Below are positions 1-64,000 of a DNA stretch of 64,000 nucleotides, in pieces (position 1 is the first letter of the stretch; each line of letters opens with the position of its first letter). The position numbers and the translations under genes were made by a program. The stretch spans positions 1,674,001 to 1,738,000 of the forward strand of contig NZ_JALKBW010000001.1 of assembly GCF_023017165.1 (NCBI RefSeq), given 5' to 3'. The DNA is from Gordonia alkaliphila. GTDB taxonomy: Bacteria > Actinomycetota > Actinomycetes > Mycobacteriales > Mycobacteriaceae. Under the pieces are notes generated by a model. That model worked only from the letters and a program-made list of their open reading frames with translations, did no database searches and was not told the DNA's origin.

Positions 1-1340
1 TCGCGACGGTGTACTTGCCCGGCTCCATCACCATCAGGTTCGACTGGTGACTGAACGGGTTGAGGAAGGTGAACGAGATACAGGTGCCGATGCGGATGAG
101 CACGACCATCGGGTTCAGGCCCATGGAGTTCGCGACGGTGATGGCTACGGGCGTCAGAATGCTCGCCGCCGCGGCGTTGGTCACGAGGTTGGTCAGCAGC
201 GTGGTGCCGAGCGCGATCACCGTCACCATCAACGGGATGCTGCCCGCCGACAGGTAGATGATGGCGTCGGACAGATAGCCGCCGAGGCCGCTCTCGATCA
301 CCATCACGCCGAGACCGATGGAACCGGCGATGATGGCGAGGATGTTCCAGTCCAGGGCGCGCACCGCCGACCGCGGTGTCAGCACTCCGGTCACCACCAT
401 CGCCACCGCACCGATCGACGACGCCAACTCCACCGGGGCCAGACCGAACGAGGCGGCCACGATCACGCCGAGCAGCACGCCCAGGGCGATCCAGGTCTTG
501 CCCGGCTGCGGCGCCTTGCCTGTCCGAAGTGGGGGCTCTCCCACAGCATCCGCACGCCGGTTTCGCTGGTCCGGTACACCAGCACGTCGCCCTCTTCGAG
601 AACGCTGTCGGTCACCACCGACTTGCCCCACCGGCGGACGTCGATCAACTCGTATTCGCCGGTGCGCGCGATCCCGACATCGGCGGCGGTGCGGCCGACG
701 CTCACCGAGCGGCTGGACAGCGGGATCTCGGCGCGCCAGCGCAGGTCTTTCGTCGGGGGTTTCGGCTTGCCCTTCAACAGGTACCGCGAGCTCACGATCA
801 CGGCGATGCCGCCACCGGCACGAACGAGAACATGGTGATGTTCACGCCGTACGGGGCGGCCATGCCCGCGATGATCAGGTTGGAGCTGGTGCCGATCAGG
901 GTCATCGAACCGGCCAGGGTGGTGGCATGGGCCACCGGCAGCAGGACCGACCGGGCCGGCACCCCCGACCGCTGCTGCAACTCCTTGGTGGCCGGAATCA
1001 GCATGGCCACGATCGGCGTGGTGTTGATGAGCGAGCTGATGATGCCGATCGGCGGGACGATCCGCCGCAGTGTCTGACCCGGCGTCGTGACGGTCGCCAG
1101 AAGTCGGAAGGTGACGCGGGAGACCACGCCGGTCGCCAGCACGCCCTTCGCGATCACCAGCATGGCGGCGATGGTGATCACACCGCCGTTGCTCAACCCG
1201 GCGAAAAGCTGTGCGGGGGTGGCGATTCCGACGACGCCCGCGACCAGGAGGGCGATGATCAACGCCAAGACCGCGGGCATCCGGCCACTGGTCATCGCGA
1301 TCAGGGTGGCGATGACGATCACCGCGGTCAGGATGGCCAT
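1..1340 (-). pseudogene. SLC13-family (DASS-like) permease with TrkA-C domain, two frameshifts, cut by window edge
   Basis: Reads right to left from ATG at 1340 and runs off the window. The first 180 residues are hydrophobic helices with an INTTP-type motif followed by GTSSNL, both typical of SLC13/ArsB-NhaD carriers. A soluble TrkA-C-like segment follows (about 460-810), then further helices with NAAAA and NPFSHQSN motifs (about 1-460). The three parts lie in different frames. One base is missing near 808-815 and one near 514-522; restoring a G at each gives one continuous protein. It starts 50 bp after the FAD oxidase gene on the same strand, so it may carry a carboxylate substrate for that enzyme (inference). 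I favour consensus error over true decay, because coding character is intact on both sides of each break. Confidence 0.72.
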
Positions 1341-1390
1341 TCGGACATTCTGACCGAGAAGTGGCCGACCCCGGTACGGATCGGCGCGAA

Positions 1391-2751
1391 CTACAGCATC
1401 ACGCCGGGGTTGAGCAGTCCGTGCGGATCCAGCGCCTGTTTGATGGTCGCGGTCAGCTCCATCACGTCGGCGCCGACCTGGGCGGGCAGCCAGCCCTTCT
1501 TCAACCGGCCGACGCCGTGCTCGCCGGTGATGGTGCCGCCCATCTCGACGGCCAACCCCATGATCTGGTCGAAGGCGAGCTGTGCGCGGCCGGCCTCGTC
1601 GGCGTCGGTGGGATCGAAGACGATCAGCGGATGGGTGTTGCCGTCCCCGGCGTGGGCGATCACCGCGATCGTGACGCGGTTGTCGGCGGCGATGGCGGCG
1701 ACGCCGTCGACCAGATCGGGCAGTGCCGAAGGGGAACGCCGACGTCCTCCAGCAGCAGTGACCCGCGTCGTTCCACCGCGGGGATGGCGACCCGGCGGGC
1801 GACGGTGAAGGCCTCGCCCTCCTCCGGGTCGTCGGTGGTGAACACCTCGTCCGCCTGATGGGCGCGGAAGGCCTCCTCGATCAGCGCCACCTCGGCGATG
1901 CCGGCCGGGCCCGGGGCATCGGATTGGGCGATCAACATCGCGCCGGCGGACCGGTCCAGGCCCATGTTGAGCATGTCCTCGACCGCGTTGATGGAGGTGT
2001 GGTCCATGAACTCGAGCATCGCCGGACGGGTCTGCGCGGTGACCGCCAGCACCGCCTGGCTCGCTGCGCGCACCGTCGGAAACACGCCGACCACGGTGCA
2101 CGCGGCGGGCTGCGGCGGCAGCAGCCGGACGGTGACCTCGGTGAGGATGCCGAGCAGGCCCTCGCTGCCGACGAACAGGCGGGTCAGGGACAGGCCCGCC
2201 GAATCCTTGAGCTGCTTGCCGCCCAGGCGCACCGCGCGACCGTCGGCGAGAACCACTTCCAGGCCCAGGACGTAGTCGACGGTGACGCCGTATTTGACGC
2301 AGCACAGCCCGCCTGCGTTGGTCGCCGCATTGCCGCCGATGGTGCAGATCTCGAACGACGACGGGTCCGGCGGATACCAGAGGCCGTGCTCGGCGGCCGC
2401 CGCCTTCACTTCGGCGTTGAGCATGCCCGGCGCGCACACCGCGGTGCGCGTGGTGGTGTCGACCTGCACGCCGCGCATCTTCTCGGTGGTGATCATCACC
2501 GCACCGCTGACCGCGGTGGCGCCGCCCGACAGACTCGTGCCCGCGCCGCGGGTGATGATCGGGACGCGGTGCTCGGCGCACCAGCGCACCGCGGTCTGCA
2601 CGTCGGCGGTGGATTGCGGCCGGACCAGTGCGAGCGGGGTCCCGGCGGTCGGATCCTCGGCCCGATCGAAGCGGTAGGCGGCCAAGATGTCCGGGTCGGT
2701 CACCACCATCGTCTCGGATAGGGCTGCGCGCAGAGTGCTGACGTCGACCAT
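1391..2751 (-). pseudogene. FAD-linked oxidase, GlcD/D-lactate dehydrogenase type, frameshifted
   Basis: ATG at 2751. The N-terminal half carries the PCMH FAD-binding fold: RGAGTSLSGGA phosphate-binding loop near residue 70 and a GGNAATNAGGLCCVKYG segment. The C-terminal half has the FAD-oxidase C domain, with HAGDGNTHP and the closing GEHGVGRLKKGWL motif. The frame breaks near 1728-1734, where one base is missing after GVPL; the next frame continues SALPDLVDGVAA without loss. Full length would be about 453 residues, normal for the glycolate oxidase subunit GlcD/D-2-hydroxyacid dehydrogenase family. The substrate cannot be decided from sequence; glycolate and D-lactate are both possible. It is divergent from phoD and upstream of the SLC13 permease. 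Confidence 0.78.
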
Positions 2752-2808
2752 CTCTTCAGGGTAGGGCCACCGCCGGGACGCGCGGAGGTTACCGACGCGT
2801 CACCTCGG

Positions 2809-4503
2809 GTGGCCAAGGTGGGCCGCGTGCGAAATCGACTCTCGGCCAACCTTTCTCGTCGTACCTTCGTCGCCGCGGCCGGTGCCGCCGGTGTCGGGGT
2901 GCTCGGTGTCGGGGCGGTGGACGCGGTTCCCGCCGGGGCGCGCCCCGCGCGCGGCCGCGGTGCTTTCGTCCACGGGGTGGCGTCCGGCGATCCGCTCGCC
3001 GATCGGGTGATTCTGTGGACGCGTGTCACGCCGGAGGCGGCTGCCGCTCCCGGCTCGGGCCGCGGGGGGCCGGTGAACCTGCGCTGGGAGATGTCCACTG
3101 CGCGCGAGTTCACGTCGATCGCGGCGACCGGCACCGTGGTCACCACGGCCGCGAGCGACCACACGGTCAAGGTCGACGCCGCGGGCCTGGCTCCCAAGAC
3201 TGCCTACTGGTACCGGTTCCGGGTGCTCGACGGCCCGGCCGCCGGTGCGGTGTCCCCGGTGGGGCGCACCAAGACGGCCCCGGCCGCCGGCGACGACGTG
3301 CGCCGCGTGCAGTTCGGCGTGGCCAGCTGCGCCAACTGGGAGGCCGGCTACTTCGGCGCCTACCGGGAGCTGGCTGGGCGCGATGAACTCGACGCGGTGG
3401 TGCACCTCGGCGACTACCTCTACGAGTACGGGCCCGGCGAGTACGGCGGCAAGCACGGCCCGGTCCGCACCCACCAGCCCGCGCGCGACATCGTCTCGCT
3501 GGCGGACTACCGGATCCGGCACGCGCAGTACAAGACCGACCCCGACCTGCAGGCCGCGCACGCGGCGCACCCGTTCATCTGCACCTGGGACGACCACGAG
3601 TCGGCCGACAACGCGTGGCTGCGCGGCGCCGAGAACCACGACCCGAAGACCCAGGGCGCATGGGCGGCGCGCAAGGCCGCCGCCGAGCAGGCCTACTACG
3701 AGTGGATGCCGGTGCGGCCGCAGGTCGACGGCACCGGGCGGCACCTGTACCGGCGCCTGCGCTACGGCACGCTGCTGGAGCTGTCGATGCTGGATCTGCG
3801 CAGCTACCGGGACAAGCAGGTGCCGGCCACGTCGTCGAAGACGGACTCGGCGTCGTCGTCGATCACCGGCCGGAAACAGATGACCTGGCTCACCGGCGGG
3901 ATCGAGAGCTCGCCGACCACCTGGCAGCTGATCGGGAATCCGGTGATGATCTCCCCGATCCTGCTGCCGCCGCTCGATCCCGAGCGCAGTCGGATCCTCA
4001 CCGAACTGCTGGGTCTGCCGCGCAACGGGGTGTCCCTCAACGCCGACGCCTGGGACGGCTACACCGCGGACCGTCGCACGCTGCTCGCCGCGATCGCGCA
4101 GCGCGCCGGCGGCAACGCGGTCTTCCTCACTGGCGACATCCACATGTCGTGGGCGTGCGAGGTGCCGCGCGAGCCCGCGAACTATCCGGGCGCCGGCAGC
4201 CTCGCCACCGAGTTCGTGGTGACGTCGGTGACGTCGAACAACCTCGACGACATGGTGTCGGTACCCGAACAGACCCTGGGCGCGCCGGCGTCGGCGGCGC
4301 TGATGGCGACCAACCGACACACGCGCTGGGTGGACACCGACGCGCACGGCTATGCCGTGTTGACGGTGAGTCCGGTTGCGGCGCAGATGGATTGGTACTT
4401 CGTCACGGACCGATCCGTGCGCCGCTCGCCGTTCCGACACGGCCAGTCGTGGAAGGTGGCCGCCGGTTCGCGACGCCTCACCAAGGTGTCGCGCCCGGCC
4501 TGA
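2809..4503 (+). CDS. phoD: Alkaline phosphatase D (PhoD) family, Tat-exported
   Basis: Secreted phosphodiesterase/alkaline phosphatase of the PhoD family (PF09423 with an N-terminal PhoD_N domain). The N-terminus has a twin-arginine motif, SRRTFV, followed by an Ala/Gly-rich hydrophobic stretch and a likely cleavage near AGA-RP. Family motifs are visible: FVHGVASGDP, VASCANWEAGYF, VHLGDYLYEYG, WDDHESADN and a late TGDIHMSW, which supply Asp/His metal ligands. Length 564 is usual for actinobacterial PhoD. The GTG start at 2809 is assumed; GTG codons slightly downstream would keep the Tat motif. It probably releases phosphate from extracellular diesters. A second Tat-exported phosphatase lies at 6923. 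No Pho box was identified. Confidence 0.9.
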   Translation: MAKVGRVRNRLSANLSRRTFVAAAGAAGVGVLGVGAVDAVPAGARPARGRGAFVHGVASGDPLADRVILWTRVTPEAAAAPGSGRGGPVNLRWEMSTAREFTSIAATGTVVTTAASDHTVKVDAAGLAPKTAYWYRFRVLDGPAAGAVSPVGRTKTAPAAGDDVRRVQFGVASCANWEAGYFGAYRELAGRDELDAVVHLGDYLYEYGPGEYGGKHGPVRTHQPARDIVSLADYRIRHAQYKTDPDLQAAHAAHPFICTWDDHESADNAWLRGAENHDPKTQGAWAARKAAAEQAYYEWMPVRPQVDGTGRHLYRRLRYGTLLELSMLDLRSYRDKQVPATSSKTDSASSSITGRKQMTWLTGGIESSPTTWQLIGNPVMISPILLPPLDPERSRILTELLGLPRNGVSLNADAWDGYTADRRTLLAAIAQRAGGNAVFLTGDIHMSWACEVPREPANYPGAGSLATEFVVTSVTSNNLDDMVSVPEQTLGAPASAALMATNRHTRWVDTDAHGYAVLTVSPVAAQMDWYFVTDRSVRRSPFRHGQSWKVAAGSRRLTKVSRPA

Positions 4504-4513
4504 CGACGGACGC

Positions 4514-4537
4514 CGCCGGCCGGGAAGCTCGCCGGCG
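4514..4537. terminator. Possible bidirectional terminator between convergent genes
   Basis: Inverted repeat CGCCGGC (4514-4520) / GCCGGCG (4531-4537) with a 10-nt loop, in the 37-bp gap between the convergent phoD and 4541-5599 genes. There is no T-run, as is common in actinobacteria. Confidence 0.35.
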
Positions 4538-4540
4538 ACG

Positions 4541-5599
4541 TCAGCCGATGATGATCGGCGGCAGACCCGGAATCGGATTGGGAATGGTGCGGCGATTGTC
4601 CGGCCGCGGGCGGGGCCGCGGCTGCGGTCCCAATGGCGCCTCGGACGTCTTGGTGGTCGAACTCGATGTGGGTTTGGGCGGCACGTACCGCTTCATCGGC
4701 GCTCGTGCGGCCCGCAGTTCGCTGGGCGAGGCGGCGATCGGCGCCTCGTCGCCGCCCTGCTCGGGGGTCGAGACGGCCGTCGCGCCGGATTCCGCCGCGG
4801 CTGGTGGAGAATCGTCGTCGCCGGTCATCGTCGCGGCGGCCAGCCCGATACCGCCGAGGGCGATGACGGCAAGGGCCGCAGCGGTCAGCAGCGCCCGGGT
4901 GCGGCGGGCGGCGGCGGCCGACGGCGCCCGCTCGGCGAACTCCGCCGCAGCCGCTGCGTCGGGCAGTGCTTCGGCCGGTGCCGTGGCCCACGCCAGCGAG
5001 GTCGGTGTTTCCGGGAGCGCTTCCAGGGCGCGGGTGGCCTCGTCGTCGCCGACGAAGGTCTCCGGGAACGGATCGTCGGGTCCGAGGAGCGCGAAGCCGC
5101 GATCGGTGAGGGTCTCCCACAGGCCGGGCCACAGGTCCATCCCCGGGCCGAGGAAGACCGCGGCGACGGGTTCGCGGCCGGCGAGTTCGACGATCAATCC
5201 GTTGGCGCGGTTCACTTCCGGCACGGTGGCGGCCATCGCGGTGTCGAGCGTGATCGTCACCAGGCGCAGGTGTTCGGTGCCCATCAGGATCACGCTGTCG
5301 CGCTCGATCAGGACGGTGCGGGCCCGGCGGCAGAGGTCGAGCAGTTCGGCGAACACCTGCGGGTCGTCGGTGCCGGGGACCGCCTCGCCGTGGTGCAGAT
5401 AGGACGCCACACGGATGTCGAGCACCGAGGGCGTGATCCGCGGTTCGACGGCCACCTGTTCCACCCGGCCGTCGGCGCCCATTCGGGCGGCCCAGAGTCC
5501 GTCGTCGCCGAAGTCGACGGCCACCACGGCGCCCGCGGCGTCGGCCGGGATCGTGAAATCGTCGAGCCAGACGGGGCGCTGCGGGGTGGGTTCGGTCAT
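4541..5599 (-). CDS. Conserved hypothetical membrane-anchored protein, possible actin/Hsp70-like N-terminus
   Basis: I do not recognise a named family. The N-terminal 230 residues look soluble and begin with GAVVAVDFGDDGLWAA, which resembles a phosphate-1 loop of Hsp70/actin-fold proteins (weak similarity only). One transmembrane helix follows at about residues 237-259. The C-terminal 95 residues are outside-type sequence rich in Pro, Ser, Thr, Lys and Arg and end in PIPGLPPIIIG. Such an architecture (cytosolic domain, one helix, disordered Pro-rich tail) is seen among cell-envelope or type VII secretion-associated proteins, but nothing here proves that. It lies 13 bp downstream of dcd on the same strand and may be cotranscribed with it. 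Confidence 0.7.
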   Translation of the reverse strand: MTEPTPQRPVWLDDFTIPADAAGAVVAVDFGDDGLWAARMGADGRVEQVAVEPRITPSVLDIRVASYLHHGEAVPGTDDPQVFAELLDLCRRARTVLIERDSVILMGTEHLRLVTITLDTAMAATVPEVNRANGLIVELAGREPVAAVFLGPGMDLWPGLWETLTDRGFALLGPDDPFPETFVGDDEATRALEALPETPTSLAWATAPAEALPDAAAAAEFAERAPSAAAARRTRALLTAAALAVIALGGIGLAAATMTGDDDSPPAAAESGATAVSTPEQGGDEAPIAASPSELRAARAPMKRYVPPKPTSSSTTKTSEAPLGPQPRPRPRPDNRRTIPNPIPGLPPIIIG

Positions 5600-5612
5600 C
5601 GTCGTCGCACGG

Positions 5613-6179
5613 TCACTTCTGGAAGTTCAGATACGCCTTGGACGGGGTGGGGCCGCGCTGCCCCTGGTACTTGGAGCCGACGGCCGCGGAGCCGTACGGG
5701 TTCTCCGCCGGAGAGGAGAGCTTGATCAGGCACAGCTGGCCGATCTTCATGCCCGGCCAGAGAGTGATCGGCAGGTTCGCGACGTTGGACAGCTCCAGCG
5801 TGATGTGGCCGGAGAAGCCGGGGTCGATGAAACCCGCGGTGGAGTGCGTCAGCAGTCCCAGGCGGCCGAGGGACGACTTGCCCTCCAGGCGTCCGGCCAG
5901 GTCGTCGGGCAGGCTGCACACCTCGAGGGTGGAGCCGAGCACGAACTCGCCGGGGTGCAGCACGAAGGGTTCGCCCTCGGCGGGTTCCACCAGGGTGGTC
6001 AGTTCGTCCTGCTGCTGGGCCGGGTCGATGTGGGTGTACCGCGTGTTGTTGAAGACGCGGAACAGGCTGTCGAGGCGGACGTCGACGCTCGACGGCTGCA
6101 CGAGGTCGGCAGCGTAGGGATCGATTCCCAGGCGCCCGGCCTGGATTTCGGAGCGGATGTCGCGGTCGGAAAGCAGCAC
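5613..6179 (-). CDS. dcd: dCTP deaminase, probably bifunctional dUMP-forming
   Basis: 188 residues starting [12 protein letters not shown], the standard Dcd start. The core [28 protein letters not shown] block (near residues 100-122) contains the conserved nucleotide-binding Ser/Arg and the active-site region, followed by [10 protein letters not shown] with the catalytic Glu, and a C-terminal [12 protein letters not shown] segment that closes over the triphosphate. The Mycobacterium tuberculosis orthologue (about 190 residues, Rv0321) converts dCTP directly to dUMP; the close similarity suggests the same here (family knowledge). It supplies dUMP for thymidylate synthesis. A tRNA-Gly gene is divergent about 100 bp upstream, an arrangement that also suggests a shared promoter region at 6180-6285. 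Confidence 0.95.
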
Positions 6180-6285
6180 GACTCGAGGTTATCGGACGTG
6201 GTCGGTGCGCACCCGGCCACCGCGCGTTTGCTAATGTTGCGGGCGCACCCCGCGGGTCCGTCGCACGACGTTCTCACGGTGCAGT

Positions 6286-6356
6286 GCCGGTGTGGCGTAG
6301 TGGTAACGCTGCTGCTTCCCAAGCAGCCGTCGCGGGTTCGATTCCCGTCACCGGCT
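6286..6356 (+). tRNA. tRNA-Gly (anticodon CCC)
   Basis: Acceptor arm GCCGGTG (6286-6292) pairs with CACCGGC (6349-6355), followed by discriminator T; CCA is not encoded. Anticodon stem GCTGC (6311-6315)/GCAGC (6323-6327) encloses loop TTCCCAA, giving anticodon CCC at 6318-6320. The T-arm contains GGTTCGATTCC. Total 71 nt, normal for glycine tRNA. Confidence 0.95.
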
Positions 6357-6398
6357 CTCTTCTGGCCCATTCCGTCGCCGCTGCCGATCTCGCTGGGC

Positions 6399-6800
6399 AT
6401 GATGCCGCTCGACCAGCGCATCACCGAGGGCGCGGCGATCAACTGCGCTTTCGGTCGGGTCTTCAACCCGGTGCTCGCGATGTCGTTGGTCAGCATCGAA
6501 CTCAACGGCTACGAACTGGTGCCGGTGCGATGGGGGCGCATCGAGGTGCCGGTGCTTCCGGGGCGGTACCACTTCCGGGTCTTCATTCGGAACGGGCCGG
6601 AGATCAAGCACCTGGCGGAGTTGGACGCCGAGGTGGTGCCGGGTGCCCTGTTGGAGATGAATTACGCGTTCGGCGGCTTCGGCGGACCCACGCTCACCGT
6701 CAGCGCCACCGCCGAGGAGAACCGCCGGGCCCTGTACCTGGTGCTGGGGGCGATGGTCGTCGGGTGGGGCCTGCTGCTCGTCTACCTGTTTCTCGGCTAG
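6399..6800 (+). CDS. Small hypothetical protein with one C-terminal membrane helix
   Basis: About 133 residues from the ATG pair at 6399/6402; the frame is open further upstream but would run into the tRNA gene, so an internal start is needed. No strong ribosome site is visible. The body looks like a small beta-rich domain (ELVPVRWGRIEVPVLPGRYH, then FRVFIRNGPEIKHLAEL), and the last 20 residues form a hydrophobic helix ending LVYLFLG, so it is probably tail-anchored. No family is recognised. It stands alone between tRNA-Gly and the downstream phosphatase; a run of stem-loops follows its stop. Confidence 0.6.
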   Translation: MMPLDQRITEGAAINCAFGRVFNPVLAMSLVSIELNGYELVPVRWGRIEVPVLPGRYHFRVFIRNGPEIKHLAELDAEVVPGALLEMNYAFGGFGGPTLTVSATAEENRRALYLVLGAMVVGWGLLLVYLFLG

Positions 6801-6802
6801 TT

Positions 6803-6899
6803 CCCGCCGATGGCGGGTTCTGCAGTGGGCACGACTCGGTGCCCGCGAAGTGAACGACGAGTAGCCGGCCGACGACGAGGAAGCGCGGTCGTCGTTCAC
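6803..6899. other. Three consecutive stem-loops between two genes
   Basis: Immediately after the stop at 6800 come CCCGCC/GGCGGG (6803-6817), GGGCAC/GTGCCC (6827-6844) and a larger inverted repeat, GTGAACGACGA (6850-6860) / TCGTCGTTCAC (6889-6899) with a 28-nt loop. The first two may terminate the upstream gene. The third ends 24 bp before the phosphatase start and could be a leader structure or a protein-binding site. Confidence 0.4.
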
Positions 6900-6922
6900 C
6901 TGTCCGTGGCACCATTCCGGAC

Positions 6923-7993
6923 ATGACCGACAACATTCCCCAGCCGGCCGACTCCGGCGTGAAGCGCCGTTCGTTCCTGGTCGGCGCCGCCGCAGCGGCC
7001 GGTGCCGCGGCCACCTTCGGCAAGTTCTCGTCCGGCACGGCCTCGGCGGCCCCCCGCTTCCCGATGCCCGGCTCGGACACCCAGAGCCTGCACATCCTGG
7101 TGACCGGCGACGCGGGTACCGGCGAGGCGCCGCAGTACGCGGTGACCAAGGCGGCGCGAAAGATCCACGCGGCCAAACCCTTCGACATCGCGGTGGGCCT
7201 CGGCGACAACATCTACGAGAGCGGCCCGGACGGGCCGGACGACGCCCAGTTCCACACCAAGTTCGAGAAGCCCAACGCGGGTTTGGACTTTCCCTGGCTG
7301 ATGGCGCTGGGCAACCACGACAACACGGCGGTGTTCCCCGGCGACGGCGGCTGGCTGCTGCGCGGCAACGAGGAAGTGGACTACGCCAAGCGGTCGCGGC
7401 GGTTCTACATGCCGGCGCGCTATTACTCGGTGGACCTCGGTGTCGCCGAGATCTTCGTCGTCGACGGCAACCCCTTGGCCGCCTACATTCCGCCGTTCCT
7501 CTCGCCGGAGTGGGAGCCGGGCGGGCACTACATGACGCGGCAGGCGAAGTGGCTGGACCGGGCGCTGGCGACCTCGAAGGCGCCGTGGAAGCTGGTGTGC
7601 ACCCACCATCCGTACGCCAACAACGGGCCGCACGGCCCGGCCGGCGCCTACGACGGCCTGCCCGCGCCGATGAACGGGCAGCCGCTCAAGGAGTTCTTCG
7701 ACAAGCACGTGGCGGGACGGGCGCACTTCCTGCTGTCCGGCCACGACCACAGCCAGCAGGTGATCGACGCGGTACCCGGCTTCAAGGGGACCAAGCAGAT
7801 CGTCTCGGGTGCGGCGGCCAAGACGGTGCACAGCAAGTCGAGCGGCGAGTTCCGGGCGAAGTACGAGAATTACACCGACCGCGGCTTCATGACGATGGAC
7901 GTGCAACCGTCGTCGCTCACCCTGAATGTGTACGAGGTGGCCGCCGACAAGCCGGAGGCCCGGGCCGCGTACACCACCACCTATCGCCGCTGA
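6923..7993 (+). CDS. Tat-exported metallophosphatase (purple acid phosphatase-like)
   Basis: 356 residues. A twin-arginine signal (KRRSFLVG) with an Ala-rich hydrophobic region ends near ASAAP. The calcineurin-like metallophosphatase motifs appear in order: GDAG (about residue 60), GLGDNIYESG, MALGNHDN, CTHHPY and LLSGHDHS, supplying the Asp, Asn and His ligands of a binuclear metal site. The pattern is closest to purple acid phosphatase/TRAP-type enzymes. It probably hydrolyses phosphomonoesters outside the cytoplasm. Together with PhoD upstream it gives the region two secreted phosphatases with different specificities (inference). Confidence 0.87.
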   Translation: MTDNIPQPADSGVKRRSFLVGAAAAAGAAATFGKFSSGTASAAPRFPMPGSDTQSLHILVTGDAGTGEAPQYAVTKAARKIHAAKPFDIAVGLGDNIYESGPDGPDDAQFHTKFEKPNAGLDFPWLMALGNHDNTAVFPGDGGWLLRGNEEVDYAKRSRRFYMPARYYSVDLGVAEIFVVDGNPLAAYIPPFLSPEWEPGGHYMTRQAKWLDRALATSKAPWKLVCTHHPYANNGPHGPAGAYDGLPAPMNGQPLKEFFDKHVAGRAHFLLSGHDHSQQVIDAVPGFKGTKQIVSGAAAKTVHSKSSGEFRAKYENYTDRGFMTMDVQPSSLTLNVYEVAADKPEARAAYTTTYRR

Positions 7994-7995
7994 GT

Positions 7996-8017
7996 CCGTC
8001 ACCAGTTAGGGTGACGG
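7996..8017 (+). terminator. Stem-loop after the metallophosphatase gene
   Basis: CCGTCACC (7996-8003) pairs with GGTGACGG (8010-8017), loop AGTTAG, 3 bp after the stop codon. A likely intrinsic terminator without a T-run. A perfect short palindrome, GATCACTGTGATC (8046-8058), lies between it and the next gene and may be an operator. Confidence 0.45.
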
Positions 8018-8087
8018 GGATCTCGTCTGACCCGACGCCGACGCAGATCACTGTGATCGACGGTGGACGGGAGACGAGGAGCCTGCG

Positions 8088-8975
8088 GTGCAGGATTCGG
8101 CATTGATCACCACGGGGCTGCCGATCGCGCTGGCGATCATCATGTTCGGTTTGGGGCTTTCGCTCACCACCGCCGACTTCGCGCGCGTCGCCCGGTCGCC
8201 GCGCGCGGTGGTCGGCGCGCTGATCCTGCAGATCGTGGTGCTCCCGGGGGTGGCCTTCGGGCTGGTGCTGGCCTTCGACCTGCCGGCGATGCTGGCCGTG
8301 GGCGTGATGCTGCTGGCGGCCTCGCCGGGCGGCACCACCGCGAACCTGTTCAGCCACTTGTTCCGCGGCGACGTGGCGCTGAACATCTCGTTGACCGCGA
8401 TCAACTCGGTGCTCGCCGCGTTCAGCATTCCGCTGATCACCAACCTGGCGATCGGTTACTTCGACGTCGACGGCGAGCTCGGTCTGCAGTTCGGCAAGGT
8501 CGCCCAGGTGATCGCGCTGGTCCTGGTGCCGGTGGTGATCGGCATGATCGTGCGCGCCCGCTGGGAGGACTTCGCCAAGCAGGCCGATAAGCCGGTCCGG
8601 TTGTTCTCGATCATCGTGCTGGTCGCGGTGACCATCGGCGCGATCGTCGGGGAGCGCGAGAACGTCCTCGACTATGCGCGCCAGGTCGGACTGGTCACCG
8701 GTTTGTTCTGCCTGCTCAGTCTGTCCGCGGGCTACGGTTTGGCGTTGGCGCTGCGGCTGTCGCGGCCGCAGGCGATCGCCACCTCGATGGAGGTGGGCAT
8801 CCACAACACCACCATCGCCCTGACCATCGCGCTGAGCGTGCTCGACAACGCGATGGTGGCGATCCCGGCGGCGGTCTACTCGATCCTGATGTACATCGTG
8901 GCCCCGGCCTTCGGCTGGGCTGTCAGTCGTACTGCCGCCGTCGACGAGGAGGCTTCCGACCTCGAACCGGCCTGA
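8088..8975 (+). CDS. Bile acid:sodium symporter (BASS/SBF) family carrier
   Basis: 295 residues with about nine or ten hydrophobic segments. Family signatures include FGLGLSLTTADF near the N-terminus, the unwound-helix motif ASPGGTTANLFSHLF (about residues 78-92) and the second crossover region SMEVGIHNTTIAL (about 230-242). BASS members move organic anions with sodium; bacterial members may carry pantoate, 2-keto acids or sterol acids, and the substrate cannot be read here. It starts with GTG at 8088. Its stop codon abuts the stop of the convergent MFS gene with no intervening base. Confidence 0.88.
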   Translation: MQDSALITTGLPIALAIIMFGLGLSLTTADFARVARSPRAVVGALILQIVVLPGVAFGLVLAFDLPAMLAVGVMLLAASPGGTTANLFSHLFRGDVALNISLTAINSVLAAFSIPLITNLAIGYFDVDGELGLQFGKVAQVIALVLVPVVIGMIVRARWEDFAKQADKPVRLFSIIVLVAVTIGAIVGERENVLDYARQVGLVTGLFCLLSLSAGYGLALALRLSRPQAIATSMEVGIHNTTIALTIALSVLDNAMVAIPAAVYSILMYIVAPAFGWAVSRTAAVDEEASDLEPA

Positions 8976-10514
8976 TCAGTGCTGGACGTCGAGGTCCAGG
9001 CCGCGTGGGGTCAGCAGGTAGACGGCGACGGCGGCTGCGGCTAAGAGGACGGCGCCGATCAGGCCGACCAAGCTGATGGCCTCGGTGAACGACGACTGGG
9101 CCACGGCTGCGAGCTCGGCCGAACCCGTGGCCTGCGCGATCTCCAGTGCGGCGGCCAGGGACTGGTCGGCGCCGGGGACGTCGGGCCCTACCTTGGAACT
9201 GAAGAGCACCGCGGCGATGGTGCCGAGGAAGGCGACGCCGAAGACGTTGCCCAGGTCGTAGGCCGTCTCCTCGATGGCGGCCGCATTGCCGGCCTTCTCC
9301 TGCGGACTGGCGCCCATGATCATGGCCGACCCGATGGTGAGGGCTCCGGCACCGGCACCCTGGAGGATCATCGCGACGGCCACCCAGCCGTAGCCCAGCG
9401 GTGTGGGGGCGAGGTAGAGCAGTCCGAACCCGACTGCCGGGAGGAGCATCGCGATGCCCATGACGGCGCGTGCGCCGAGCTTGTCGGAAAGGTACTGGGC
9501 GGAGATGGAAGTGATGATCGCGCCGCCGGCGAACGGCATGAGCCGGAGGCCGGCCTCCAGTGGGGTGTAGCCCTCCACCAGCTGCAGCCACTGCGCCAGC
9601 AGGAGCAGCCCGCCGCCCATCGCGATCATCGAGAACAGCGCGGCCAGCACGCCTGCGGTCAGCTGCGGCCGCAGGAACAGCCGGACCTCGAGGAGCGGGT
9701 CGGGAATGCGCAGGCACCGGAGCACGAACCAGGTGAGCAGCAGGACCGCGGCGATCAGGGCGATCCAGGCTGCGGGATTGGCCAGGCCGTCGTTCACGAA
9801 GCGCTTGCCGAACTCCTTCATCGACCACACCAGCGCCGCGACGCCGCTGATCGACAGCACCGAGCCGAGTCCGTCCCAGCGGGCGGTGGTGGCCACCCGC
9901 GACTCGGGGAGCAGCACCACGGCACCGATGAGCGCGAGCACCATCGGCGGCACGTTGACCAGGAAGGCCGCGTGCCAGGAGAAGTGCTCCAGCAGGAAGC
10001 CGCCGATGATGGGGCCGACGGCGGCGCCGGCCGCGGAGACCGCGGCCCAGACTCCGATGGCCAGGGTGCGTTCGCGGGTGTCGGTGAAGAGCACCCGCAG
10101 CATGGACAGGGTGGTCGGCATGATCATCGCGCCGCCGAGGCCGAGCAGGGCGCGCAGCGCGATCACGCCGCCCGACGAGTCGGCCCACAGGATGAGGAGC
10201 GAGGCGAGGCCGAAGACCGCGAAGCCGCACATCAGGAGGAGCCGTCGGCCCCATCGGTCGGCGAGCCCGCTCATCGAGATCAGGAGCCCGGCCAACACCA
10301 GGGAGTAAGCGTCGACCATCCAGAGCTGTTGTGTCGCAGACGGTCTCAGTTCGGCGCTGATCGACGGCAGGGCGACGTTCAGGACCGTCAGGTCCATCAC
10401 GACGGTCAGCAGCGCCAACGACAGCACGCCGAGCGCGGACCAGCGTCGCCATGCGGGGAGGTCGGCGGTCAGGGTGCCGTCCGGACGGCTGGCGGGGGTG
10501 GCGAGAAGGTTCAC
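8976..10514 (-). CDS. MFS drug-efflux transporter, DHA2 (14-helix, EmrB/QacA) family
   Basis: 512 residues from GTG at 10514; the start overlaps the TetR stop as GTGA, preceded by GCAGGA at suitable spacing. About 14 hydrophobic helices. Motif A is LADRWGRRLLL (loop 2-3), helix 1 has the DHA2-type VVMDLTVLNVALPSI, and motif C-like GPIIGGFLLEHFSW lies near helix 5. These define proton-driven multidrug exporters. It forms a two-gene operon with the TetR repressor 5' of it, so it is probably induced when a toxic ligand releases that repressor from the operator at 11087-11122. A longer frame upstream would overlap the TetR gene and was not used. Confidence 0.92.
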   Translation of the reverse strand: MNLLATPASRPDGTLTADLPAWRRWSALGVLSLALLTVVMDLTVLNVALPSISAELRPSATQQLWMVDAYSLVLAGLLISMSGLADRWGRRLLLMCGFAVFGLASLLILWADSSGGVIALRALLGLGGAMIMPTTLSMLRVLFTDTRERTLAIGVWAAVSAAGAAVGPIIGGFLLEHFSWHAAFLVNVPPMVLALIGAVVLLPESRVATTARWDGLGSVLSISGVAALVWSMKEFGKRFVNDGLANPAAWIALIAAVLLLTWFVLRCLRIPDPLLEVRLFLRPQLTAGVLAALFSMIAMGGGLLLLAQWLQLVEGYTPLEAGLRLMPFAGGAIITSISAQYLSDKLGARAVMGIAMLLPAVGFGLLYLAPTPLGYGWVAVAMILQGAGAGALTIGSAMIMGASPQEKAGNAAAIEETAYDLGNVFGVAFLGTIAAVLFSSKVGPDVPGADQSLAAALEIAQATGSAELAAVAQSSFTEAISLVGLIGAVLLAAAAVAVYLLTPRGLDLDVQH

Positions 10515-11062
10515 GATTGTCCTGCTTCGGGCATCAGGGTGCGGGAGAGGTCTTCGAGCAGTCGCAGCTCGAGGGGGGTGTCGTTGATGGCGGCGTGCAT
10601 GCAGGCGCCGTCGAGGAAGACGGCCATGAGCCGCGCGGAATCGCGGTCGGTGAGGCCGCTGAGGACCTCGACGATCCCGTCGAACCACAGTCGGCTCAGG
10701 TGTGCGAGTTCGGGGCGCACCAGGGCGGCGGCGTAGAGGGCGGCCTCGGCACGTACCTGCTGCTGATCGGACAGGTAGCCGTGCAGGAGTCCGGCGATCG
10801 CCTCGGGGGTGCGGTCGCTGTCCTCGATGAGCTGGGCTGTTTCGGCGAGATCAGTCTCCACCTCGGCGGCGAGGTGCGCGAAGGCGTCGGCCACGAGGTC
10901 GTCGAGCGAGGCGAAATAGTAGGTCGTCGAGCCCAGCGGGACGCCGGCGTGCTCGGCGACGCGGCGGTGGGTGAGCTTGCCTTCGCCGTTGCGCAGGAGG
11001 TCGGCCGCGGCGGCGACGATCTGCTGGCGACGAGGGTTCGGCTCGCGCGGAGCGGTGTTCAT
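10511..11062 (-). CDS. TetR-family repressor of the adjacent MFS pump
   Basis: 183 residues. The N-terminal helix-turn-helix spans about residues 12-55 (QQIVAAAADLL, then THRRVAEHAGVPLGSTTYYF), the canonical TetR DNA-binding domain. The C-terminal half is all-helical ligand-binding sequence with no recognisable specificity. The start ATG at 11062 lies 25 bp from a strong palindrome, which it probably binds to repress itself and the efflux gene. The 4-nt overlap with the MFS gene implies translational coupling. Confidence 0.93.
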   Translation of the reverse strand: MNTAPREPNPRRQQIVAAAADLLRNGEGKLTHRRVAEHAGVPLGSTTYYFASLDDLVADAFAHLAAEVETDLAETAQLIEDSDRTPEAIAGLLHGYLSDQQQVRAEAALYAAALVRPELAHLSRLWFDGIVEVLSGLTDRDSARLMAVFLDGACMHAAINDTPLELRLLEDLSRTLMPEAGQS

Positions 11063-11086
11063 CGGGGGTCCTCGCCTGGGGGAATG

Positions 11087-11122
11087 GATCTGTACAAATG
11101 TACATGTACGTTTGTACAGATC
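11087..11122. promoter_or_regulatory. TetR operator, 36-bp near-perfect palindrome
   Basis: Left half GATCTGTACAAATGTACA, right half TGTACGTTTGTACAGATC. Only one symmetric pair (positions 12 and 25 of the site) fails to match, so 34 of 36 bases are symmetric. It contains nested TGTACA units, as expected for two TetR dimers. It sits just upstream of the TetR start and would cover the promoter. Confidence 0.85.
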
Positions 11123-11164
11123 GCTATTCGTGCAGTTGGGAAAGGTTTTCGGGCGGGAGATCGG

Positions 11165-11914
11165 CTATCGGCGGCGGGAACGGGCGATGGAGAGGTAGTC
11201 GTCGAGCTGGCGCGTCAGTTCACGGTCGAGGGCGCGATTGAGGCTGTTGTGGGCGGTGACCCGGCCGGTGTGACGCAGCTGTTGGATGAACGACGCCGCC
11301 CAGTCGGACTCCTCGTCGCTCTCCGGGATCCAGCCGTCGAAGCGACCCTCGGTGATCGCGCCGCGGCCTGCGGTGATCAGCGTGCGGGCGGCGACGGCCA
11401 GGTCGTCCTCGAGCTGCCGCTGCAGACCGAGGATGTAGGGCAGTTCAATGCCGATCGCCATCATCGACCGGTAGGCGTCCAGGGTCTCGGTGTCGTGCAC
11501 GAGGTACTCGGTGACGGGGTCGTCGTCGATCGGGCTGATCAGTCCGAACGCCCGAAGTTCTTGCAGCACTTCGGGCTCGGGGTCGCCGAGCTGTTCGCTC
11601 AATTCCGCGGCGGGCACCTGCGCGGTGGGCGTCCGCTCGATCGGCTCGGTGATCAGCCCCTCCAGGCCGAGTACCTCGACGAGGTCGTCGCCGCGCTCCA
11701 CGCCGGCCACGAACTCCGCGATGTGCGCCATCGTGAAACCGCGGCCCAGCAGATCGTTGATCACCCGCAGTCGGTCGAGGTGCTGATCGGTGTAGATCGC
11801 GACCCGTCCGCGTCGGACCGGGCGCGGAATCAGGCCGCGATCCTGGTATCCGCGCACGTTGCGGACCGTCGTGCCAGCGGCGCGGGCGAGGTCGTCGATC
11901 CGGTACTCGGTCAT
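11165..11914 (-). CDS. MerR-family transcriptional regulator
   Basis: 249 residues. The N-terminal MerR winged HTH is clear: YRIDDLARAAGTTVRNVRGY, then DRGLIPRPVRRGRVAIYTD, followed by the DQHLDRLRVINDLLGRGFT helix. The remaining 170 residues are an uncharacterised helical sensor domain; no Cys-metal motif is seen, so a metal sensor is unlikely. It lies 58 bp downstream of the ferredoxin-reductase gene on the same strand, making it the probable last gene and regulator of the ephD operon (inference from position). A GTTAC-N5-GTAAC dyad upstream of ephD is a candidate target. Confidence 0.9.
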   Translation of the reverse strand: MTEYRIDDLARAAGTTVRNVRGYQDRGLIPRPVRRGRVAIYTDQHLDRLRVINDLLGRGFTMAHIAEFVAGVERGDDLVEVLGLEGLITEPIERTPTAQVPAAELSEQLGDPEPEVLQELRAFGLISPIDDDPVTEYLVHDTETLDAYRSMMAIGIELPYILGLQRQLEDDLAVAARTLITAGRGAITEGRFDGWIPESDEESDWAASFIQQLRHTGRVTAHNSLNRALDRELTRQLDDYLSIARSRRR

Positions 11915-11971
11915 ACGGCCGATTGTCGCAGAGGACGACGCTGTAGAGGACGACGACCGGCCGTACGACGA

Positions 11972-13099
11972 TCAGGCGTCTACGGCCAATTCGGCGGAGT
12001 CGCACCGCGAGACGCACGGCAGGAAGTAGCCCGCCGCCCGCTCGGGTTCGGTCAGCAGTCCGTCCCGATGATCGACGTCGCCGGAGGTGGTGAGCATCTT
12101 GCAGGTGCCGCAGAAGCCCTGCTGGCACGAGTACGGGACGCCCGGCCGGACCGCGCGGATCGCGGTCAGCACCGACTCGTCGGCGGCGACGGTGATCGTC
12201 TCGCCGGTGGAGTTGAGCGTCACGTCGAACGCGGTGCCGTCGAGGATCGGCGGCGGCGAGAAGCGTTCGAAGTGCAGCTCGATGTCGCCGCGGCCGGCCA
12301 GGTGGGTCCGCAGACCCTCCAGCATCGGGACTGGGCCGCAGGTGTAGATCGCGAGCTCGGCGTTCGCGGCGAGCTGCGGGCCCACCAGCTCGTCCATCGT
12401 CGGCAGGCCGTCGACGTCGTCGGTGCGCACGGTGACCTTGTCGCCGTAGCGCGCGAGCTCGTCGATGAACGGGATCGACTCGGCGCTGCGGCCGCAGTAG
12501 ATCATCGTCCACTCGAGTCCGTAGCGGTCGGCCATCGCCAACATGGGCAGGATCGGCGTGATGCCGATGCCCGCGGCGACGAAGCGCAGCGTGCGCGCCG
12601 ACGAACCGTAACCGGGCAGGGCGAGCGGAAAAGCGTTGCGCGGGCCGCGAATCGAGACGGTGTCGCCCACGTTCAGGGTGTCGTGCACCTCGATCGAACC
12701 ACCGCCGCCGTCGGGGATCCGGCGCACCGCGATGCGGTAGGACCGTCGATCACCGGGATCGCCGCACAGCGAGTACGACCGCATCCGTCCCGAGTCCAGA
12801 TGCAGATCCAGGTGCGCGCCCGGGTGCCACTGGGGCAGTACGGCCCCGTTCGGGGCGGCGAGAGTGAGGGCGATGACGTTGTCGTCGCGCGCCACCACGT
12901 CGCGGCCGATGATCTCCAGCGTCAGCATGCCGTCGTCCTCCGACAGCGTCCGGACGCGTTCGAACTTCGCGAAGAGCGGGAACCAGACCTTGCGCAGACC
13001 GGTGGTGACCCGCATCAGCGGGTCCCGGCGCCACCGCCCGTACAGGTGCGGCGGCTCCGTGGTCAGCGAGGTCTCGTGCTCGTGGAAGATGTGGTTCAT
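11972..13099 (-). CDS. NAD(P)H oxidoreductase with FAD and plant-type 2Fe-2S domains
   Basis: 375 residues from ATG at 13099, preceded by AAGGCGG. The order is an N-terminal extension, an FAD-binding barrel with MRSYSLCG (the RxYS motif), an NAD domain with VAAGIGITPILPM and YTCGPVPML, and a C-terminal ferredoxin domain with CQQGFCGTC and a later CVSRC region holding the cluster cysteines. This is the class IA-like reductase layout that feeds electrons from NAD(P)H to diiron or Rieske oxygenases. It starts 8 bp after the diiron-like gene, strongly suggesting that protein is its partner. Confidence 0.92.
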   Translation of the reverse strand: MNHIFHEHETSLTTEPPHLYGRWRRDPLMRVTTGLRKVWFPLFAKFERVRTLSEDDGMLTLEIIGRDVVARDDNVIALTLAAPNGAVLPQWHPGAHLDLHLDSGRMRSYSLCGDPGDRRSYRIAVRRIPDGGGGSIEVHDTLNVGDTVSIRGPRNAFPLALPGYGSSARTLRFVAAGIGITPILPMLAMADRYGLEWTMIYCGRSAESIPFIDELARYGDKVTVRTDDVDGLPTMDELVGPQLAANAELAIYTCGPVPMLEGLRTHLAGRGDIELHFERFSPPPILDGTAFDVTLNSTGETITVAADESVLTAIRAVRPGVPYSCQQGFCGTCKMLTTSGDVDHRDGLLTEPERAAGYFLPCVSRCDSAELAVDA

Positions 13100-13107
13100 C
13101 GTCCGCC

Positions 13108-14016
13108 TTATGCTGCTCGGCGCGCGCCCGGGGAAGAGGCGAGGTACGCGACGGCCTGGGCGGTGTCGCCGATGTCGTGCGGGTGGAAGCTCGGCTTGAA
13201 GTAGCTGAACGTGGCACCCAGCAGGTGCCGGATCTTCGGCAGCACCCCGGCGCGACCGCCGCGGTAGTAGCCGGCGACCTTGCCGATCGGGCCGATGCTG
13301 ACCGAGCCGTCTTCGTTCATGATGAACCGGAAGCCGCGGACCAGCAGCAGCGCGAGGAACGGCAGGGCCAGACCCATGGCGCGGGCGCGGTTGAACATGG
13401 TGTCGGTGAAGTAGGCGGCGGCGTCGTGCGCCACCGCGCGGTGCTCCACCTCTTCGGCGCCGTGCCAGACGAACAGGTCCATCATGTTCGGGTCGGCGCC
13501 GTTCTCGGCCCACGTGCAGTTCAGGGCGAAGTCGCCGAGGATCGCGGTGTAGTGCTCGATCGCGGCGACCAGCCACAGGCGCTCGACGAGGTGCTTCTGA
13601 CGCTGCTCCGGCGTGCCACCCTCCCTGGGGCCCAAGACGCGGCGGAAGATCCACTCCATCTGGTCGGTGTACGGCTTGGCGTCGATGCCGTGGCGGTTCA
13701 GCCACTCCTCGACGGCGCGGTCGTGCGCCTCCGCGTGCATGGCCTCCTGGCCGATGAACCCGCGCATGTCGGCGGCGAGCTCCTCGTCCTTGATCATCGG
13801 CAGTGCCTCGTTGAAGGTCTCCACGAACCAGCGCTCGCCCTCGGGCAGCAGCAGGTTCAGCACGGTGATGAAGTTGGAGGCGACCGGGTGGCCGGGGATC
13901 CAGTGCAGCGGCGTCTGGCTCAGATCGAACTCGACGTTGCGGGCGTGCAGTTCCACCTTGCCCGGATCGGTCTCGGGGGTGGAATGCGTCGGCTGGGTGG
14001 TGGTCATCGTCGACAT
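13108..14016 (-). CDS. Putative diiron-type metal-dependent hydrolase/oxygenase (PF10118-like)
   Basis: About 302 residues; ATG at 14016 or, better placed relative to the AAGG upstream, ATG at 14007. The protein is helical and shows a ferritin-like ligand pattern: GERWFVETF, IGQEAMHAEAHD (ExxH), AAIEHYTA and GAEEVEHRAVAHD (ExxH). PF10118 members are called metal-dependent hydrolases, but this pattern equally fits a carboxylate-bridged diiron oxygenase. It follows ephD by 2 bp and precedes an FAD/2Fe-2S reductase by 8 bp, which supports a redox role. The product is likely soluble or membrane-associated, given one hydrophobic stretch near ALPFLALLLV. Confidence 0.82.
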   Translation of the reverse strand: MSTMTTTQPTHSTPETDPGKVELHARNVEFDLSQTPLHWIPGHPVASNFITVLNLLLPEGERWFVETFNEALPMIKDEELAADMRGFIGQEAMHAEAHDRAVEEWLNRHGIDAKPYTDQMEWIFRRVLGPREGGTPEQRQKHLVERLWLVAAIEHYTAILGDFALNCTWAENGADPNMMDLFVWHGAEEVEHRAVAHDAAAYFTDTMFNRARAMGLALPFLALLLVRGFRFIMNEDGSVSIGPIGKVAGYYRGGRAGVLPKIRHLLGATFSYFKPSFHPHDIGDTAQAVAYLASSPGARRAA

Positions 14017-14018
14017 CC

Positions 14019-15788
14019 TTACTTCGTCAGCTTCTGGCGCGCGGCGATCCGCGAGGCCCAGGGGAAGAATCGGTACGAGCGGTAGCCGAACTTGGCTTCC
14101 GGGGTCACCGGGACCACGGCCTTGTTCGCGAGGACGGCCTTCGCGATGTCGCGGGCCACCTTGTCCGGGGTGAAGCCGCGCTTGGCGTAGAAGGCGTCGA
14201 TCCGCTTGCGGTTGCCCTCTTCGTCGTCGGTGCCGGCGATCTCGGTGACCGAGGTGATGTTGGTGTGCACGATGCCCGGGCAGATCGCGGTGACACCGAT
14301 CTTGTGCTCGGCCAATTCGGCGCGCAGCGACTCGCAGAACATCAGGACCCCGGCCTTGCTGGCCGAGTACAGCCCCAGTTCGCGCGACGGCGTGAACGCC
14401 GCGGCCGACGCCAGATTGACGATGTGCCCGCCGGTGCCGCGCTCCACCATCTGCTTGCCGAAGGCGCGGCTGCCGCTGATCACGCCGCGCAGGTTGATGT
14501 CGAAGAGGCGGTCCACCTGCGCGTCGGACGCGGCCAGGGCGGAGCCGGCCAGGGCGATGCCCGCGTTGTTGACCACGATGTCCGGGACGCCGTGGGCCCG
14601 TCGGACGTTCTCGGCGAACTCGTTGACCGCGGTGGTGCTCGAGACGTCGAGGTCGTAGACGTGGCTGAGCACGCCCTTGGCCTTGCACTCGGTCGCGGTC
14701 TCTTCCGCACCGGCCACGTTGATGTCGGCCAGGACCACTTCGCAGCCCAGCTCGGCCAGTGCGTACGCGGTCTCGCGACCGATGCCGCTGCCCGCGCCGG
14801 TGATCACGGCGAGCTTGCCGCCGAGCTTCTGCGGCGGGCCGAGACGACGCGCTCGATCGATGGTGTTGGGCGCGCTCGACGTGCCGTTCTCGATCATCGC
14901 GATGAACTCGCGCGCGGTGTCGGCCAGGTAGGTCGGGTTGGTGTACGGCAGCCAGTGGCCGGTGGCGGAGTTCTTGCGCCACAGCTTGTTCGCGTGGGTG
15001 TGGGTCAGGTCGTAGATGGCCGGACGCAGCGCGATGTCGCGCTCATTGACCACTTCCAGCACCGGCACGACGGTGGGTCGCGGGTTGGGGCGGGCCAGCT
15101 TCTCGCGGATGTTCGCGCTGTAGAAGCGCAGGCCGGAGATCATGTCCTCGCGCAGGGTCGGCGCGAACGAGACGTTCTCGCGCGGGGTGCCCTCGACCGC
15201 GTGCAGGAACTCGGTCCACACCTTCTCCGAACCGAACGCGGAGAAGAAGGCCTGGGGGAGGACCGGCAGCTGGAAGAAGGCGGTGTAGGCCGACGACGCG
15301 ACCTGCGAGAGCGCGCGACCCACGTTGCCCGGGGTGGGGCGGGTGATGTTGGCGTGCGCCCACTCGCCGAGGAAGTCCAGGTTGGGACCGGACACCGAGG
15401 TGAAGCTCTTGATCCGGTCCTCGGCACCGGGCGTGGTGACGGCCTCCCAGGCCTGCACCGAACCCCAGTCGTGCCCGATCACGTGTACCGGGACGCCGGG
15501 GCTCACGGCGTCGATCACGGCGAACAGATCCTGCGCGAGGTGCTCGAGGCGGTAGGCCTCGACCTGGTCGGGGCGGGTGCTCTCGCCGTAGCCGCGGGTG
15601 TCGTACGAGATCACGCGCACGTCGTCGGCCAGCAGCGGGGCGACGTTGTCCCAGAGGTGATGGGAGTCGGGCCAGCCGTGCACCAGGACCGCGGTGGGGC
15701 GATCGGCTGGAGCGTCGGGCGCCTCGAGTTCGAAGACCGCGAGGTCCATTCCGTCACTGCTGATCGAGGAGCGATTCCACGACACCAT
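14019..15788 (-). CDS. ephD: EphD-like fusion: epoxide hydrolase plus short-chain dehydrogenase
   Basis: 589 residues with two catalytic domains. Residues 1-300 are an alpha/beta-hydrolase of the epoxide hydrolase class: HGWPDSHHLWD oxyanion motif, nucleophile motif GHDWGS and a late GHWLPY histidine. Residues 315-589 are a classical SDR: TGAGSGIGRE nucleotide loop, VNNAGIA and catalytic YSASKAG. The length and order match M. tuberculosis EphD (Rv2214c, about 592 residues), linked to epoxy-mycolic acid turnover. It is first in a four-gene operon with a diiron-like protein, a reductase and a MerR regulator, so epoxide formation, hydrolysis and oxidation could be encoded together (inference). 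Confidence 0.93.
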   Translation of the reverse strand: MVSWNRSSISSDGMDLAVFELEAPDAPADRPTAVLVHGWPDSHHLWDNVAPLLADDVRVISYDTRGYGESTRPDQVEAYRLEHLAQDLFAVIDAVSPGVPVHVIGHDWGSVQAWEAVTTPGAEDRIKSFTSVSGPNLDFLGEWAHANITRPTPGNVGRALSQVASSAYTAFFQLPVLPQAFFSAFGSEKVWTEFLHAVEGTPRENVSFAPTLREDMISGLRFYSANIREKLARPNPRPTVVPVLEVVNERDIALRPAIYDLTHTHANKLWRKNSATGHWLPYTNPTYLADTAREFIAMIENGTSSAPNTIDRARRLGPPQKLGGKLAVITGAGSGIGRETAYALAELGCEVVLADINVAGAEETATECKAKGVLSHVYDLDVSSTTAVNEFAENVRRAHGVPDIVVNNAGIALAGSALAASDAQVDRLFDINLRGVISGSRAFGKQMVERGTGGHIVNLASAAAFTPSRELGLYSASKAGVLMFCESLRAELAEHKIGVTAICPGIVHTNITSVTEIAGTDDEEGNRKRIDAFYAKRGFTPDKVARDIAKAVLANKAVVPVTPEAKFGYRSYRFFPWASRIAARQKLTK

Positions 15789-15827
15789 GTGCGTTCACCT
15801 TCTGCCGAATGAGTTGGTGCGATGCAC

Positions 15828-15842
15828 GTTACCACTCGTAAC
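15828..15842. promoter_or_regulatory. Candidate operator upstream of the ephD operon
   Basis: GTTAC-CACTC-GTAAC, a perfect 5-bp inverted repeat located 40 bp upstream of the ephD start and followed by a second imperfect dyad (GCTA...TAGC, 15851-15866). A possible binding site for the operon's MerR regulator; spacing is unproven. Confidence 0.3.
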
Positions 15843-15916
15843 AGTGAACTGCTAGCTCTAGTTAGCACCCGGTCGGGTGGCGCGTATGCGGCCGGGGATG
15901 GCCGCATACGCGCAGG

Positions 15917-17179
15917 TCACTGCCGGTACGACGACAGGAAGTTGCCGATCCGGTCGATAGCTTCCGCCAGATCCTGTCGCCACGGCAGCGTCACGATCCG
16001 GAAGTGGTTGGTGTCGGGGAGGTTGAAACCGCTGCCCTGCACCACCAGGATCTTCTCCTGCAGGAGCAGGTCCTGGACGAACTTCTCGTCGTTGTGGATC
16101 TCGTAGACCTCGGGGTCGAGCCGGGGGAACGCGTAGAGGGCGCCCATCGGCTTCACACAGCTGACGCCCGGAATCTCGTTGAGCTTCTCCCAGGTCACCG
16201 TGCGCTGCATGTACAGTCGGCCGTCCGGCTCGCAGAGGGCGTCGATGCTCTGGTAGCCGCCGAGCGCCACCTGGATGGCGTGCTGACCGGGCACGTTGCT
16301 GCACAGTCGGGTCGAGGCCAGGGTGTGCAGGCCCTCGATGAAGCCGCGCGCGTGGTCCTTGGGGCCGGTGATCACCACCCAGCCGGCGCGGTAGCCGCAG
16401 ACGCGGTAGGCCTTGCTCAGGCCGTTGAACGTCAGCACCAGCATGTCCGGGGCGAGGGTGGCGATGGAGGTGTGGACGGCGTCGTCGTACAGGATCTTGT
16501 CGTAGATCTCGTCGGCGAGGATCAGCAGCGAGTGCTTGCGGGCGAGGTCCACCATGCCCTTGAGGATCTCGGGGGAGTAGACCGCGCCGGTGGGGTTGTT
16601 CGGGTTGATCACCACGATGGCCTTGGTGCGATCGGTGATCTTGGCTTCGATGTCCTCGAGGCTCGGGTTCCAGTCGTTGTCCTCGTCGCACCGGTAGTGC
16701 ACCGGGGTGCCGCCGGACAGGGCCGTCATGGCCGTCCACAGCGGGTAGTCGGGCGAGGGGATGAGGACCTCGTCGCCGTCGTTCAGCAGGGCTTGCATGG
16801 TCATGGTGATGAGCTCGGAGACACCGTTGCCGAGCAGGACGTCGTCGACGTCGAAGTACGGGAAGTCGTCGATGAGCTCGTAGCGGGTGACGATCGCGCG
16901 GCGGGCGGGCAGGATGCCGAGCGAATCGGAGTAGCCCTGGGAGAACGGCAGGGCGTGGATCATGTCGCGCATGATCACGTCGGGGGCCTCGAAGCCGAAG
17001 AGGGCGGGGTTGCCGATGTTCAGCTTGAGGATGCGATGGCCTTCGGCCTCCATCCGTGCTGCGTGCTCGTGCACCGGACCGCGGATCTCGTAGCACACGT
17101 TCTTGAGCTTGTCGGACTGCTCGAGGGTGCGCAGGTTCAGGTTCTGGTGGGATACATACGGTCGGCTCACGGGTTCCAT
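15917..17179 (-). CDS. aspC: PLP-dependent aminotransferase (AspC/AlaT type)
   Basis: 420 residues from ATG at 17179; longer in-frame starts exist but the conserved region begins at RPYVSHQNL. Class I/II aminotransferase motifs are present: NIGNPALFGFEAPD, the substrate-loop NPNNPTGAVYS, LADEIYDKI and the PLP lysine in NGLSKAYRVCGYRAGW. It resembles the M. tuberculosis protein annotated AspC (Rv0337c) and the E. coli AlaT (YfbQ) subgroup, so alanine or aspartate transamination with 2-oxoglutarate is expected. In M. tuberculosis this gene neighbours the Fe-S reductase Rv0338c; here the same two genes are about 3 kb apart. The gene is divergent from xthA with a 55-bp gap. Confidence 0.92.
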   Translation of the reverse strand: MEPVSRPYVSHQNLNLRTLEQSDKLKNVCYEIRGPVHEHAARMEAEGHRILKLNIGNPALFGFEAPDVIMRDMIHALPFSQGYSDSLGILPARRAIVTRYELIDDFPYFDVDDVLLGNGVSELITMTMQALLNDGDEVLIPSPDYPLWTAMTALSGGTPVHYRCDEDNDWNPSLEDIEAKITDRTKAIVVINPNNPTGAVYSPEILKGMVDLARKHSLLILADEIYDKILYDDAVHTSIATLAPDMLVLTFNGLSKAYRVCGYRAGWVVITGPKDHARGFIEGLHTLASTRLCSNVPGQHAIQVALGGYQSIDALCEPDGRLYMQRTVTWEKLNEIPGVSCVKPMGALYAFPRLDPEVYEIHNDEKFVQDLLLQEKILVVQGSGFNLPDTNHFRIVTLPWRQDLAEAIDRIGNFLSSYRQ

Positions 17180-17234
17180 TCTGTCAGTCGGACGCAAGTG
17201 GATTCCGCAAACCCGGTGCGGCAGGGTGAACGCC

Positions 17235-18137
17235 ATGACGCAGTTCACGCCGCCGCCGCTGGATTCGGACCCCGACGCGGGGTTCACCGTCGCGTCGTTC
17301 AATGTGAACGGGATCCGGGCGGCGCGTCGTCGGGGGTTCGACGAGTGGCTTGCTCGGCGGCAGCCGGACGTGGTCGCGATCCAGGAATTGCGGTGCAGCG
17401 CAGAGCAGGTGGGCGAGTTCCCCGGCTACGTCGCCGCCGTCGACGTGGGGTCGGTCCCCGGCCGCAACGGGGTGGCTGTGCTGACCCGCGACGAACCCGC
17501 GGCCGTCCGCACCTGGGCGACGACGCCGCCGCGGGCGCGCGGGCTCGGCGAGTTCGCCGCCGAGGGACGGTACATCGAGGTGGACCTGGCGGACCGTCCG
17601 CTCACGGTGGCGAACCTGTACCTCCCGAAGGGCGGGCTGCCGGCCGAGCTGCAGCGGCCGGGTTCCATGCGGGAGAAGCCGGACGGCGGCGCGAAGCATG
17701 CTCGGAAAATGCGGTTCCTCGCGGGCTTCGCGCGGGAACTGCAGCGGTCACGGCTGGCGGCGCTGCGCGCGGGGCGGGAGTTCGTGCTGGTCGGCGACTT
17801 GAACGTGGCGTACCTCGAGCATGACGTGACCAACTGGCGTGCGGCGCGCAAGATGGAGGGCTTTCTGCCGGAGGAGCGCGAGTGGTTCGGTGCCGTCACC
17901 GGTCCGCGGACGCTGGTGGACGTGGTGCGCCGCCTGCACGGGGACCGTCCCGGACCGCTGACCTGGTGGAGTTGGGCGGGGGAGTCGTTCACCAAGGACG
18001 TGGGCTGGCGGATCGATCACCAGCTGGCGACCCCGGGGTTGGCGCGGCGCGCGGTGTCGGTGAGCGTCGACAAGGAACCCGCGGCCGACCAGCGGCTCTC
18101 CGACCACGCACCGCTGTTGGTGCGCTACCGAGACTGA
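17235..18137 (+). CDS. xthA: Exodeoxyribonuclease III (AP endonuclease)
   Basis: 300 residues from ATG at 17235. All Xth-family motifs are visible: VASFNVNGIRAA at the start, the metal ligand in AIQELR, NLYLPKGG, the catalytic GDLNVA and the C-terminal SDHAPLLVRY. The enzyme cuts 5' of abasic sites and removes 3'-blocking groups in base excision repair. The length is slightly above the typical 260-290 because of an N-terminal extension and an Arg/Glu-rich insert after KHARKMRF. It ends 2 bp before the stop of the convergent DUF559 gene. Confidence 0.93.
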   Translation: MTQFTPPPLDSDPDAGFTVASFNVNGIRAARRRGFDEWLARRQPDVVAIQELRCSAEQVGEFPGYVAAVDVGSVPGRNGVAVLTRDEPAAVRTWATTPPRARGLGEFAAEGRYIEVDLADRPLTVANLYLPKGGLPAELQRPGSMREKPDGGAKHARKMRFLAGFARELQRSRLAALRAGREFVLVGDLNVAYLEHDVTNWRAARKMEGFLPEEREWFGAVTGPRTLVDVVRRLHGDRPGPLTWWSWAGESFTKDVGWRIDHQLATPGLARRAVSVSVDKEPAADQRLSDHAPLLVRYRD

Positions 18138-18139
18138 CA

Positions 18140-19045
18140 TCAGGCGCGGCGCAGTGCCAGTGCCGCGGCCACGCGGGCGATGCACGTCTCGGGTTCCTCG
18201 ATGAGCTGCTTCCAGGTGAAGCTCAGCGGCAACCATCCGGCGGCGGCGAGCTCGGCGGCCTTCGCGTTGTCGCGCTCGAAGCGCTCGCTGTCGCGGTGAT
18301 AGGCCCACCCGTTGATCTCCACCGAAACGCGCTCGGCCGGCCATGCCACGTCCAGCCGCCACTTCCCGAAGCGATGTTGCTGCACCCACCCGGTGATCCG
18401 GTGCAGGCGCAGCAACTCCACGAAGATCCGTTCCGCCTCCGACTCCGTGCCCTCCTGGAGCGAGGCGAGCAGGTCGCGCGCCGGCCGCAGGCCGTGCATG
18501 CGCGCATTGCGTTCGGCGGTCCGGGTCAGCTCGGGCACGGTCACCGTCTTCTGGGCGAGGACGCGGTCGAGGAAGCCGGCGGGACTGGGCATGAGGCCGG
18601 CGGCGGCCAAGACCGTGAGCGGCTTCGCGGTGATCGCCAGTCCGTGGCGTTCGGTCAAGTCCTCCGCAGCGATCGCCCGGCGCAGGACACTGACCTCTTC
18701 GGGAAGTCGGGGCGCTTGGTGGCGAGTAGGCGGAACGCACACCGTCAGTGGCGCCGGCAGCGGTGCGGTGTCCGAGCCGGGTTGCGGGGCGATCATGCCG
18801 AACCACCAGGCCGCGGTGAGCCGGTCGGCGACACCGCAGAGGTGAGCGGCCACCACTGCGCGCACCTTCGCACGGTCGGTGAACTCGTGCGAGGTGGAGA
18901 GGTAGACGCCGCGCCCGTACCGCTCCCAGTCCTTCCGCTTCACGTGCCCTTGGATCTGCCGACGCGTCAGGCCGCAGGCGTGGGCCTGGGCGAGAGTGAG
19001 CACGCCGTCGTTGGCGGCCAGGAGTGCGCGGAGATCGGCGTTCAT
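18140..19045 (-). CDS. DUF559-domain protein with AbiEi-like N-terminal HTH
   Basis: 301 residues. The N-terminal 60 residues resemble the AbiEi-antitoxin winged-helix (DGVLTLAQAHACGLTRRQI, then a YGRGVYLSTSHEF-type turn). The C-terminal 90 residues are DUF559, a Vsr/restriction-endonuclease-like fold: RLDVAWPAERVSVEINGW with the Asp and Glu of a PD-(D/E)xK-type site, then HRDSERFERDNAKAAEL. Such proteins are common and multicopy in actinobacteria; a nuclease or defence role is often supposed but not shown. There is no partner toxin beside it. It is directly upstream of two structured repeats. Confidence 0.8.
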   Translation of the reverse strand: MNADLRALLAANDGVLTLAQAHACGLTRRQIQGHVKRKDWERYGRGVYLSTSHEFTDRAKVRAVVAAHLCGVADRLTAAWWFGMIAPQPGSDTAPLPAPLTVCVPPTRHQAPRLPEEVSVLRRAIAAEDLTERHGLAITAKPLTVLAAAGLMPSPAGFLDRVLAQKTVTVPELTRTAERNARMHGLRPARDLLASLQEGTESEAERIFVELLRLHRITGWVQQHRFGKWRLDVAWPAERVSVEINGWAYHRDSERFERDNAKAAELAAAGWLPLSFTWKQLIEEPETCIARVAAALALRRA

Positions 19046-19090
19046 GTGGATTAGACGCGGGCGGCCTCGCTGCGGTTCCGTCCGAGCTGA

Positions 19091-19149
19091 AAGTTGTGTG
19101 TCCGCGGAGGCACGTCCGGGGTGCTTCCGGGGACGTGGAACTTCTGCGG
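19091..19149. repeat. Structured repeat, copy A
   Basis: Imperfect copy of the element at 19304-19356. Inner hairpin GAGGCAC (19107-19113)/GTGCTTC (19121-19127) with loop GTCCGGG; outer stem AAGTT (19091-19095)/AACTT (19139-19143) plus GTCC/GGAC. It shares TCCGCGGAGGCAC with copy B. The 311-bp gap 19046-19357 holds no convincing gene; these two elements are its only evident content. Confidence 0.7.
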
Positions 19150-19303
19150 CGGCGAGGTGGCCGGGGATAGGGGCAGCGGCAGTGGTTCGCGCTGGTGACT
19201 GTCGAGCCAGGTCTGTACTGGTCGCCCGGGCTTCTTGTGTGCTGCCAAGGACCGTGCGGGCGGTGCTGATCGAGGGTCTGCCTGCGGGCAGCGTTCCCGC
19301 CGG

Positions 19304-19356
19304 GAGTTTGCGTCCGCGGAGGCACCTGACGGGTGCTTCGAGGACATGAAACTCAG
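19304..19356. repeat. Structured repeat, copy B
   Basis: Same architecture as copy A. Inner hairpin GAGGCAC (19319-19325)/GTGCTTC (19333-19339) is conserved while the loop differs (CTGACGG). The outer stem is GAGTTT (19304-19309)/AAACTC (19349-19354), a compensatory change relative to copy A. It abuts the 3' end of the DUF1361 gene. Confidence 0.7.
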
Positions 19357-19357
19357 C

Positions 19358-20074
19358 TCAGGGGCTGGGGCGGATGTCAGGGGTGCGGCGGGGCAGGGCG
19401 GCGACCGCTTCGTAAGCCCAGAGCGTCAGGTAGGCCAGGGCGAGGAAGGCGGCGACCGCCAGGCCCACACCGGTGGACTCCACGTGGGAGAACGGATTGC
19501 GCACCCAGTCGAAGGTGCCGGCCACTACCGCCTCGGGTCGGTGCACCAGGTCCCACGAGTTCCAGCGCTGGAACCGGCCGATCACCACGCCTACGGCGCA
19601 CAGGGCCACCGTCACCGCCATTGCGGCCCAGCCGACCGCGCGGCCGAACTCGGCGGTCAGGCGGCGGTGGATCAGCCGCATGGACACCACGCCGAGCACG
19701 ATCCCGGTCCAGGCCGCGAAACCGTACTGCAGGACGTGCCGCCACAGTTCGTAGCCGTGACGAAGGTGGACCAGGTCGGTCACCAGGTAGGGCGCGTTGG
19801 GGAGGAACGCGAGCCAGGCGACGCCGAGGGGCACCAGCCAGATCCGCCGACGGACGCCGACGAACGCGAAAGCGAAGCCCAGCGGAATCCAAGCGAGGAA
19901 GAGATTCCAGACCAGGAACCGGCTCGGGTAGCTCAGCGGCGCGGCGGTGTCGGTGATGCCGAGGACGGCGGTCAGCGCCGTGGTGCCGAGCAAGGCGGCC
20001 AGCAGCACACCGATGCGCGGATCGGTGAGGCGGAACGCGTTCGATGCAGGCGCGGCGGTGGTCTCCCCAGTCAT
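19358..20074 (-). CDS. DUF1361-family membrane protein
   Basis: About 238 residues from ATG at 20074; a longer frame starts at 20119 but would overlap the terminator-like hairpin side of the intergenic region. It contains seven or so hydrophobic helices. Signatures of DUF1361 (PF07099) are present: RFLVWNLFLAWIPL, WLAFLPNAPYLVTDLVHL and RFQRWNSWDLVHRP. These are conserved inner-membrane proteins of unknown function. It is downstream of the Fe-S reductase gene on the same strand but separated from it by a strong hairpin, so it is probably expressed independently. Confidence 0.85.
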   Translation of the reverse strand: MTGETTAAPASNAFRLTDPRIGVLLAALLGTTALTAVLGITDTAAPLSYPSRFLVWNLFLAWIPLGFAFAFVGVRRRIWLVPLGVAWLAFLPNAPYLVTDLVHLRHGYELWRHVLQYGFAAWTGIVLGVVSMRLIHRRLTAEFGRAVGWAAMAVTVALCAVGVVIGRFQRWNSWDLVHRPEAVVAGTFDWVRNPFSHVESTGVGLAVAAFLALAYLTLWAYEAVAALPRRTPDIRPSP

Positions 20075-20105
20075 GCGGACCACCGTAGTCAGTGACCGCA
20101 GATGC

Positions 20106-20142
20106 GGGCGGCCCCGCACTCGCGAGGAGTGCGGGGCCGCCC
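20106..20142 (-). terminator. Strong intrinsic hairpin after the Fe-S reductase gene
   Basis: A 16-bp perfect GC-rich stem: arm 20106-20121 begins GGGCGGCCCCGC and arm 20127-20142 ends GCGGGGCCGCCC, with loop GCGAG. It lies 26 bp past the corrected stop of the Fe-S reductase at 20168. Confidence 0.8.
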
Positions 20143-20167
20143 GGTGCAGGAACTTCTGCCGTGCTGA

Positions 20168-23100
20168 CTACTTGCCGGGGCGCTTCTTGCCCGCGGCCAT
20201 CCCGAAGCCCTTGGCCTTGCCGGCCGTGCCCTCGGTGGTGGCCGCCTCGGTGGCGCCGGCTTCCGGAGCTGCCGCAGCCGGAGCTTCTGCAGCCGGTGCC
20301 TCGGCGGGCGCCGCTGCCGGTGCGGCCGCGGCCGGAGCCTTGGGCGCACCTGGCTTCTTGATGCCTGGCTTCTTGAGGCCGCCAGCCATGCCGAAGCCCT
20401 TGGCCGCGCCCTGCGTGGCAGCGGTGGTGGCCGCAGCCGCCGGTGCCGCCGCCTCTGCGGGAGCTTCGGCAGCAGGCGCCTCGGTCGCGGGTGCTTCCGC
20501 AGCGGGGTCTCAGCGGCCGGAGCTGCCGCGGCGGGCTTGGGTGCGCCCGGCTTCTTGATGCCCGGCTTCTTCAGGCCGCCGGCCATGCCGAAGCCCTTCG
20601 CCTTGCCCTCGGTCGAGGCCGTGGTGGTCACGCCGGACTCGGCCTCGTCGGAGGTCGGTGCGGCGGGAGCGGCAGCGGCAGGGGTTGCCGCAGCCGGAGC
20701 GGCTGCGGCGCCGGGCTTCTTGATCCCGCCCGGCTTCTTGAGGCCGCCGGGCTTCTTCAGTCCGCCCTTGACCGCCAGGCCGCCTTCGGCCGGTGCGGCC
20801 GTCTCGGCGGCAGCGGCAGGGGCTGCAGCAGCCGGAGCGGCTGCGCCGCCGGGCTTCTTCAACCCGCCCGGCTTCTTCAGGCCGCCCTTGGGTGCAAGAC
20901 CGCCGGCCGCAGGCTTGGCTGCGCCACCGGTAGCCGGGGCCGCTGCCGGAGCAGCGACGGCCGCTGCCGGAGCAGCCGCCTTCACCGGCTCGGGCTCGGG
21001 CTTGGCCTTGTGCTTCGGACCGTGGAACTTGTCGCCGCGGGTGATCCCCTCGAGCTGACCGCGCTTGACGCCTTCCAGAATCATCTGGGCGACGTCGACC
21101 ACCTCGATCTTGTCTTCCTGCTCGGTGCCCGCGGTCTGGGCGTCGACACCGTCGGTGAGCATCACGCGGCAGAACGGGCAGCCGGTCGCGATGAGCTTGG
21201 TGTCGTCCTTGGTGGGAGTGGAGGCCAGCGTGTCGAGCGCCTCGTCGACGCGGTCGACGTTGATGCGCTTGCCGATCTGCTCTTCCATCCACATCCGGGC
21301 GCCACCGGCGCCACAGCACATCGAGCGCGAGCCGTGGCGCGGCATCTCGGTGAGGGTGGAACCGGACGCTTCCATCAGTTCACGCGGAGCGTCGTAGATG
21401 GTGTTGTGGCGGCCCAGGTAGCACGGGTCGTGGTAGGTCACTTCGCGGCCGCCGACCGGGGCCACCGGAACCAGTCGCTTCTCGCGCACGAGGCGGTTGA
21501 GCAGCTGGGTGTGGTGGACCACTTCGTACTGGCCGGCGCTGGCCTGACCGCCGTCGAGAGCCGCGACCTGCGGGTACTCGTTGTAGATGGTGTTGAAGCA
21601 GTGCGCACAGGTCACCACGATCTTCTTGCGCTGGGTCGGCGCGGTGCCGAACAGCTCGTTGAAGGTCTCGATGTTCTGTTGCGCCAGCATCTGGAACAGG
21701 AACTCGTTGCCCGCGCGTCGGGCGGAGTCGCCGGTGCAGGTCTCGCCCTGGCCGAGGACCATGAAGTCGACGGCGGCGATGTTCAGCAGTTCGGCGACGG
21801 CCTTGGTGGTCTTCTTGGCGCGGTCCTCGTAGGCGCCGGCGCAGCCGACCCAGAAGAGGTACTCGTAGCCCTCGTACGACTCGACGTCCTGCCCGTAGAC
21901 GGGGACGTGGAAGTCGAGCTCGTCGATCCAGGCGGTGCGCTGGGACTGGTTCTGGCCCCAGGGGTTGCCCTTGTTCTCCAGGTTCTTGAACAGGCCGGCC
22001 AGCTCGGTCGGGAAGTCCGATTCGATCAGGACCTGGTAGCGGCGCATGTCGACGAAGTGGTCGATGTGCTCGATGTCGACCGGGCACTGCTCGACGCAGG
22101 CGCCACAGGTGGTGCAGCTCCAGAGTGCTTCGGCGTCGATGACGGCGCCGGTCAGACCCTCGGACTCGCCGACCAGCTTGCGGTCGGCGGCGATGCGAGC
22201 GGATTCCGGGATCTTGGCGAGTGCGGCCTCGTCGGGATTGCCGTCGGCATCGAGCAGGCCGATCTCCTCGCCGCCCATGTCCTTCTTGCCGCCGGCGATC
22301 AGGTACGGGGCCACGCCGAGTGCCTGCTCACGCAGCGACATCATCATCAGCTTCGGCGACAGCGGCTTACCGGTGTTCCACGCCGGACACTGACTTTGGC
22401 AACGGCCACATTCAGTACAGGTGGTGAAGTCGAGCAGGCCCTTCCACGTGAAGTCCTCGATCTTGCCCGCACCGAAGGTGTCGTTGTCCGGGTCGGCGTT
22501 GTCCATGTGCAGGACCTTGCCGTTGGACATCATCGGCTGCAGGGCGCCGAGGGCGGGGCCGCCGTCGGTCTCACGCTTGAAGAGGATGTTCGGGAACGCT
22601 GCGAAACGGTGCCAGGCCACGCCCCAGTTGGCGTTCAGGCCGACCACGGCGAGCCAGATCATGCCGCTCATCAGCTTGATCACCGCCGCGGCGGTGACCC
22701 AGTACGTGGACGAACCCTCGAAAAGCTGCGCGAAGTAATGGGTGAAGAACGACGTCCAGATCGGCGGATTCTCCAGGCCGGTCGCGATCTTGAAGGTCTT
22801 CACGAAGATCATGCCGAGGCCCTCGATGAGGACGACGATCTCGACGAAGTAGGCGGCGCGGAAGTCCGAACCGGAGAAGCGCGACAGGCGCTTGGGGAGG
22901 CGCGGGTGGTTGAGCTGGCGGATGATGATCAGCGCGGTGATGCCGATGACGGTGCCCAGACCCAGGATCTCGTCCGCGAAGATGTAGACGTTCCAGGCGC
23001 CGATGACCGGCCAATGGAACGCCGGGTCGAAGATCTGGCCGTACGCCTCGAACCAGAAGATCGCGCCGATCAGGAAGCCGAACATCACCAGCCAGTGGGC

Positions 23101-23319
23101 CCAGCCGACGGTGCGGAACTTGGCCATCCGGGTGTGCGCGACGAACTCGACCAGCATGTTCCAGAGGCGGGCGACGGGGCTCGCGAAGCGATTCCCCTCC
23201 ACCTTCTCGCCCTGCGCGACGGCGCGTACGATCCGCGTCGCTCCGCTGATGAAGAGCGCCCAGCAGAACAAGCTGATGACGACGGCGATGGACCCGATCA
23301 CAACCGTTGTGGTCGTCAC
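20168..23319 (-). CDS. Membrane-bound Fe-S oxidoreductase (HdrD/Rv0338c type) with long KKPG-repeat tail; frameshift in tail
   Basis: GTG start at 23319 with GAAAGG upstream. The first 260 residues hold about five membrane helices, a NarI-like quinol or haem domain. Two 4Fe-4S motifs follow near residues 301 (CTECGRCQSQCP) and 401 (CTTCGACVEQCP), then two CCG (cysteine-rich) domains, one containing HDPCYLGRHN and MCCGAGGARMW. This is the layout of M. tuberculosis Rv0338c (882 residues), thought to shuttle electrons with the membrane. From about residue 776 the tail is Ala/Pro/Lys-rich with repeated GLKKPG and KGFGMA units. One base is missing near 20502-20508; corrected, the tail continues in register to a stop at 20168, while the literal frame runs to 20089. 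Confidence 0.88.
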
Positions 23320-23410
23320 TGGAGTACCGGCCTTTCTTGAGGTCGTACCATGGCCAGCCCGTGATGCGGATGCATCAGCGGAAACCTGGCATCTATTCCT
23401 TTGGCTTACC

Positions 23411-23448
23411 GTAAAGGTTGCACCCGGTCCAGCGCTGCAAAGGTTTAC
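23411..23448. promoter_or_regulatory. Interrupted inverted repeat upstream of the Fe-S reductase
   Basis: GTAAAGGTTGCA (23411-23422) and TGCAAAGGTTTAC (23436-23448) pair at GTAAA/TTTAC and TTGCA/TGCAA. It is about 90 bp upstream of the GTG start, in the 198-bp gap after the WS/DGAT gene. It could be a terminator for that gene or an operator. Confidence 0.3.
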
Positions 23449-23518
23449 CTAACTCGGCAGGTGGCGCGTGTGGTGCCCGCTGACGTTACCAGCGAGTAAT
23501 AAGGCGGGCCAGTCGGCG

Positions 23519-24922
23519 TCAGGCGCCCTGCTGCAGCGGTTCCATCTCTTCGAGCTCGACCAGCGAGATCTCGAGATGGTCGAGGATCCGCTGCAGGCGC
23601 GGCAGCTGAGCGCGCGCGCCGATGATGCCGAAGTTGGCCTTGCCTGCGACGGTGGTCATGGTGATGTTCATGGCCAGGCCCTCCATCGGGATGGAGACCG
23701 GGTAGCAGCCGTCGAGCTTGGCGCCGTTCCAGTACAGGTCCTCCTCGGGACCCGGGACGGTGGAGATCATCAGGTTGAACCCGCGCGGGGTGTAGTTCAC
23801 GAAGCCGGGGACCGGGGCGAAGGCCAGCGGCCAGACGTTGGCGGCGCCCAGTGCCAGGGACTGCAGCGGCTTGAGTTCGCGGACCACACCCTTGGCGCTG
23901 GCGGTGGAGGCGACGATCTCGCGGAGCCGCTCTGCCGGGTCGGCGACGTCGGTGGCCAGCCGGGCCAGAATGGCGGTGATCGCGTTGGACGCACTGTCGC
24001 CCTCGGTGTGCAGCGACACCGGCTGGCACACATGGAGTGAGTCGTCGGGCAGCGCGTCCTGATCGTCCAGGTAGCGGCGCAGGGCGCCCGAGCACATCGC
24101 CAGCACCACGTCGTTGAAGGTGATGCAGTGGCGACGGGCTGCTGCGCGCAGCCGCTCGACGGGCCAGTCCTGGGCGGCGAATCGTCGTGCCGATCCGATC
24201 GGAACGTTCAAGATGGTGTCGGGCGCCATCTGCATGGGGGCGACGAAGTCGTGGTCGAAGACGCCGGCGGCGGCGATCTTGGCGGCCGCGGGCACCGTGC
24301 CGATCAGTTCGTCGGCCATCTCCACGGCCGAGCCCACAGCGCCGGTGACGCGGGACAGCAGGCTGGGCTTCGGGGCCGACGGGCGCTTGCGTCGAGGGCG
24401 CAGCAGGTCGTTGTCCCAGAAGGCGGTTCCGCCGCGGTCGTCCGGGTCGGTGGTCAGGGTGCGCTGGAGCATGCGCAGTGCGGTCACGCCGTCGGCCAAC
24501 GAGTGGTGGATCTTGCTGTAGAGGGCGACGCGGCCGTCGGCCAGGCCCTCGATGATGTGCAGTTCCCACATCGGGCGCGACCGGTCGAGCAGGGCGCCGT
24601 GGTTGAGCGAGACGTAGCGGAGCAGGTTCTTGATCTCGCCCGGACGCGGCAGGATGATCCGGCGCACGTGGTAGTCGAAGTCGATATCGTGCGCCTGCTG
24701 CCAGGCGGTGTAGCCGGCGAGGTTGGCGGGGCTGGCCGGACGCTTGAGGAAGGTGCTCTGAATGTCGGTGGCTGCGAGGAACTTCTCGTGGATCTCCTCG
24801 GCCAGCTCCTCGGCGGTCTGGCCGTCACGGGGAAGGAAGAGTTGCAGGCCGCCGACATGCATCGGCTGGTCGCGAGTTTCGGCGATGAGGAACATCGACT
24901 GCGTCACCGGCATGTACTGCAC
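23519..24922 (-). CDS. Wax ester synthase/diacylglycerol acyltransferase (WS/DGAT)
   Basis: 467 residues from GTG at 24922, chosen because AAGGGAGG lies just before it and inside a longer ATG reading from 24937. The catalytic HHxxxDG motif is HHSLADG (near residue 138). RPMWELHIIEGL precedes it and GFNLMISTVPGP is the C-terminal conserved block. The enzyme esterifies diacylglycerol or fatty alcohols with acyl-CoA, making storage triacylglycerol or wax esters at the membrane. A perfect palindrome at 24943-24958 just upstream is a probable operator. It is divergent from the secreted-protein pair. Confidence 0.95.
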   Translation of the reverse strand: MQYMPVTQSMFLIAETRDQPMHVGGLQLFLPRDGQTAEELAEEIHEKFLAATDIQSTFLKRPASPANLAGYTAWQQAHDIDFDYHVRRIILPRPGEIKNLLRYVSLNHGALLDRSRPMWELHIIEGLADGRVALYSKIHHSLADGVTALRMLQRTLTTDPDDRGGTAFWDNDLLRPRRKRPSAPKPSLLSRVTGAVGSAVEMADELIGTVPAAAKIAAAGVFDHDFVAPMQMAPDTILNVPIGSARRFAAQDWPVERLRAAARRHCITFNDVVLAMCSGALRRYLDDQDALPDDSLHVCQPVSLHTEGDSASNAITAILARLATDVADPAERLREIVASTASAKGVVRELKPLQSLALGAANVWPLAFAPVPGFVNYTPRGFNLMISTVPGPEEDLYWNGAKLDGCYPVSIPMEGLAMNITMTTVAGKANFGIIGARAQLPRLQRILDHLEISLVELEEMEPLQQGA

Positions 24923-24942
24923 GGCGCCTCCCTTCATACGGT

Positions 24943-24958
24943 CCTACTTGCAAGTAGG
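24943..24958. promoter_or_regulatory. Palindromic operator candidate in the WS/DGAT leader
   Basis: CCTACTTGCAAGTAGG is a perfect 16-bp palindrome located 20 bp upstream of the GTG start. Its position over the transcript start region suits a repressor such as a TetR-type lipid regulator. No regulator gene is adjacent. Confidence 0.6.
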
Positions 24959-25147
24959 GCCGGGTCACTAATCGATGAACAGTGTGACAGGTACCATTTT
25001 TCGGGCGGATCGGGACCCCGGCCTCATGTCGTGGACGGCGCCGATCGCGGAGTGCATCCGACGTGTTACGGGGATCGGAGCGCGCCGTTAAGCGTCCTCT
25101 CAGCTACTGTCTGGCGTGGGCGGGGGCCCGATGACGTTTGAGGACAC

Positions 25148-26536
25148 ATGGCTACTTCGTTGAACCGTAAGAATCGTCGTCGCAAGAAGGCCGCCGGGCT
25201 CGTCGCCGTCGGGGCTTCTGCGACCCTGCTCGCGGGCGGGCTGATGCCGGCCCAGGCGAACGCGTTCGGTTTGGGTGACTTGCCGTTTGTCGCCCAGTGT
25301 GGGCCCGGAGGGTACGAGAAGGATGGGTTCGAGTTCGACCCGATCATCGCTCCGAAGGTCAAGCTGACGGGGACCGCCGATTGTCGCGACGCGCAGCCCT
25401 CGATTCTAGCGACCATCGGGGACGCGCTGATCGGCGTAGTCATGCCCGGCATGCCGCTCAAACTGTCGACGTTCAACACGGCGATCGCAACGCCGGGTCT
25501 CGGCGAGGAGGGCACCTTTATCCCTGGGATTAGTGTTCTGTGGCCGATCCCTGGCGTTGCAACGATCAAGGGCACCGGTTACAACACAGCGATTGTCGTC
25601 CTGGGTGGTGAAGCGACGGCGTCGTCGGACTACTACATGGCCGGGGCGGTCGCGATCGCCGCCATGGGCGGTGTGGCGAATGCGGATGCGCTGTTCGGCG
25701 GCGCGCTGGCGACGGCGATCTCAGTCCCGCTGATCACCAAGAATTCGGCGACGGCGAAGGCCCTGCCGATGGGCTTTGCGATCGCCAACTCGGCGCACCT
25801 TTTGAAGGGTGCGGATGTGAGCGCGACGGCGCTCGGCGGTATCGCCAGCGCAAGCTCGGCCATCGACGGGTCGCAGGATGCCGTGTGCACCGCGGTGTAC
25901 GCGCAGGCGAGCGTGACCGACTCCAAGAACGGCAAGAACATCGAGTCGTGCACCAGCGTGCTCTTCATCTTCCAGCAGTACCAGGAGGGCGACGGCCCGG
26001 TCTGGTACGCGATCAAGAACCCGCTCGACGTGAACCAGGTGTCGCCGTTCGGCGACAACATCGCGGATCTGCTTGCGAAGGTGGGCAAGCTGGTCACCGG
26101 CGGTGCGCTGCCGGATCCGATCGTGGAGGCGATGGCGGGCAAGTTCGTCCCCGAACTCAAGGGCTCTATCGTCCGGGTGTCGTTCCAGGATGGAATGGCG
26201 GTGTTCGCCACCGACTTGCCGCAGTTCTTCCAGGGCATCTTCGGCCAGAGCCGGGCGAGCGGACCGCTGCTCGGCCTGAGCGACCTGGGCCTCAGTAAGG
26301 CGGACGTGCAGAGCGTGTCGGGCTACGGCATCGGCGGACCAGCGCTGGAGCAGGACGTGTCGCCGGTCGTCGCCGACCGTGTCGCACCGCCGGTCGCGGC
26401 GGAGCGGCCTGTCGTCGACCAGGCGCCCGCAGTGACGCTGGCGCCGAGCGATCCGAGTTCGGCCGGTGGCCTGGACCTCGGTGGATCCGACGCCGCAGTC
26501 GAGGCCACGTCGATCGAACTCGAGCCCGCGCTCTAG
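25148..26536 (+). CDS. Secreted Gly/Ala-rich protein of unknown function, paralogue 1
   Basis: 462 residues. A Lys/Arg-rich n-region, then a hydrophobic segment and ANA cleavage near residue 39 form a Sec signal peptide. The mature part has a Cys pair (QCGPGG and ADCRDAQPS), then about 100 residues of alternating G-x-A-x-A ladder (GEATASSDYYM, GGVANADALFGGALA), and a conserved block SCTSVLFIFQQ, WYAIKNPLDV, SPFGDN and MAGKFVP. The C-terminal 100 residues are low-complexity, Pro/Ala/Asp-rich and without an LPXTG anchor. It shares this order with the next gene. No named family is recognised; a surface or matrix protein is plausible. Confidence 0.82.
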   Translation: MATSLNRKNRRRKKAAGLVAVGASATLLAGGLMPAQANAFGLGDLPFVAQCGPGGYEKDGFEFDPIIAPKVKLTGTADCRDAQPSILATIGDALIGVVMPGMPLKLSTFNTAIATPGLGEEGTFIPGISVLWPIPGVATIKGTGYNTAIVVLGGEATASSDYYMAGAVAIAAMGGVANADALFGGALATAISVPLITKNSATAKALPMGFAIANSAHLLKGADVSATALGGIASASSAIDGSQDAVCTAVYAQASVTDSKNGKNIESCTSVLFIFQQYQEGDGPVWYAIKNPLDVNQVSPFGDNIADLLAKVGKLVTGGALPDPIVEAMAGKFVPELKGSIVRVSFQDGMAVFATDLPQFFQGIFGQSRASGPLLGLSDLGLSKADVQSVSGYGIGGPALEQDVSPVVADRVAPPVAAERPVVDQAPAVTLAPSDPSSAGGLDLGGSDAAVEATSIELEPAL

Positions 26537-26563
26537 GTCCGTCACTCTCGAAGTCGAGGCAGA

Positions 26564-26600
26564 GTTCGGCCCGCTCGCCACCTGGGTGAGCGGGCCGAAC
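26564..26600 (+). terminator. Terminator after secreted paralogue 1
   Basis: 13-bp perfect stem GTTCGGCCCGCTC (26564-26576) / GAGCGGGCCGAAC (26588-26600), loop 11 nt, 28 bp past the stop codon. It separates the two paralogous genes, which are therefore likely to have their own promoters. Confidence 0.8.
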
Positions 26601-26769
26601 CGCATCGCGGGACCGGCTACCCTACCCGGCAAGGGGTCGCTGGTGGGCGGATTGAGACCACTGAGTAGAAATAGTTAGTTTTCCGAAAAATCGGACTCGC
26701 CTATGCCTAGTGTCACAGTGTCTGGGGTCATTCATTACAGGTACATCTACGCACAGGATCGAGTCTCAT

Positions 26770-28029
26770 ATGGCTTCCTCACCAGCCCGCCGAATCCGTC
26801 GCCGTCGCGCAGCGATGACCCTGGCCGCCACCAGCGCCTCTGCTGCGCTCCTCATGGGAGGCATCACCGCGCCGCCGGCGAACGCCGTGATCGATATCGG
26901 CCTGCCGGGAGTGGTCTCCTGTGACCCGGGAAAGTCGGAGAGCAGCGACCCGCTGCTCGGTCCGGAGTCGAAGGCGGATTGCACTGACGCGCAGACGTCG
27001 GTGATCGCCACCATCGGTGATGCGATCCTCGGGGTGGTCCTCCCTGATTTTCCGCTGGGTCTCTCGTCGTTGAACGGCGCAATTGCAGTGCCGGTTCAGG
27101 ATCCGCTCGGCGCGGTGACGCTGGTTCCGGCCTTTGCGACCATTTCGGGCACTGGCTACAACACGGCGCTGGCGATCCTCGGCGGCAATGCGACGGCGTC
27201 CTCGGACTACTTCGCATCGGGTGCGATCGCGATTGCGGCCTTGGAGGGTACGGCCAATGCTGATGCCCTCTTCGGCGGAGCCTTGGCGCTGGGGGTCGCA
27301 GGTACCGCGACTGCCCAGGCGTTGCCGCTGGGTATCGCGATCGCGAACGCCATGCCCATTATCGGCGGTGGCAGCGCTGACGCGACCGCACTGGGCGGTA
27401 TCGCGACGGCCACGACGACTATTTTTGGCGACAGGGACGTGGTTTGCACGGCGCTCTACGGCACGGCCAGCATCGCGGACAAGGACGGCAAGAGTCAGGG
27501 GTCGTGCACCAGCGTCCTGTTCATCTTCCAGCAGAATAGTGCCGGCGAGGGGGAGCCGACCTGGTACGCGATCAAGAATCCCTTCGACGTCGGCCTGATG
27601 TCGCCCTTCGGAGACAACTTTGCTGACCTGATGGCCGGGCTCGGCGGTGTGCTCCCGCTGCCTCCGGAGCTGATCGACCTGATGGCCGGCAAGTTCGTTC
27701 CGCAGTTCCAGAGCGATCTCGTGCGTATCTCGTTCGACGGCGGATCGCCGAAGGTCGAGTCGGATCTGCCGGACTTCCTCGGCGGACTCTTCGGTCAGAA
27801 CGACACGAGCGCCACGACGAATGCTTCGGCCACCGCTCCCGAGACCCTCTCGGCACAGGTCGACGGTGCCCCGGCCCCGGCCTCGACTGTCGAGTCGACT
27901 CCGGAGCCTGTGGTCATTGACGATGGCGGTGACTCGGGTGCGAACGCTCCCGCGGCCGTTGACCTCCTCGGCGGCGACAGCGGCGCGGGCTCCCCCGGTG
28001 GTACGGGAGATCTCCTGTCGATCGGCTAG
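26770..28029 (+). CDS. Secreted Gly/Ala-rich protein of unknown function, paralogue 2
   Basis: About 419 residues from ATG at 26770, where the Arg-rich n-region starts; an upstream in-frame ATG at 26710 would add a tail unlike a signal peptide. The signal ends near PANA. The same modules as paralogue 1 follow: SCDPG/ADCTDAQTS cysteines, GTGYNTALAILGGNATASSDY, a G-x-A-x-A ladder through GGIATATT, then CTSVLFIFQQ, WYAIKNPFDV, SPFGDN and MAGKFVPQF. The tail is Asp/Gly/Pro-rich and ends GDLLSIG. Identity with the neighbour is high in the modules and absent in the tails, typical of an old tandem duplication. Function unknown. Confidence 0.82.
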   Translation: MASSPARRIRRRRAAMTLAATSASAALLMGGITAPPANAVIDIGLPGVVSCDPGKSESSDPLLGPESKADCTDAQTSVIATIGDAILGVVLPDFPLGLSSLNGAIAVPVQDPLGAVTLVPAFATISGTGYNTALAILGGNATASSDYFASGAIAIAALEGTANADALFGGALALGVAGTATAQALPLGIAIANAMPIIGGGSADATALGGIATATTTIFGDRDVVCTALYGTASIADKDGKSQGSCTSVLFIFQQNSAGEGEPTWYAIKNPFDVGLMSPFGDNFADLMAGLGGVLPLPPELIDLMAGKFVPQFQSDLVRISFDGGSPKVESDLPDFLGGLFGQNDTSATTNASATAPETLSAQVDGAPAPASTVESTPEPVVIDDGGDSGANAPAAVDLLGGDSGAGSPGGTGDLLSIG

Positions 28030-28057
28030 TCGTCTGCCGACCGCAGGCAGTGACAGC

Positions 28058-28089
28058 TCGACCCGCTCGCGACACCGCGAGCGGGTCGA
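28058..28089 (+). terminator. Terminator after secreted paralogue 2
   Basis: 14-bp perfect stem TCGACCCGCTCGCG (28058-28071) / CGCGAGCGGGTCGA (28076-28089) with tetraloop ACAC, 28 bp after the stop. Confidence 0.8.
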
Positions 28090-28116
28090 ACGCATCTCGC
28101 GACTACCGTTGGGCGG

Positions 28117-28764
28117 GTGAGGATTCGACCGACGATGCTGGTGTGGTGGGGTGCGACGGCACTCTCGTTCGTGGTGCTGGTGGCGTCGACGTGGTCGTTG
28201 GTCGCGGCGCGGGGGCGCGTCGTCGAACCGAAGAATCTGTCCGCGGGCGCGCCGACCACGCTGATCGTGCTCGGGGCCAAGGCAGCCGACGGTGAGCCCG
28301 GAACCTATCTGCGTAACCGGCTCGACGTCGCCGTCCAGCTCTACCGCGCCGGCCGGGTGGACCGAATCCTCAACTCCGGCAACGACAGTGACGACGCGGG
28401 CCGGGAAGTCCGCACCATGCGTGCCTACCTGGAGGCCGCCGGGGTGCCGGCCGTGGCAATCGTCGACGATCCGATCGGCATGAATACGGCGGCCACGTGT
28501 CGTCGTTCGGCGGAGGAGTTCGGGGTTCGGCGGGCACTGATCGTGACCCAGGGTTTCCATGTCGGCCGAGCGGTCGGACTGTGCCGGGCCGAGGGGATCG
28601 ACGTGACCGGGGTGATCGCGCCGTGCGACGGCTGCACCGGACTGTCGTTGGTGCGTAATTACTTCCGGGAAGCCCTACTGTCGCGCCCGCGCGCCATGTT
28701 CAACGCCTTTGGCGTCGGTCAGATCTGCCAGCGGAAGGGCAGGCGGGGGCGGCCGGTCAGGTAG
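28117..28764 (+). CDS. YdcF/SanA-like DUF218 protein
   Basis: 215 residues from GTG at 28117. An N-terminal membrane helix (about residues 7-28) is followed by a DUF218 (PF02698) domain: TTLIVLGAKAADGEPG, RLDVAVQLYRAGRVDRI, LNSGNDSDDAGREV, MNTAATCRRSAEEF and LIVTQGFHVGRAV. SanA and YdcF are linked to cell-envelope integrity; the biochemical role is unclear, with S-adenosyl or nucleotide binding suggested for some members. Its 3' end overlaps the convergent acyltransferase gene by 46 nt, so the Arg-rich C-terminus is encoded opposite the end of that gene. Confidence 0.82.
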   Translation: MRIRPTMLVWWGATALSFVVLVASTWSLVAARGRVVEPKNLSAGAPTTLIVLGAKAADGEPGTYLRNRLDVAVQLYRAGRVDRILNSGNDSDDAGREVRTMRAYLEAAGVPAVAIVDDPIGMNTAATCRRSAEEFGVRRALIVTQGFHVGRAVGLCRAEGIDVTGVIAPCDGCTGLSLVRNYFREALLSRPRAMFNAFGVGQICQRKGRRGRPVR

Positions 28765-29960
28765 ATCGAACCCGGCACGCGCCGCAGCGCCTCCACCGCG
28801 GCGAGCGAGATGCCGATGGTCAGCAGGTAGGTGACGATCGTGCCCCACGGCTGACCGAGGGCGTGCACCAGCGTGGGCTGGCCGTCGGTCTTCGGTCGCA
28901 GCAGGAAGAACAGCACCAGCACGTGCACCAGGAACACCGGGAAGCTGCGGTTGGACGCGTAGGCCACCGCCTTCGCGAAACGCGGTGCGCGCGGGCGGAT
29001 GTTCGCCGACCAGTGGCGGCCGAGCGCGTAGATCGAGAGCGCGGCCACGACCAGCCACGGCAGCAGGGTGACGGCGAAGGCGCTGTCGTTGCTGTGGACG
29101 GTGCCCTTCACGAAGGCCTCGTAGAGGTACAGACCGACCGCGAAGGCGCCGGTGCCGGCGAGCGCGAGGCCGAGCCAGCCGCCCTTGCCGGTGATCCACT
29201 CGTCGAACCGCGCGCGGTGGGCGGCGGCGACGGCGCCGGCGATGATGAAGAACTGGTACGGCACGAACGTGGCGTAGTGGTGCCACCACCAGCTCGACCA
29301 GCTCTCCGGCGGAGTCCAGTAGGTGATGATCGCGAACACGGCGATCTGCAGCGCGAAACTGGTCGCCAGCAGTGCGCCGTGGTGGCCGCGGGTCTTCTGC
29401 ACCAGCCACCGGATCAGCGGGAACAGCAGGTACACCTGCAGCATCACGACCAGGAAGTACAGGTGGAAGCCCGCGGTGCCCCAGCGCAGCTGCTGCCAGA
29501 ATTCGTCCAGACTGTGGGGCACCTCGTCGAGCCGACCCCAGGCCCACATCCCGATGATCACCCAGTAAACCGCCGACCACAGGATGTACGGCAGGATCAC
29601 CAACTTCATCCGCCGACGCCAGAACGAGACGGCGCGGAAGTCCTCGCGCCCCTGGTACTGGTACATCAGCACGAAGCCGGTGAGCGCGAAGAAGATGTTT
29701 CGCGTCGCATGGAACAGCAGCGACGTGCTGTTGGTGCCGATGTTGTTCAGCTCGTCGGTGGTCTGCGTCAGCGTGTGGACGAAGATCACCAGCGCGAACG
29801 TCGTCGCGCGAATCAGATCGACCTGGAACAGATACGGCCGTTTGGTAGTGGCCGGCTTCTGCGTCGAGGTGTCCGACGACGATGCCGTCACCGCACCGGC
29901 CGTGGGCCCCGAGGGCGACGGCGCGGTCTGGGTGAAGGCGTCAGTAGTCGTCATAAGCAA
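28719..29960 (-). CDS. Acyltransferase-3 family membrane protein
   Basis: 413 residues. A 40-residue Ser/Thr-rich N-terminal tail precedes about ten membrane helices. Acyltransferase-3 (PF01757) features: DLIRATTFALVIFVHTLT with the catalytic-type His, FFALTGFVLMYQYQGRE, FWRRRMKLVILPYILW (the RRxxR-P motif) and HLYFLVVMLQVYLL. Members O-acylate polysaccharides, peptidoglycan or lipids; the substrate is unknown here. It forms a same-strand pair with the larger SGNH-containing acyltransferase upstream, 81 bp away, suggesting both modify the same envelope glycan. Confidence 0.87.
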   Translation of the reverse strand: MLMTTTDAFTQTAPSPSGPTAGAVTASSSDTSTQKPATTKRPYLFQVDLIRATTFALVIFVHTLTQTTDELNNIGTNSTSLLFHATRNIFFALTGFVLMYQYQGREDFRAVSFWRRRMKLVILPYILWSAVYWVIIGMWAWGRLDEVPHSLDEFWQQLRWGTAGFHLYFLVVMLQVYLLFPLIRWLVQKTRGHHGALLATSFALQIAVFAIITYWTPPESWSSWWWHHYATFVPYQFFIIAGAVAAAHRARFDEWITGKGGWLGLALAGTGAFAVGLYLYEAFVKGTVHSNDSAFAVTLLPWLVVAALSIYALGRHWSANIRPRAPRFAKAVAYASNRSFPVFLVHVLVLFFLLRPKTDGQPTLVHALGQPWGTIVTYLLTIGISLAAVEALRRVPGSIYLTGRPRLPFRWQI

Positions 29961-30041
29961 GCTGAGCCCGCAGGCTCGCCGGTCACGCTAACAGGCGAAC
30001 CTGGCAGGTAGCTGTGTTGCGCCGTTGAGCTGTGGCGCTGG

Positions 30042-32216
30042 TCACCACCAGCCGGTGGCCTGCTGGATGTCCCGCTCCAGGTAGGGGATCAGGCTGCGGA
30101 CGAACGCGGTGGTCAGGTGGTGGCGGTCGTGCCACACCAGGATGTTGCCGACCACGGCCGGGCAGTAGGTGTCATTGCACACCGCGTTGGAGTAGTCGAT
30201 GAACGTCATGTTCGGGAACTCCGCGGCGATCTCCTCGGTGGGGCTCACCGGCGACAGCATCCGGTCGCGCGACACACCGCACACGTTGGGGCTGCGGCCC
30301 TCGGCGATGCAGTCCGGCGGGTCCATCGGCGGATCCATGCCCCACGGCGTATCGCGCACGGCGATCACCTTCTGCCCGCGCTCGCGGAACTCCTCGAAGA
30401 TGTCCAGGTAGCCCTGCGGCACGTAGTCGCCGGGGGCGGCGCCGGGGACGGGCCGGGTACTCGTCGTGAACACGATCTCCGGCTTGTCGACGGCGAGCTG
30501 GTCCATGACCTTCTGAACCCAGTCCTGGCATTCGGTGAGCTTGCGGCCCTGGTATTCGACGACGGCCTCGGTGCTCAATGCGCAACCGGCCTTCATGTAC
30601 GTGGTGACGCGGAAGCCGTGCCGCTTGCCCAGCTCGTCGAGCGCGGTCATCCAGTGCTCGGAATGCGAGCCGCCGACCACGGCGATGGTCCGGGTGGCGG
30701 TCGGATCGCCGTACACGCCGACCTTCACGGAGAGGTCGCCGAAGTTGCTGAAGTGCGGGCCGTGGCTCAGCGGCCAGTCTTCCTTGGCGGCTTCGGGCGA
30801 CGGCACCGGCGGGATCGCCGGCACCGGGGCGTCGTCCATGAACGCCCGGGCGCCCGGGTACAGGCGGGGGTCCAGGTTGCTGGTGTCGACCTTCATCGAC
30901 GCGGCGCGTGCCTGCCAGTAGACGGCGCTGGTGCCGCCGAAGACGGTCAGCGCCACCACGATCACCGCGAGGATCCGGCGGTAGCGGACGCTGAAGCCCT
31001 TGCCGCGTCCGGAGCGCAGCGGCGTCTCGATGTACTTGGTGCACAGCCAGGCGATCAGCACCGACAGGAGCAGGATGCCTGCGCCTTCGAGGAACGACAC
31101 CCGGTCCTTGAAGCGCCAGGTCAGGTAGAAGATCAGGATGGGCCAGTGCCACAGGTACAGCGAGTAGGCGATGGAACCGAGCCACACGATCCACGGGTGG
31201 GCCAGGACCTTGCCGCCGAGCGACAGGTCGGCGCCGGGGACGGGATGACGAGCGGTGCGCGACGAGCCGACCCAGATCAGCAGCAGCGTTGCGCCCACGG
31301 GCACCCACGCCATGACGCCCGGGTACTGCTCCACGCCGGCGATCCAGATGCCCGACGTCGCGATCAGGGCGACGCCGACGACGGTCAGCAGGGTGCGCAG
31401 CCACTGCGGCATCGGCAGGCGCGGCATCCAGATGGCCAGCAGGCCGCCGACGAGCGGCTCCCAGAGTCGGGCGACGGTGTCGTAGTAGTTGAACGGCTGG
31501 TTGATGCCGTGGCGGTAGTTGGCCCAGGCGAACGAGACGACGGCCACGCCGAGCAGGGCCAAGCCGACGATCCAGGCCACCGTGTTCCGACGGCCCAGGA
31601 CCTCCCAGCGCTTGGCGCCGAGCTTGAGGAGGCCGCCGAGGGCGAGCGCGACCAGCAGGGTGAGGACGAAGAACTGGCCCTGCATGGACATCGACCACAG
31701 ATGCTGCAGCGGGCTCACCGCGGAGTCGGCGGCGCCGTAGTCCTGCGAGGAGAAGGCCAGCAGGTAGTTCTGGTAGTACAGCGCCGAGGCGACGATCTCC
31801 TCGCCCAGCGGTCCCCAGCGGGTGGTGGGCATGATCCACCAGATCATCGCCGCGGCGAAGGCCAGCAGCAGGAACAGTGCGGGGATCAGGCGCAGGAGCA
31901 GTCGCTTGAGGCGCCGCCACGGATTGACGGCCCGATTCCAGCTGACCGACGGCGACGTCGAGTTGGTGACGTGCTTGAGCAGCGAAGCGATGAAGAAGTA
32001 ACCGGAGAGGGTCAGGAAGACGTCGACGCCGCCGGAGACTCGGCCGAACCAGACGTGGAAGACGGCGACGAGGAAGATCGCGACGCCCCGGAGGCCGTCG
32101 AGATCGAGGCGATAGCCGGAAGTGTTGCCGGTGGCCGCGTCTTCGTTCGGCGTCGGCGGTTCCGTCGCCAGTGCTCTCCTGTGTTTCGCTGCCACGGCTC
32201 CCCAATGTAGACACAT
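30042..32216 (-). CDS. OafA-type O-acetyltransferase: acyltransferase-3 fused to SGNH domain
   Basis: 724 residues. Residues 35-430 are membrane helices of the acyltransferase-3 fold: RLDLDGLRGVAIFLVAVFHV, a GGVDVFLTLSGYF motif and NPWRRLKRLLLRLIP. Residues 500-724 are an extracytoplasmic SGNH-like domain, with GGSHSEHWMTAL (block I Ser) and a C-terminal WHDRHHLTTAF supplying the Asp-His pair. OafA/OatA enzymes pass acetyl groups across the membrane to surface polysaccharide or peptidoglycan. It starts at ATG 32216, divergent from the alcohol dehydrogenase gene with a 155-bp gap. Confidence 0.92.
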   Translation of the reverse strand: MCLHWGAVAAKHRRALATEPPTPNEDAATGNTSGYRLDLDGLRGVAIFLVAVFHVWFGRVSGGVDVFLTLSGYFFIASLLKHVTNSTSPSVSWNRAVNPWRRLKRLLLRLIPALFLLLAFAAAMIWWIMPTTRWGPLGEEIVASALYYQNYLLAFSSQDYGAADSAVSPLQHLWSMSMQGQFFVLTLLVALALGGLLKLGAKRWEVLGRRNTVAWIVGLALLGVAVVSFAWANYRHGINQPFNYYDTVARLWEPLVGGLLAIWMPRLPMPQWLRTLLTVVGVALIATSGIWIAGVEQYPGVMAWVPVGATLLLIWVGSSRTARHPVPGADLSLGGKVLAHPWIVWLGSIAYSLYLWHWPILIFYLTWRFKDRVSFLEGAGILLLSVLIAWLCTKYIETPLRSGRGKGFSVRYRRILAVIVVALTVFGGTSAVYWQARAASMKVDTSNLDPRLYPGARAFMDDAPVPAIPPVPSPEAAKEDWPLSHGPHFSNFGDLSVKVGVYGDPTATRTIAVVGGSHSEHWMTALDELGKRHGFRVTTYMKAGCALSTEAVVEYQGRKLTECQDWVQKVMDQLAVDKPEIVFTTSTRPVPGAAPGDYVPQGYLDIFEEFRERGQKVIAVRDTPWGMDPPMDPPDCIAEGRSPNVCGVSRDRMLSPVSPTEEIAAEFPNMTFIDYSNAVCNDTYCPAVVGNILVWHDRHHLTTAFVRSLIPYLERDIQQATGWW

Positions 32217-32371
32217 CCGGGCCCTATTCCCGCATCCCCGCGCCGTGGTCGGGCATCTCGGGCACCGCCGATTCTGTGAATCGGGCTCGCGTTCGAATAC
32301 TACGGGCCACCATCGAGGAAGGCGGCGGAGTCCGCCCGAACGATCCCGGTATCGACGATGAGGAAGTGCGA

Positions 32372-33499
32372 ATGAAGACCAAGGCCGCAGTTCTGCACGG
32401 AGTGAACGAAGAGTGGCAGATCGAGGAGGTGGAACTCGGCGATCCGGTGGCCGGCGAAGTGCAGGTCAAGCTCGTGGCCTCCGGGTTGTGCCACTCCGAC
32501 CACCACCTGCGCACGGGCCAGAGTCCGGCGCCGTTCCCGGTGGTCGGTGGACACGAGGGCGCTGGCATCGTGGTCAAGGTGGGCCCGGGCGTGACCCGGT
32601 TCGCGGAGGGCGATCACGTGGTGACCGCGTTCATCCCGGCGTGCGGCGTCTGCGGTCCGTGCTCGCGTGGTCAGCAGAACATCTGCGACGAAGGTGCCGG
32701 ATTGCTCACAGGTCTGTCGATCGCCGACAAGACCCACCGCGTCAGTACCGCCGACGGCACCGGACTCACCCAGATGTGTTTGCTCGGCACTTTCTCGCCG
32801 TACATCACCGTGAACCAGGCGTCGCTGGTGAAGATCGAAGACGACATTCCCCTGCGCGAGGCCGCCCTGCTGGGCTGCGGCGTGGCCACCGGCTGGGGCT
32901 CGGCCACCGAGATCGGCGGCTCCAAGGTCGGCGACACCGTGGTGGTGGTGGGGATCGGCGGTGTCGGTATCAACTCGGTGCAGGGCGCCAAGGCCGCGGG
33001 TGCGCGCCACGTGATCGCGGTGGACCCGGTGAAGTTCAAGCGCGACATGGCCGAGAAGCTGGGCGCCACCCACGTCTTCGAGTCCATGGAGGCGGCGCTC
33101 CCGGTGGTCGGTGAACTCACCTGGGGCACGATGGCCAACACGGTGGTGCTCACCGTCGGCGAGATGAAGGGCGAGTACATCGCGCCCGCGATGGCGATGG
33201 CAGGCAAGGGCGGACAGGTCGTCGTGGTCGGCATGGGCGACTACGCGGCCATGGACGTGAAGCTGAACCTGTTCGAGCTGACGCTGCTGCAGAAGCGCGT
33301 GCAGGGCGCGATCTTCGGCGGCGCCGGACCGCGCACCCAGGTGCCCAAGCTCCTCAACGAGTACCGCGCGGGCCAGCTGAACCTGGCCGACCTGGTGACC
33401 CAGACCTACAAGCTGGAGGACATCAACCGGGCCTACGACGACATGCTGGAGGGCAACAATATCCGCGGCATGGTCGTCTTCGACGAAGAGGACTGGTAG
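32372..33499 (+). CDS. NDMA-dependent-type zinc alcohol dehydrogenase
   Basis: 375 residues from ATG at 32372, preceded by AGGAAG. Medium-chain dehydrogenase motifs: catalytic zinc Cys in GLCHSDHH, GGHEGAG, the structural zinc cluster CGVCGPCSRGQQNIC and the NAD loop GIGGVGINSVQGA. The sequence fits the actinobacterial NDMA-dependent alcohol dehydrogenase group, in which NAD is tightly bound and an unknown acceptor (mycofactocin in several actinobacteria) reoxidises it. A mycofactocin locus is not in this window. It is monocistronic, with a strong terminator after it. Confidence 0.92.
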   Translation: MKTKAAVLHGVNEEWQIEEVELGDPVAGEVQVKLVASGLCHSDHHLRTGQSPAPFPVVGGHEGAGIVVKVGPGVTRFAEGDHVVTAFIPACGVCGPCSRGQQNICDEGAGLLTGLSIADKTHRVSTADGTGLTQMCLLGTFSPYITVNQASLVKIEDDIPLREAALLGCGVATGWGSATEIGGSKVGDTVVVVGIGGVGINSVQGAKAAGARHVIAVDPVKFKRDMAEKLGATHVFESMEAALPVVGELTWGTMANTVVLTVGEMKGEYIAPAMAMAGKGGQVVVVGMGDYAAMDVKLNLFELTLLQKRVQGAIFGGAGPRTQVPKLLNEYRAGQLNLADLVTQTYKLEDINRAYDDMLEGNNIRGMVVFDEEDW

Positions 33500-33530
33500 G
33501 CCACGCCCCGAATAGGGCGTAGAAACACGT

Positions 33531-33566
33531 GATGGCCGGTCCTCCCGAATGGGAGGGCCGGCCATC
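33531..33566. terminator. Bidirectional terminator between convergent genes
   Basis: 16-bp stem with one G-T pair: GATGGCCGGTCCTCCC (33531-33546) / GGGAGGGCCGGCCATC (33551-33566), loop GAAT. It lies between the alcohol dehydrogenase stop and the convergent DUF2339 stop. Confidence 0.85.
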
Positions 33567-33575
33567 AACGACCCC

Positions 33576-35633
33576 TCAGCGGTGTTTTTGCGGTGTCACC
33601 GAAACCGGAATGGGGGCGACCGGGATGGGCCCGGTCGGGGGATCCTCGAGGGAGGACGGGCGGATCGACGACGGATCGTCGTCCAGGGTCTGGGCGTAGG
33701 CCACGCCGAGTCCGAGGAGAACCAGGCCGACGAGGATGAAGGCGGCGACGCGGAAGATGCCGTCGAGCGCCGACAGGTCGAACAGGAACAGCTTCGCGAC
33801 CGCGGTCGCCAGCACCAGCAGCCCGGCGGTCAGTGCGAGGGCGCGGTTGGTGCCGCGCAGGCGGCGCGCCCATATCAGTGCGGCCGCTCCGGCGGCGGCG
33901 AAGATGACCGTCGCGGCGAGGTGGCCGCTGCGGAACCCGGCGTCGCTGCCGTCGGTGACGACGGCGGCCGCGGCGACGCAGAGGACGTTGATCAGGGCGA
34001 GCGCGATCAGGCCGCCGACGCAGGCGATCACGGTCGATTCCGAACCGCGCGCCCCGCGGACCCACGACCAACCGAGTGCGGCCAGTGCGGCCAGCGCCAG
34101 CACGGCGGCCGTGAACACCTGGGTGCGGTGCGCAGCGCCCAGCCAGTCGGCGTCGCTCAGGGCCATCGCCGCCTGGGGTGCGATCGACAGGAGTCCGGCG
34201 CCCAACGCTACGGTGCCGATGATCCGGTACGACGAGGTGAGCTCCGCGTCGAAGCGGGATCCCAGTCCGAGGGCCAGTGCTACCCCGAGGAAGCCGAGTT
34301 GCAGAGCGTCGGCGCCGCCGAGGATCGCCACGATGGCGACACCGGCGACAGCCGCGCCGGCCAGCCAGACGGTGCGGGTGCCGAGCGTGCTGCCGGGCAC
34401 CAGGGAACCGGCCACGGTGAGGGTGATCAGGACCGCCGCGACGCCGGCCCACAGCAGGGCGGCGGGGGTGGTGGCGAGAACGGCGTCGGCGCCGAGCATC
34501 GGCAGCAGCGGCACCGAACTGGTCAGCGCGAGTGCGACCGGTGCGCCCGAACTGCGGAGCAAGACGATCGCCGAGGCGATCGCGAGGACGAACGCTGCGG
34601 CGGCGCCGATCAGGAAGGCGGTGGCCGACGCGTCGCCGCCGCGGCTGAGCAGCAGCACCAGCGGAACGGCCGTCGCCGCGGTGTTGACCGCGAACAGTGC
34701 GGGCCAGTCGCGACCGATCTGGACGGCCAGGGTGGCCGCCGCGTAGACCAGCAGGAACGCCAGCAGCACCGCGTCGTCGCCGTCGGCCAGGAACGGGGCC
34801 AACAGCACCAGACCGACGCCGACGGCGAGGCCGAGCGGCTGGCTGTCCCACTGGCGGGCCAAGACGAAGCCGCCCGCGGCGATCATGCCGGTCAACACGA
34901 GTGCGGCGAGGGCCGGCAGCCAGTGGTAGATGTTCGTCGCCGCCAGCACGCAGAACAGCGCGGTGGCGATGCCGGTGGCGGCGAGGGCGGCAGCCGCCGA
35001 CCGCTTGGCCGGGGACCGGCCGACGACGATGCCTGCGCCGACCAGCGCCGCGGCCAGGACCGCTCCGCCGGTCACCCGCACCTGCGGCGCGAGCAGACCG
35101 GCCTGGGCGGCGAGGACGAGGAGCAGCACCACGCCGATCAAGGTGATGGCGACACCGGCGAAGGCCAGGATCTTGCCGAGCTGGCCCCCGGCACCGGCCG
35201 CGGTGAGACGGTTCGGCGCGGCCGGAGTGCGCGGCGGAGCCGGCAGCGGCGCGGGGAACGGGGCGGGCTGATACTGCGGAGCGGCGAAGCCGGTGTGCGC
35301 GGTGGCGTACTGCAGTTGGGGCACGCCGACCGGCGGGGCGGTGACAGGCGGGGCGGTGACAGGAGGGGCCATGGCGCGGTTCTTCGGCGGCACCGGGCGT
35401 ACCGGGGGAGCGAGAACGGCAGCGGGTTCCGGAGCCTGGCGCCGGGCGGAGTCGACAGCGGCCGGCACGGCGGCATCGGCAGAAGCCTGGGGAGAATCGG
35501 TGAGCGCGGAGGCGGCGAGACCGTCGGTCAAGGCGGCGACCCGAGCGGTGACCCGAGTGAGACGGGTGGCGATGTCTGCCAGCTCGTCGTTGATCGATGC
35601 GACGGCGGCCATCGGGTCGTTGGCTGCGCTCAT
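33576..35633 (-). CDS. DUF2339-family polytopic membrane protein
   Basis: About 685 residues from ATG at 35633. The first 30 residues form a short coiled-coil-like helix (AAVASINDELADIATRL), then comes a Pro/Ala-rich linker of about 100 residues with repeated APPVT units. The remaining 530 residues are around 18-20 membrane helices with very high Ala/Leu/Val. This matches DUF2339 (PF10101), membrane proteins of unknown function. ACCTAG-N5-CTAGGT at 35680-35696 sits 47 bp upstream and may be its operator. Confidence 0.84.
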   Translation of the reverse strand: MSAANDPMAAVASINDELADIATRLTRVTARVAALTDGLAASALTDSPQASADAAVPAAVDSARRQAPEPAAVLAPPVRPVPPKNRAMAPPVTAPPVTAPPVGVPQLQYATAHTGFAAPQYQPAPFPAPLPAPPRTPAAPNRLTAAGAGGQLGKILAFAGVAITLIGVVLLLVLAAQAGLLAPQVRVTGGAVLAAALVGAGIVVGRSPAKRSAAAALAATGIATALFCVLAATNIYHWLPALAALVLTGMIAAGGFVLARQWDSQPLGLAVGVGLVLLAPFLADGDDAVLLAFLLVYAAATLAVQIGRDWPALFAVNTAATAVPLVLLLSRGGDASATAFLIGAAAAFVLAIASAIVLLRSSGAPVALALTSSVPLLPMLGADAVLATTPAALLWAGVAAVLITLTVAGSLVPGSTLGTRTVWLAGAAVAGVAIVAILGGADALQLGFLGVALALGLGSRFDAELTSSYRIIGTVALGAGLLSIAPQAAMALSDADWLGAAHRTQVFTAAVLALAALAALGWSWVRGARGSESTVIACVGGLIALALINVLCVAAAAVVTDGSDAGFRSGHLAATVIFAAAGAAALIWARRLRGTNRALALTAGLLVLATAVAKLFLFDLSALDGIFRVAAFILVGLVLLGLGVAYAQTLDDDPSSIRPSSLEDPPTGPIPVAPIPVSVTPQKHR

Positions 35634-35679
35634 ACCGATAAGTCTGATTCGCGACCGCCGCCGGGGCATGCGCAGAACT

Positions 35680-35696
35680 ACCTAGTTTACCTAGGT
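35680..35696. promoter_or_regulatory. Dyad upstream of the DUF2339 gene
   Basis: ACCTAG-TTTAC-CTAGGT: perfect 6-bp arms around 5 nt, in the gap between the response-regulator stop (35735) and the DUF2339 start (35633). Candidate operator; no match to an IdeR box. Confidence 0.45.
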
Positions 35697-35734
35697 GGAA
35701 GCGCCCTGATCTGCGCAGATGGTGCTACGGGAGG

Positions 35735-36382
35735 TCAGGAAAGGCCGTTTTCCAGGGCGTAGCGGGCCAGTTCGACACGGTTGCCGAGCTGGAGTTTGCG
35801 GAGGGCGGCGCCGACGTGGTTCTCGACGGTGCGCGGACTCAGGTGCAGTCGTTCGGCGATCTGCTTGGAGCTGAGGCCCTTGGCCACCCAGCGCAGGACC
35901 TCGGTCTCCCGTTCGGTGAGGGCGGGCGCCTCCGGCGTCGGCTCCTTGGCCAGCCGTCGGTACTCGCCGAGCACCAGTCCGGCCAGGCCCGGCGTGAAGA
36001 CGGTCTGTCCGGCGGCGGTGGCCTCCACGGCGGCGACCAGTTCGGGGCGGCGGGCACTCTTGACCAGGTAGCCGGTGGCCCCGGCCTTCACCGCGTCGAG
36101 GACGTCGTCGCGTTCCTCCGACGCCGACAGGACCAGGATGCGCGACTTCGGGGACACCGCGAGCACGCCGGCGGTGGCCTGGGTGCCGGTGCCGTCGGGC
36201 AGATGCATGTCCATGAGGATCACGTCGGGGGTCACCGCCCGCGCGACCTCGACGGCGCGTGCCACGCAGTCGGCGCTGGCGACGACGTCGAAGCCCTCGT
36301 CGGTGAGGTCGCGGCTGACGCCGTCGCGCCACATCGGGTGATCGTCGACCACCATCACTCGGATCGGAGCGGTATCGGTCAT
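35735..36382 (-). CDS. NarL/LuxR-family response regulator
   Basis: 215 residues from ATG at 36382. The receiver domain has the acidic pair in VMVVDDHP, phosphoacceptor Asp in VILMDMHLPDG and the conserved Lys in GYLVKSA. The C-terminal LuxR HTH is LTERETEVLRWVAKGLSSKQ followed by SPRTVENHV. The start overlaps the sensor kinase stop by 4 nt (ATGA), so the two form a translationally coupled two-component system. Similar actinobacterial pairs are annotated MacS/MacR; that name is a family guess here. Confidence 0.94.
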   Translation of the reverse strand: MTDTAPIRVMVVDDHPMWRDGVSRDLTDEGFDVVASADCVARAVEVARAVTPDVILMDMHLPDGTGTQATAGVLAVSPKSRILVLSASEERDDVLDAVKAGATGYLVKSARRPELVAAVEATAAGQTVFTPGLAGLVLGEYRRLAKEPTPEAPALTERETEVLRWVAKGLSSKQIAERLHLSPRTVENHVGAALRKLQLGNRVELARYALENGLS

Positions 36383-37617
36383 GAGGTGGTGTCCTTCCGT
36401 GCGGCGGAACTCGTGCACCCGGTCGGTGCGGTCAGTTCCCATTCTGTGCCCGCGCCGGGGGCGGATTTCAGCGAAACCGAGCCGCCGAGCGATTCCACCC
36501 GCCCGATGATGGATCGGCTGATGCCCATCCGGCCCTGCGCGGCGGCCTCCTCGAGTCGGCCGGGCGCGATACCGCAGCCGTCGTCCCGAACGCTCACCAC
36601 CACTTCGTCGTCGAGGTCTTCGAGCAGCAGGAAGCTGCGCGCCTCGGCACCCGCGTGCAGGGCGGTGTTGTTCAGGATGTTGCGGACCGCGGCCAGCAGC
36701 TCCGCGCCGGTGTCGGCGTGCACCACCACCGGATCGGCGGGGGTGCTCACCGAGACGGTTTCGTCGGCCAGGGCGCGCAGCGCGGGTCCCAGGTCGAGGG
36801 TGCCGGTCGGCGGGACGGGGCCGTCGACGGGGCTTTCGGCGATGAGTCGACGGAGGCGCAACTCCTGCGTGGCCGCGAGTTCGGCGAGCTCCGCGGTGGC
36901 ACCGCCGATCTCCTGCCCGCGTCGCGAGATCAGGGCGAGGGTCTGCAGCACGCCGTCGTGCACGTGCCGGGCCAAACGATCGCGCTCCTGCGCCCGGGTG
37001 GCCACCCGGACCGCGACGGCGAGTTGGGCGTGGGTGATGCGAGCGCGGGACGCGGCCAGGCCCAGCGCCATGCCGGCCACCACCATCAGCAGGAACGTCG
37101 GGTTGCCCATGTTGATGAACACTTCGCCCTTGACCACGAAATTGGTCACGCCGATCAGCAGGCCGCCGAGCGCGCCCGCCCACGTGCCGCCGAGCACCGC
37201 CGCCGACAGTAGTGCGCTCGCGGCCCACAGGGTGGTCGGCCACGTCTGGTTGTTCGCGATCCAGGCGTCGTCGGCGACGAGGAAGGTGGAGAGCATCGCG
37301 GCGATGAACACGGCGAACTCCGCGCCGATACACCACCAGCGTCGCCCGGGGCCCAGGAGATAACCGGCGGCCAGCAGGAAGTTGACGCCGGTGAGGAGCA
37401 TGAAGAGCACCCACGCCACGGCCGGGCGGGACAGCTCGTCGTTGATCGTGATGTTGAAGCTGAGCGCGTACAGGAAACCCAGCATCCGGAAGATCTGCGC
37501 GCCGCGCCAGAGTGCGCCGACGGGATCGTCGTCGTCCCGGCTCCGCCAAGCGGTGGCCGGGAACACGCGGTCCCAGGCCGACGTCGTGTCGGTGTCGAAG
37601 GCTTTCCGGATGCTCAC
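36379..37617 (-). CDS. Sensor histidine kinase of the NarL-partner (HisKA_3) type, MacS-like
   Basis: 412 residues. Residues 40-200 hold five or six membrane helices, a sensor without an extended extracellular domain. The HisKA_3 box is RDRLARHVHDGVLQTL, with the phosphorylated His in RHVHDG. A degenerate N box, NILNNTALHA, and G1 VRDDGCGIAP follow, and GRMGISRSIIGRV is the G2 region. It overlaps the downstream regulator by 4 nt. It begins 9 bp after the enoyl-CoA hydratase stop, so all four genes from 39266 to 35735 may form one transcript, linking the sensor to acyl-CoA or aromatic catabolism (inference). Confidence 0.92.
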   Translation of the reverse strand: MSIRKAFDTDTTSAWDRVFPATAWRSRDDDDPVGALWRGAQIFRMLGFLYALSFNITINDELSRPAVAWVLFMLLTGVNFLLAAGYLLGPGRRWWCIGAEFAVFIAAMLSTFLVADDAWIANNQTWPTTLWAASALLSAAVLGGTWAGALGGLLIGVTNFVVKGEVFINMGNPTFLLMVVAGMALGLAASRARITHAQLAVAVRVATRAQERDRLARHVHDGVLQTLALISRRGQEIGGATAELAELAATQELRLRRLIAESPVDGPVPPTGTLDLGPALRALADETVSVSTPADPVVVHADTGAELLAAVRNILNNTALHAGAEARSFLLLEDLDDEVVVSVRDDGCGIAPGRLEEAAAQGRMGISRSIIGRVESLGGSVSLKSAPGAGTEWELTAPTGCTSSAARKDTTS

Positions 37618-37626
37618 GTCGAGAAC

Positions 37627-38424
37627 TCAGAACTGGCGGTCGGTGAAAACGGGGGCGGTCTTGGCCATGCCGGCCTTGCGGGCGGCGGTGTGGTTGCGGC
37701 CGGTCAGCAGGCGGACCTGCAGGGCCTGCTCCACCGGGAACGACAGGCGCGAGCCGTTGTACCAGGTCTGCTCGAACAGGGCTTTGGACGCGGCCACCGC
37801 GTCCGGCGACCGCTGCGAGATCGCCGCGATCAGCTCGTCGGCGGCTGCGAACGGATCGTCGGACACCCCGCTGACCAGGCCCCACTCCAGTGCCTGCGCG
37901 GCGTCGAACCTCTCGCCGGTCATGGTGAGGCGCTTGGCGACGTCGATCGAGGTGAGCTGAGCGATGCTCGCCGACAGCGACATGTCGGGGATCAGGCCCC
38001 AGCGGGATTCCATGATCGAGAAGTCGGCGTCGGGCGTGGCGAACCGGAAGTCCGCGCCGAGTGCGATCTGCAGGCCGCCGCCGTAGCAATGGCCGCTGAC
38101 CACCGCGATCACCGGGACCGGAACCGAGCGCCAGGCCCAGCCCGCCGCCTGGAAGTTGTTGGCGGCCGAGCGGCGCTTGGGGACCAGCGCCCGCACGATC
38201 CGGCCGCGCTGGTCGGCCGTGGAGGCGAAATCGAGCCCGGAACTGAACGACGATCCTTCGCCGGCGATCACCACGGCGCGCAGCGACCGGTCCTTGGCCG
38301 CGCGGTCGGCGAGGCGAGCCAACTCGTCGATCATGTCCAGGGTGAGGGCGTTGAGCTTCTCCGGCCGGTTCAGTCGGACGTGCGCGACCTGCCCGCGCAC
38401 CTCGTAGCTGACGTGGCCGGTCAT
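37627..38424 (-). CDS. Enoyl-CoA hydratase/isomerase (crotonase) family
   Basis: 265 residues from ATG at 38424; the start overlaps the FAH gene stop as ATGA. Crotonase features: HVRLNRPEKLNALTLDMI, the oxyanion loops GEGSSFSSGLDF and GHCYGGGLQIALGADFR, and MESRWGLIPDM, whose Glu is one of the usual catalytic positions. It hydrates or isomerises enoyl-CoA esters in beta-oxidation. Its exact substrate is not evident. Coupling to a fumarylacetoacetate-hydrolase-family gene suggests a shared catabolic pathway. Confidence 0.9.
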   Translation of the reverse strand: MTGHVSYEVRGQVAHVRLNRPEKLNALTLDMIDELARLADRAAKDRSLRAVVIAGEGSSFSSGLDFASTADQRGRIVRALVPKRRSAANNFQAAGWAWRSVPVPVIAVVSGHCYGGGLQIALGADFRFATPDADFSIMESRWGLIPDMSLSASIAQLTSIDVAKRLTMTGERFDAAQALEWGLVSGVSDDPFAAADELIAAISQRSPDAVAASKALFEQTWYNGSRLSFPVEQALQVRLLTGRNHTAARKAGMAKTAPVFTDRQF

Positions 38425-39266
38425 TGTGCGACGACGGTGTTGCGGCACTCGCCGATGCCGTCGATGGCGGCGACCACCACCTGGCCGGGCTTCAAGTGGG
38501 CGTCGGCCCCGTGCCGGTGCACGGGCGTCACCGGGCTGCCGGTCGCGATGACGTCGCCGGGGGAGAGCTGCATGAAGCGGGAGACGCGGCGCACCACGTG
38601 CACCGGATCGAAGTGCAGGTCAGCGGTGTCGCCGGTCTGTACCTCGGTGTCGTCGACACGGGTGGACAGCGTCAGCGTCGGGCGGATGCCGCCGGACAGT
38701 TCTTCCGGAGTCACCACGTAGGGGCCCATCGGGGTGGAGCGGTCCCACGCGTCGCCGAGCGCCCACTCGTCGGTCTCGAACGCCAGGCTGCGGTCGGCGA
38801 CGTCGTTGAGCACGGTGAATCCGGCGATGGCGGCGGCCGCCTCGTCGTCGTCGGCGTGGCGGACGGACTTGCCGATGATGATGGTCAGTTCCACGGCGGG
38901 GTCGAGGGCGTGCGAATCGGACGGCACGACGATCGGGTCGTTCGGCCCGATGAGGGCGCTGGAAAACTTGGTGGACAGGCGCGGATGCTCGGGCACCCTC
39001 AGGCCGAGGAGGTTGAAGTGCTCGCCGTAGTTGTGGGCCACGCAGACCACCTTGCCCGGGTCCACCACCGGCGGTGCGAAGTCGGCGGCGCCGGCCGCGT
39101 ACACGGTGCCGTCGACGACGGCCGCGGCCCTCGTCAGACCTTCGGGATCCTCGAGCACTGCCCGCACGTCGGGGTAGCCGAGATCGATCAGTTGCGTCTG
39201 GCCGTCGCGCTCGATGCGTTTGACTGCACGCGTGGTGTCGCCCAGGCGGATGGTGGCCAGGTACAT
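38421..39266 (-). CDS. Fumarylacetoacetate hydrolase (FAH) family protein
   Basis: 281 residues from ATG at 39266, with AAGGAG 7 nt upstream; a longer frame to 39314 lacks this. The family core is CVAHNYGEHFNLLG, then DPAVELTIIIGK (metal-binding Glu) and a GSPVTPVHRHGADAHLKPG region near the end. FAH proteins cleave C-C bonds in beta-diketo or hydroxy acids, act as hydratases in meta-cleavage pathways, or decarboxylate oxaloacetate. The substrate cannot be fixed. It is the first gene of the possible FAH-crotonase-kinase-regulator transcript. Confidence 0.88.
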   Translation of the reverse strand: MYLATIRLGDTTRAVKRIERDGQTQLIDLGYPDVRAVLEDPEGLTRAAAVVDGTVYAAGAADFAPPVVDPGKVVCVAHNYGEHFNLLGLRVPEHPRLSTKFSSALIGPNDPIVVPSDSHALDPAVELTIIIGKSVRHADDDEAAAAIAGFTVLNDVADRSLAFETDEWALGDAWDRSTPMGPYVVTPEELSGGIRPTLTLSTRVDDTEVQTGDTADLHFDPVHVVRRVSRFMQLSPGDVIATGSPVTPVHRHGADAHLKPGQVVVAAIDGIGECRNTVVAQ

Positions 39267-39414
39267 GGCTGCTCCTTCGTTGTCGGCCGCGCGGTCGCGG
39301 CCGGTACGCGTCACGTCTTGCCTTCCTCATCATCCCATCGACGCAGATGGCCCACGCAGCCCGTGGTCGGGTGACCAGGATCACGATAAACCTCAGTCGG
39401 AAAGGCTCAACTCT

Positions 39415-39441
39415 GGGAACAACGGTGGCCGGTGGGAGGTT
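39415..39441 (+). promoter_or_regulatory. SigH-type promoter candidate for dnaK
   Basis: GGGAAC (39415-39420) and GTT (39439-39441) with 18 nt between GGAAC and GTT, matching the mycobacterial SigH pattern GGAA(C/T)-N18-19-GTT. dnaK is known to be under SigH control in M. tuberculosis. The 348-bp gap 39267-39615 holds no gene; its rightward half is promoter sequence. Confidence 0.55.
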
Positions 39442-39456
39442 GAACCGATCGAGAAA

Positions 39457-39477
39457 CCTGAGTGTTGCAGACTCAAC
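39457..39477 (+). promoter_or_regulatory. HAIR operator 1 (HspR site)
   Basis: CCTGAGT-GTTGCAG-ACTCAAC. The HspR-associated inverted repeat consensus is CTTGAGT-N7-ACTCAAG; ten of the fourteen arm positions or better match. It ends 5 bp before the -35 of the housekeeping promoter. Confidence 0.85.
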
Positions 39478-39482
39478 TAAGG

Positions 39483-39511
39483 TTGACGGGTTCGGATCCC
39501 GCGACTATCAG
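39483..39511 (+). promoter_or_regulatory. Sigma-A-type dnaK promoter
   Basis: -35 TTGACG (39483-39488), 17-bp spacer, -10 TATCAG (39506-39511). It is flanked on both sides by HAIR sites, so HspR would block it. Predicted start is near 39518, giving a leader of about 98 nt. Confidence 0.65.
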
Positions 39512-39531
39512 TTGAGTGTGAGGCACTGAGG
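39511..39531 (+). promoter_or_regulatory. HAIR operator 2 (HspR site)
   Basis: GTTGAGT-GTGAGGC-ACTGAGG. The left arm matches the HAIR consensus well; the right arm is weaker. It covers the end of the -10 and the predicted transcription start. Confidence 0.75.
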
Positions 39532-39615
39532 TTTCGCAGATTGGATTTGCAGACCACAGGCCGTCAGGCCGGAAAAGACAAGCGGCTCGCTGAGCCGGAA
39601 CGAGGAGGAACACAC

Positions 39616-41463
39616 ATGTCACGTGCTGTCGGAATCGACCTCGGCACCACCAACTCCGCACTCGCGGTGCTGGAAGGTGGCGAAGCCGTCGTCGTCACCA
39701 ACGCGGAAGGTTCGCGCACCACGCCGTCCGTCGTCGCTTTCGCGCGCAACGGCGAGGTCCTGGTGGGCCAGCCCGCCAAGAACCAGGCCGTCACCAACGT
39801 CGACCGCACCGTCCGCTCGGTGAAGCGCCACATGGGCGACGCCAACTGGTCGGTGGAGATCGACGATAAGAAGTACACCCCGCAGGAGATCAGCGCTCGT
39901 ACGCTGATGAAGCTCAAGCGCGACGCCGAGGCCTACCTGGGCGAGGACGTCACCGAAGCCGTCATCACCGTGCCGGCCTACTTCAACGACGCGCAGCGTC
40001 AGGCCACCAAGGAAGCCGGCCAGATCGCCGGCCTCGAGGTGCTCCGTATCGTCAACGAGCCCACCGCTGCGGCTCTCGCGTACGGCCTGGACAAGGGCGG
40101 CAACGAGCAGACCATCCTGGTCTTCGACCTCGGTGGAGGCACCTTCGACGTCTCCCTCCTGGAGATCGGCGACGGCGTCGTAGAGGTCCGTGCGACCTCC
40201 GGCGACAATGAGCTGGGCGGCGACGACTGGGATGAGCGTGTCGTGGAATGGCTCGTCGAGAAGTTCAAGGCCAGCTCCGGCATGGACCTGACCAAGGACA
40301 AGATGGCGATGCAGCGTCTGCGTGAGGCTGCGGAGAAGGCCAAGATCGAGCTGTCTGCCTCGCAGAGCACCACGATCAACCTGCCGTACATCACCGTCGA
40401 CGCGGACAAGAACCCGCTGTTCCTGGACGAGACCCTCTCGCGTAGCGAGTTCCAGAAGATCACCCAGGACCTGCTGGATCGCTGCCGCAAGCCGTTCGAG
40501 GCGGTCATCGCCGACGCCGGCATCAAGATCGACGACATCCACCAGGTGGTCCTGGTCGGCGGCTCCACCCGGATGCCCGCCGTCTCGGAGCTGGTGAAGG
40601 ATCTGACCAACGGTCGCGAGCCGAACAAGGGTGTGAACCCGGACGAGGTCGTCGCCGTGGGCGCTGCCCTGCAGGCCGGCGTGCTGCGCGGCGAGGTCAA
40701 GGACGTGCTGCTGCTCGACGTGACCCCGCTGTCCCTCGGTATCGAGACCAAGGGCGGCGTGATGCACAAGCTGATCGAGCGCAACACCACCATTCCGACC
40801 AAGCGCTCGGAGACCTACACCACGGCCGAAGACAGCCAGCCGTCGGTGCAGATCCAGGTGTACCAGGGTGAGCGCGACATCGCGGCCCACAACAAGCTGC
40901 TCGGCAGCTTCGAGCTGGGCGGCATCGCACCTGCCCCGCAGGGCGTCCCGCAGATCGAGGTGACCTTCGACATCGACGCCAACGGCATCGTGCACGTCAC
41001 CGCGAAGGACAAGGGCACCGGCAAGGAGAACAGCATCCGGATCCAGGACGGCTCCGGTCTGTCCAAGGACGAGATCGACCGCATGGTCAAGGACGCCGAG
41101 CTGCACGCTGAGGAAGACCGTCAGCGTCGCGAGGAGGCCGAGACCCGCAACCAGGCCGAGTCGCTGGTCAATCAGACCGAGAAGGTGCTGAAGGACAACG
41201 AGGACAAGGTTCCGGCGGAGGTCGTCACCGACGTCAAGGCGGCGGTCGACGAAGCCAAGGAAGCCCTCAAGGGCACCGACTCGGCAGCCATCCGCAGCGC
41301 GATCGAGAAGCTCTCGGAGCGCTCGCAGGCGATGGGTCAGGCGATCTACGCCAACGCTGAGTCCGAAGCCGGCAGCGACGCCGCAGCAGGCGCCACGGGC
41401 GGTAACGACGACGACGTCGTCGACGCCGAGGTCGTGGAAGACCCTGCGGACGAGCAGAAGTGA
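39616..41463 (+). CDS. dnaK: Chaperone DnaK (Hsp70)
   Basis: 615 residues from ATG at 39616, after GAGGAGG. ATPase motifs: [13 protein letters not shown] (phosphate 1), [16 protein letters not shown] (phosphate 2) and the adenosine loop [15 protein letters not shown]. The substrate-binding half includes [16 protein letters not shown] and the linker-type VLLLDV. The C-terminus is acidic and ends DPADEQK. It folds nascent and stress-damaged proteins with DnaJ and GrpE. Two HspR operators and a SigH-like site lie upstream, so heat and oxidative stress both likely induce it. grpE follows with a 4-nt overlap. Confidence 0.98.
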
Positions 41464-42011
41464 CGCAGCCGGGCGGCGCGGGCGAGAACGACCCCACCGT
41501 CGACGCCGTGACTGACGAGGCCGCAGCCGCGACGGGAGCCGAGCAGGCTCCCGCCGCGGAGGCGGTAGACGATCCGCAGGTGGCGGAGTTGACCGAGGCG
41601 CTGCAGCGCGAGCGGGCCCAGTTCGTGAACTTCCGTCGGCGCAGTGCCGAGGAGTTCGCGCAGGCGGCAGCGAGCGGGCGAGCGAAGCTGGTCGACAAGC
41701 TGCTGCCCATTCTCGACGACCTCGATCGTGCACGTGAGCACGGCGATCTCGTCGACGGGCCGCTGAAGGCCTTCGCCGACAAGCTCGGCGAGGTCCTGGC
41801 GGGCGAGCAACTGGTGAAGTTCGGGGAACCGGGCGACGCCTTCGATCCGGAGCTGCACGAAGCGATCCAGAACGATGCCACCGGCTCGGAACTGGTCCTC
41901 GGCATGGTGTACCGCGCCGGATACCGATTGGGCGACAAGGTGATTCGCCACGCGATGGTGACCGTCACCGACGCCGCCCCCAGCGCCGCCCCGACCGCGG
42001 GCGACGCCTAG
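41460..42011 (+). CDS. grpE: GrpE nucleotide exchange factor
   Basis: 183 residues, GTG start overlapping the dnaK stop (GTGA). The first 40 residues are disordered and Ala/acidic-rich. A long helix with [19 protein letters not shown] forms the dimer coiled coil. The C-terminal beta domain carries [12 protein letters not shown] and [18 protein letters not shown], the GrpE signature. It releases ADP from DnaK. Confidence 0.97.
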
Positions 42012-42018
42012 CGCGCCA

Positions 42019-42055
42019 CGCGGGACCGGCAGCGAGAGATTGCGCCGGTCCCGCG
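42019..42055 (+). terminator. Hairpin between grpE and dnaJ (terminator or attenuator)
   Basis: 12-bp perfect stem CGCGGGACCGGC (42019-42030) / GCCGGTCCCGCG (42044-42055), loop 13 nt, starting 8 bp after the grpE stop. It may cut or reduce transcription into dnaJ-hspR. Confidence 0.7.
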
Positions 42056-42162
42056 GTGGTCGCCGCACAGACACAGACTTTCCGTCCGGCCCACAGCCGG
42101 ACGCGCAGCACTACATTCGAAGAAACTAGAAGAACTAGGGAGAACCAAGGAGGTGACGAAGA

Positions 42163-43356
42163 GTGGCGGTGCAACGAGAATGGCTCGACCGTGACTTCTA
42201 CTCCGATCTGGGCGTCGCTTCGGACGCTTCGGCCAGTGACATCAAGAAGGCCTACCGGAAGTTGGCGGCACAGCTGCACCCGGACCGGAATCCCGGTGAC
42301 AGCGCAGCCGAAGAACGTTTCAAGAAGGTCTCCGAAGCCAACAGCGTCCTGTCGGACGCGGAGAAGCGCAAGGAGTACGACGAAGCGCGCGCGCTCATGG
42401 CCAGCGGACGATTCCGCGGCGACGGGGCCGGCGGATTCGGCGGTGGCGGCTACACCACCACCGGCGGTGCCGGGGGCTTCGACCTCGGTGACCTGTTCGG
42501 CGGTGCGGGCGGCGGCGCCGGCATGGGCGGCTTCGACTTCGGCGACATCTTCGGCGGAGGCGGCCGATCACGTTCCCGAACGCGCCAGCAGCAACCGCAG
42601 CGACCGCGCCGCGGCAACGATCTGGAGACCGAGACCACCCTCGCCTTCCGCGATGCGGTCAAGGGCAACACGATCAGCCTGCGGGTGACCAGCCCGTCGC
42701 CGTGCACCACGTGTCACGGCAGCGGCGCCAAGCCGGGCACCAGCCCGCGCACCTGCACCTCGTGCAACGGCACCGGTTTCCTGCAGCGGGACCAGGGACA
42801 CTTCGGCTTCGCCGAGCCCGATCCCGAGTGCCAGGGCACCGGCACCAAGATCGACGAGCCGTGCGCCGACTGCTCCGGCAGCGGCGTGCAGGTCCGACCG
42901 CGCACCATCAACGTGAAGATCCCGGTCGGCGTCGAGGACGGCCAGCGCATCCGGCTGACCGGTCAGGGTGAGGCCGGACGCCGCGGCGCTCCGTCGGGCG
43001 ACCTGTACGTCACCGTGCACATCACGCCGGACCGGCTGTTCACTCGCAGCGGGCACGACCTGAAACTGCAACTGCCGGTGAGCATCTCGGAACTGGTGCT
43101 GGGCACCACGGTGTCGGTGCCGACGCTCGACGGTTCGGTGGGCGTGAAGATTCCGCCGAACACCGCCGACGGCCGGACGTTGCGGCTCAAGGGCCGCGGC
43201 GTGCCGAAGCGGGCCGGTGGCGTGGGCGACCTGCTGGTGACCGTGAAGGTCGCGGTACCGCCGAAGCTCGACGACTCCGCGGTGGAGGCGATGAAGGCCT
43301 ATGCCGCAGCCGAGCAGGCCGCGGGCTTCGATCCTCGGGCGGGCTGGGGGCGGTGA
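42163..43356 (+). CDS. dnaJ: Chaperone DnaJ with an altered third zinc-finger repeat
   Basis: 397 residues. The GTG start follows a near-perfect ribosome site, AAGGAGGTGA (42147-42156), at 6 nt. J domain at about residues 10-75 with HPD in [10 protein letters not shown], then a Gly/Phe-rich region. Zinc repeats are [25 protein letters not shown] and CADCSGSG. The third should begin with Cys, but residue 220 is Asp (GAT at 42820-42822), so the second zinc site lacks one ligand. The C-terminal peptide-binding domains are complete. DnaJ delivers clients to DnaK and stimulates its ATPase. Confidence 0.96.
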
Positions 43357-43362
43357 TCGGGT

Positions 43363-43800
43363 ATGCGCGAGAGCAAGAGCGAACGCGCCGGCTCGACGCC
43401 GCAGCGGCCGGTGCGTGAGAGCCCGTCGGTTCCGGACTCGGCCACCTTCCTGATCTCGGTGGCCGCCGAACTCGCCGGCATGCATGCGCAGACCCTGCGC
43501 ACCTACGACCGGCTCGGCCTGGTGACCCCGAAACGGACCCGGGGCGGCGGTCGTCGCTACTCGCAGGGCGACGTCGATCGCTTGCGGGAGATCCAGCGGT
43601 TGTCGCAGGACGAGGGTGTGAACCTGGCGGGCATCAAACGGATCATCGAGCTGAGCGACCAGGTGGCGGCACTGCACCGCGAGGTGGAGGTGCTGACCGC
43701 GCACGGCGCAGGTCGTGGGCGTCCGCCCGGCGAGTTGGTGCACGTGGAGCGTTCGAGCTCCGTGGTGCTCTGGCAGCCGCGTCGTCGTCGAGCCGAGTAA
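43363..43800 (+). CDS. hspR: HspR, MerR-family heat-shock repressor
   Basis: 145 residues, starting 6 bp after the dnaJ stop. The MerR HTH is FLISVAAELAGMHAQTLRTY, then DRLGLVTPKRTRGGGRRYSQ. The rest is a short helix (LREIQRLSQDEGVNLAGI) and a basic C-terminus. In Streptomyces and mycobacteria HspR binds HAIR sites, with DnaK as co-repressor. Two HAIR sites precede dnaK here, giving a complete autoregulatory circuit. Confidence 0.96.
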   Translation: MRESKSERAGSTPQRPVRESPSVPDSATFLISVAAELAGMHAQTLRTYDRLGLVTPKRTRGGGRRYSQGDVDRLREIQRLSQDEGVNLAGIKRIIELSDQVAALHREVEVLTAHGAGRGRPPGELVHVERSSSVVLWQPRRRRAE

Positions 43801-43827
43801 TCGGTCGGCCCACCACGACTGCTATTC

Positions 43828-43864
43828 ACGGCCCCGTCGCGTCAGTGCTGAGCGACGGGGTCGT
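43828..43864. terminator. Bidirectional terminator between hspR and flavohaemoglobin genes
   Basis: 13-bp stem with one G-T pair: ACGGCCCCGTCGC (43828-43840) / GCGACGGGGTCGT (43852-43864). The right arm lies inside the last codons of the convergent flavohaemoglobin-like gene. Confidence 0.75.
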
Positions 43865-45002
43865 GGTGCATCCGATCGCTGGGCACCCCCGCCAGCCGCA
43901 GCCGCAGCTTGGTGGAGATCACCATGTCCGGCGGCCCGGCGATGAGCACCTGGCGGTCGGACCAGTCGGCGTACCGCGCGGCGACGTCGCCGACCTTGCC
44001 GCGGGCGATCGACACGCCCCACTGACTGGGGTCCACGGCGCCGCTGATCCACCAGGGATCGGTCGGCTCCTCGACCACGCCGGTGAGGGTGAGCCACGGG
44101 TTGGTGGTGGCGAGTTCGCGCAGCATGGCGAGGTCGTACAGCTCGCCCGGGAAGCGCGCCCCGTAGAAGAGATGCGTGGGCGGGGTGTCGGCCCTACGCG
44201 CCATCTCCAGGAGCAGGGCGCGCAGCGGGGCCAGTCCGGTGCCGCCGGCCACCATCAGCACGGGCCGGTCGCGGTCGATGCGCAGCCGTCCGTGCGACTG
44301 CGCGAAGGTCCACACGTCGCCGGGTGCGGTCTCGGCCACGACGGCGGCGCTGAACGCACCGCCCGGCACGGCGCGCACGTGGAACTCGAGCTCGCCGGCG
44401 TCGTTCGGCGGGATCGCGGGCGACAGGTTGCGCCACACGTGCGGCCACTGCGGGATCTGCGTCTCCAGGTACTGGCCGGAGTGGAACGGCGGCATCGGAT
44501 CGACGGCCACCAGGCGGATCACGGCGCGCTCGCGGTTGATGGTGAACTTCTGCACCACGCGCGCCCGCCAGGTGGCCGGGCCCTCCACCGTCTGCGCGGC
44601 GCCGCGCATCACGCCGGTGGTCAGGAGCATGCCCTGGGCCACGGTCTCGGCGGATTCGGTGTTCCACTCGGTGCCGAGCAGCCGCGCGGACTCGGTGACC
44701 AGCGCCTGCGCCATCTGGTTGTAGTGGGCGTCGGTGACCCCATACTTGCGGTGGTCCCGCCCCAGCTGCGCGAGCAGTTCGATGAGCTCCTCGTGCCCGG
44801 AGTCGCCGGGAAGTACGTCGAGCACGTGGTCGAGAACGTCGACGAAGGCCTCGCGGACGTGACTCATGTGCGCGGGGAACAGGTCGCGCAACTCCGGCGA
44901 GTTGCCGAAGAATCGCGCAAAGACCTTCTGCGCGAAGCCGTCTCGGTCCGCGTCAATCAGGTCCCGCAGCCGGTGCAGCACCGGTGGAGTTGCTCCGCTC
45001 AC
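43842..45002 (-). CDS. Flavohaemoglobin-like protein (globin plus ferredoxin-reductase domains)
   Basis: 386 residues from GTG at 45002, preceded by GGAAGGAG at 8 nt; upstream in-frame ATGs lack this site. The N-terminal globin (about 1-145) has the F-helix pattern LGRDHRKYGV with the proximal His. The reductase half has an FAD domain in which the usual RxYS is RNLS (Tyr replaced by Leu) and an NAD domain with VAGGTGLAPLRAL and LIAGPPDMV. Typical flavohaemoglobins detoxify nitric oxide; the changed FAD motif resembles the atypical type II group of actinobacteria, for which D-lactate oxidation has been proposed. It is divergent from the amidohydrolase gene. Confidence 0.87.
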   Translation of the reverse strand: MSGATPPVLHRLRDLIDADRDGFAQKVFARFFGNSPELRDLFPAHMSHVREAFVDVLDHVLDVLPGDSGHEELIELLAQLGRDHRKYGVTDAHYNQMAQALVTESARLLGTEWNTESAETVAQGMLLTTGVMRGAAQTVEGPATWRARVVQKFTINRERAVIRLVAVDPMPPFHSGQYLETQIPQWPHVWRNLSPAIPPNDAGELEFHVRAVPGGAFSAAVVAETAPGDVWTFAQSHGRLRIDRDRPVLMVAGGTGLAPLRALLLEMARRADTPPTHLFYGARFPGELYDLAMLRELATTNPWLTLTGVVEEPTDPWWISGAVDPSQWGVSIARGKVGDVAARYADWSDRQVLIAGPPDMVISTKLRLRLAGVPSDRMHHDPVAQH

Positions 45003-45071
45003 GTCCTTCGCTCCTTCCCGGGCACCGTCGGCATCGCCCCTCGGCGTCGCTCGCATCGACGTCACACAGTC

Positions 45072-45088
45072 GACTACACAGAGTAGTC
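45072..45088. promoter_or_regulatory. Dyad in the flavohaemoglobin/amidohydrolase intergenic region
   Basis: GACTAC-ACAGA-GTAGTC, perfect 6-bp arms, 70 bp upstream of the flavohaemoglobin start and 62 bp upstream of the divergent gene. Candidate operator for one or both. Confidence 0.45.
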
Positions 45089-45149
45089 CGGTCGGTCTCG
45101 TCGTGCCGTCGGCGCGCGCCGCGCACGCGAATGTGGCACGCTGAAAAGG

Positions 45150-46286
45150 GTGGCGACCTTGGCTGGACGTGTACCGGGGATCGTGGACGCTCATGTGAAC
45201 TTCTTCGATCCGCGGAGACCGCCGTGGGGTCTGCCGCGCATCGGCCGGGTGCCGACGCCGATTCTGCGCGCGCTGCCCGATCCGCTCGTGCGCTTGGCCA
45301 CCCGGATCGCCGATGAGCAGAGTCTCAGCGGAGTCGCGGGCCCGGGTCTGCTGTCTGCGCGCTATCAGATGCGCGAGTATGTGCGCGACACGGCGGGACT
45401 GGCCTCGGTGGCCGGAGTTCCGGTCGCTGCGGTGCTGCCGGTGGACGCGCAGTGGCGGCGGCGGGTGTCGATCAATGAGGCGCCCGAAGCGATCGCTGAA
45501 GACATGCGCACCCTGCGGGAGCTGTCTTACGGCGCCCCGTCGCCCGCACTGGGCGGACTGATCGTCCCCGGCGACGAACGCGTCGCCGGACTGGGTGTGC
45601 GCACGGTGCTCGACGACGAGGAAAGCTTGATCCGCGGCGTGCGACTGCGCTGGGGACGGCATCCGGACCCGCTGGTGCGCGACTGGTCCACCGAACCGGA
45701 TGCGCTCGGCTCGCCGATCTTCCGGAAGGCCTTCGCCCGGCTCGCCGAGCGCGGGCTGATCTTCGAATCCCTGTGTTACTCACACGAACTGGCGCAACTG
45801 GCCGACCTGGCCTCGGAGTTCCCGGAGACCACGATCGTCGTCGAGCACCTGGGGCTGCCGGTCGGCGTCTTCGGGCCCATCGGCAGTTCGACGGGCGCGA
45901 CGGCCGCCGCGCGGGCGGACATCCTGAGCCTGTGGCGCGAGCGGATGGCCATGCTCGCGGCTCGGCCGAACGTGCTGGTGAAGATCAGCGGTATCGCCTC
46001 GCAACTCCTCGGTTACGGCGACGAGAAGGCGGGGAACATCGGCGGGCAACGCATCCTGGCCGACATGATCGGGCCGCTGGTGCTGCACGTGGTGGACCGC
46101 TTCGGTCCCGAGCGGGTGATCTTCGGCTCCAATGCGCCGCTGGACAGTCACAACGCGACGATCGGCGTGACCGTCGGCGCGCTGCTCGACGTCCTGGGTC
46201 CGCGTGGCGACTACCTGCTTGCCCACCTGTTCGCCGAGAACGCGCAGCGCGTCTACCGGATTCCGCCGGCCGCCACCGAGGGCTGA
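45150..46286 (+). CDS. Amidohydrolase-2 family (TIM-barrel) hydrolase
   Basis: 378 residues from GTG at 45150; a later start is possible since the AAAAGGG lies very close. Amidohydrolase-2 (PF04909) pattern: VDAHVNFFDP near the N-terminus (HxH replaced by HVN), IVVEHLGLPVG, VLVKISGIASQL and a late FGSNAPLDS. The fuconolactonase/2-pyrone-4,6-dicarboxylate lactonase branch shows similar blocks. The first metal motif lacks its second His, so metal binding may be altered or absent. The substrate is unknown; its stop codon is 4 bp from that of the convergent GH gene. Confidence 0.82.
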   Translation: MATLAGRVPGIVDAHVNFFDPRRPPWGLPRIGRVPTPILRALPDPLVRLATRIADEQSLSGVAGPGLLSARYQMREYVRDTAGLASVAGVPVAAVLPVDAQWRRRVSINEAPEAIAEDMRTLRELSYGAPSPALGGLIVPGDERVAGLGVRTVLDDEESLIRGVRLRWGRHPDPLVRDWSTEPDALGSPIFRKAFARLAERGLIFESLCYSHELAQLADLASEFPETTIVVEHLGLPVGVFGPIGSSTGATAAARADILSLWRERMAMLAARPNVLVKISGIASQLLGYGDEKAGNIGGQRILADMIGPLVLHVVDRFGPERVIFGSNAPLDSHNATIGVTVGALLDVLGPRGDYLLAHLFAENAQRVYRIPPAATEG

Positions 46287-46290
46287 GCTG

Positions 46291-47385
46291 TCAGTTCAGA
46301 CGGGGCCACAGCGGGTCGCCCGGACCGATGTCGTAGGTGCATTCGGAGGGGCGCGGGTCGGGCACGTACGACCACACGAGAGCGCCCGCGCCGCCGAGAT
46401 CGCGGGCCGTGTCGATCTGCGCGCGAAGCAGATCTGCGCGTTGGGCCAGGGGACGGCACGATCCGGCCTCGATACCCACCTCGGCGACCAGCAGCGGCTT
46501 GTGCACGTCCTTCGCGATCTCGATGCGAGCGGGCAGTCGTGCGTCGACGGGGACCAGGGCATCGGTGGGGTACAGGTGATACTCGAGGACGTCGATCCCC
46601 GGGGACGCGCCGAGGTTCGCGTAGGCCGGGCCCGCGCTGCCGCACTGGTCACCGCCCAGCAGGCCGGCGAATATGAGGTGGTCGGGATCGATCTCGTCGA
46701 TCAGCGCACCGACGTCGTCGTAGAAGGTGCGCAGCACCTCGGCTGCGTCTGGTGCACAGGTCCGGCCGCTCGGTGCGGTGCATGCGGCGTCGAGGCAGGT
46801 CACGGGCTCGGGCTCGCCGACCGCCGTCCAGCCGACCAGAGCGGGAGCGTCGTGCCAGCGCTGCACCGCCGTGCGCACCCAGTCGGCGTAGCTGCCGTGC
46901 GCGCTGGCCTGCCGGGTACGCCACTGCCCCCGATAGAAGTCGATGTCTTTGACGGTCTCACCGTCGCAGGCGCCGTCGCCGGACGCCAGGACGGGCAGCA
47001 CCAACTGGTCGTGACGGGCGGCCGCCGCGAACACCGCGTCGGCGGCGGCGTAGTCGATGGTGCCGTCGTCGGAGCGGACCGTCGACGGCGCGAGGAGCGC
47101 GAATCGGGTCAGCGAACGTGCTGGGAGAGCGCCGAAGTACTCGTCCAGGTTCACTTGCGCGCCGCAGCCGACATTGAGCGACCAGTCGGTGGTGAGCTGG
47201 TAGGCGTTGTAGCCGACCGGCCACCAGGGCTCACCGTCGAGCAACAGTCGAGTGCTGTCGACGGTGACCGCGGCGACCGGTTCGGTGGTCGTCGGCCGAT
47301 CGTCGCCGCGAACGACGACGCCGACGGCGAGCGCGATCACCGCGACGACGACGACGAACAGGTCGCCGGCAGCTGCGCGTCTCAC
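46291..47385 (-). CDS. Membrane-anchored GH5-like glycoside hydrolase, exopolysaccharide operon gene 5
   Basis: 364 residues from GTG at 47385, overlapping the preceding stop as GTGA. An N-terminal helix (FVVVVAVIALAVGVVV) anchors or exports it. The rest looks like a (beta/alpha)8 clan-A hydrolase: PVGYNAYQL at strand 1, GWTAVGEPEPV with the presumed acid/base Glu, YHLYPTD, and LLVAEVGIE with the presumed nucleophile Glu. Cys residues suggest disulfides. Polysaccharide synthase operons commonly encode such a hydrolase to trim or release the polymer (BcsZ, for cellulose). The specificity, perhaps mannan or glucan, is not readable. Confidence 0.83.
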   Translation of the reverse strand: MRRAAAGDLFVVVVAVIALAVGVVVRGDDRPTTTEPVAAVTVDSTRLLLDGEPWWPVGYNAYQLTTDWSLNVGCGAQVNLDEYFGALPARSLTRFALLAPSTVRSDDGTIDYAAADAVFAAAARHDQLVLPVLASGDGACDGETVKDIDFYRGQWRTRQASAHGSYADWVRTAVQRWHDAPALVGWTAVGEPEPVTCLDAACTAPSGRTCAPDAAEVLRTFYDDVGALIDEIDPDHLIFAGLLGGDQCGSAGPAYANLGASPGIDVLEYHLYPTDALVPVDARLPARIEIAKDVHKPLLVAEVGIEAGSCRPLAQRADLLRAQIDTARDLGGAGALVWSYVPDPRPSECTYDIGPGDPLWPRLN

Positions 47386-49109
47386 GGGAGCTCGACCTGG
47401 CGGGGTAGGACGCGATAGATCCGCCAGTCCGGGAGGTCCGCTCCCTGATTGGGCGCCTCCAGCGTGAGGACGCCCACGTCGGCGCCGTTCTCGTACAGCG
47501 TCGGGTAGCGGAGGTTGAGCGCGTCCGAGCGTCCGCGCCCGGTGTTGGGCACACTGAGCAGATATTGGACGCGGTACCGTGCGGGATCGTTGAGGATCTC
47601 CGCGAAGTCCTGGTCGGACGGGATGACGAACTGGCTGGGTCGGGCCGACCTGGCCACCACCGCGAACCCGTAGACGGTATCGGTGAGCACCGCGCCGTCG
47701 GGGAGGTCGAGGGCGTCGAGGTACTCGGCGAGTTGGCGTTCGGTGGAGAACGACCGGGCCACTGTGCGGGCGTCGAGGTGCACCGGGTCCACCGAGTCGG
47801 GCTGCGGGTGGACGATGGTGGCGAGCGCGAACTCCTGCGGCGCGTACCGGGGCGAGGTGATCCCGACCGCGGTGACGCCGATCGCCGCCACCATGGTGAC
47901 CGCGGCGAGTGCCGCCGCAGCCGCCGACCGCAGCCGGTGGCGACCGGGCGGTAAGAGGGGCGGCACTTGGGCGTCGTGTCCGAGACGACGGTGCGGCACG
48001 GTGCGGCGTTCGGGCACGGCGAGCAACGCGACGGTGGCCATCAGCGGCACCACCGCGAGATAGAAGCGCAGGAAGCCGAAGGTGGAGCCGAGCGCGTAGG
48101 TCGAGGTCTGGAAGGCGAGGACCGCGCCACCGGCGACGATGGCTGCCACCAGGGGGCGGAGGCGGCGTCGTCGCCACCGCCACACTGCGACGACGGCCAA
48201 CAGCACGGGAAGGAGCGGGGCCAGCAGGAACATCTCGGTGAACGAGAAGCCGAGCGCCGACCCGAGGGAGGACGAGCCGCTGCCGCCCGATTCGGCGATG
48301 ATCGCCGCGTTGCCGTACTCGGAGGTGAACTGGGCGAGCAGTTCGCCGTTGATGATCCAACTGGTGAGTGACCAGACCACGAAGGCTGCGGCCGCGGGCA
48401 GGAGCACCAGTCCGGCGTCGATCAGCGCGCGGTCCCGACGTCGGGTCCGATCCGGGCGTCGATATGTCACGGTGGCGACGAAGACTGCGGTGATCACCGC
48501 GGCCGCGCCCAGGTCGTAGCGGGTGAGGAAGCCCAGGGCGAGTGCGATGCCGGCGGTGACGAGGTCGTGGACGTCGTCGGTGTCCACCCAGCGGATCACC
48601 CGGCGCGCCGTCCACAGCAGGAAGAACAACGACGGCGCTTCGCTCATGCCGTTCGCGGCGTAGAGCACGATCATCGGGTTCACCGCGTAGGCGGCGACGA
48701 CGATCGCCAGCAATACGGGTGGCACCCCGCGATCACGGCCGATCCCGTAGAGCATCGCCACGGACCCGGCCATGAACGCCGACGACATGATGACGGCCGA
48801 CAGTGCATCAACGGTGAGTATCGGGAACACTGGCGACACGGCGATCAACGGCAGTTGGACCAGCGCCGTCAGCGGCGTGAAGATGAAGCCGATCGCCGAC
48901 AGGTGCGGATCGCGGCTGAACAGGACGCTCTGCGCGGCCTGCACACGGGAGAGCGCGTCGCCGAAGAAAAACTGCTGGTCCACAGCGAGGTAGTAGCCCA
49001 CCGTCAGGTACGCCAACCAGCACAGCGCGAAGACCAGCCACCCGTTCGGGCGCAACCTGGTGCGACGGCGCTGCATGTCCCGCTGTCGCGCCCGGTCCGG
49101 GGCGGTCAC
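47382..49109 (-). CDS. GT-C-type polytopic glycosyltransferase, exopolysaccharide operon gene 4
   Basis: 575 residues from GTG at 49109, overlapping the GT2 stop as GTGA; an internal ATG occurs 11 codons later. About eleven membrane helices in the first 400 residues, with an early luminal-loop motif FFFGDALSRVQAA that fits the acidic catalytic motif of GT-C enzymes (ArnT/PMT/GT39 type), which use polyprenyl-phosphate sugars. The C-terminal 170 residues are soluble and extracytoplasmic. It probably adds a side residue to the polymer or its lipid acceptor (inference). Confidence 0.83.
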   Translation of the reverse strand: MTAPDRARQRDMQRRRTRLRPNGWLVFALCWLAYLTVGYYLAVDQQFFFGDALSRVQAAQSVLFSRDPHLSAIGFIFTPLTALVQLPLIAVSPVFPILTVDALSAVIMSSAFMAGSVAMLYGIGRDRGVPPVLLAIVVAAYAVNPMIVLYAANGMSEAPSLFFLLWTARRVIRWVDTDDVHDLVTAGIALALGFLTRYDLGAAAVITAVFVATVTYRRPDRTRRRDRALIDAGLVLLPAAAAFVVWSLTSWIINGELLAQFTSEYGNAAIIAESGGSGSSSLGSALGFSFTEMFLLAPLLPVLLAVVAVWRWRRRRLRPLVAAIVAGGAVLAFQTSTYALGSTFGFLRFYLAVVPLMATVALLAVPERRTVPHRRLGHDAQVPPLLPPGRHRLRSAAAAALAAVTMVAAIGVTAVGITSPRYAPQEFALATIVHPQPDSVDPVHLDARTVARSFSTERQLAEYLDALDLPDGAVLTDTVYGFAVVARSARPSQFVIPSDQDFAEILNDPARYRVQYLLSVPNTGRGRSDALNLRYPTLYENGADVGVLTLEAPNQGADLPDWRIYRVLPRQVELP

Positions 49110-50632
49110 GGCGCTGCGCTCGCGGCGCCGTCGGGGTCGGCGGCCTCGTCGTTCTTCGTGCTGCTGCTCGTGAGGCCGTGGACGGTCTTCTCCCAGTACG
49201 ACGGGCTGGTGATCAGCTGCCACATGCCCTTGATCGCGGCGATCGACATGAGGACCCAGTAGAACGGGACGATCAGCGCCGACCAGAACAGCTCGGGACG
49301 ACGTTCCTCCCGGATGGCGACGATGTTCATGTAGATCATCGCGCTGTTGCCGATCACCAGGGAGATCAGCGCCAGGTAGTAGACGGGCCCGGGGAACAGG
49401 GCGGCGATCGCGGTCGGTTCACCGCTGATCCAGATCACCAGAATGAGCCAGAACGCCATGTTGACGCAGGCGATCAGCGGGGTGCCGGCCAACAACATGG
49501 TGAACCGGTAGACCTGCACCGCGCCGAGCGTCCGCCACAACTGGAGGGGATGGCGCATGTGGACCAACCACGTCTGCATGTAGCCCTTGTACCAGCGCGA
49601 ACGCTGGCGAATCCAGTTGATGCCGTCGACATTGGCTTCTTCGATCGTCACCGAGTCGATCACCTCGGTGCGATAGCCGCGCGCCGCGATCCGGATGCCG
49701 AGGTCGGCGTCCTCGGTCACGTTGTGCGGATCCCACGCGCCGATCTCGTCGAGCAGGGTGCGTCGGAAATGGTTCGACGTGCCGCCCAGCGGGATGGGCG
49801 AACGACTGGCCATGATGCCGGGGAGCAGCGTGCCGAACCAGATGCCGTAGTCGGCGGTGAACCAGCGGGTGAGCAGGTTGTCGGTGGCGTTGTGGAAGGA
49901 GAGTTTGCCCTGCACGCACACCACGTCGTCGTCGGCATCCTCGAAGGCGGCGGCCACGCGGCGCAGTTGCAGTGGATCGGGTTCGTCCTCGGCGTCGTAG
50001 ATGGTGATGATCTCACCGGTCGCGAAGGCCATGCCGTAGTTGCAGGCCTTGGGTTTGGTGCGCGGCTCGGCCGGCGGCACCAGCACCACGGTGACGATCG
50101 GATCCTCGCCCATGCTGCGCGCCGCCTCGATGGTGGGCGTGTCGTCGGCCTCCAACAGCAGGAGCACCTGGATCTTCTCCTGCGGATACTCCAGCGCCCG
50201 CATGTGGGCGATCAGGTCGCCGATCACCTCGGGTTCGCCGTAGGCGGGCACCAGCACCGTGTAGGTGGGCAGCGCGTCGTCGTCGATGGCGCGGGCGCGT
50301 TCGTCGGTCACGGCGATGGCGCCGTTGACCAGGCCGCGTCGAAACAGGAGCAGGCGGTCGGTCATCGCCAGGATGTAGACGACGGTCATCAGCGAGACGA
50401 CGGTCGCGGCGGTCGGCAGAGGCCAGAGCACGGCAGCCACCGCGGCCACCGCGGCCACCGCGAATCCGATGGTCTTCTGCGGCCGAGTGAAGGCGACGGC
50501 GGCCGAAGCATCCGGAAAACGTGTGCGCAGCCCGTCGACGGCTTCGACGAGCGCGGCCTGACAGTAATCGTCGTTCGCCATCAGTTCGGCGACGGGGCGG
50601 GTGGCCGGGGAACCGGCGGGGTGGCTGATCAT
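49106..50632 (-). CDS. Processive GT2 glycosyltransferase (BcsA-like), exopolysaccharide operon gene 3
   Basis: 508 residues from ATG at 50632, overlapping the upstream stop by 4 nt. An N-terminal soluble stretch of 65 residues precedes two helices. The GT-A domain follows with VLVPAYGEPEVI, the metal-binding DAEDEPDP (DxD), VTEDADLGIRI (TED) and IRQRSRWYKGYMQTW (QxxRW), the full set for a processive synthase. Four or more C-terminal helices form the export channel. There is no PilZ domain, so c-di-GMP control of this subunit is unlikely. The product is a beta-linked homopolymer or repeating glycan. Confidence 0.94.
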   Translation of the reverse strand: MISHPAGSPATRPVAELMANDDYCQAALVEAVDGLRTRFPDASAAVAFTRPQKTIGFAVAAVAAVAAVLWPLPTAATVVSLMTVVYILAMTDRLLLFRRGLVNGAIAVTDERARAIDDDALPTYTVLVPAYGEPEVIGDLIAHMRALEYPQEKIQVLLLLEADDTPTIEAARSMGEDPIVTVVLVPPAEPRTKPKACNYGMAFATGEIITIYDAEDEPDPLQLRRVAAAFEDADDDVVCVQGKLSFHNATDNLLTRWFTADYGIWFGTLLPGIMASRSPIPLGGTSNHFRRTLLDEIGAWDPHNVTEDADLGIRIAARGYRTEVIDSVTIEEANVDGINWIRQRSRWYKGYMQTWLVHMRHPLQLWRTLGAVQVYRFTMLLAGTPLIACVNMAFWLILVIWISGEPTAIAALFPGPVYYLALISLVIGNSAMIYMNIVAIREERRPELFWSALIVPFYWVLMSIAAIKGMWQLITSPSYWEKTVHGLTSSSTKNDEAADPDGAASAAP

Positions 50633-52161
50633 CGCGATCTCTCGGCGGCGGCGATCTGGGTGTCGATCAGGTCGCCGGCCAATTTCACGAGGAGGTCGTA
50701 ATCCTTGAACCGGGGGTCGAGATCCTGGGTGACGGCGTTGCCGCGGAAGACGCGGGTCAAGATGTCGTTGACGAGATCCAGTGTCTCCTCCGGTCGGCGC
50801 AGCTGCAGGAACTGTGCCGTCGGCTCGTGGTTGTCCACCGAGATCAGGGTGACCTCTTGCGTCCTTCGGCCGTTGTTCCACCGCCACGACAGCGCGTTGT
50901 AGGTGAGTAGACGCTGGTCGTCGACCACGGTGGACAGGGTGCCGAGGATCCCATGCGGCAGCTCGACGGGCCGGCCGATCGAGGTGCGGACACCGGAGAC
51001 CGCATAGCGCACGGAGGCCGGATAGATGTCGAAGGTGAGCGGCACGGCGGACTCGACGGCGTCGACCACCACGCGCCGTGGCCGGGCGTGCACGTCGAAC
51101 GCCGGATCGCCGACGTTCTGCTCCAGGATCTGGCGCATCCCCGTCGCCTGCCAGCCGTTCACGGTGGCCGGAAACGGGCCGGTGGCCTCGATCTGCCGCC
51201 AGCCGGACGGCACCAGCAGCGGTGGTTCGCTGCGCATGCCCGCGATGTACACACCGTCGTTCGGCGTCACCGTCGGCGCGCCGATCAGGTTCAAGACCAC
51301 GGTGAACACGATCAGGATCAGGGTGCCGGTGCGGTTGTCGGCGGCGGTGGGCGGTCGTACGTCCCGGTGCGGCAGCGGTTTGAGCGTCCGATCGGGGAAC
51401 CGGCGCTGCACGTACGCGAAGATCGCGATCGCGGCGCCGCAGCCGAACGCGGGCACCCAGTGGTACACCGCGAGACCGGCCTCCGGCGCCACCAGGAGCA
51501 GGACGGCGAGCACCGCGGCGCCCGAGAACGCCGCGGCGACGGCGCCGATGACAGCGCGCCGACGGGTGGTGCCGACGGCCACTGCGGTGGCTGCGACGCC
51601 CAGCACCAACATCACGACGCCGGCGTCCAGGCGACTGTTGCCGAGCGAGATCACCAGCACCCGGTACGGCAGCGGGAACAGGGACAGGCTCAGCACCCAC
51701 ACCCACCGGTAGCGGAGGGCGGGGCGCAATCCGAACAGCAGCACGCAGCCGGCGAACAGGAAGACCACCAGTGCCAGCAGGTCCGTGCGGGTCATCAGGT
51801 AGGCGGGCAGGTAGCGGCGATTCAACAGGCCCAGCAGCGCGGTCGCGAGGATCAGCGTCACGATGCCGACGATGTGGTCGGTGTCCCGGTCGTAGATCGG
51901 CGGTTCGTTCTCGTGCCGGACGCTCACGCCGATGGCGGCGAGCACGCACAGCCCCGCGGCCGCCGGGAGGTAGGTGAGCAGAGTGCCCTCGCCGAGTTCC
52001 ATCCCGACCGATCCGAGGGTGTCCCAGAAGGCCGCGACGGTCAGGATCAGCAGCGCCGACCACCGCCACGCGAGGACGACGAGCGGGCGCTCCCGCAGCG
52101 GCGTCCGCGCTACGGACGCCTCATCCGATGGAGCCGGTGCGTGCGGCGCCGGTGCGGTCAC
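50629..52161 (-). CDS. Polytopic membrane protein of unknown function, exopolysaccharide operon gene 2
   Basis: 510 residues, GTG at 52161 overlapping the bcsB-like stop (GTGA). About ten helices occupy residues 30-280, followed by an extracytoplasmic domain of roughly 220 residues after one more helix. The membrane half, with a DTDHIVG loop, LRPALRYRWVW, then LSLFPLPYRV, resembles the outline of exosortases, but the catalytic Cys-Ser-Gly-x-Arg motif is missing. I therefore give no function. Its place between BcsB-like and synthase genes suggests a structural or export subunit. Confidence 0.82.
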   Translation of the reverse strand: MTAPAPHAPAPSDEASVARTPLRERPLVVLAWRWSALLILTVAAFWDTLGSVGMELGEGTLLTYLPAAAGLCVLAAIGVSVRHENEPPIYDRDTDHIVGIVTLILATALLGLLNRRYLPAYLMTRTDLLALVVFLFAGCVLLFGLRPALRYRWVWVLSLSLFPLPYRVLVISLGNSRLDAGVVMLVLGVAATAVAVGTTRRRAVIGAVAAAFSGAAVLAVLLLVAPEAGLAVYHWVPAFGCGAAIAIFAYVQRRFPDRTLKPLPHRDVRPPTAADNRTGTLILIVFTVVLNLIGAPTVTPNDGVYIAGMRSEPPLLVPSGWRQIEATGPFPATVNGWQATGMRQILEQNVGDPAFDVHARPRRVVVDAVESAVPLTFDIYPASVRYAVSGVRTSIGRPVELPHGILGTLSTVVDDQRLLTYNALSWRWNNGRRTQEVTLISVDNHEPTAQFLQLRRPEETLDLVNDILTRVFRGNAVTQDLDPRFKDYDLLVKLAGDLIDTQIAAAERSR

Positions 52162-54098
52162 GGCCCGGCGTCGGCGTCACCGGGTGCCGGTCGTCGGCCC
52201 CGGCGCCGCAGGATCAGGGCGCTGCTGACCAGGGCGGCCACCGCGACCGCTGCGCCGATCCCGATCCATGCCCCGGTGGACAGTCCGCGGTCCGCCTCGT
52301 GGGCGATGGTCGGCGGAACCGCCAGCACCGGCTGCTGGTCGGCGGTCTGCAGCAGGGCGGTGCCGTCGAGCGCCGACCATCGGTTCTGGTCGTCGTCGAG
52401 CCACGTCAAGGCGGTGTCGAGGAGCTCAGGTGCGCCCGTCGAGGTGGCCACCAGGACGGTGCGGTCGTTCTGGCGGACCACCTGGAGCGAACCGAACGGG
52501 ACCTGCGGGATGTTCGTCACCGCGGGGCCGCCGCCCACATAGTTCACCGTGATCTCGCCCTGCCCGGTGCGCTTGACCGGTAGCGGTAGGTCGCCGAGGC
52601 CCTCGCCGTCGGCGGCGATCAGTACCGCGGGCAGCTTCGGATTGAGCGCCGAAACCGCCACCGTGTCGATGCCCAGCGGCGTCGCCGACATCCGCTGCAG
52701 GCCGGTCACGATCTGCACGGCGCGGCCGATGTCGGCGAGGTCCCCGGTGGTCCAGGCCAGCTGGGTCCGCGGCAGCAGCGTTTGCGGGAGCGAGCCGAAA
52801 CCGGGCGGAACGGGCGGGTCGGCGGGCGTGGATTCGACGAGGCCGTCCGCGGACAGCGACAGGCTGGTCCGGTGGGCGTCGCCGCAGAGGGTTCCGCTGT
52901 CGCCGCGCTCGACGGTGACGGTGACGTCGGTGAAGCGGTTGACGGCGTCGGGCAGCGTCACCCAGGTGTCGAAGCCGCCGTGCGACTCGGTCGGCCACGA
53001 GTCCACGACGGTGTCGCCGGCGCGGACCACCACGCGGCCCCCGCTGCCGGACGGCGGCGGGGTGTAGGTGCCGCGCAACTGGATACGGACGTCCTTGACG
53101 GGCCGTCCGATGCGGGTCTGGTCGATGCCGATCGACAGCGACGGCCAGCCCGTGGTGGTGACCTGCTGGTCGGTGACATCGAGGTCGGCCAACGTGGTGA
53201 CGGCGCGCGGCAGCTGCGGGGCGGCCACGCCGGGACCGGGGACCGCGGCGGCGGCCATGGCCAACGACGACAGGTCCGAGGTGAGGAAGGCCGCGGTCCG
53301 GCTCAGGTCCGGTCCGCCCAGCGTCAGGTAGCGGTCGTCGACCACCGCCAGGCCCGCCGTGAGGTCCTCGGCGATCACGATCTGCCGTTCGAACGGACTC
53401 GTCGCGACCGGCGGGCGCAGGGCGGTGCGCGGCAGGGAGCGGGTGACGATCTGCACGGGCACGTTCTGGTACCGGGCGACGACGGCGGCGGCCACGTCCA
53501 CCGCCGCGGCGCCCTCGGCCTCGCGCGGATCGCTCGGCACGTACAGGGTCAGCTTGGTGAGTACCGGCGGCAGGAAGTCGCCGACTGTGCGGACGCCGGC
53601 GGGTCGTCCGGCGAACTCGATACGGGCATCGGTGAGTCGGAAGGCCTGGGCGGGATCGAACTGGCAGAAGCCGTCGGTGCGCAGGTAGCTCTGCAGAGTC
53701 AGATTCGCCGAGTTGGTCCTCTCGTCCACGCGAAGTCCGGTCAGCGGCAGCGCGATCGCCGCGTTCGGCGTGGTCGGCACCGCGGTGCGGGAGATCAGGC
53801 GCTCGCCCTGCCGGACGTCGACGGTGCCGCCGGTGACCCACGGCGGCAGCGCGACGGTGCCGCGCAGCACGGTCGGCGCGGTGCCGGGCGGCACCGAGAC
53901 GGTCAGCGGGTACGCGTAATCCTGGCCGGGCAGGGTCACCGTCGCTCCGGCGCCGAGGTAGTCGAGTCCGATGCTCAGGCCGGCGCCGCTGTTGGTCGGC
54001 GCGCCGGCGTCGTCGGGGGCGGCGAGCGCGAGACCCGGACCGCCGCCGACCAGTAGTAGCGCCAGGCCGACTGTGACTGCCGCTATCGTTCGTCGCAT
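52158..54098 (-). CDS. BcsB-like exopolysaccharide periplasmic subunit, operon gene 1
   Basis: 646 residues from ATG at 54098. A signal peptide (RRTIAAVTVGLALLLVGG ending ALAAP) is followed by about 560 extracytoplasmic residues and a C-terminal helix (WIGIGAAVAVAALVSSALIL) with an Arg tail. BcsB (PF03170) features are visible: alternating carbohydrate-binding-like (GTVALPPWV, LRGTYTPPPSG) and flavodoxin-like segments (RQIVIAEDL). BcsB binds the emerging glucan and supports BcsA. As first gene of the five-gene operon it implies a cellulose-type secretion mode in this organism. Confidence 0.88.
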   Translation of the reverse strand: MRRTIAAVTVGLALLLVGGGPGLALAAPDDAGAPTNSGAGLSIGLDYLGAGATVTLPGQDYAYPLTVSVPPGTAPTVLRGTVALPPWVTGGTVDVRQGERLISRTAVPTTPNAAIALPLTGLRVDERTNSANLTLQSYLRTDGFCQFDPAQAFRLTDARIEFAGRPAGVRTVGDFLPPVLTKLTLYVPSDPREAEGAAAVDVAAAVVARYQNVPVQIVTRSLPRTALRPPVATSPFERQIVIAEDLTAGLAVVDDRYLTLGGPDLSRTAAFLTSDLSSLAMAAAAVPGPGVAAPQLPRAVTTLADLDVTDQQVTTTGWPSLSIGIDQTRIGRPVKDVRIQLRGTYTPPPSGSGGRVVVRAGDTVVDSWPTESHGGFDTWVTLPDAVNRFTDVTVTVERGDSGTLCGDAHRTSLSLSADGLVESTPADPPVPPGFGSLPQTLLPRTQLAWTTGDLADIGRAVQIVTGLQRMSATPLGIDTVAVSALNPKLPAVLIAADGEGLGDLPLPVKRTGQGEITVNYVGGGPAVTNIPQVPFGSLQVVRQNDRTVLVATSTGAPELLDTALTWLDDDQNRWSALDGTALLQTADQQPVLAVPPTIAHEADRGLSTGAWIGIGAAVAVAALVSSALILRRRGRRPAPGDADAGP

Positions 54099-54100
54099 AG

Positions 54101-54167
54101 GGTCAGTTTTACGTGAGAGCGCACTGATGTCTAAAGATCGCGCCAGAAGATCACGTGCTGACTGACC
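54101..54167. promoter_or_regulatory. Long interrupted inverted repeat at the exopolysaccharide operon promoter
   Basis: GGTCAGT-TTT-ACGTGA (54101-54116) and TCACGT-GCTG-ACTGACC (54151-54167) pair over 13 positions around a 34-nt centre. It begins 3 bp upstream of the bcsB-like start and ends 28 bp before the divergent SDR start, so it could control both genes or fold in the operon's leader RNA. Confidence 0.55.
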
Positions 54168-54194
54168 GTTCACCGGCTCGATGGGAAGCAAATC

Positions 54195-55064
54195 ATGGGA
54201 ATCTTTTTGGTCACCGGCTCGGCGTCGGGCATGGGTGCGCAGACCGCGCAACGGCTGCGGGCCGAGGGGCATCGAGTGATCGGCGTGGACCGCGCCGACG
54301 CCGAGGTGGTGGCCGATCTGTCCACCCCGGAGGGTCGGCAAAGGGCGATCGACGAGGTGTTGGGCAGCTGCGACGGGGTGCTCGACGGCGCGGTGCTGGC
54401 CGCCGGTCTCGGACCCAAGCCGGGTGCCGAGCGGACGATCGTCGAGGTGAACGTGCTCGGTGTCACCGAGTTGCTGACCGGTCTGCGCCCCGCGCTGGCG
54501 AAGTCGGAGAAGGCCAAGGTGGTGGTGATCGGCTCCAACTCGACCACGTCCACGCCGTTGGTGCCCCGTCGTGCGATCCGGCAGTTGCTGCGCGGCGACA
54601 CCGAGGGGGCGGCGCGGACACTCCGTCGTCGTGGTCCGCTATCGGCGCCGGCTGCGTACGCCGCATCCAAGCTGGCGGTGAGCTACTGGTGCCGCCGTGA
54701 AGCGGTGTCGGCGGCGTGGGCGGGTGCCGGTATCCGGCTGAATCTGCTGGCCCCCGGGCCGGTGCTGACGCCGCTGTTGCGGGGCCAGCTCGCCAGCGGC
54801 ACCGGCAAGCAGGTGCGGTCGTTCCCGGTGCCCGCGCGCGAGTACGGCACGCCCGAGCAGATCGACGAATGGATCGCCGTGATGCTGTCGCCGGCCGCGG
54901 ACTTCATGGTCGGCTCGGTGATCACCGTCGACGGCGGCACCGAGGCGCTGCTGCGCCCGCGGGACTGGCCGGCTCGTCTTCCGCTGCCGGAGCTGCCCCG
55001 GATGCTGTGGTCGATGTACAAGGCGCCCGCGCGCGGGCAGGTGGCCGACTACTCCGACGTCTGA
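54195..55064 (+). CDS. Short-chain dehydrogenase/reductase
   Basis: 289 residues from ATG at 54195. Classical SDR motifs: TGSASGMGAQT nucleotide loop, VLAAGLG in place of NNAG, the Ser region VVIGSNSTTS and catalytic YAASKLA. An insertion of about 20 residues (RQLLRGDTEGAARTL) between the last two motifs and the C-terminal AEDGGTEA-like VDGGTEALL fit the 3-alpha-hydroxysteroid-dehydrogenase-like subgroup, suggesting a steroid or other alicyclic alcohol (weak). Its end overlaps the convergent TetR gene by 16 nt. Confidence 0.9.
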   Translation: MGIFLVTGSASGMGAQTAQRLRAEGHRVIGVDRADAEVVADLSTPEGRQRAIDEVLGSCDGVLDGAVLAAGLGPKPGAERTIVEVNVLGVTELLTGLRPALAKSEKAKVVVIGSNSTTSTPLVPRRAIRQLLRGDTEGAARTLRRRGPLSAPAAYAASKLAVSYWCRREAVSAAWAGAGIRLNLLAPGPVLTPLLRGQLASGTGKQVRSFPVPAREYGTPEQIDEWIAVMLSPAADFMVGSVITVDGGTEALLRPRDWPARLPLPELPRMLWSMYKAPARGQVADYSDV

Positions 55065-55678
55065 GCGGCGGCCGCCATCGACGCGGCCAGCGCTTCCTGC
55101 ACGTACGGATCGGTCATCAGCAGGTGGCGCATGCTCCATTCGAGGTCGGCCAGGTCGGTGCCGGCCCCCTCGTGGCCGATCAGCAGCAGCATCGACGTGG
55201 CGGCCAGTCGCTCGGCGTGCTCGGCGGGAACGCCGAGTTCGCAGGTGTAGCGGGCGACGGCCACGCGCCGCTTCTCGTCGACGGCGAGCAGGGCGGCGCG
55301 CACGTCGTCGTCGCTCGCCGCCCACACGCGCAGGGCAGCCTCGGAGCGGTGCGGTAGGCCGAGCGCGACGGCGATGAGCGCTTCGACCCGCTCGTGCGGG
55401 GACGGCTGGACGTCGAGCCAGGCCACGAGCCGGTCCGTCGCCTCGCTGCGCCAGTGCGCGATGAGGGCGGTTTCGAAGGCCTTCCAGTTGCGGAACGAGT
55501 GGTAGAAAGCGCCGGTGGTGAGGCCGGTCTCGGCGCACACCGCCGCCTGCTTGAAGCCGCCGTAGCCGTCGCGCGCCAGGACCTGCATGCCCGCCGCCAG
55601 GAAGCGGTCGCGCAGCGGCGAGGACTCCTCGGCTGCTTGTTCACGCTGTTCACGGCTCATGTCCATCGATTCTGCCAT
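55049..55678 (-). CDS. TetR-family regulator, divergent from DUF2236/DUF4334 genes
   Basis: About 209 residues from ATG at 55678; an upstream in-frame ATG (55732) would run through the operator and was rejected. TetR HTH at about residues 22-65: RDRFLAAGMQVLARDGYGGF, then QAAVCAETGLTTGAFYHSF. The C-terminal domain is a helical ligand pocket of unknown specificity. The palindrome at 55706-55721 between it and the divergent oxygenase gene is its probable binding site. Confidence 0.92.
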   Translation of the reverse strand: MAESMDMSREQREQAAEESSPLRDRFLAAGMQVLARDGYGGFKQAAVCAETGLTTGAFYHSFRNWKAFETALIAHWRSEATDRLVAWLDVQPSPHERVEALIAVALGLPHRSEAALRVWAASDDDVRAALLAVDEKRRVAVARYTCELGVPAEHAERLAATSMLLLIGHEGAGTDLADLEWSMRHLLMTDPYVQEALAASMAAAAQTSE

Positions 55679-55705
55679 GTTCGGCGGCGACCCCTTGCCA
55701 GGCGG

Positions 55706-55721
55706 CATAAGTTGACTTATG
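55706..55721. promoter_or_regulatory. TetR operator candidate
   Basis: CATAAGT-TG-ACTTATG: perfect 7-bp arms with a 2-bp centre, 28 bp upstream of the TetR start and 31 bp upstream of the divergent DUF2236 gene. Confidence 0.8.
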
Positions 55722-55752
55722 GTGAGGTGCACGGCAACGAAAGGTCATCACC

Positions 55753-56658
55753 ATGCTTCGCTGGGATCGCAATCGCGGACTGGACCCGCGCACCGACTAC
55801 GAGCAGATCTACCGCAACCTCTCGCAGTACGACTTCCCGTGGGACTTCAACCAGGCGCTCAGCTTCGCGCTCTTCCGCACCTATGCGGTGCCGAGCGTCG
55901 GGCGACTGCTGTACGAGTCGGGGGGCTTCGCCGACACGCAGAAGCGGTACGACGACACCGCGATCCTGCTGGAGCGGCCGCTCATCTGCGGCTTCGATTC
56001 GGCCGAGGGCAAGACCGCGCTGCGTCGGATCAACCAGATGCACCGCGCGTACGACATCTCCAACGACGACATGCTGTACGTGCTCGCCACCTTCGTGGTG
56101 GTGCCCAAGCGGTGGATCGACGACTACGGCTGGCGCACGATGACCTACGACGAAGTCACCGCGACGGTGCACTTCTACCGCAAGCTCGGTCGGCACATGA
56201 ACATCAAGGACATGCCGGAGACCTACGAGGAGTTCGCCGACCTGCTCGACGACTACGAGGCCGAGCACTTCGCGTACGACGAGGGCGGCCGCAAGGTGGC
56301 CGACATGACGCTGGATCTGCTGAGCACCTTCTACCCCAAGGCGCTGCACCCGGTGGTGGACCAGTTCTCCCGGTCGCTGATGGACGAGCCGCTGCTGGAG
56401 GCCTTCCGCTATGCGGCGCCGTCGCCCATCGTGCGACGAATCTCGTTGGGCGCCATGGCCGCTCGCGCCGCGTTCCTGCGTCTCATGCCGCCGCGGTTGC
56501 GGGCCAAGGACTTCGAGCACAGTCGCCGCATGAAGACCTATCGGTCGGGCGAAGTGGTGACCGAACAGCTCGGTACCTTCCCGGGCGGATGCCCTGTGCC
56601 GCATGGCGTTTCGGGTGAGGACACGGCGTCGACGGCCGATCCGGCTACGGTGGCGTGA
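55753..56658 (+). CDS. MpaB-like oxygenase family protein (DUF2236), copy 1
   Basis: 301 residues. DUF2236 (PF09995) features include the FALFRTYAVPSVGRLLYESGG start, AYDISNDDMLYVLATFVV, and the diagnostic GRHMNIKDMPETYEEF stretch near residue 155. The fungal relative MpaB oxidatively cleaves an acyl side chain; the latex-clearing protein Lcp also belongs here and uses haem b. The candidate haem ligands here are His and Lys/Arg residues that cannot be assigned safely. Its stop overlaps the DUF4334 start, and a TetR gene is divergent, so this is a small inducible catabolic unit. Confidence 0.88.
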   Translation: MLRWDRNRGLDPRTDYEQIYRNLSQYDFPWDFNQALSFALFRTYAVPSVGRLLYESGGFADTQKRYDDTAILLERPLICGFDSAEGKTALRRINQMHRAYDISNDDMLYVLATFVVVPKRWIDDYGWRTMTYDEVTATVHFYRKLGRHMNIKDMPETYEEFADLLDDYEAEHFAYDEGGRKVADMTLDLLSTFYPKALHPVVDQFSRSLMDEPLLEAFRYAAPSPIVRRISLGAMAARAAFLRLMPPRLRAKDFEHSRRMKTYRSGEVVTEQLGTFPGGCPVPHGVSGEDTASTADPATVA

Positions 56659-57179
56659 TGACCGATGTGCTGACCCTGCAGGCCGGCGTCGACGCCGTCG
56701 CCGCCGAGGACCTCTTCGACTCCCTGCCGCCGGTGGCCGTCGAGCAGATCCTCGGGACGTGGCACGGCAGCGAGGTCCCCACCGGTCACGCGATGGACGG
56801 GCTGCTCGACGTGTCCGGCTGGTACGGCAAGCGTTTCGCGTCGGCCGAGGAGGTGCACCCGTTGCTGTTCGGCGCGCCGGGATCGCTGTACGCGGTGAAC
56901 CCCAAGCTGCTGCCGCTCGGCACGCTGAACCGCTTCGGCGACACGGTGCCCAAGGTGCTGCCGCCGGGTGGCCGCGCGGCGTTCCGCCTGCTGCGCACCC
57001 GCAAGTACCGCGCCCGCCTGCGCGAGGTGTCGTACCGGGGACAGGTCAGCGCGGCCATGGTCTACGACGACCTGCCGATCATCGACCACTTCCGCCTCCT
57101 CGCGCCGGACACCCTCCTCGGCGCGATGGACACGCGGAACTCGCCGCACCCGTACTTCTTCCTCCTCGAGCGCGCCTGA
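56658..57179 (+). CDS. DUF4334 (GXWXG) domain protein
   Basis: 173 residues from ATG at 56658; a GTG one codon earlier (56655) overlaps the DUF2236 stop and could also serve. The N-terminal GXWXG-like segment is ILGTWHGSEVPTGH; the DUF4334 part contains LREVSYRGQVSAAMVYDDLP and IDHFRLL, ending LGAMDTRNSPHPYFFLLER. The family is of unknown function and often neighbours lipid or steroid catabolic genes in actinobacteria. Translational coupling with the DUF2236 gene implies joint function, perhaps handling its product. Confidence 0.85.
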   Translation: MTDVLTLQAGVDAVAAEDLFDSLPPVAVEQILGTWHGSEVPTGHAMDGLLDVSGWYGKRFASAEEVHPLLFGAPGSLYAVNPKLLPLGTLNRFGDTVPKVLPPGGRAAFRLLRTRKYRARLREVSYRGQVSAAMVYDDLPIIDHFRLLAPDTLLGAMDTRNSPHPYFFLLERA

Positions 57180-57213
57180 CCCCGCGCCCGCCTCTCCCAG
57201 CCACGCGGGGGTC
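57178..57213 (+). terminator. Terminator after the DUF4334 gene
   Basis: GACCCCGCG (57178-57186) pairs with CGCGGGGGTC (57204-57213) with one bulged G; the hairpin begins at the stop codon. Confidence 0.55.
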
Positions 57214-57272
57214 GGAGGGGCTGGTAGGGTCGGAGCGTCGGTGGGAGCGCCGACGGCGAGGAGAGGGAAGCG

Positions 57273-58096
57273 ATGTCGGACGTGTTGATCGGGGTAAGCG
57301 ACCTGGCCGAGGCCATGCTGGGGCCGCGGCCGCCGGTGGTGCTCGACGTGCGGTGGCAGTTGGGGTCCGACGACGGGTTCGCCCGCTACAAGGCGGGGCA
57401 CCTGCCGGGTGCGGTCTACGTCGACCTGAATACCGAGCTGGCGGCGCCGCCGAGCGCGGAACAGGGCCGTCACCCGCTGCCCCACCTCGACACGCTGCAG
57501 GCCGCCGCCCGCCGGTGGGGCATCGACTTCGGCGTGCCCGTGGTGGTCTACGACGACGCCGGCGGCACCGTCGCCGCGCGTGCGTGGTGGCTACTGCGCT
57601 GGGCCGGCATCGCGCAGGTCCAGCTGCTCGACGGCGGACTGGGTGCCTGGCGCGACGCCGGGATGCGATTGTCCTCCGGCGATGCCGTGCCGCGCGTCGG
57701 CAATGTGACACTGACCGGCGGGTGCCTGCCCGTCGCCGACATCGACGAGGTCGCCGGGACGCAGGCGCTGCTGCTGGATGCCCGCGCGGCTGAGCGCTAC
57801 CGCGGCGAGGTGGAGCCGGTGGATCCGCGGCCGGCCACATCCCGGGTTCGGTGAGCGCGCCGACCACCGAAAACCTCACTGCCACAGGCACTTTCCGTTC
57901 CGCCGACGAACTGCGGGCGCGTTTCGCCGCGCTCGGTGCCGATTCCCGGCCGGTCGTCGTCTACTGCGGTTCCGGCGTCAACGCGGCGCACGAGATCGCG
58001 GCGCTGGAGGTCGCCGGGATCGACGGCGCCGCGCTGTACCCGGGTTCCTACTCGCAGTGGTCGTCGGACCCGCAGCGCCGCGTCGACACCGCCTGA
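57273..58096 (+). pseudogene. Thiosulfate/3-mercaptopyruvate sulfurtransferase (rhodanese), frameshifted
   Basis: Two rhodanese domains. The first (to about residue 140) is inactive-type: VVLDVRWQLG, YKAGHLPGAVYVDLN and VVVYDDAGG, with Asp where Cys would be. The second has the active loop CGSGVNAAHE, VVVYCGSGV. The frame breaks at 57831-57836: one G is missing in CCGGCC, and restoring it gives RPGHIPGSVSAPT and a protein of about 274 residues, normal for this family. The GTG start of the second part at 57851 is not a real start. It probably transfers sulfane sulfur to cyanide or thiols in the cytoplasm. Confidence 0.85.
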
Positions 58097-58103
58097 TCCG
58101 GAC

Positions 58104-59042
58104 TCAGACGCCGGAGGGCGCCAGGTCGTCGAGCCGCCGCAGGAGCGCCCGGGTGCGGGCGCGGGCCTCGGGATCGCGATCGAAGAGGATGGCGACGAAC
58201 TCGTCGACCCCGGCGTCGGCGACCTGCTGGATGCGGGCGGTCACGGCGGCCTCGTCGCCGATGATCGCCGCATCCGTGGACGCTTCGTAGCCCTCGCGGT
58301 CGAGCATCGCCCGGTACGACGGCAGGGTGTTGTAGATCGCGAACTGCTCGGCGGCGGCTGCGCGGGCGCCGACCGCGTCGTCGGTGACGCTCACCGGCAG
58401 CATGGCGACGGTGCGCACGGCACCGGCCGGCCGACCGGCGTCGGTGGCCGCGGCGTGCAGGGTCGGCACGATGTGGTCGCGCAGGGTCGTCGGACCGGTC
58501 ATCCAGGTGACCGTGCCCGCCGTGCGACGACCGGCGACGCCGAGCATCTTGGGGCCGAGCGCGGCCAGGTAGACCGGCGGAACGGGCGCGTCCACAAAGC
58601 TGAGGGCGCCGCGGGTGGTGACGAAATCGCCTGGCGCATTGGCCTTTTCGCCGGCGAGGAGGGGAAGCAGGCCGTCGAGCACCTCGTTGGTGCGCTGCAC
58701 CGGCTTGTTGTAGGGGATGCCCCACATGCCCTCGGTGACCACCTGGTGGCTGAGGCCGAGGCCGAGGTTGAGGCGGCCGCCGATGATCGAATTGGTGGTC
58801 AGCGCGCGCTGCGCCAGGGACATCGGATGTTGGTTCTGCATCGGCAGCACGCTGGTGCCGAACTCGATGCCGGGGACCTCGCGGCCGGCCACCGCGATCG
58901 CCGTCAGGGCGTCCGGCTCGTAGGGCATCTGGGTGGACCACACGCGCCGAAAACCTTCGTTGTGCAGTGCGCTCAAGCTCTCGATGGCGCGGCCGATCGC
59001 GACCGATTTGGCGTTGATGGTCCAGACGACGCTGAGCTGCAT
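58104..59042 (-). CDS. LLM-class (luciferase-like) F420- or FMN-dependent oxidoreductase
   Basis: 312 residues. The bacterial-luciferase-like TIM barrel shows GFRRVWSTQMPYEPDAL, FGTSVLPMQNQHPMSLAQRA and GRLNLGLGLSHQVVTEGMWG; the last two are typical of the LLM F420-dependent group in actinobacteria. The C-terminal VADAGVDEFVAILF is also standard. Such enzymes are often hydride-transfer catalysts in lipid or xenobiotic metabolism. It stands alone, convergent with the rhodanese gene with a 7-bp gap. Confidence 0.9.
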   Translation of the reverse strand: MQLSVVWTINAKSVAIGRAIESLSALHNEGFRRVWSTQMPYEPDALTAIAVAGREVPGIEFGTSVLPMQNQHPMSLAQRALTTNSIIGGRLNLGLGLSHQVVTEGMWGIPYNKPVQRTNEVLDGLLPLLAGEKANAPGDFVTTRGALSFVDAPVPPVYLAALGPKMLGVAGRRTAGTVTWMTGPTTLRDHIVPTLHAAATDAGRPAGAVRTVAMLPVSVTDDAVGARAAAAEQFAIYNTLPSYRAMLDREGYEASTDAAIIGDEAAVTARIQQVADAGVDEFVAILFDRDPEARARTRALLRRLDDLAPSGV

Positions 59043-59129
59043 GACTTCCTCCAGATACGGCGGCCTACATATCGCCCTGACCCTAACCGATGGCGCGCAC
59101 CTACCGTGCCGTGAGACAAGATTGTAGAT

Positions 59130-59154
59130 TTGTATCTAACGGTAGGTGATACAA
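59130..59154. promoter_or_regulatory. Dyad upstream of the second DUF2236 gene
   Basis: TTGTATC (59130-59136) and GATACAA (59148-59154), perfect 7-bp arms with an 11-nt spacer, running up to the ribosome site of the gene at 59163. Candidate operator; no regulator adjoins it. Confidence 0.5.
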
Positions 59155-59162
59155 GGAGAGCC

Positions 59163-60377
59163 ATGGAACTCGTCGTCAATGAGGCCCACCAGCGGGTGCG
59201 GGACCGGGTCAAGCGATTCACCGGCTTCGAACTGCTGCCGCGGCCCGCGGTGGCCGCGCAGTTCCTCGCCGGGCACACCGCGGGCGATCCGGTGGCCGAG
59301 CGATTCGTCGCCGAGACCTATCACGGCGAGATGGGCGCCGAGCGCGCCCGGGAGTTGCTCGACGAGGCGCTGGCCGTCGGGATCGACGGGATCGATGACG
59401 CCCCGGAGTCGATGCGTGCCCTGTTCACCGAGTTCGAGACCGTCCCGGACTGGGTGGACCCCGTGCTGATCGAGCAGGGCGCCGCGGTCTGGCGGCGCTG
59501 GGGCTACAGCCTCGGGGCGGTCGGCAACGCGGGCACCATGGACACGTATACCGAAGGCTCCCTGGCGATTCCGCTGTCCCTGTCGGGCGGCTACGCCGGG
59601 GCCAGCGCGCTGCACCGGTACCTGGAGACCAGTCGCTGGTGGTTGGAGGTGTGCCAGCCCGGGGCGGTGCTGACACCCGGCTCGCGGGCGCGCGAGGTCT
59701 CGCTGAAGGTGCGCGTGATGCACGTGTCGGTGCGGGCCCGCGTGGCCGAGCATCCGGAGTGGGACAGCGCGGCACACGGTCTGCCGATCAGCCAGAGCGA
59801 AATGATGCTGACGCTGCTCGGTGGCAGCGTGGGCCCGGCGCTCGGCCTGTACGCCCTGGGTTTCGTGACCAGTCCGGCCGAGATCCGCGCGGTGCTGCAC
59901 TTCAACCGCTACCTCGGCCACCTGGTGGGCTGCCGCGTCGACGAGATGTATCCGGAGTCGGTGCTCGACGGCGTGCGGCTGCTGTACTACTTCGATGCCA
60001 CCCGCAAACACGACTCCGGGCCGCTCGGACCCGAGCTGGTGGAGGGCTTCGTGCCGTCGTTCGAGCCGCCCGCCGGCATGCGGGGCCTGACCCGGCTGCG
60101 CGCCAGGTATCACCTGCACCTGCAGGCCGGGTACACGCGGCTGTTCATGCTCCCGTGGAATCGGCGGCACTATCGGCTGCCGAGCGGTCTGCCCGGGCTC
60201 GCGGTGCTCATCCTGCGCGCACCCCTGATCGTCGCGACCGAGGTGGCGCGCCGGCTGTCGCCGGGCGTCGACCGGTGGGTGCAGGCGTCGTCGATGCGGC
60301 GTTGGCGGCGCTGGCACGCGTGGCATCTGGGGCAGCGAGAAGAGCGGTTCGACGCCGGGCGCCGGTTACGTCGCTGA
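59163..60377 (+). CDS. MpaB-like oxygenase family protein (DUF2236), copy 2
   Basis: 404 residues from ATG at 59163, with AAGGAGA 5 nt upstream; a longer frame from 59130 would start within the dyad. The DUF2236 core is DWVDPVLIEQGAAVWRRWGY, VMHVSVRARVAEHPEWD and LPISQSEMMLTLLGG, then FVTSPAEIRAVLHFNRYLGHLVG. It is longer than copy 1 and only distantly similar, belonging to the Lcp-like branch with an Arg-rich C-terminus (RRWRRWHAWHLG). An oxidative function on hydrophobic substrates is likely, but the ligand residues are not assigned. Confidence 0.87.
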   Translation: MELVVNEAHQRVRDRVKRFTGFELLPRPAVAAQFLAGHTAGDPVAERFVAETYHGEMGAERARELLDEALAVGIDGIDDAPESMRALFTEFETVPDWVDPVLIEQGAAVWRRWGYSLGAVGNAGTMDTYTEGSLAIPLSLSGGYAGASALHRYLETSRWWLEVCQPGAVLTPGSRAREVSLKVRVMHVSVRARVAEHPEWDSAAHGLPISQSEMMLTLLGGSVGPALGLYALGFVTSPAEIRAVLHFNRYLGHLVGCRVDEMYPESVLDGVRLLYYFDATRKHDSGPLGPELVEGFVPSFEPPAGMRGLTRLRARYHLHLQAGYTRLFMLPWNRRHYRLPSGLPGLAVLILRAPLIVATEVARRLSPGVDRWVQASSMRRWRRWHAWHLGQREERFDAGRRLRR

Positions 60378-60432
60378 TCCGACGGTCGAGGCATACGGTG
60401 GATGGGAACAACCCATCGACTTCAGGAGAATC

Positions 60433-60855
60433 ATGACCGACAACTCGTCTCTGCTCGGCCCCGTCGAGTTGATGATGGTCTCGATGCCCGATACGGGAAT
60501 ATCACCGCAGGTGCTCGCCGCGCTCGCGGCACAGGTCAGGGCCGGCACCGTCCGCATCCTTGATCTGGTGCTGGTGACCCGGGCCGGTGAGGACGAGATC
60601 GAGGCCACCGAACTGTCGCTCGACGCGGTCGGCATCGAGATAATGGACTTGGCGCTGCCGGGCCTCACCGGCGACGAGGACATCGCCCTGCTGGCCGAGT
60701 CGCTCGAGGTCGGCGAGAGCGCCGCCATCGTCGCACTCGAACTGGTATGGGCGCGGGACCTGGGCGCGGCGCTGGCCGCGGAAGGCAGCGAAGTGATTGC
60801 CGCAGAACGGATTCCGTCCGCGGTGGTCAACGAGATCGCCAACCTCGACAACTGA
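60433..60855 (+). CDS. DUF6325/DUF1269-like small protein
   Basis: 140 residues from ATG at 60433, with CAGGAGA upstream. Sequence VELMMVSMPDTGISPQVLAAL, then RILDLVLVTRAGEDEIEAT, fits the DUF1269/DUF6325 proteins, which have a small alpha/beta fold resembling general-stress proteins. ALELVWARDLGAALAAEGSE is the conserved second half. No enzymatic motif is visible. It precedes a SHOCT protein by 19 bp, a pairing seen repeatedly in actinobacteria, so the two likely act together at the membrane or under stress. Confidence 0.8.
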   Translation: MTDNSSLLGPVELMMVSMPDTGISPQVLAALAAQVRAGTVRILDLVLVTRAGEDEIEATELSLDAVGIEIMDLALPGLTGDEDIALLAESLEVGESAAIVALELVWARDLGAALAAEGSEVIAAERIPSAVVNEIANLDN

Positions 60856-60874
60856 GAAGAACAGGAGAATTCAG

Positions 60875-61225
60875 ATGTTGCGAAACGGACGACCAGGACT
60901 CATCGGCCTCGCCGCGCGCACCGCTGTGGTGACCGGAACCGCCAACGCGATGGGCAACCGCGCCGCCAACCGGCGGGCCCAGCAGCAGCAGGAGACGCAG
61001 CAGCAACAGCTGCTCCAGCAACAGGCCTGGGAGGCGCAGCAGGCTCAGCAGCAGCAGATGCAGCAGCAGCAGATGCAGCAGGCCCAGCAGCAGGCTCCGC
61101 CGCCCGCTGCGCCGGCCGGAGGCGTGGACCTGACCGCCGAGCTGATGAAGCTCGCCGACCTGCGCACCCAGGGCCTGCTGACCGACGACGAATTCGCCGC
61201 TGCCAAGGCCAAACTGCTGGCCTGA
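60875..61225 (+). CDS. SHOCT-domain protein with poly-Gln linker
   Basis: 116 residues from ATG at 60875, with ACAGGAG upstream. A short N-terminus (GLIGLAARTAVVTGTANAMG) is followed by a Gln-rich segment of about 40 residues containing runs of QQQ, then a Pro/Ala linker and a C-terminal SHOCT domain (DLTAELMKLADLRTQGLLTD, then EFAAAKAKLL). SHOCT motifs serve as short oligomerisation or interaction helices. The poly-Gln run is encoded largely by CAG codons and may vary in length. Confidence 0.85.
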   Translation: MLRNGRPGLIGLAARTAVVTGTANAMGNRAANRRAQQQQETQQQQLLQQQAWEAQQAQQQQMQQQQMQQAQQQAPPPAAPAGGVDLTAELMKLADLRTQGLLTDDEFAAAKAKLLA

Positions 61226-61283
61226 CCCGCGTCTCTCCGGGCTCCGAGGGCGACCACCGCGTCGACCTCGGGGCCCGGCTCGG

Positions 61284-63254
61284 TCACGAGGCGGCGGCCA
61301 GTGCTTTCGCGACCGGCACGTCGCCGTCGGTGAACGGCAGATCCTTGCCGATGGTGGTCGGATCGGCGAGCACGGCGGCGGCCATCGCCGCCACGTTCGC
61401 GCGGGAGGTGCCCGGATTGTCGGCCGCGCGGGTAGCCCCGAGGTCGACGGCGCCGGTGGGCTCGTCGAGTGTGAGCCGACCGGGCATCAGGATGGTCCAG
61501 TCGAGTTCGGAGGCGCGCAGCGCGGTGTCCGCGGCGGCCTTCGCCTCGGCGTAGGGGAAGAACGAATCACCTTCCGGCACACCGTGGTCGGGGCCTGCAC
61601 CGAGGTAGGACACCATCACGTAGCGGCGCACGCCGGCATCCTGGGCGGCCTGCATCGACCGGATCGCCGCGTCGCGGTCGACGGCGTACGTCCGGGTCGG
61701 ATCGCCGCCGCCGGCCCCGGCGCTGAAGACCACCGCGTCGGCGCCGCGCAGCACGGCGGCCAGTTCCGGTGCGGAGGCGGTTTCGATGTCGAGCAGCAGC
61801 GGGCTCGCGCCCGCCGCGGCGACGTCGACCGCCTGTTCCGCGGTGCGGATGATGGAGGTGACCTCGTCGCCCCGTTCCGCGAGGAGTGGTGCCAGGAGAA
61901 GTGCTACTTTGCCGTGCCCGCCGATGATCACGATTTTCGCCATGGCATCGACCGTACCGACTCGGGGCGGCTGGGCGGTGGGGGCTAAGCCGTGTCGGCC
62001 TAGGAACTCGACGATCGCGGAGGCGAACACCTGGTTGTCGTCGCCGGCGACCATGTGTCCGGCCTCGCTGACGTCGGCCACGTCGGCGTGCGGGATCAGC
62101 GTGCGCATCGAGTCGATACCCTCCTGCGAGACCACGTCCGACTGCCCGCCGCGCACCAACAGGGTGGGGACGGTGACCGCCCGTGAGGCCTCGCTCAGCA
62201 CCTCGACGTCGGTGATGCGGGTTTCGTCGCCGCCCTGCAGGAACCGCGGATCCCAGTGCCAGTACCAGCGGCCGTCGGCGCGCTGGCGGACGTTCTTGGT
62301 GAGGCCGCCGAGGTTGCGGGTGCGCTTGCGGCTGGGGTTGTAGGCGGCGATGGCGTCGGCCACGTCGTCGAGGGTGTCGAACCCGTCGATATGGGCGCCC
62401 ATGAACTCCTTGATGCGGTCGATGCCCGCGGGCTCGACGTCGACGACGATGTCGACCAGCACCAGACCGGCGGCGACGTCGAGGTGGCGGCCGACGGTGT
62501 TCAGGCCGGTGATGCCGCCGAGGGAGGCGCCCACGATCACCGGCTTGATCTCCAGCGCGTCGAGTGTCCCGAGGAGGTCTTCGGTGAACGCACCCACGGC
62601 GTAGTCGGCGTCCTCGGGCCATGCGCTGTCGCCGTGTCCGCGCAGGTCCATGGTGTAGACGTCGTGCCCGAGCGCGGCGAGGCCCGCGGCGGCGCGGTTC
62701 CACGAATGCCGCGTCTGGCCGCCGCCGTGGAGCATCAGGATCGGCGCGTGCGTGCCGTCGCCGGTCGACGCAGGCCACCGGTCGCCGGTGAGGGCGAGCG
62801 CGCCCACCTCGATGGTGAACGTCTCGGCGGTGGGTGCGGTCGCGGTCGCACGGGGCCGCCCGGCCAGCCACTGCCGGATCTCGGCCAGGTAGGCCTGGAT
62901 CTCCGGAAGGTCGACGTTCGGGAAACGGTCGGCGAGATGGTCGAGGAATACCGGGGAGAACGGGTCGCGCACCAGGTCGTCGATGTAGTGCCGGCGGATG
63001 ACGAGGGTCTGGAAGGTGTCTTCGAGGTAGTCCTCGATCCAGCGGGTCGCGCGGCGATCGGCGGCATCGTCGCTGCGCCACGTCGGGGGCACCTCGTCGA
63101 GAGTCGTGCCATCGAGCGGAAGGTGCAGGTACTCGTCGCCGTCGTCCAGGGTGAGGCCGGTGTCGTCGAACACCACGATGTGGTCGGATCCGGTCATCCG
63201 GGTGATGGCGCCGTAGGCAGCGAGGCGACGCGCGACGTCGTCGAAGGTGTCCAT
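61284..63254 (-). CDS. Alpha/beta hydrolase fused in frame to an NAD(P)H-binding oxidoreductase
   Basis: 656 residues. Residues 1-135 are an unrecognised helical domain, 150-430 an alpha/beta hydrolase (LMLHGGGQTRHSWN oxyanion loop, nucleophile GASLGG, catalytic-type EAGHMVAGDD), and 440-656 an NAD(P)-binding domain (KIVIIGGHGKVALLLAPLL, YVMVSYLGAGPD, YAEAKAAAD). The domains are joined by a Pro-rich linker of about 15 residues (LAPTAQPPRVGTVDA), in which an ATG (61943) would be a natural start for a separate oxidoreductase gene. It may be a true fusion or two adjacent genes; the single-base pattern elsewhere does not by itself explain the join. Confidence 0.8.
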   Translation of the reverse strand: MDTFDDVARRLAAYGAITRMTGSDHIVVFDDTGLTLDDGDEYLHLPLDGTTLDEVPPTWRSDDAADRRATRWIEDYLEDTFQTLVIRRHYIDDLVRDPFSPVFLDHLADRFPNVDLPEIQAYLAEIRQWLAGRPRATATAPTAETFTIEVGALALTGDRWPASTGDGTHAPILMLHGGGQTRHSWNRAAAGLAALGHDVYTMDLRGHGDSAWPEDADYAVGAFTEDLLGTLDALEIKPVIVGASLGGITGLNTVGRHLDVAAGLVLVDIVVDVEPAGIDRIKEFMGAHIDGFDTLDDVADAIAAYNPSRKRTRNLGGLTKNVRQRADGRWYWHWDPRFLQGGDETRITDVEVLSEASRAVTVPTLLVRGGQSDVVSQEGIDSMRTLIPHADVADVSEAGHMVAGDDNQVFASAIVEFLGRHGLAPTAQPPRVGTVDAMAKIVIIGGHGKVALLLAPLLAERGDEVTSIIRTAEQAVDVAAAGASPLLLDIETASAPELAAVLRGADAVVFSAGAGGGDPTRTYAVDRDAAIRSMQAAQDAGVRRYVMVSYLGAGPDHGVPEGDSFFPYAEAKAAADTALRASELDWTILMPGRLTLDEPTGAVDLGATRAADNPGTSRANVAAMAAAVLADPTTIGKDLPFTDGDVPVAKALAAAS

Positions 63255-63445
63255 TCTTCGAGGCTAACCTGTGCCGTCGGCGGCCGATCATCGCCGCCCG
63301 AACCGGGAGGTTTCGCGGTGATCGGCGGGATCTTGAGGTAATCCAGAGGAACTGCGCGGGCAATGTGCGCCTCGGGCGGGCAGGGTGGAGGAGTACGCGG
63401 AAATCGATCCGCACCAAAGTTGTCGAAAGTCGAGGAACAGGACTC

Positions 63446-64000
63446 ATGAACATTCGCCGCTATTCCGTTGCCGCCGCCTCCACCGCCGGTGTCGCCGCAG
63501 TGCTGCTGCTGGCCGGCTGCTCGTCCGACGACTCCACCGCCGACGGTCAGCATCACGGCGGCGCGGCGTCGTCGGCCGCCACCACTGGCTCGGCGCAGAA
63601 CTCACAGGTCAACGATGCGGACAAGATGTTCGCCGAGATGATGATTCCGCACCACGAGCAGGCCGTCGAGATGTCGGACATCATGCTGGCCAAGACCGAC
63701 ATCGACCCGCGCGTGACCGAACTGGCTCGCCAGATCAAGGCCGCGCAGGGCCCGGAGATCGAGACCATGCAGGGCTGGCTCAAGGAGTGGGGGGTGTCCG
63801 ATGACTCCGCCGGCGACCACGACATGGGTACCCACGACATGAGCGGGGATCACGACATGAGCGAGATGGACGGCATGCTGAGCGCCGATCAGATGCAGGC
63901 ACTGAAGGACGCGACCGGTGTCGAGGCCTCGCGGCTGTTCCTCGAAGGGATGATCGAGCACCACGAGGGCGCCGTCGACATGGCGAACGATGAGCTGAAG
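63446..64000 (+). CDS. DUF305-family lipoprotein, truncated by window end
   Basis: At least 185 residues from ATG at 63446. A lipoprotein signal ends in LLLAGCSS (lipidated Cys near residue 26). A Ser/His-rich linker follows. DUF305 (PF03713) repeats are seen: MFAEMMIPHHEQAVEMSDIM, then MIEHHEGAVDMAND, separated by a Met/Asp/His-rich loop (GDHDMGTHDMSGDHDM) that could bind metal. DUF305 proteins are ferritin-like helical domains often found with copper-resistance genes. The 3' end lies outside the window, so its partners are unknown. Confidence 0.9.
   Translation, partial: MNIRRYSVAAASTAGVAAVLLLAGCSSDDSTADGQHHGGAASSAATTGSAQNSQVNDADKMFAEMMIPHHEQAVEMSDIMLAKTDIDPRVTELARQIKAAQGPEIETMQGWLKEWGVSDDSAGDHDMGTHDMSGDHDMSEMDGMLSADQMQALKDATGVEASRLFLEGMIEHHEGAVDMANDELK

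Follow-up and report, generated by a model that had tools for sequence, protein, structure and literature searches.

A candidate exopolysaccharide synthase operon with a BcsB-like subunit and an exosortase-derived membrane protein in Gordonia alkaliphila

The BcsA–BcsB cellulose synthase is accompanied by an extracytoplasmic glycosidase, BcsZ, which is thought to trim or release the chain during cellulose synthesis. In Listeria monocytogenes, the Pss system produces a poly-ManNAc exopolysaccharide. According to the available part of its description, this Gram-positive operon (pssA-E) pairs a BcsB orthologue with a family 2 glycosyltransferase (GT2) outside the plain cellulose synthases (pssC-pssD) and encodes a c-di-GMP receptor, PssE; that part makes no mention of an exosortase-like protein or a GT-C enzyme (PMC4125290). 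For mycobacterial biofilms, the accessible portions of two accounts report cellulose-like material, describe its machinery as unknown and state that M. tuberculosis is without BcsA and BcsB (PMC12167362, PMC6364259).

We analysed a stretch of 64,000 nucleotides from Gordonia alkaliphila (the window), in which five minus-strand genes, g1 to g5, had initially been annotated as a synthase-dependent exopolysaccharide operon of a Mycobacteriales genome. This description is upheld by the predicted BcsB fold of g1, the BcsA-like GT2 (g3), the GT-C type glycosyltransferase (g4), the GH5-like hydrolase (g5) and the conserved synteny. Like Bcs systems, the operon combines a GT2 with TED and QxxRW motifs and flanking hydrophobic helices, a BcsB of the same overall fold and an extracytoplasmic glycosidase. 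It differs from them in the separate clade of its GT2, in a GH5 mannanase-like hydrolase where BcsZ-type enzymes belong to GH8, and in two extra subunits, the exosortase-derived g2 and the GT-C. The operon has a GT2 gene together with a BcsB-like gene, a pair that may correspond to PssC-PssD; a counterpart of PssE is absent from the operon. A search of the literature, with most subscription journals lying outside its scope, found no account of the operon among the titles listed and no paper that joins an exosortase with BcsB, in agreement with the earlier remark that no characterised equivalent was known; the Listeria operon provides the nearest working analogue.

Gene order and conservation

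The five open reading frames overlap by 4 nt at every junction (GTGA, ATGA, GTGA and GTGA, from g1/g2 to g4/g5), with all five on the minus strand, as originally proposed. No nucleotide-sugar gene was found among the neighbours scanned (42163–46286 and 54195–59114). The initial annotation had made its reading depend in part on gene order in related genomes, and synteny is indeed kept: of the 19 same-genus loci examined (L021–L039), 17 have all five genes side by side, so the grouping is not a chance one. Two of these 17 have one gene divided between two frames (g2 in L028, the GT2 gene in L031); the remaining two loci are L023, which ends at a contig end, and L039, which has an internal deletion. 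The strand of g5, however, varies. Of the 17 complete loci, 16 have this gene on the opposite strand, convergent to the GT-C gene, and among the window and these 17 loci it is co-directional with the other genes only in the window and L021. The hydrolase gene is better described as a co-located partner than as a constant fifth member of a single transcript.

Searches of 301 family genomes for g5 and g1 (thresholds 1e-20 and 1e-3) found g1 in 132, with three weak matches (E 1e-5 to 1e-4). The hydrolase gene tracks the system: g1 was also present in 112 of the 115 g5-positive genomes, and g5 was absent from 20 of the 132 g1-positive ones, three of these having the weak g1 matches. Among 20 named Mycobacteriales loci, seven likewise have no g5, and contig ends cut three of those seven. 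Among loci L071–L130, the flanks examined contained a BcsB-type gene in 28 of 60 (24 of 56 without four Mycobacteriales loci); phmmer detected 23 of these genes, 22 lying no more than 1.4 kb from the GT2 gene, and a profile added five. The g4 profile matched in 35 of the 59 loci L071–L129 (31 of 55 without the same four). Profile counts cover L050–L129, and L130 was scanned separately. Of the alignments used, A1 omits L039 (a remnant); A2 (g2) omits L028, with its split g2, L039 and L043; A3 (GT2) omits L023, L031, with its split GT2, and L039; A4 (g4) omits L023 and L039 as well as L027 and L035, whose start codons are unclear; and A5 (g5) omits L023.

The synthase pair and the exosortase-derived protein

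The first gene, g1 (52158..54098, minus strand; P0001, 646 aa, ATG start), encodes a protein with an N-terminal hydrophobic helix and a C-terminal transmembrane helix (612-630). Its predicted model displays a BcsB fold across nearly the full length, which identifies it as BcsB-like by modelled fold; of the features of Bcs systems, the BcsB subunit is present.

The synthase gene, g3 (49106..50632, minus strand; P0003, 508 aa, ATG start), encodes hydrophobic helices (54-91), a glycosyltransferase domain with DAED (213-216), TED (306-308) and QRSRW (343-347), and further transmembrane helices. The TED and QxxRW motifs had been annotated correctly, but the DxD motif is in fact DxE: in the HMMER alignment, FDADH of BcsA stands opposite YDAED of g3, replacing the second Asp by Glu215, and DAED, TED and QRSRW are invariant in all 21 aligned GT2s. 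A Pfam scan returned four GT2-type models only, including PF13632 and PF13641. No PilZ or MshEN domain was matched in g3, whereas the GT2 scanned from a kindred Bacillota locus in Paenibacillus (L082) has the MshEN c-di-GMP domain; the lack of PilZ, and of BcsC in the operon, agrees with the initial annotation.

Whether the GT2 aligns best with a non-processive family, which would have spoken against the earlier reading, received a mixed answer. The processive CelA leads the NCBIfam ranking (62.5 bits) and the non-polymerising MftF follows (57.8). With the single g3 sequence, BcsA is the first PDB match (E 4e-13; 6yv7, 2e-10), whereas with the A3 profile 6yv7 comes first (1.8e-14) and BcsA is level with it (2.7e-14). 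We take 6yv7 to be a crenarchaeal, non-processive mannosyltransferase with a ‘minimal cellulose-synthase-like fold’. The QxxRW motif and the BcsB partner tip the balance toward g3 being a processive synthase.

A cellulose or other β-glucan machine would have the same architecture, with the GT2 using UDP-glucose and the hydrolase acting as an endoglucanase. The BcsB fold of g1, the leading place of CelA and the presence of BcsA among the best PDB matches all fit such a machine, and putative cellulose synthase genes are reported in some mycobacteria in the accessible part of one account (PMC6364259). The CelA score, however, stands against a cut-off of 699.1 for that model (TIGR03030), the DxE motif and missing PilZ are atypical, and in a tree of 40 GT2 sequences the window falls in a 35-row clade apart from E. 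coli BcsA and rhizobial curdlan synthase (98/95; long outgroup branches). The tree comprised 30 of 80 related loci, three same-genus loci, the window, Geobacillus and five outgroups. The ‘cellulose-type’ route originally proposed therefore holds for export, through BcsB, but not for the synthase, which is placed outside the BcsA clade by sequence; the hydrolase and the genes of relatives described below lean toward mannose.

An amino-sugar polymer of the Listeria Pss kind, such as β-ManNAc or β-HexNAc, decorated by the GT-C, would have a precedent in PssC-PssD, in which a GT2 is coupled to a BcsB orthologue, and would fit the third place of PgaC in NCBIfam (56.6 bits). PgaC and NfrB nevertheless lie outside the clade of g3, on very long branches, Pfam and NCBIfam identified no deacetylase, epimerase or HexNAc enzyme among the five genes, and the substrates of GH5 mannanases are neutral mannans; we judge such a polymer distinctly improbable.

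The second gene, g2 (50629..52161, minus strand; P0002, 510 aa, GTG start), had been annotated as an unknown membrane protein, a label that can now be replaced. It has about nine transmembrane helices, and the extracytoplasmic domain that follows them (about 305-505) bears a weak resemblance to PsbP/Mog1. The A2 profile matches the exosortases of L072, L073 and L077 with E 1e-26 to 1e-32, and these match PF09721 above the gathering cut-off (L073 at 1e-18). With hhalign, g2 aligned to two other, independent exosortases (prob 81.5, E 1.2e-5), against prob 2.1 for a control GT-C alignment. PF09721 itself was not among the families matched by any of the 21 A2 members, and the exosortase ancestry of g2 is supported by transitive similarity. 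In Chloroflexota and Dormibacterota, the same GT2 is adjoined by exosortases that align with the N-terminal transmembrane half of g2, the part homologous to EpsH/XrtA; these exosortases share with g2 the extra C-terminal extracytoplasmic domain, unlike EpsH/XrtA.

The g2 protein is without the catalytic Cys/Arg/His stretch of exosortases. The match to L073 consists of two blocks flanking this stretch (N-terminal block, E 5e-24), and the window's g2 has neither a CSG motif nor a significant match to a model of the catalytic stretch. Among the 56 g2 rows from related loci, model and motif occur together in three, namely those from which the model was built. Exosortases couple membrane transit to covalent modification, and a short lipid- or protein-linked envelope glycan, made by a GT2 of low processivity and attached with the help of g2, would suit this origin as well as the leading profile match to 6yv7 and the second rank of MftF. 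The lost active-site stretch weighs against this reading, QxxRW and the BcsB partner argue for a polymer, and we regard a short glycan as highly unlikely.

The GT-C enzyme, the hydrolase and the sugar

The GT-C gene, g4 (47382..49109, minus strand; P0004, 575 aa, GTG start), encodes a protein with eight predicted transmembrane helices that matches PF13231 (PMT_2; 8e-7) above the gathering cut-off and gave no PDB match at E up to 0.01. D51 and R55 are invariant in 20 of 20 sequences of A4. By profile, the gene is present in all 20 named Mycobacteriales loci, and such an enzyme would be superfluous for plain cellulose.

The hydrolase gene, g5 (46291..47385, minus strand; P0005, 364 aa, GTG start), encodes an N-terminally anchored protein similar to GH5 endo-β-1,4-mannanases. 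All 13 PDB rows obtained with the A5 profile at E up to 0.1 are named mannanases or mannosyl-acting GH5-type enzymes, the best being 4awe (6.8e-10) and 1qno (8e-9); the single sequence gave a weaker match (3wfl, 2.4e-4). E191 and E302, each unchanged in all 19 members, align with E169 and E276 of 1qno, presumably its catalytic residues. Where mannanases have Asn before the acid/base Glu, however, g5 has an invariant Gly190 (19 of 19), so its specificity may differ from theirs or its activity may have been lost. The Pfam label ‘Cellulase’, matched by 9 of 19 A5 members (best 2.5e-4) but not by the window's own g5, would favor an endoglucanase. A membrane anchor is shared with MAN2 and MAN5 of Arabidopsis, transmembrane-anchored mannanases required, in the accessible part of their description, for normal glucomannan synthesis (PMC13181414).

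Relatives of the operon offer a further clue. A GDP-mannose pyrophosphorylase-like gene was found in 13 of 60 loci (Bacillota 11/19, Synergistota 2/2, others 0/39). In 12 of those 13 loci it lies no more than 3.5 kb from the GT2 gene. TIGR01479 is the best model for all 12 proteins scanned (every one except that of L097), ten of which score below NCBI's cut-off. One such gene lies in the GMP-like/BcsB/GT2/GT39 cluster of Geobacillus stearothermophilus plasmid pEF60063-1, where a GT2 of the same clade (42.0% identity to g3) adjoins BcsB; its annotated GT39 is unmatched by the g4 profile, and g2 and g5 have no match there. DPM-type donor synthases (GT2 with a GtrA domain) occur near the GT2 in L083, L091 and L071. 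The hydrolase type and these nucleotide-sugar genes favor mannose, the first place of 6yv7 among the profile matches of g3 also fits it, and the polymer is perhaps mannose-based; the hydrolase type and the nucleotide-sugar genes weigh against a β-glucan, which we consider unlikely.

Proposed mechanism and wider setting

Most likely, the five genes encode a membrane machine that makes, decorates and exports a long sugar polymer. In the proposed scheme, g3 would polymerise a nucleotide sugar at the inner membrane face and thread the chain through its own transmembrane channel, and g1 would take up and guide the chain outside the membrane. At the outer face, g4 would attach side residues from a polyprenyl-phosphate sugar, while the anchored g5 would trim or release the chain during synthesis, a role modelled on BcsZ and on the membrane-anchored mannanases of plant glucomannan synthesis. 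The former exosortase g2 would now serve as a structural or chain-handling subunit. We give roughly even chances to this five-part scheme as a whole with a backbone of β-1,4-mannan or glucomannan made from GDP-mannose; we infer that the product would function at the cell surface or in biofilms.

More tentatively, and as something less likely than not, the operon might represent a pan-bacterial family of BcsB-dependent (gluco)mannan-type synthases that exists alongside those for cellulose, curdlan and PNAG. In mycolic-acid bacteria this family would have taken in an exosortase and shed its catalytic core, while the remainder stayed on as a permanent polymer-handling subunit. If so, it would provide candidates for the genes that make the cellulose-like polymer in biofilms of many non-tuberculous mycobacteria, Rhodococcus and Nocardia; the distribution of its BcsB gene across the family makes the operon a clear candidate for such machinery in numerous other Mycobacteriales. 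The natural series from complete to gutted exosortase beside one synthase bears on why exosortases sit in exopolysaccharide loci.

The two sugar clues differ in their distribution: the one from the mannanase and the one from GDP-mannose belong to different phyla, with g5 found by profile in only two of the 59 loci L071–L129 (L077 and L080).

Operon organization and distribution

The operon comprises five minus-strand genes running from 54098 to 46291 (g1, BcsB-like; g2, exosortase-derived membrane protein; g3, GT2; g4, GT-C; g5, GH5-like) with a 4-nt overlap at every junction, as the initial annotation had described. Its broad reading as a synthase-dependent exopolysaccharide operon was right, and it had missed the exosortase ancestry of g2. 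We regard the operon as a variant form of polysaccharide secretion that depends on a synthase and is assisted by BcsB; a literature search found no paper on it. In Listeria, pssC-pssD shows that a BcsB orthologue can be paired with a GT2 whose assignment as a cellulose synthase is not clear (PMC4125290), and a survey of synthase-dependent operons found that those of Gram-positives have commonly lost the outer-membrane pore (PMC7112194). Other papers describe the mycobacterial cellulose machinery as unknown, with putative cellulose synthase genes reported in M. neoaurum and M. cosmeticum and none in M. tuberculosis (PMC12167362, PMC6364259).

A search with the g1 sequence alone gave matches in 19 of the 36 other genomes of the genus, the match in G014 being a remnant only, and in none of 24 genomes from other families of the order. 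The g1 profile matched 132 of 301 family genomes (21 of 31 genera) and g5 was found in 115 at E up to 1e-20; both occurred together in 112 of the 115 g5-positive genomes, with g1 only in 20 and g5 only in 3, counts in which related genomes are not independent of one another. Profiles found g2, GT2, and GT-C in all 20 named Mycobacteriales loci (L050-L069), g1 in all but L053, whose contig is short (19 loci), and g5 in 13; g5 was not found in the stretch examined of the four Mycolicibacterium loci in this set (L054, L056, L057, and L060).

A distinct clade of GT2 synthases

The g3 product carries PF13632 and PF13641. Its best NCBIfam models, CelA (62.5 bits), MftF (57.8), PgaC (56.6), and the XrtP-associated GT (54.1), all score far under their cut-offs. 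In the PDB, the single sequence matched BcsA (4e-13) and 6yv7 (2e-10), and with the profile, 6yv7 (1.8e-14) ranked equal to a BcsA (2.7e-14). The DxD motif previously ascribed to it in fact reads DAED, and Glu215 aligns with the second Asp of BcsA.

In a 40-row tree, the window GT2 and 34 relatives, with labels from nine phyla, form one clade (support 98/95) that excludes E. coli BcsA, PgaC, and NfrB and a rhizobial curdlan synthase; given the great length of the E. coli branches, only the separateness of the clade should be read from the tree. g3 is a GT2 synthase of this distinct clade. DAED occurs in 34 of the 35 members (identified by pattern in 33 and by alignment in the window GT2), L077 having DVED, and QRSRW likewise in 34, the sole exception being L098, where QxxRW was not found. 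The top named matches of g3 are in Gordonia otitidis, G. desulfuricans, and Gordonia sp. OPL2, whose loci align with the same-genus loci at 74-83% DNA identity, so that the window very likely belongs to Gordonia.

Eight GT2s were scanned for the Pfam MshEN domain, which exceeded the cut-off in five (Paenibacillus L082, Belnapia L117, Mucilaginibacter L112, Devosia L102, and Xanthomonas L090), fell under it in Clostridium L091 and L103, and had no match in L088; the Pfam scan gave none in the window GT2 either. On a Mycobacterium riyadhense plasmid (L131, 8590-10200), a GT2 40.8% identical to that of the window lies near a HAD-like hydrolase, with no BcsB or GT-C among the annotated neighbours.

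Accessory enzymes and the candidate substrate

The g5 protein of the window has no Pfam match, and 9 of 19 g5 members match Cellulase GH5. Against the PDB, the g5 profile matched 13 sequences, every one by name a mannanase or mannosyl-acting enzyme. In the alignment with 1qno, Glu191 and Glu302 fall on its catalytic residues Glu169 and Glu276, and the usual Asn is replaced by Gly190 in 19 of 19 members.

A GDP-mannose pyrophosphorylase-like gene lies within the flanks examined of 13 of the 60 loci L071-L130, 56 of which are outside Mycobacteriales and several of which are on short contigs: 11 of 19 in Bacillota, 2 of 2 in Synergistota, and 0 of 39 in others. All 12 such proteins scanned scored best against TIGR01479, those of L098 and L100 above its cut-off and the other ten below it. 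Together with the mannanase-like g5, these genes favour GDP-mannose as the substrate, a case built on relatives. Each clue has its own phyla: of the 59 loci L071-L129, just two gave a g5 match (Frankia L080 and Dormibacterota L077), and a profile scan did not find g5 in L130.

The GT-C type protein g4 (PF13231) matched nothing in the PDB with an E-value of 0.01 or less; its profile matched, in some cases weakly, in 35 of the 59 loci L071-L129. DPM-type polyprenyl-phosphate sugar synthases with a GtrA domain lie near the GT2 in L083, L091, and L071, which is consistent with a lipid-linked donor for g4.

In L077, a Dormibacterota MAG, an open frame of 1421 residues (10180-14442) that shows matches to beta-propeller and DUF1349 lies near an intact exosortase and the GT2; inspection by eye found no PEP-CTERM-type tail in its last 120 residues.

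Genomic setting and rearrangements

The window has a G+C content of 69.1% in a 3.85-Mb genome. Upstream of the operon, a plus-strand short-chain dehydrogenase (SDR) frame (54195-55064) diverges from it across a 96-nt gap; downstream, an amidohydrolase frame (45150-46286, plus strand) converges on it. Five flanking genes were tested (DnaJ, flavohaemoglobin, amidohydrolase, SDR, and MPAB-type oxygenase; window 42163-46286 and 54195-56658). Among the same-genus loci L021-L039, all five occur only in L021 (genome G004), and none was found within the stretch examined in the 18 others. Relatives of the DnaJ, flavohaemoglobin, and amidohydrolase genes are present in a region of G018 that lacks the operon (L044). 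The operon seems to have changed its genomic place, and g5 is co-directional with it only in the arrangement of the window and L021.

Four Gordonia genomes hold a second, paralogous cluster (L040-L043) in the order g2-GT2-BcsB-GT-C, with a BcsB of 28-29% identity; g5 was not found in the stretch examined. In G014 (L039, contig C82, 3744-4726), a natural internal deletion joins the 5' part of BcsB directly to the 3' part of GT-C (residues 43-143 of P0001, the g1 product, then 397-567 of P0004, that of g4), and the neighbouring GH5-like gene is intact. The g2 of L028 (8388-9892) and the GT2 of L031 (7062-8605) are each split across two frames, through either real frameshifts or assembly errors. 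GMP-like, BcsB, GT2, and GT39-annotated genes lie together on the Geobacillus plasmid pEF60063-1 (L130, 5138-11875), which is typed as conjugative, so related clusters may be mobile.
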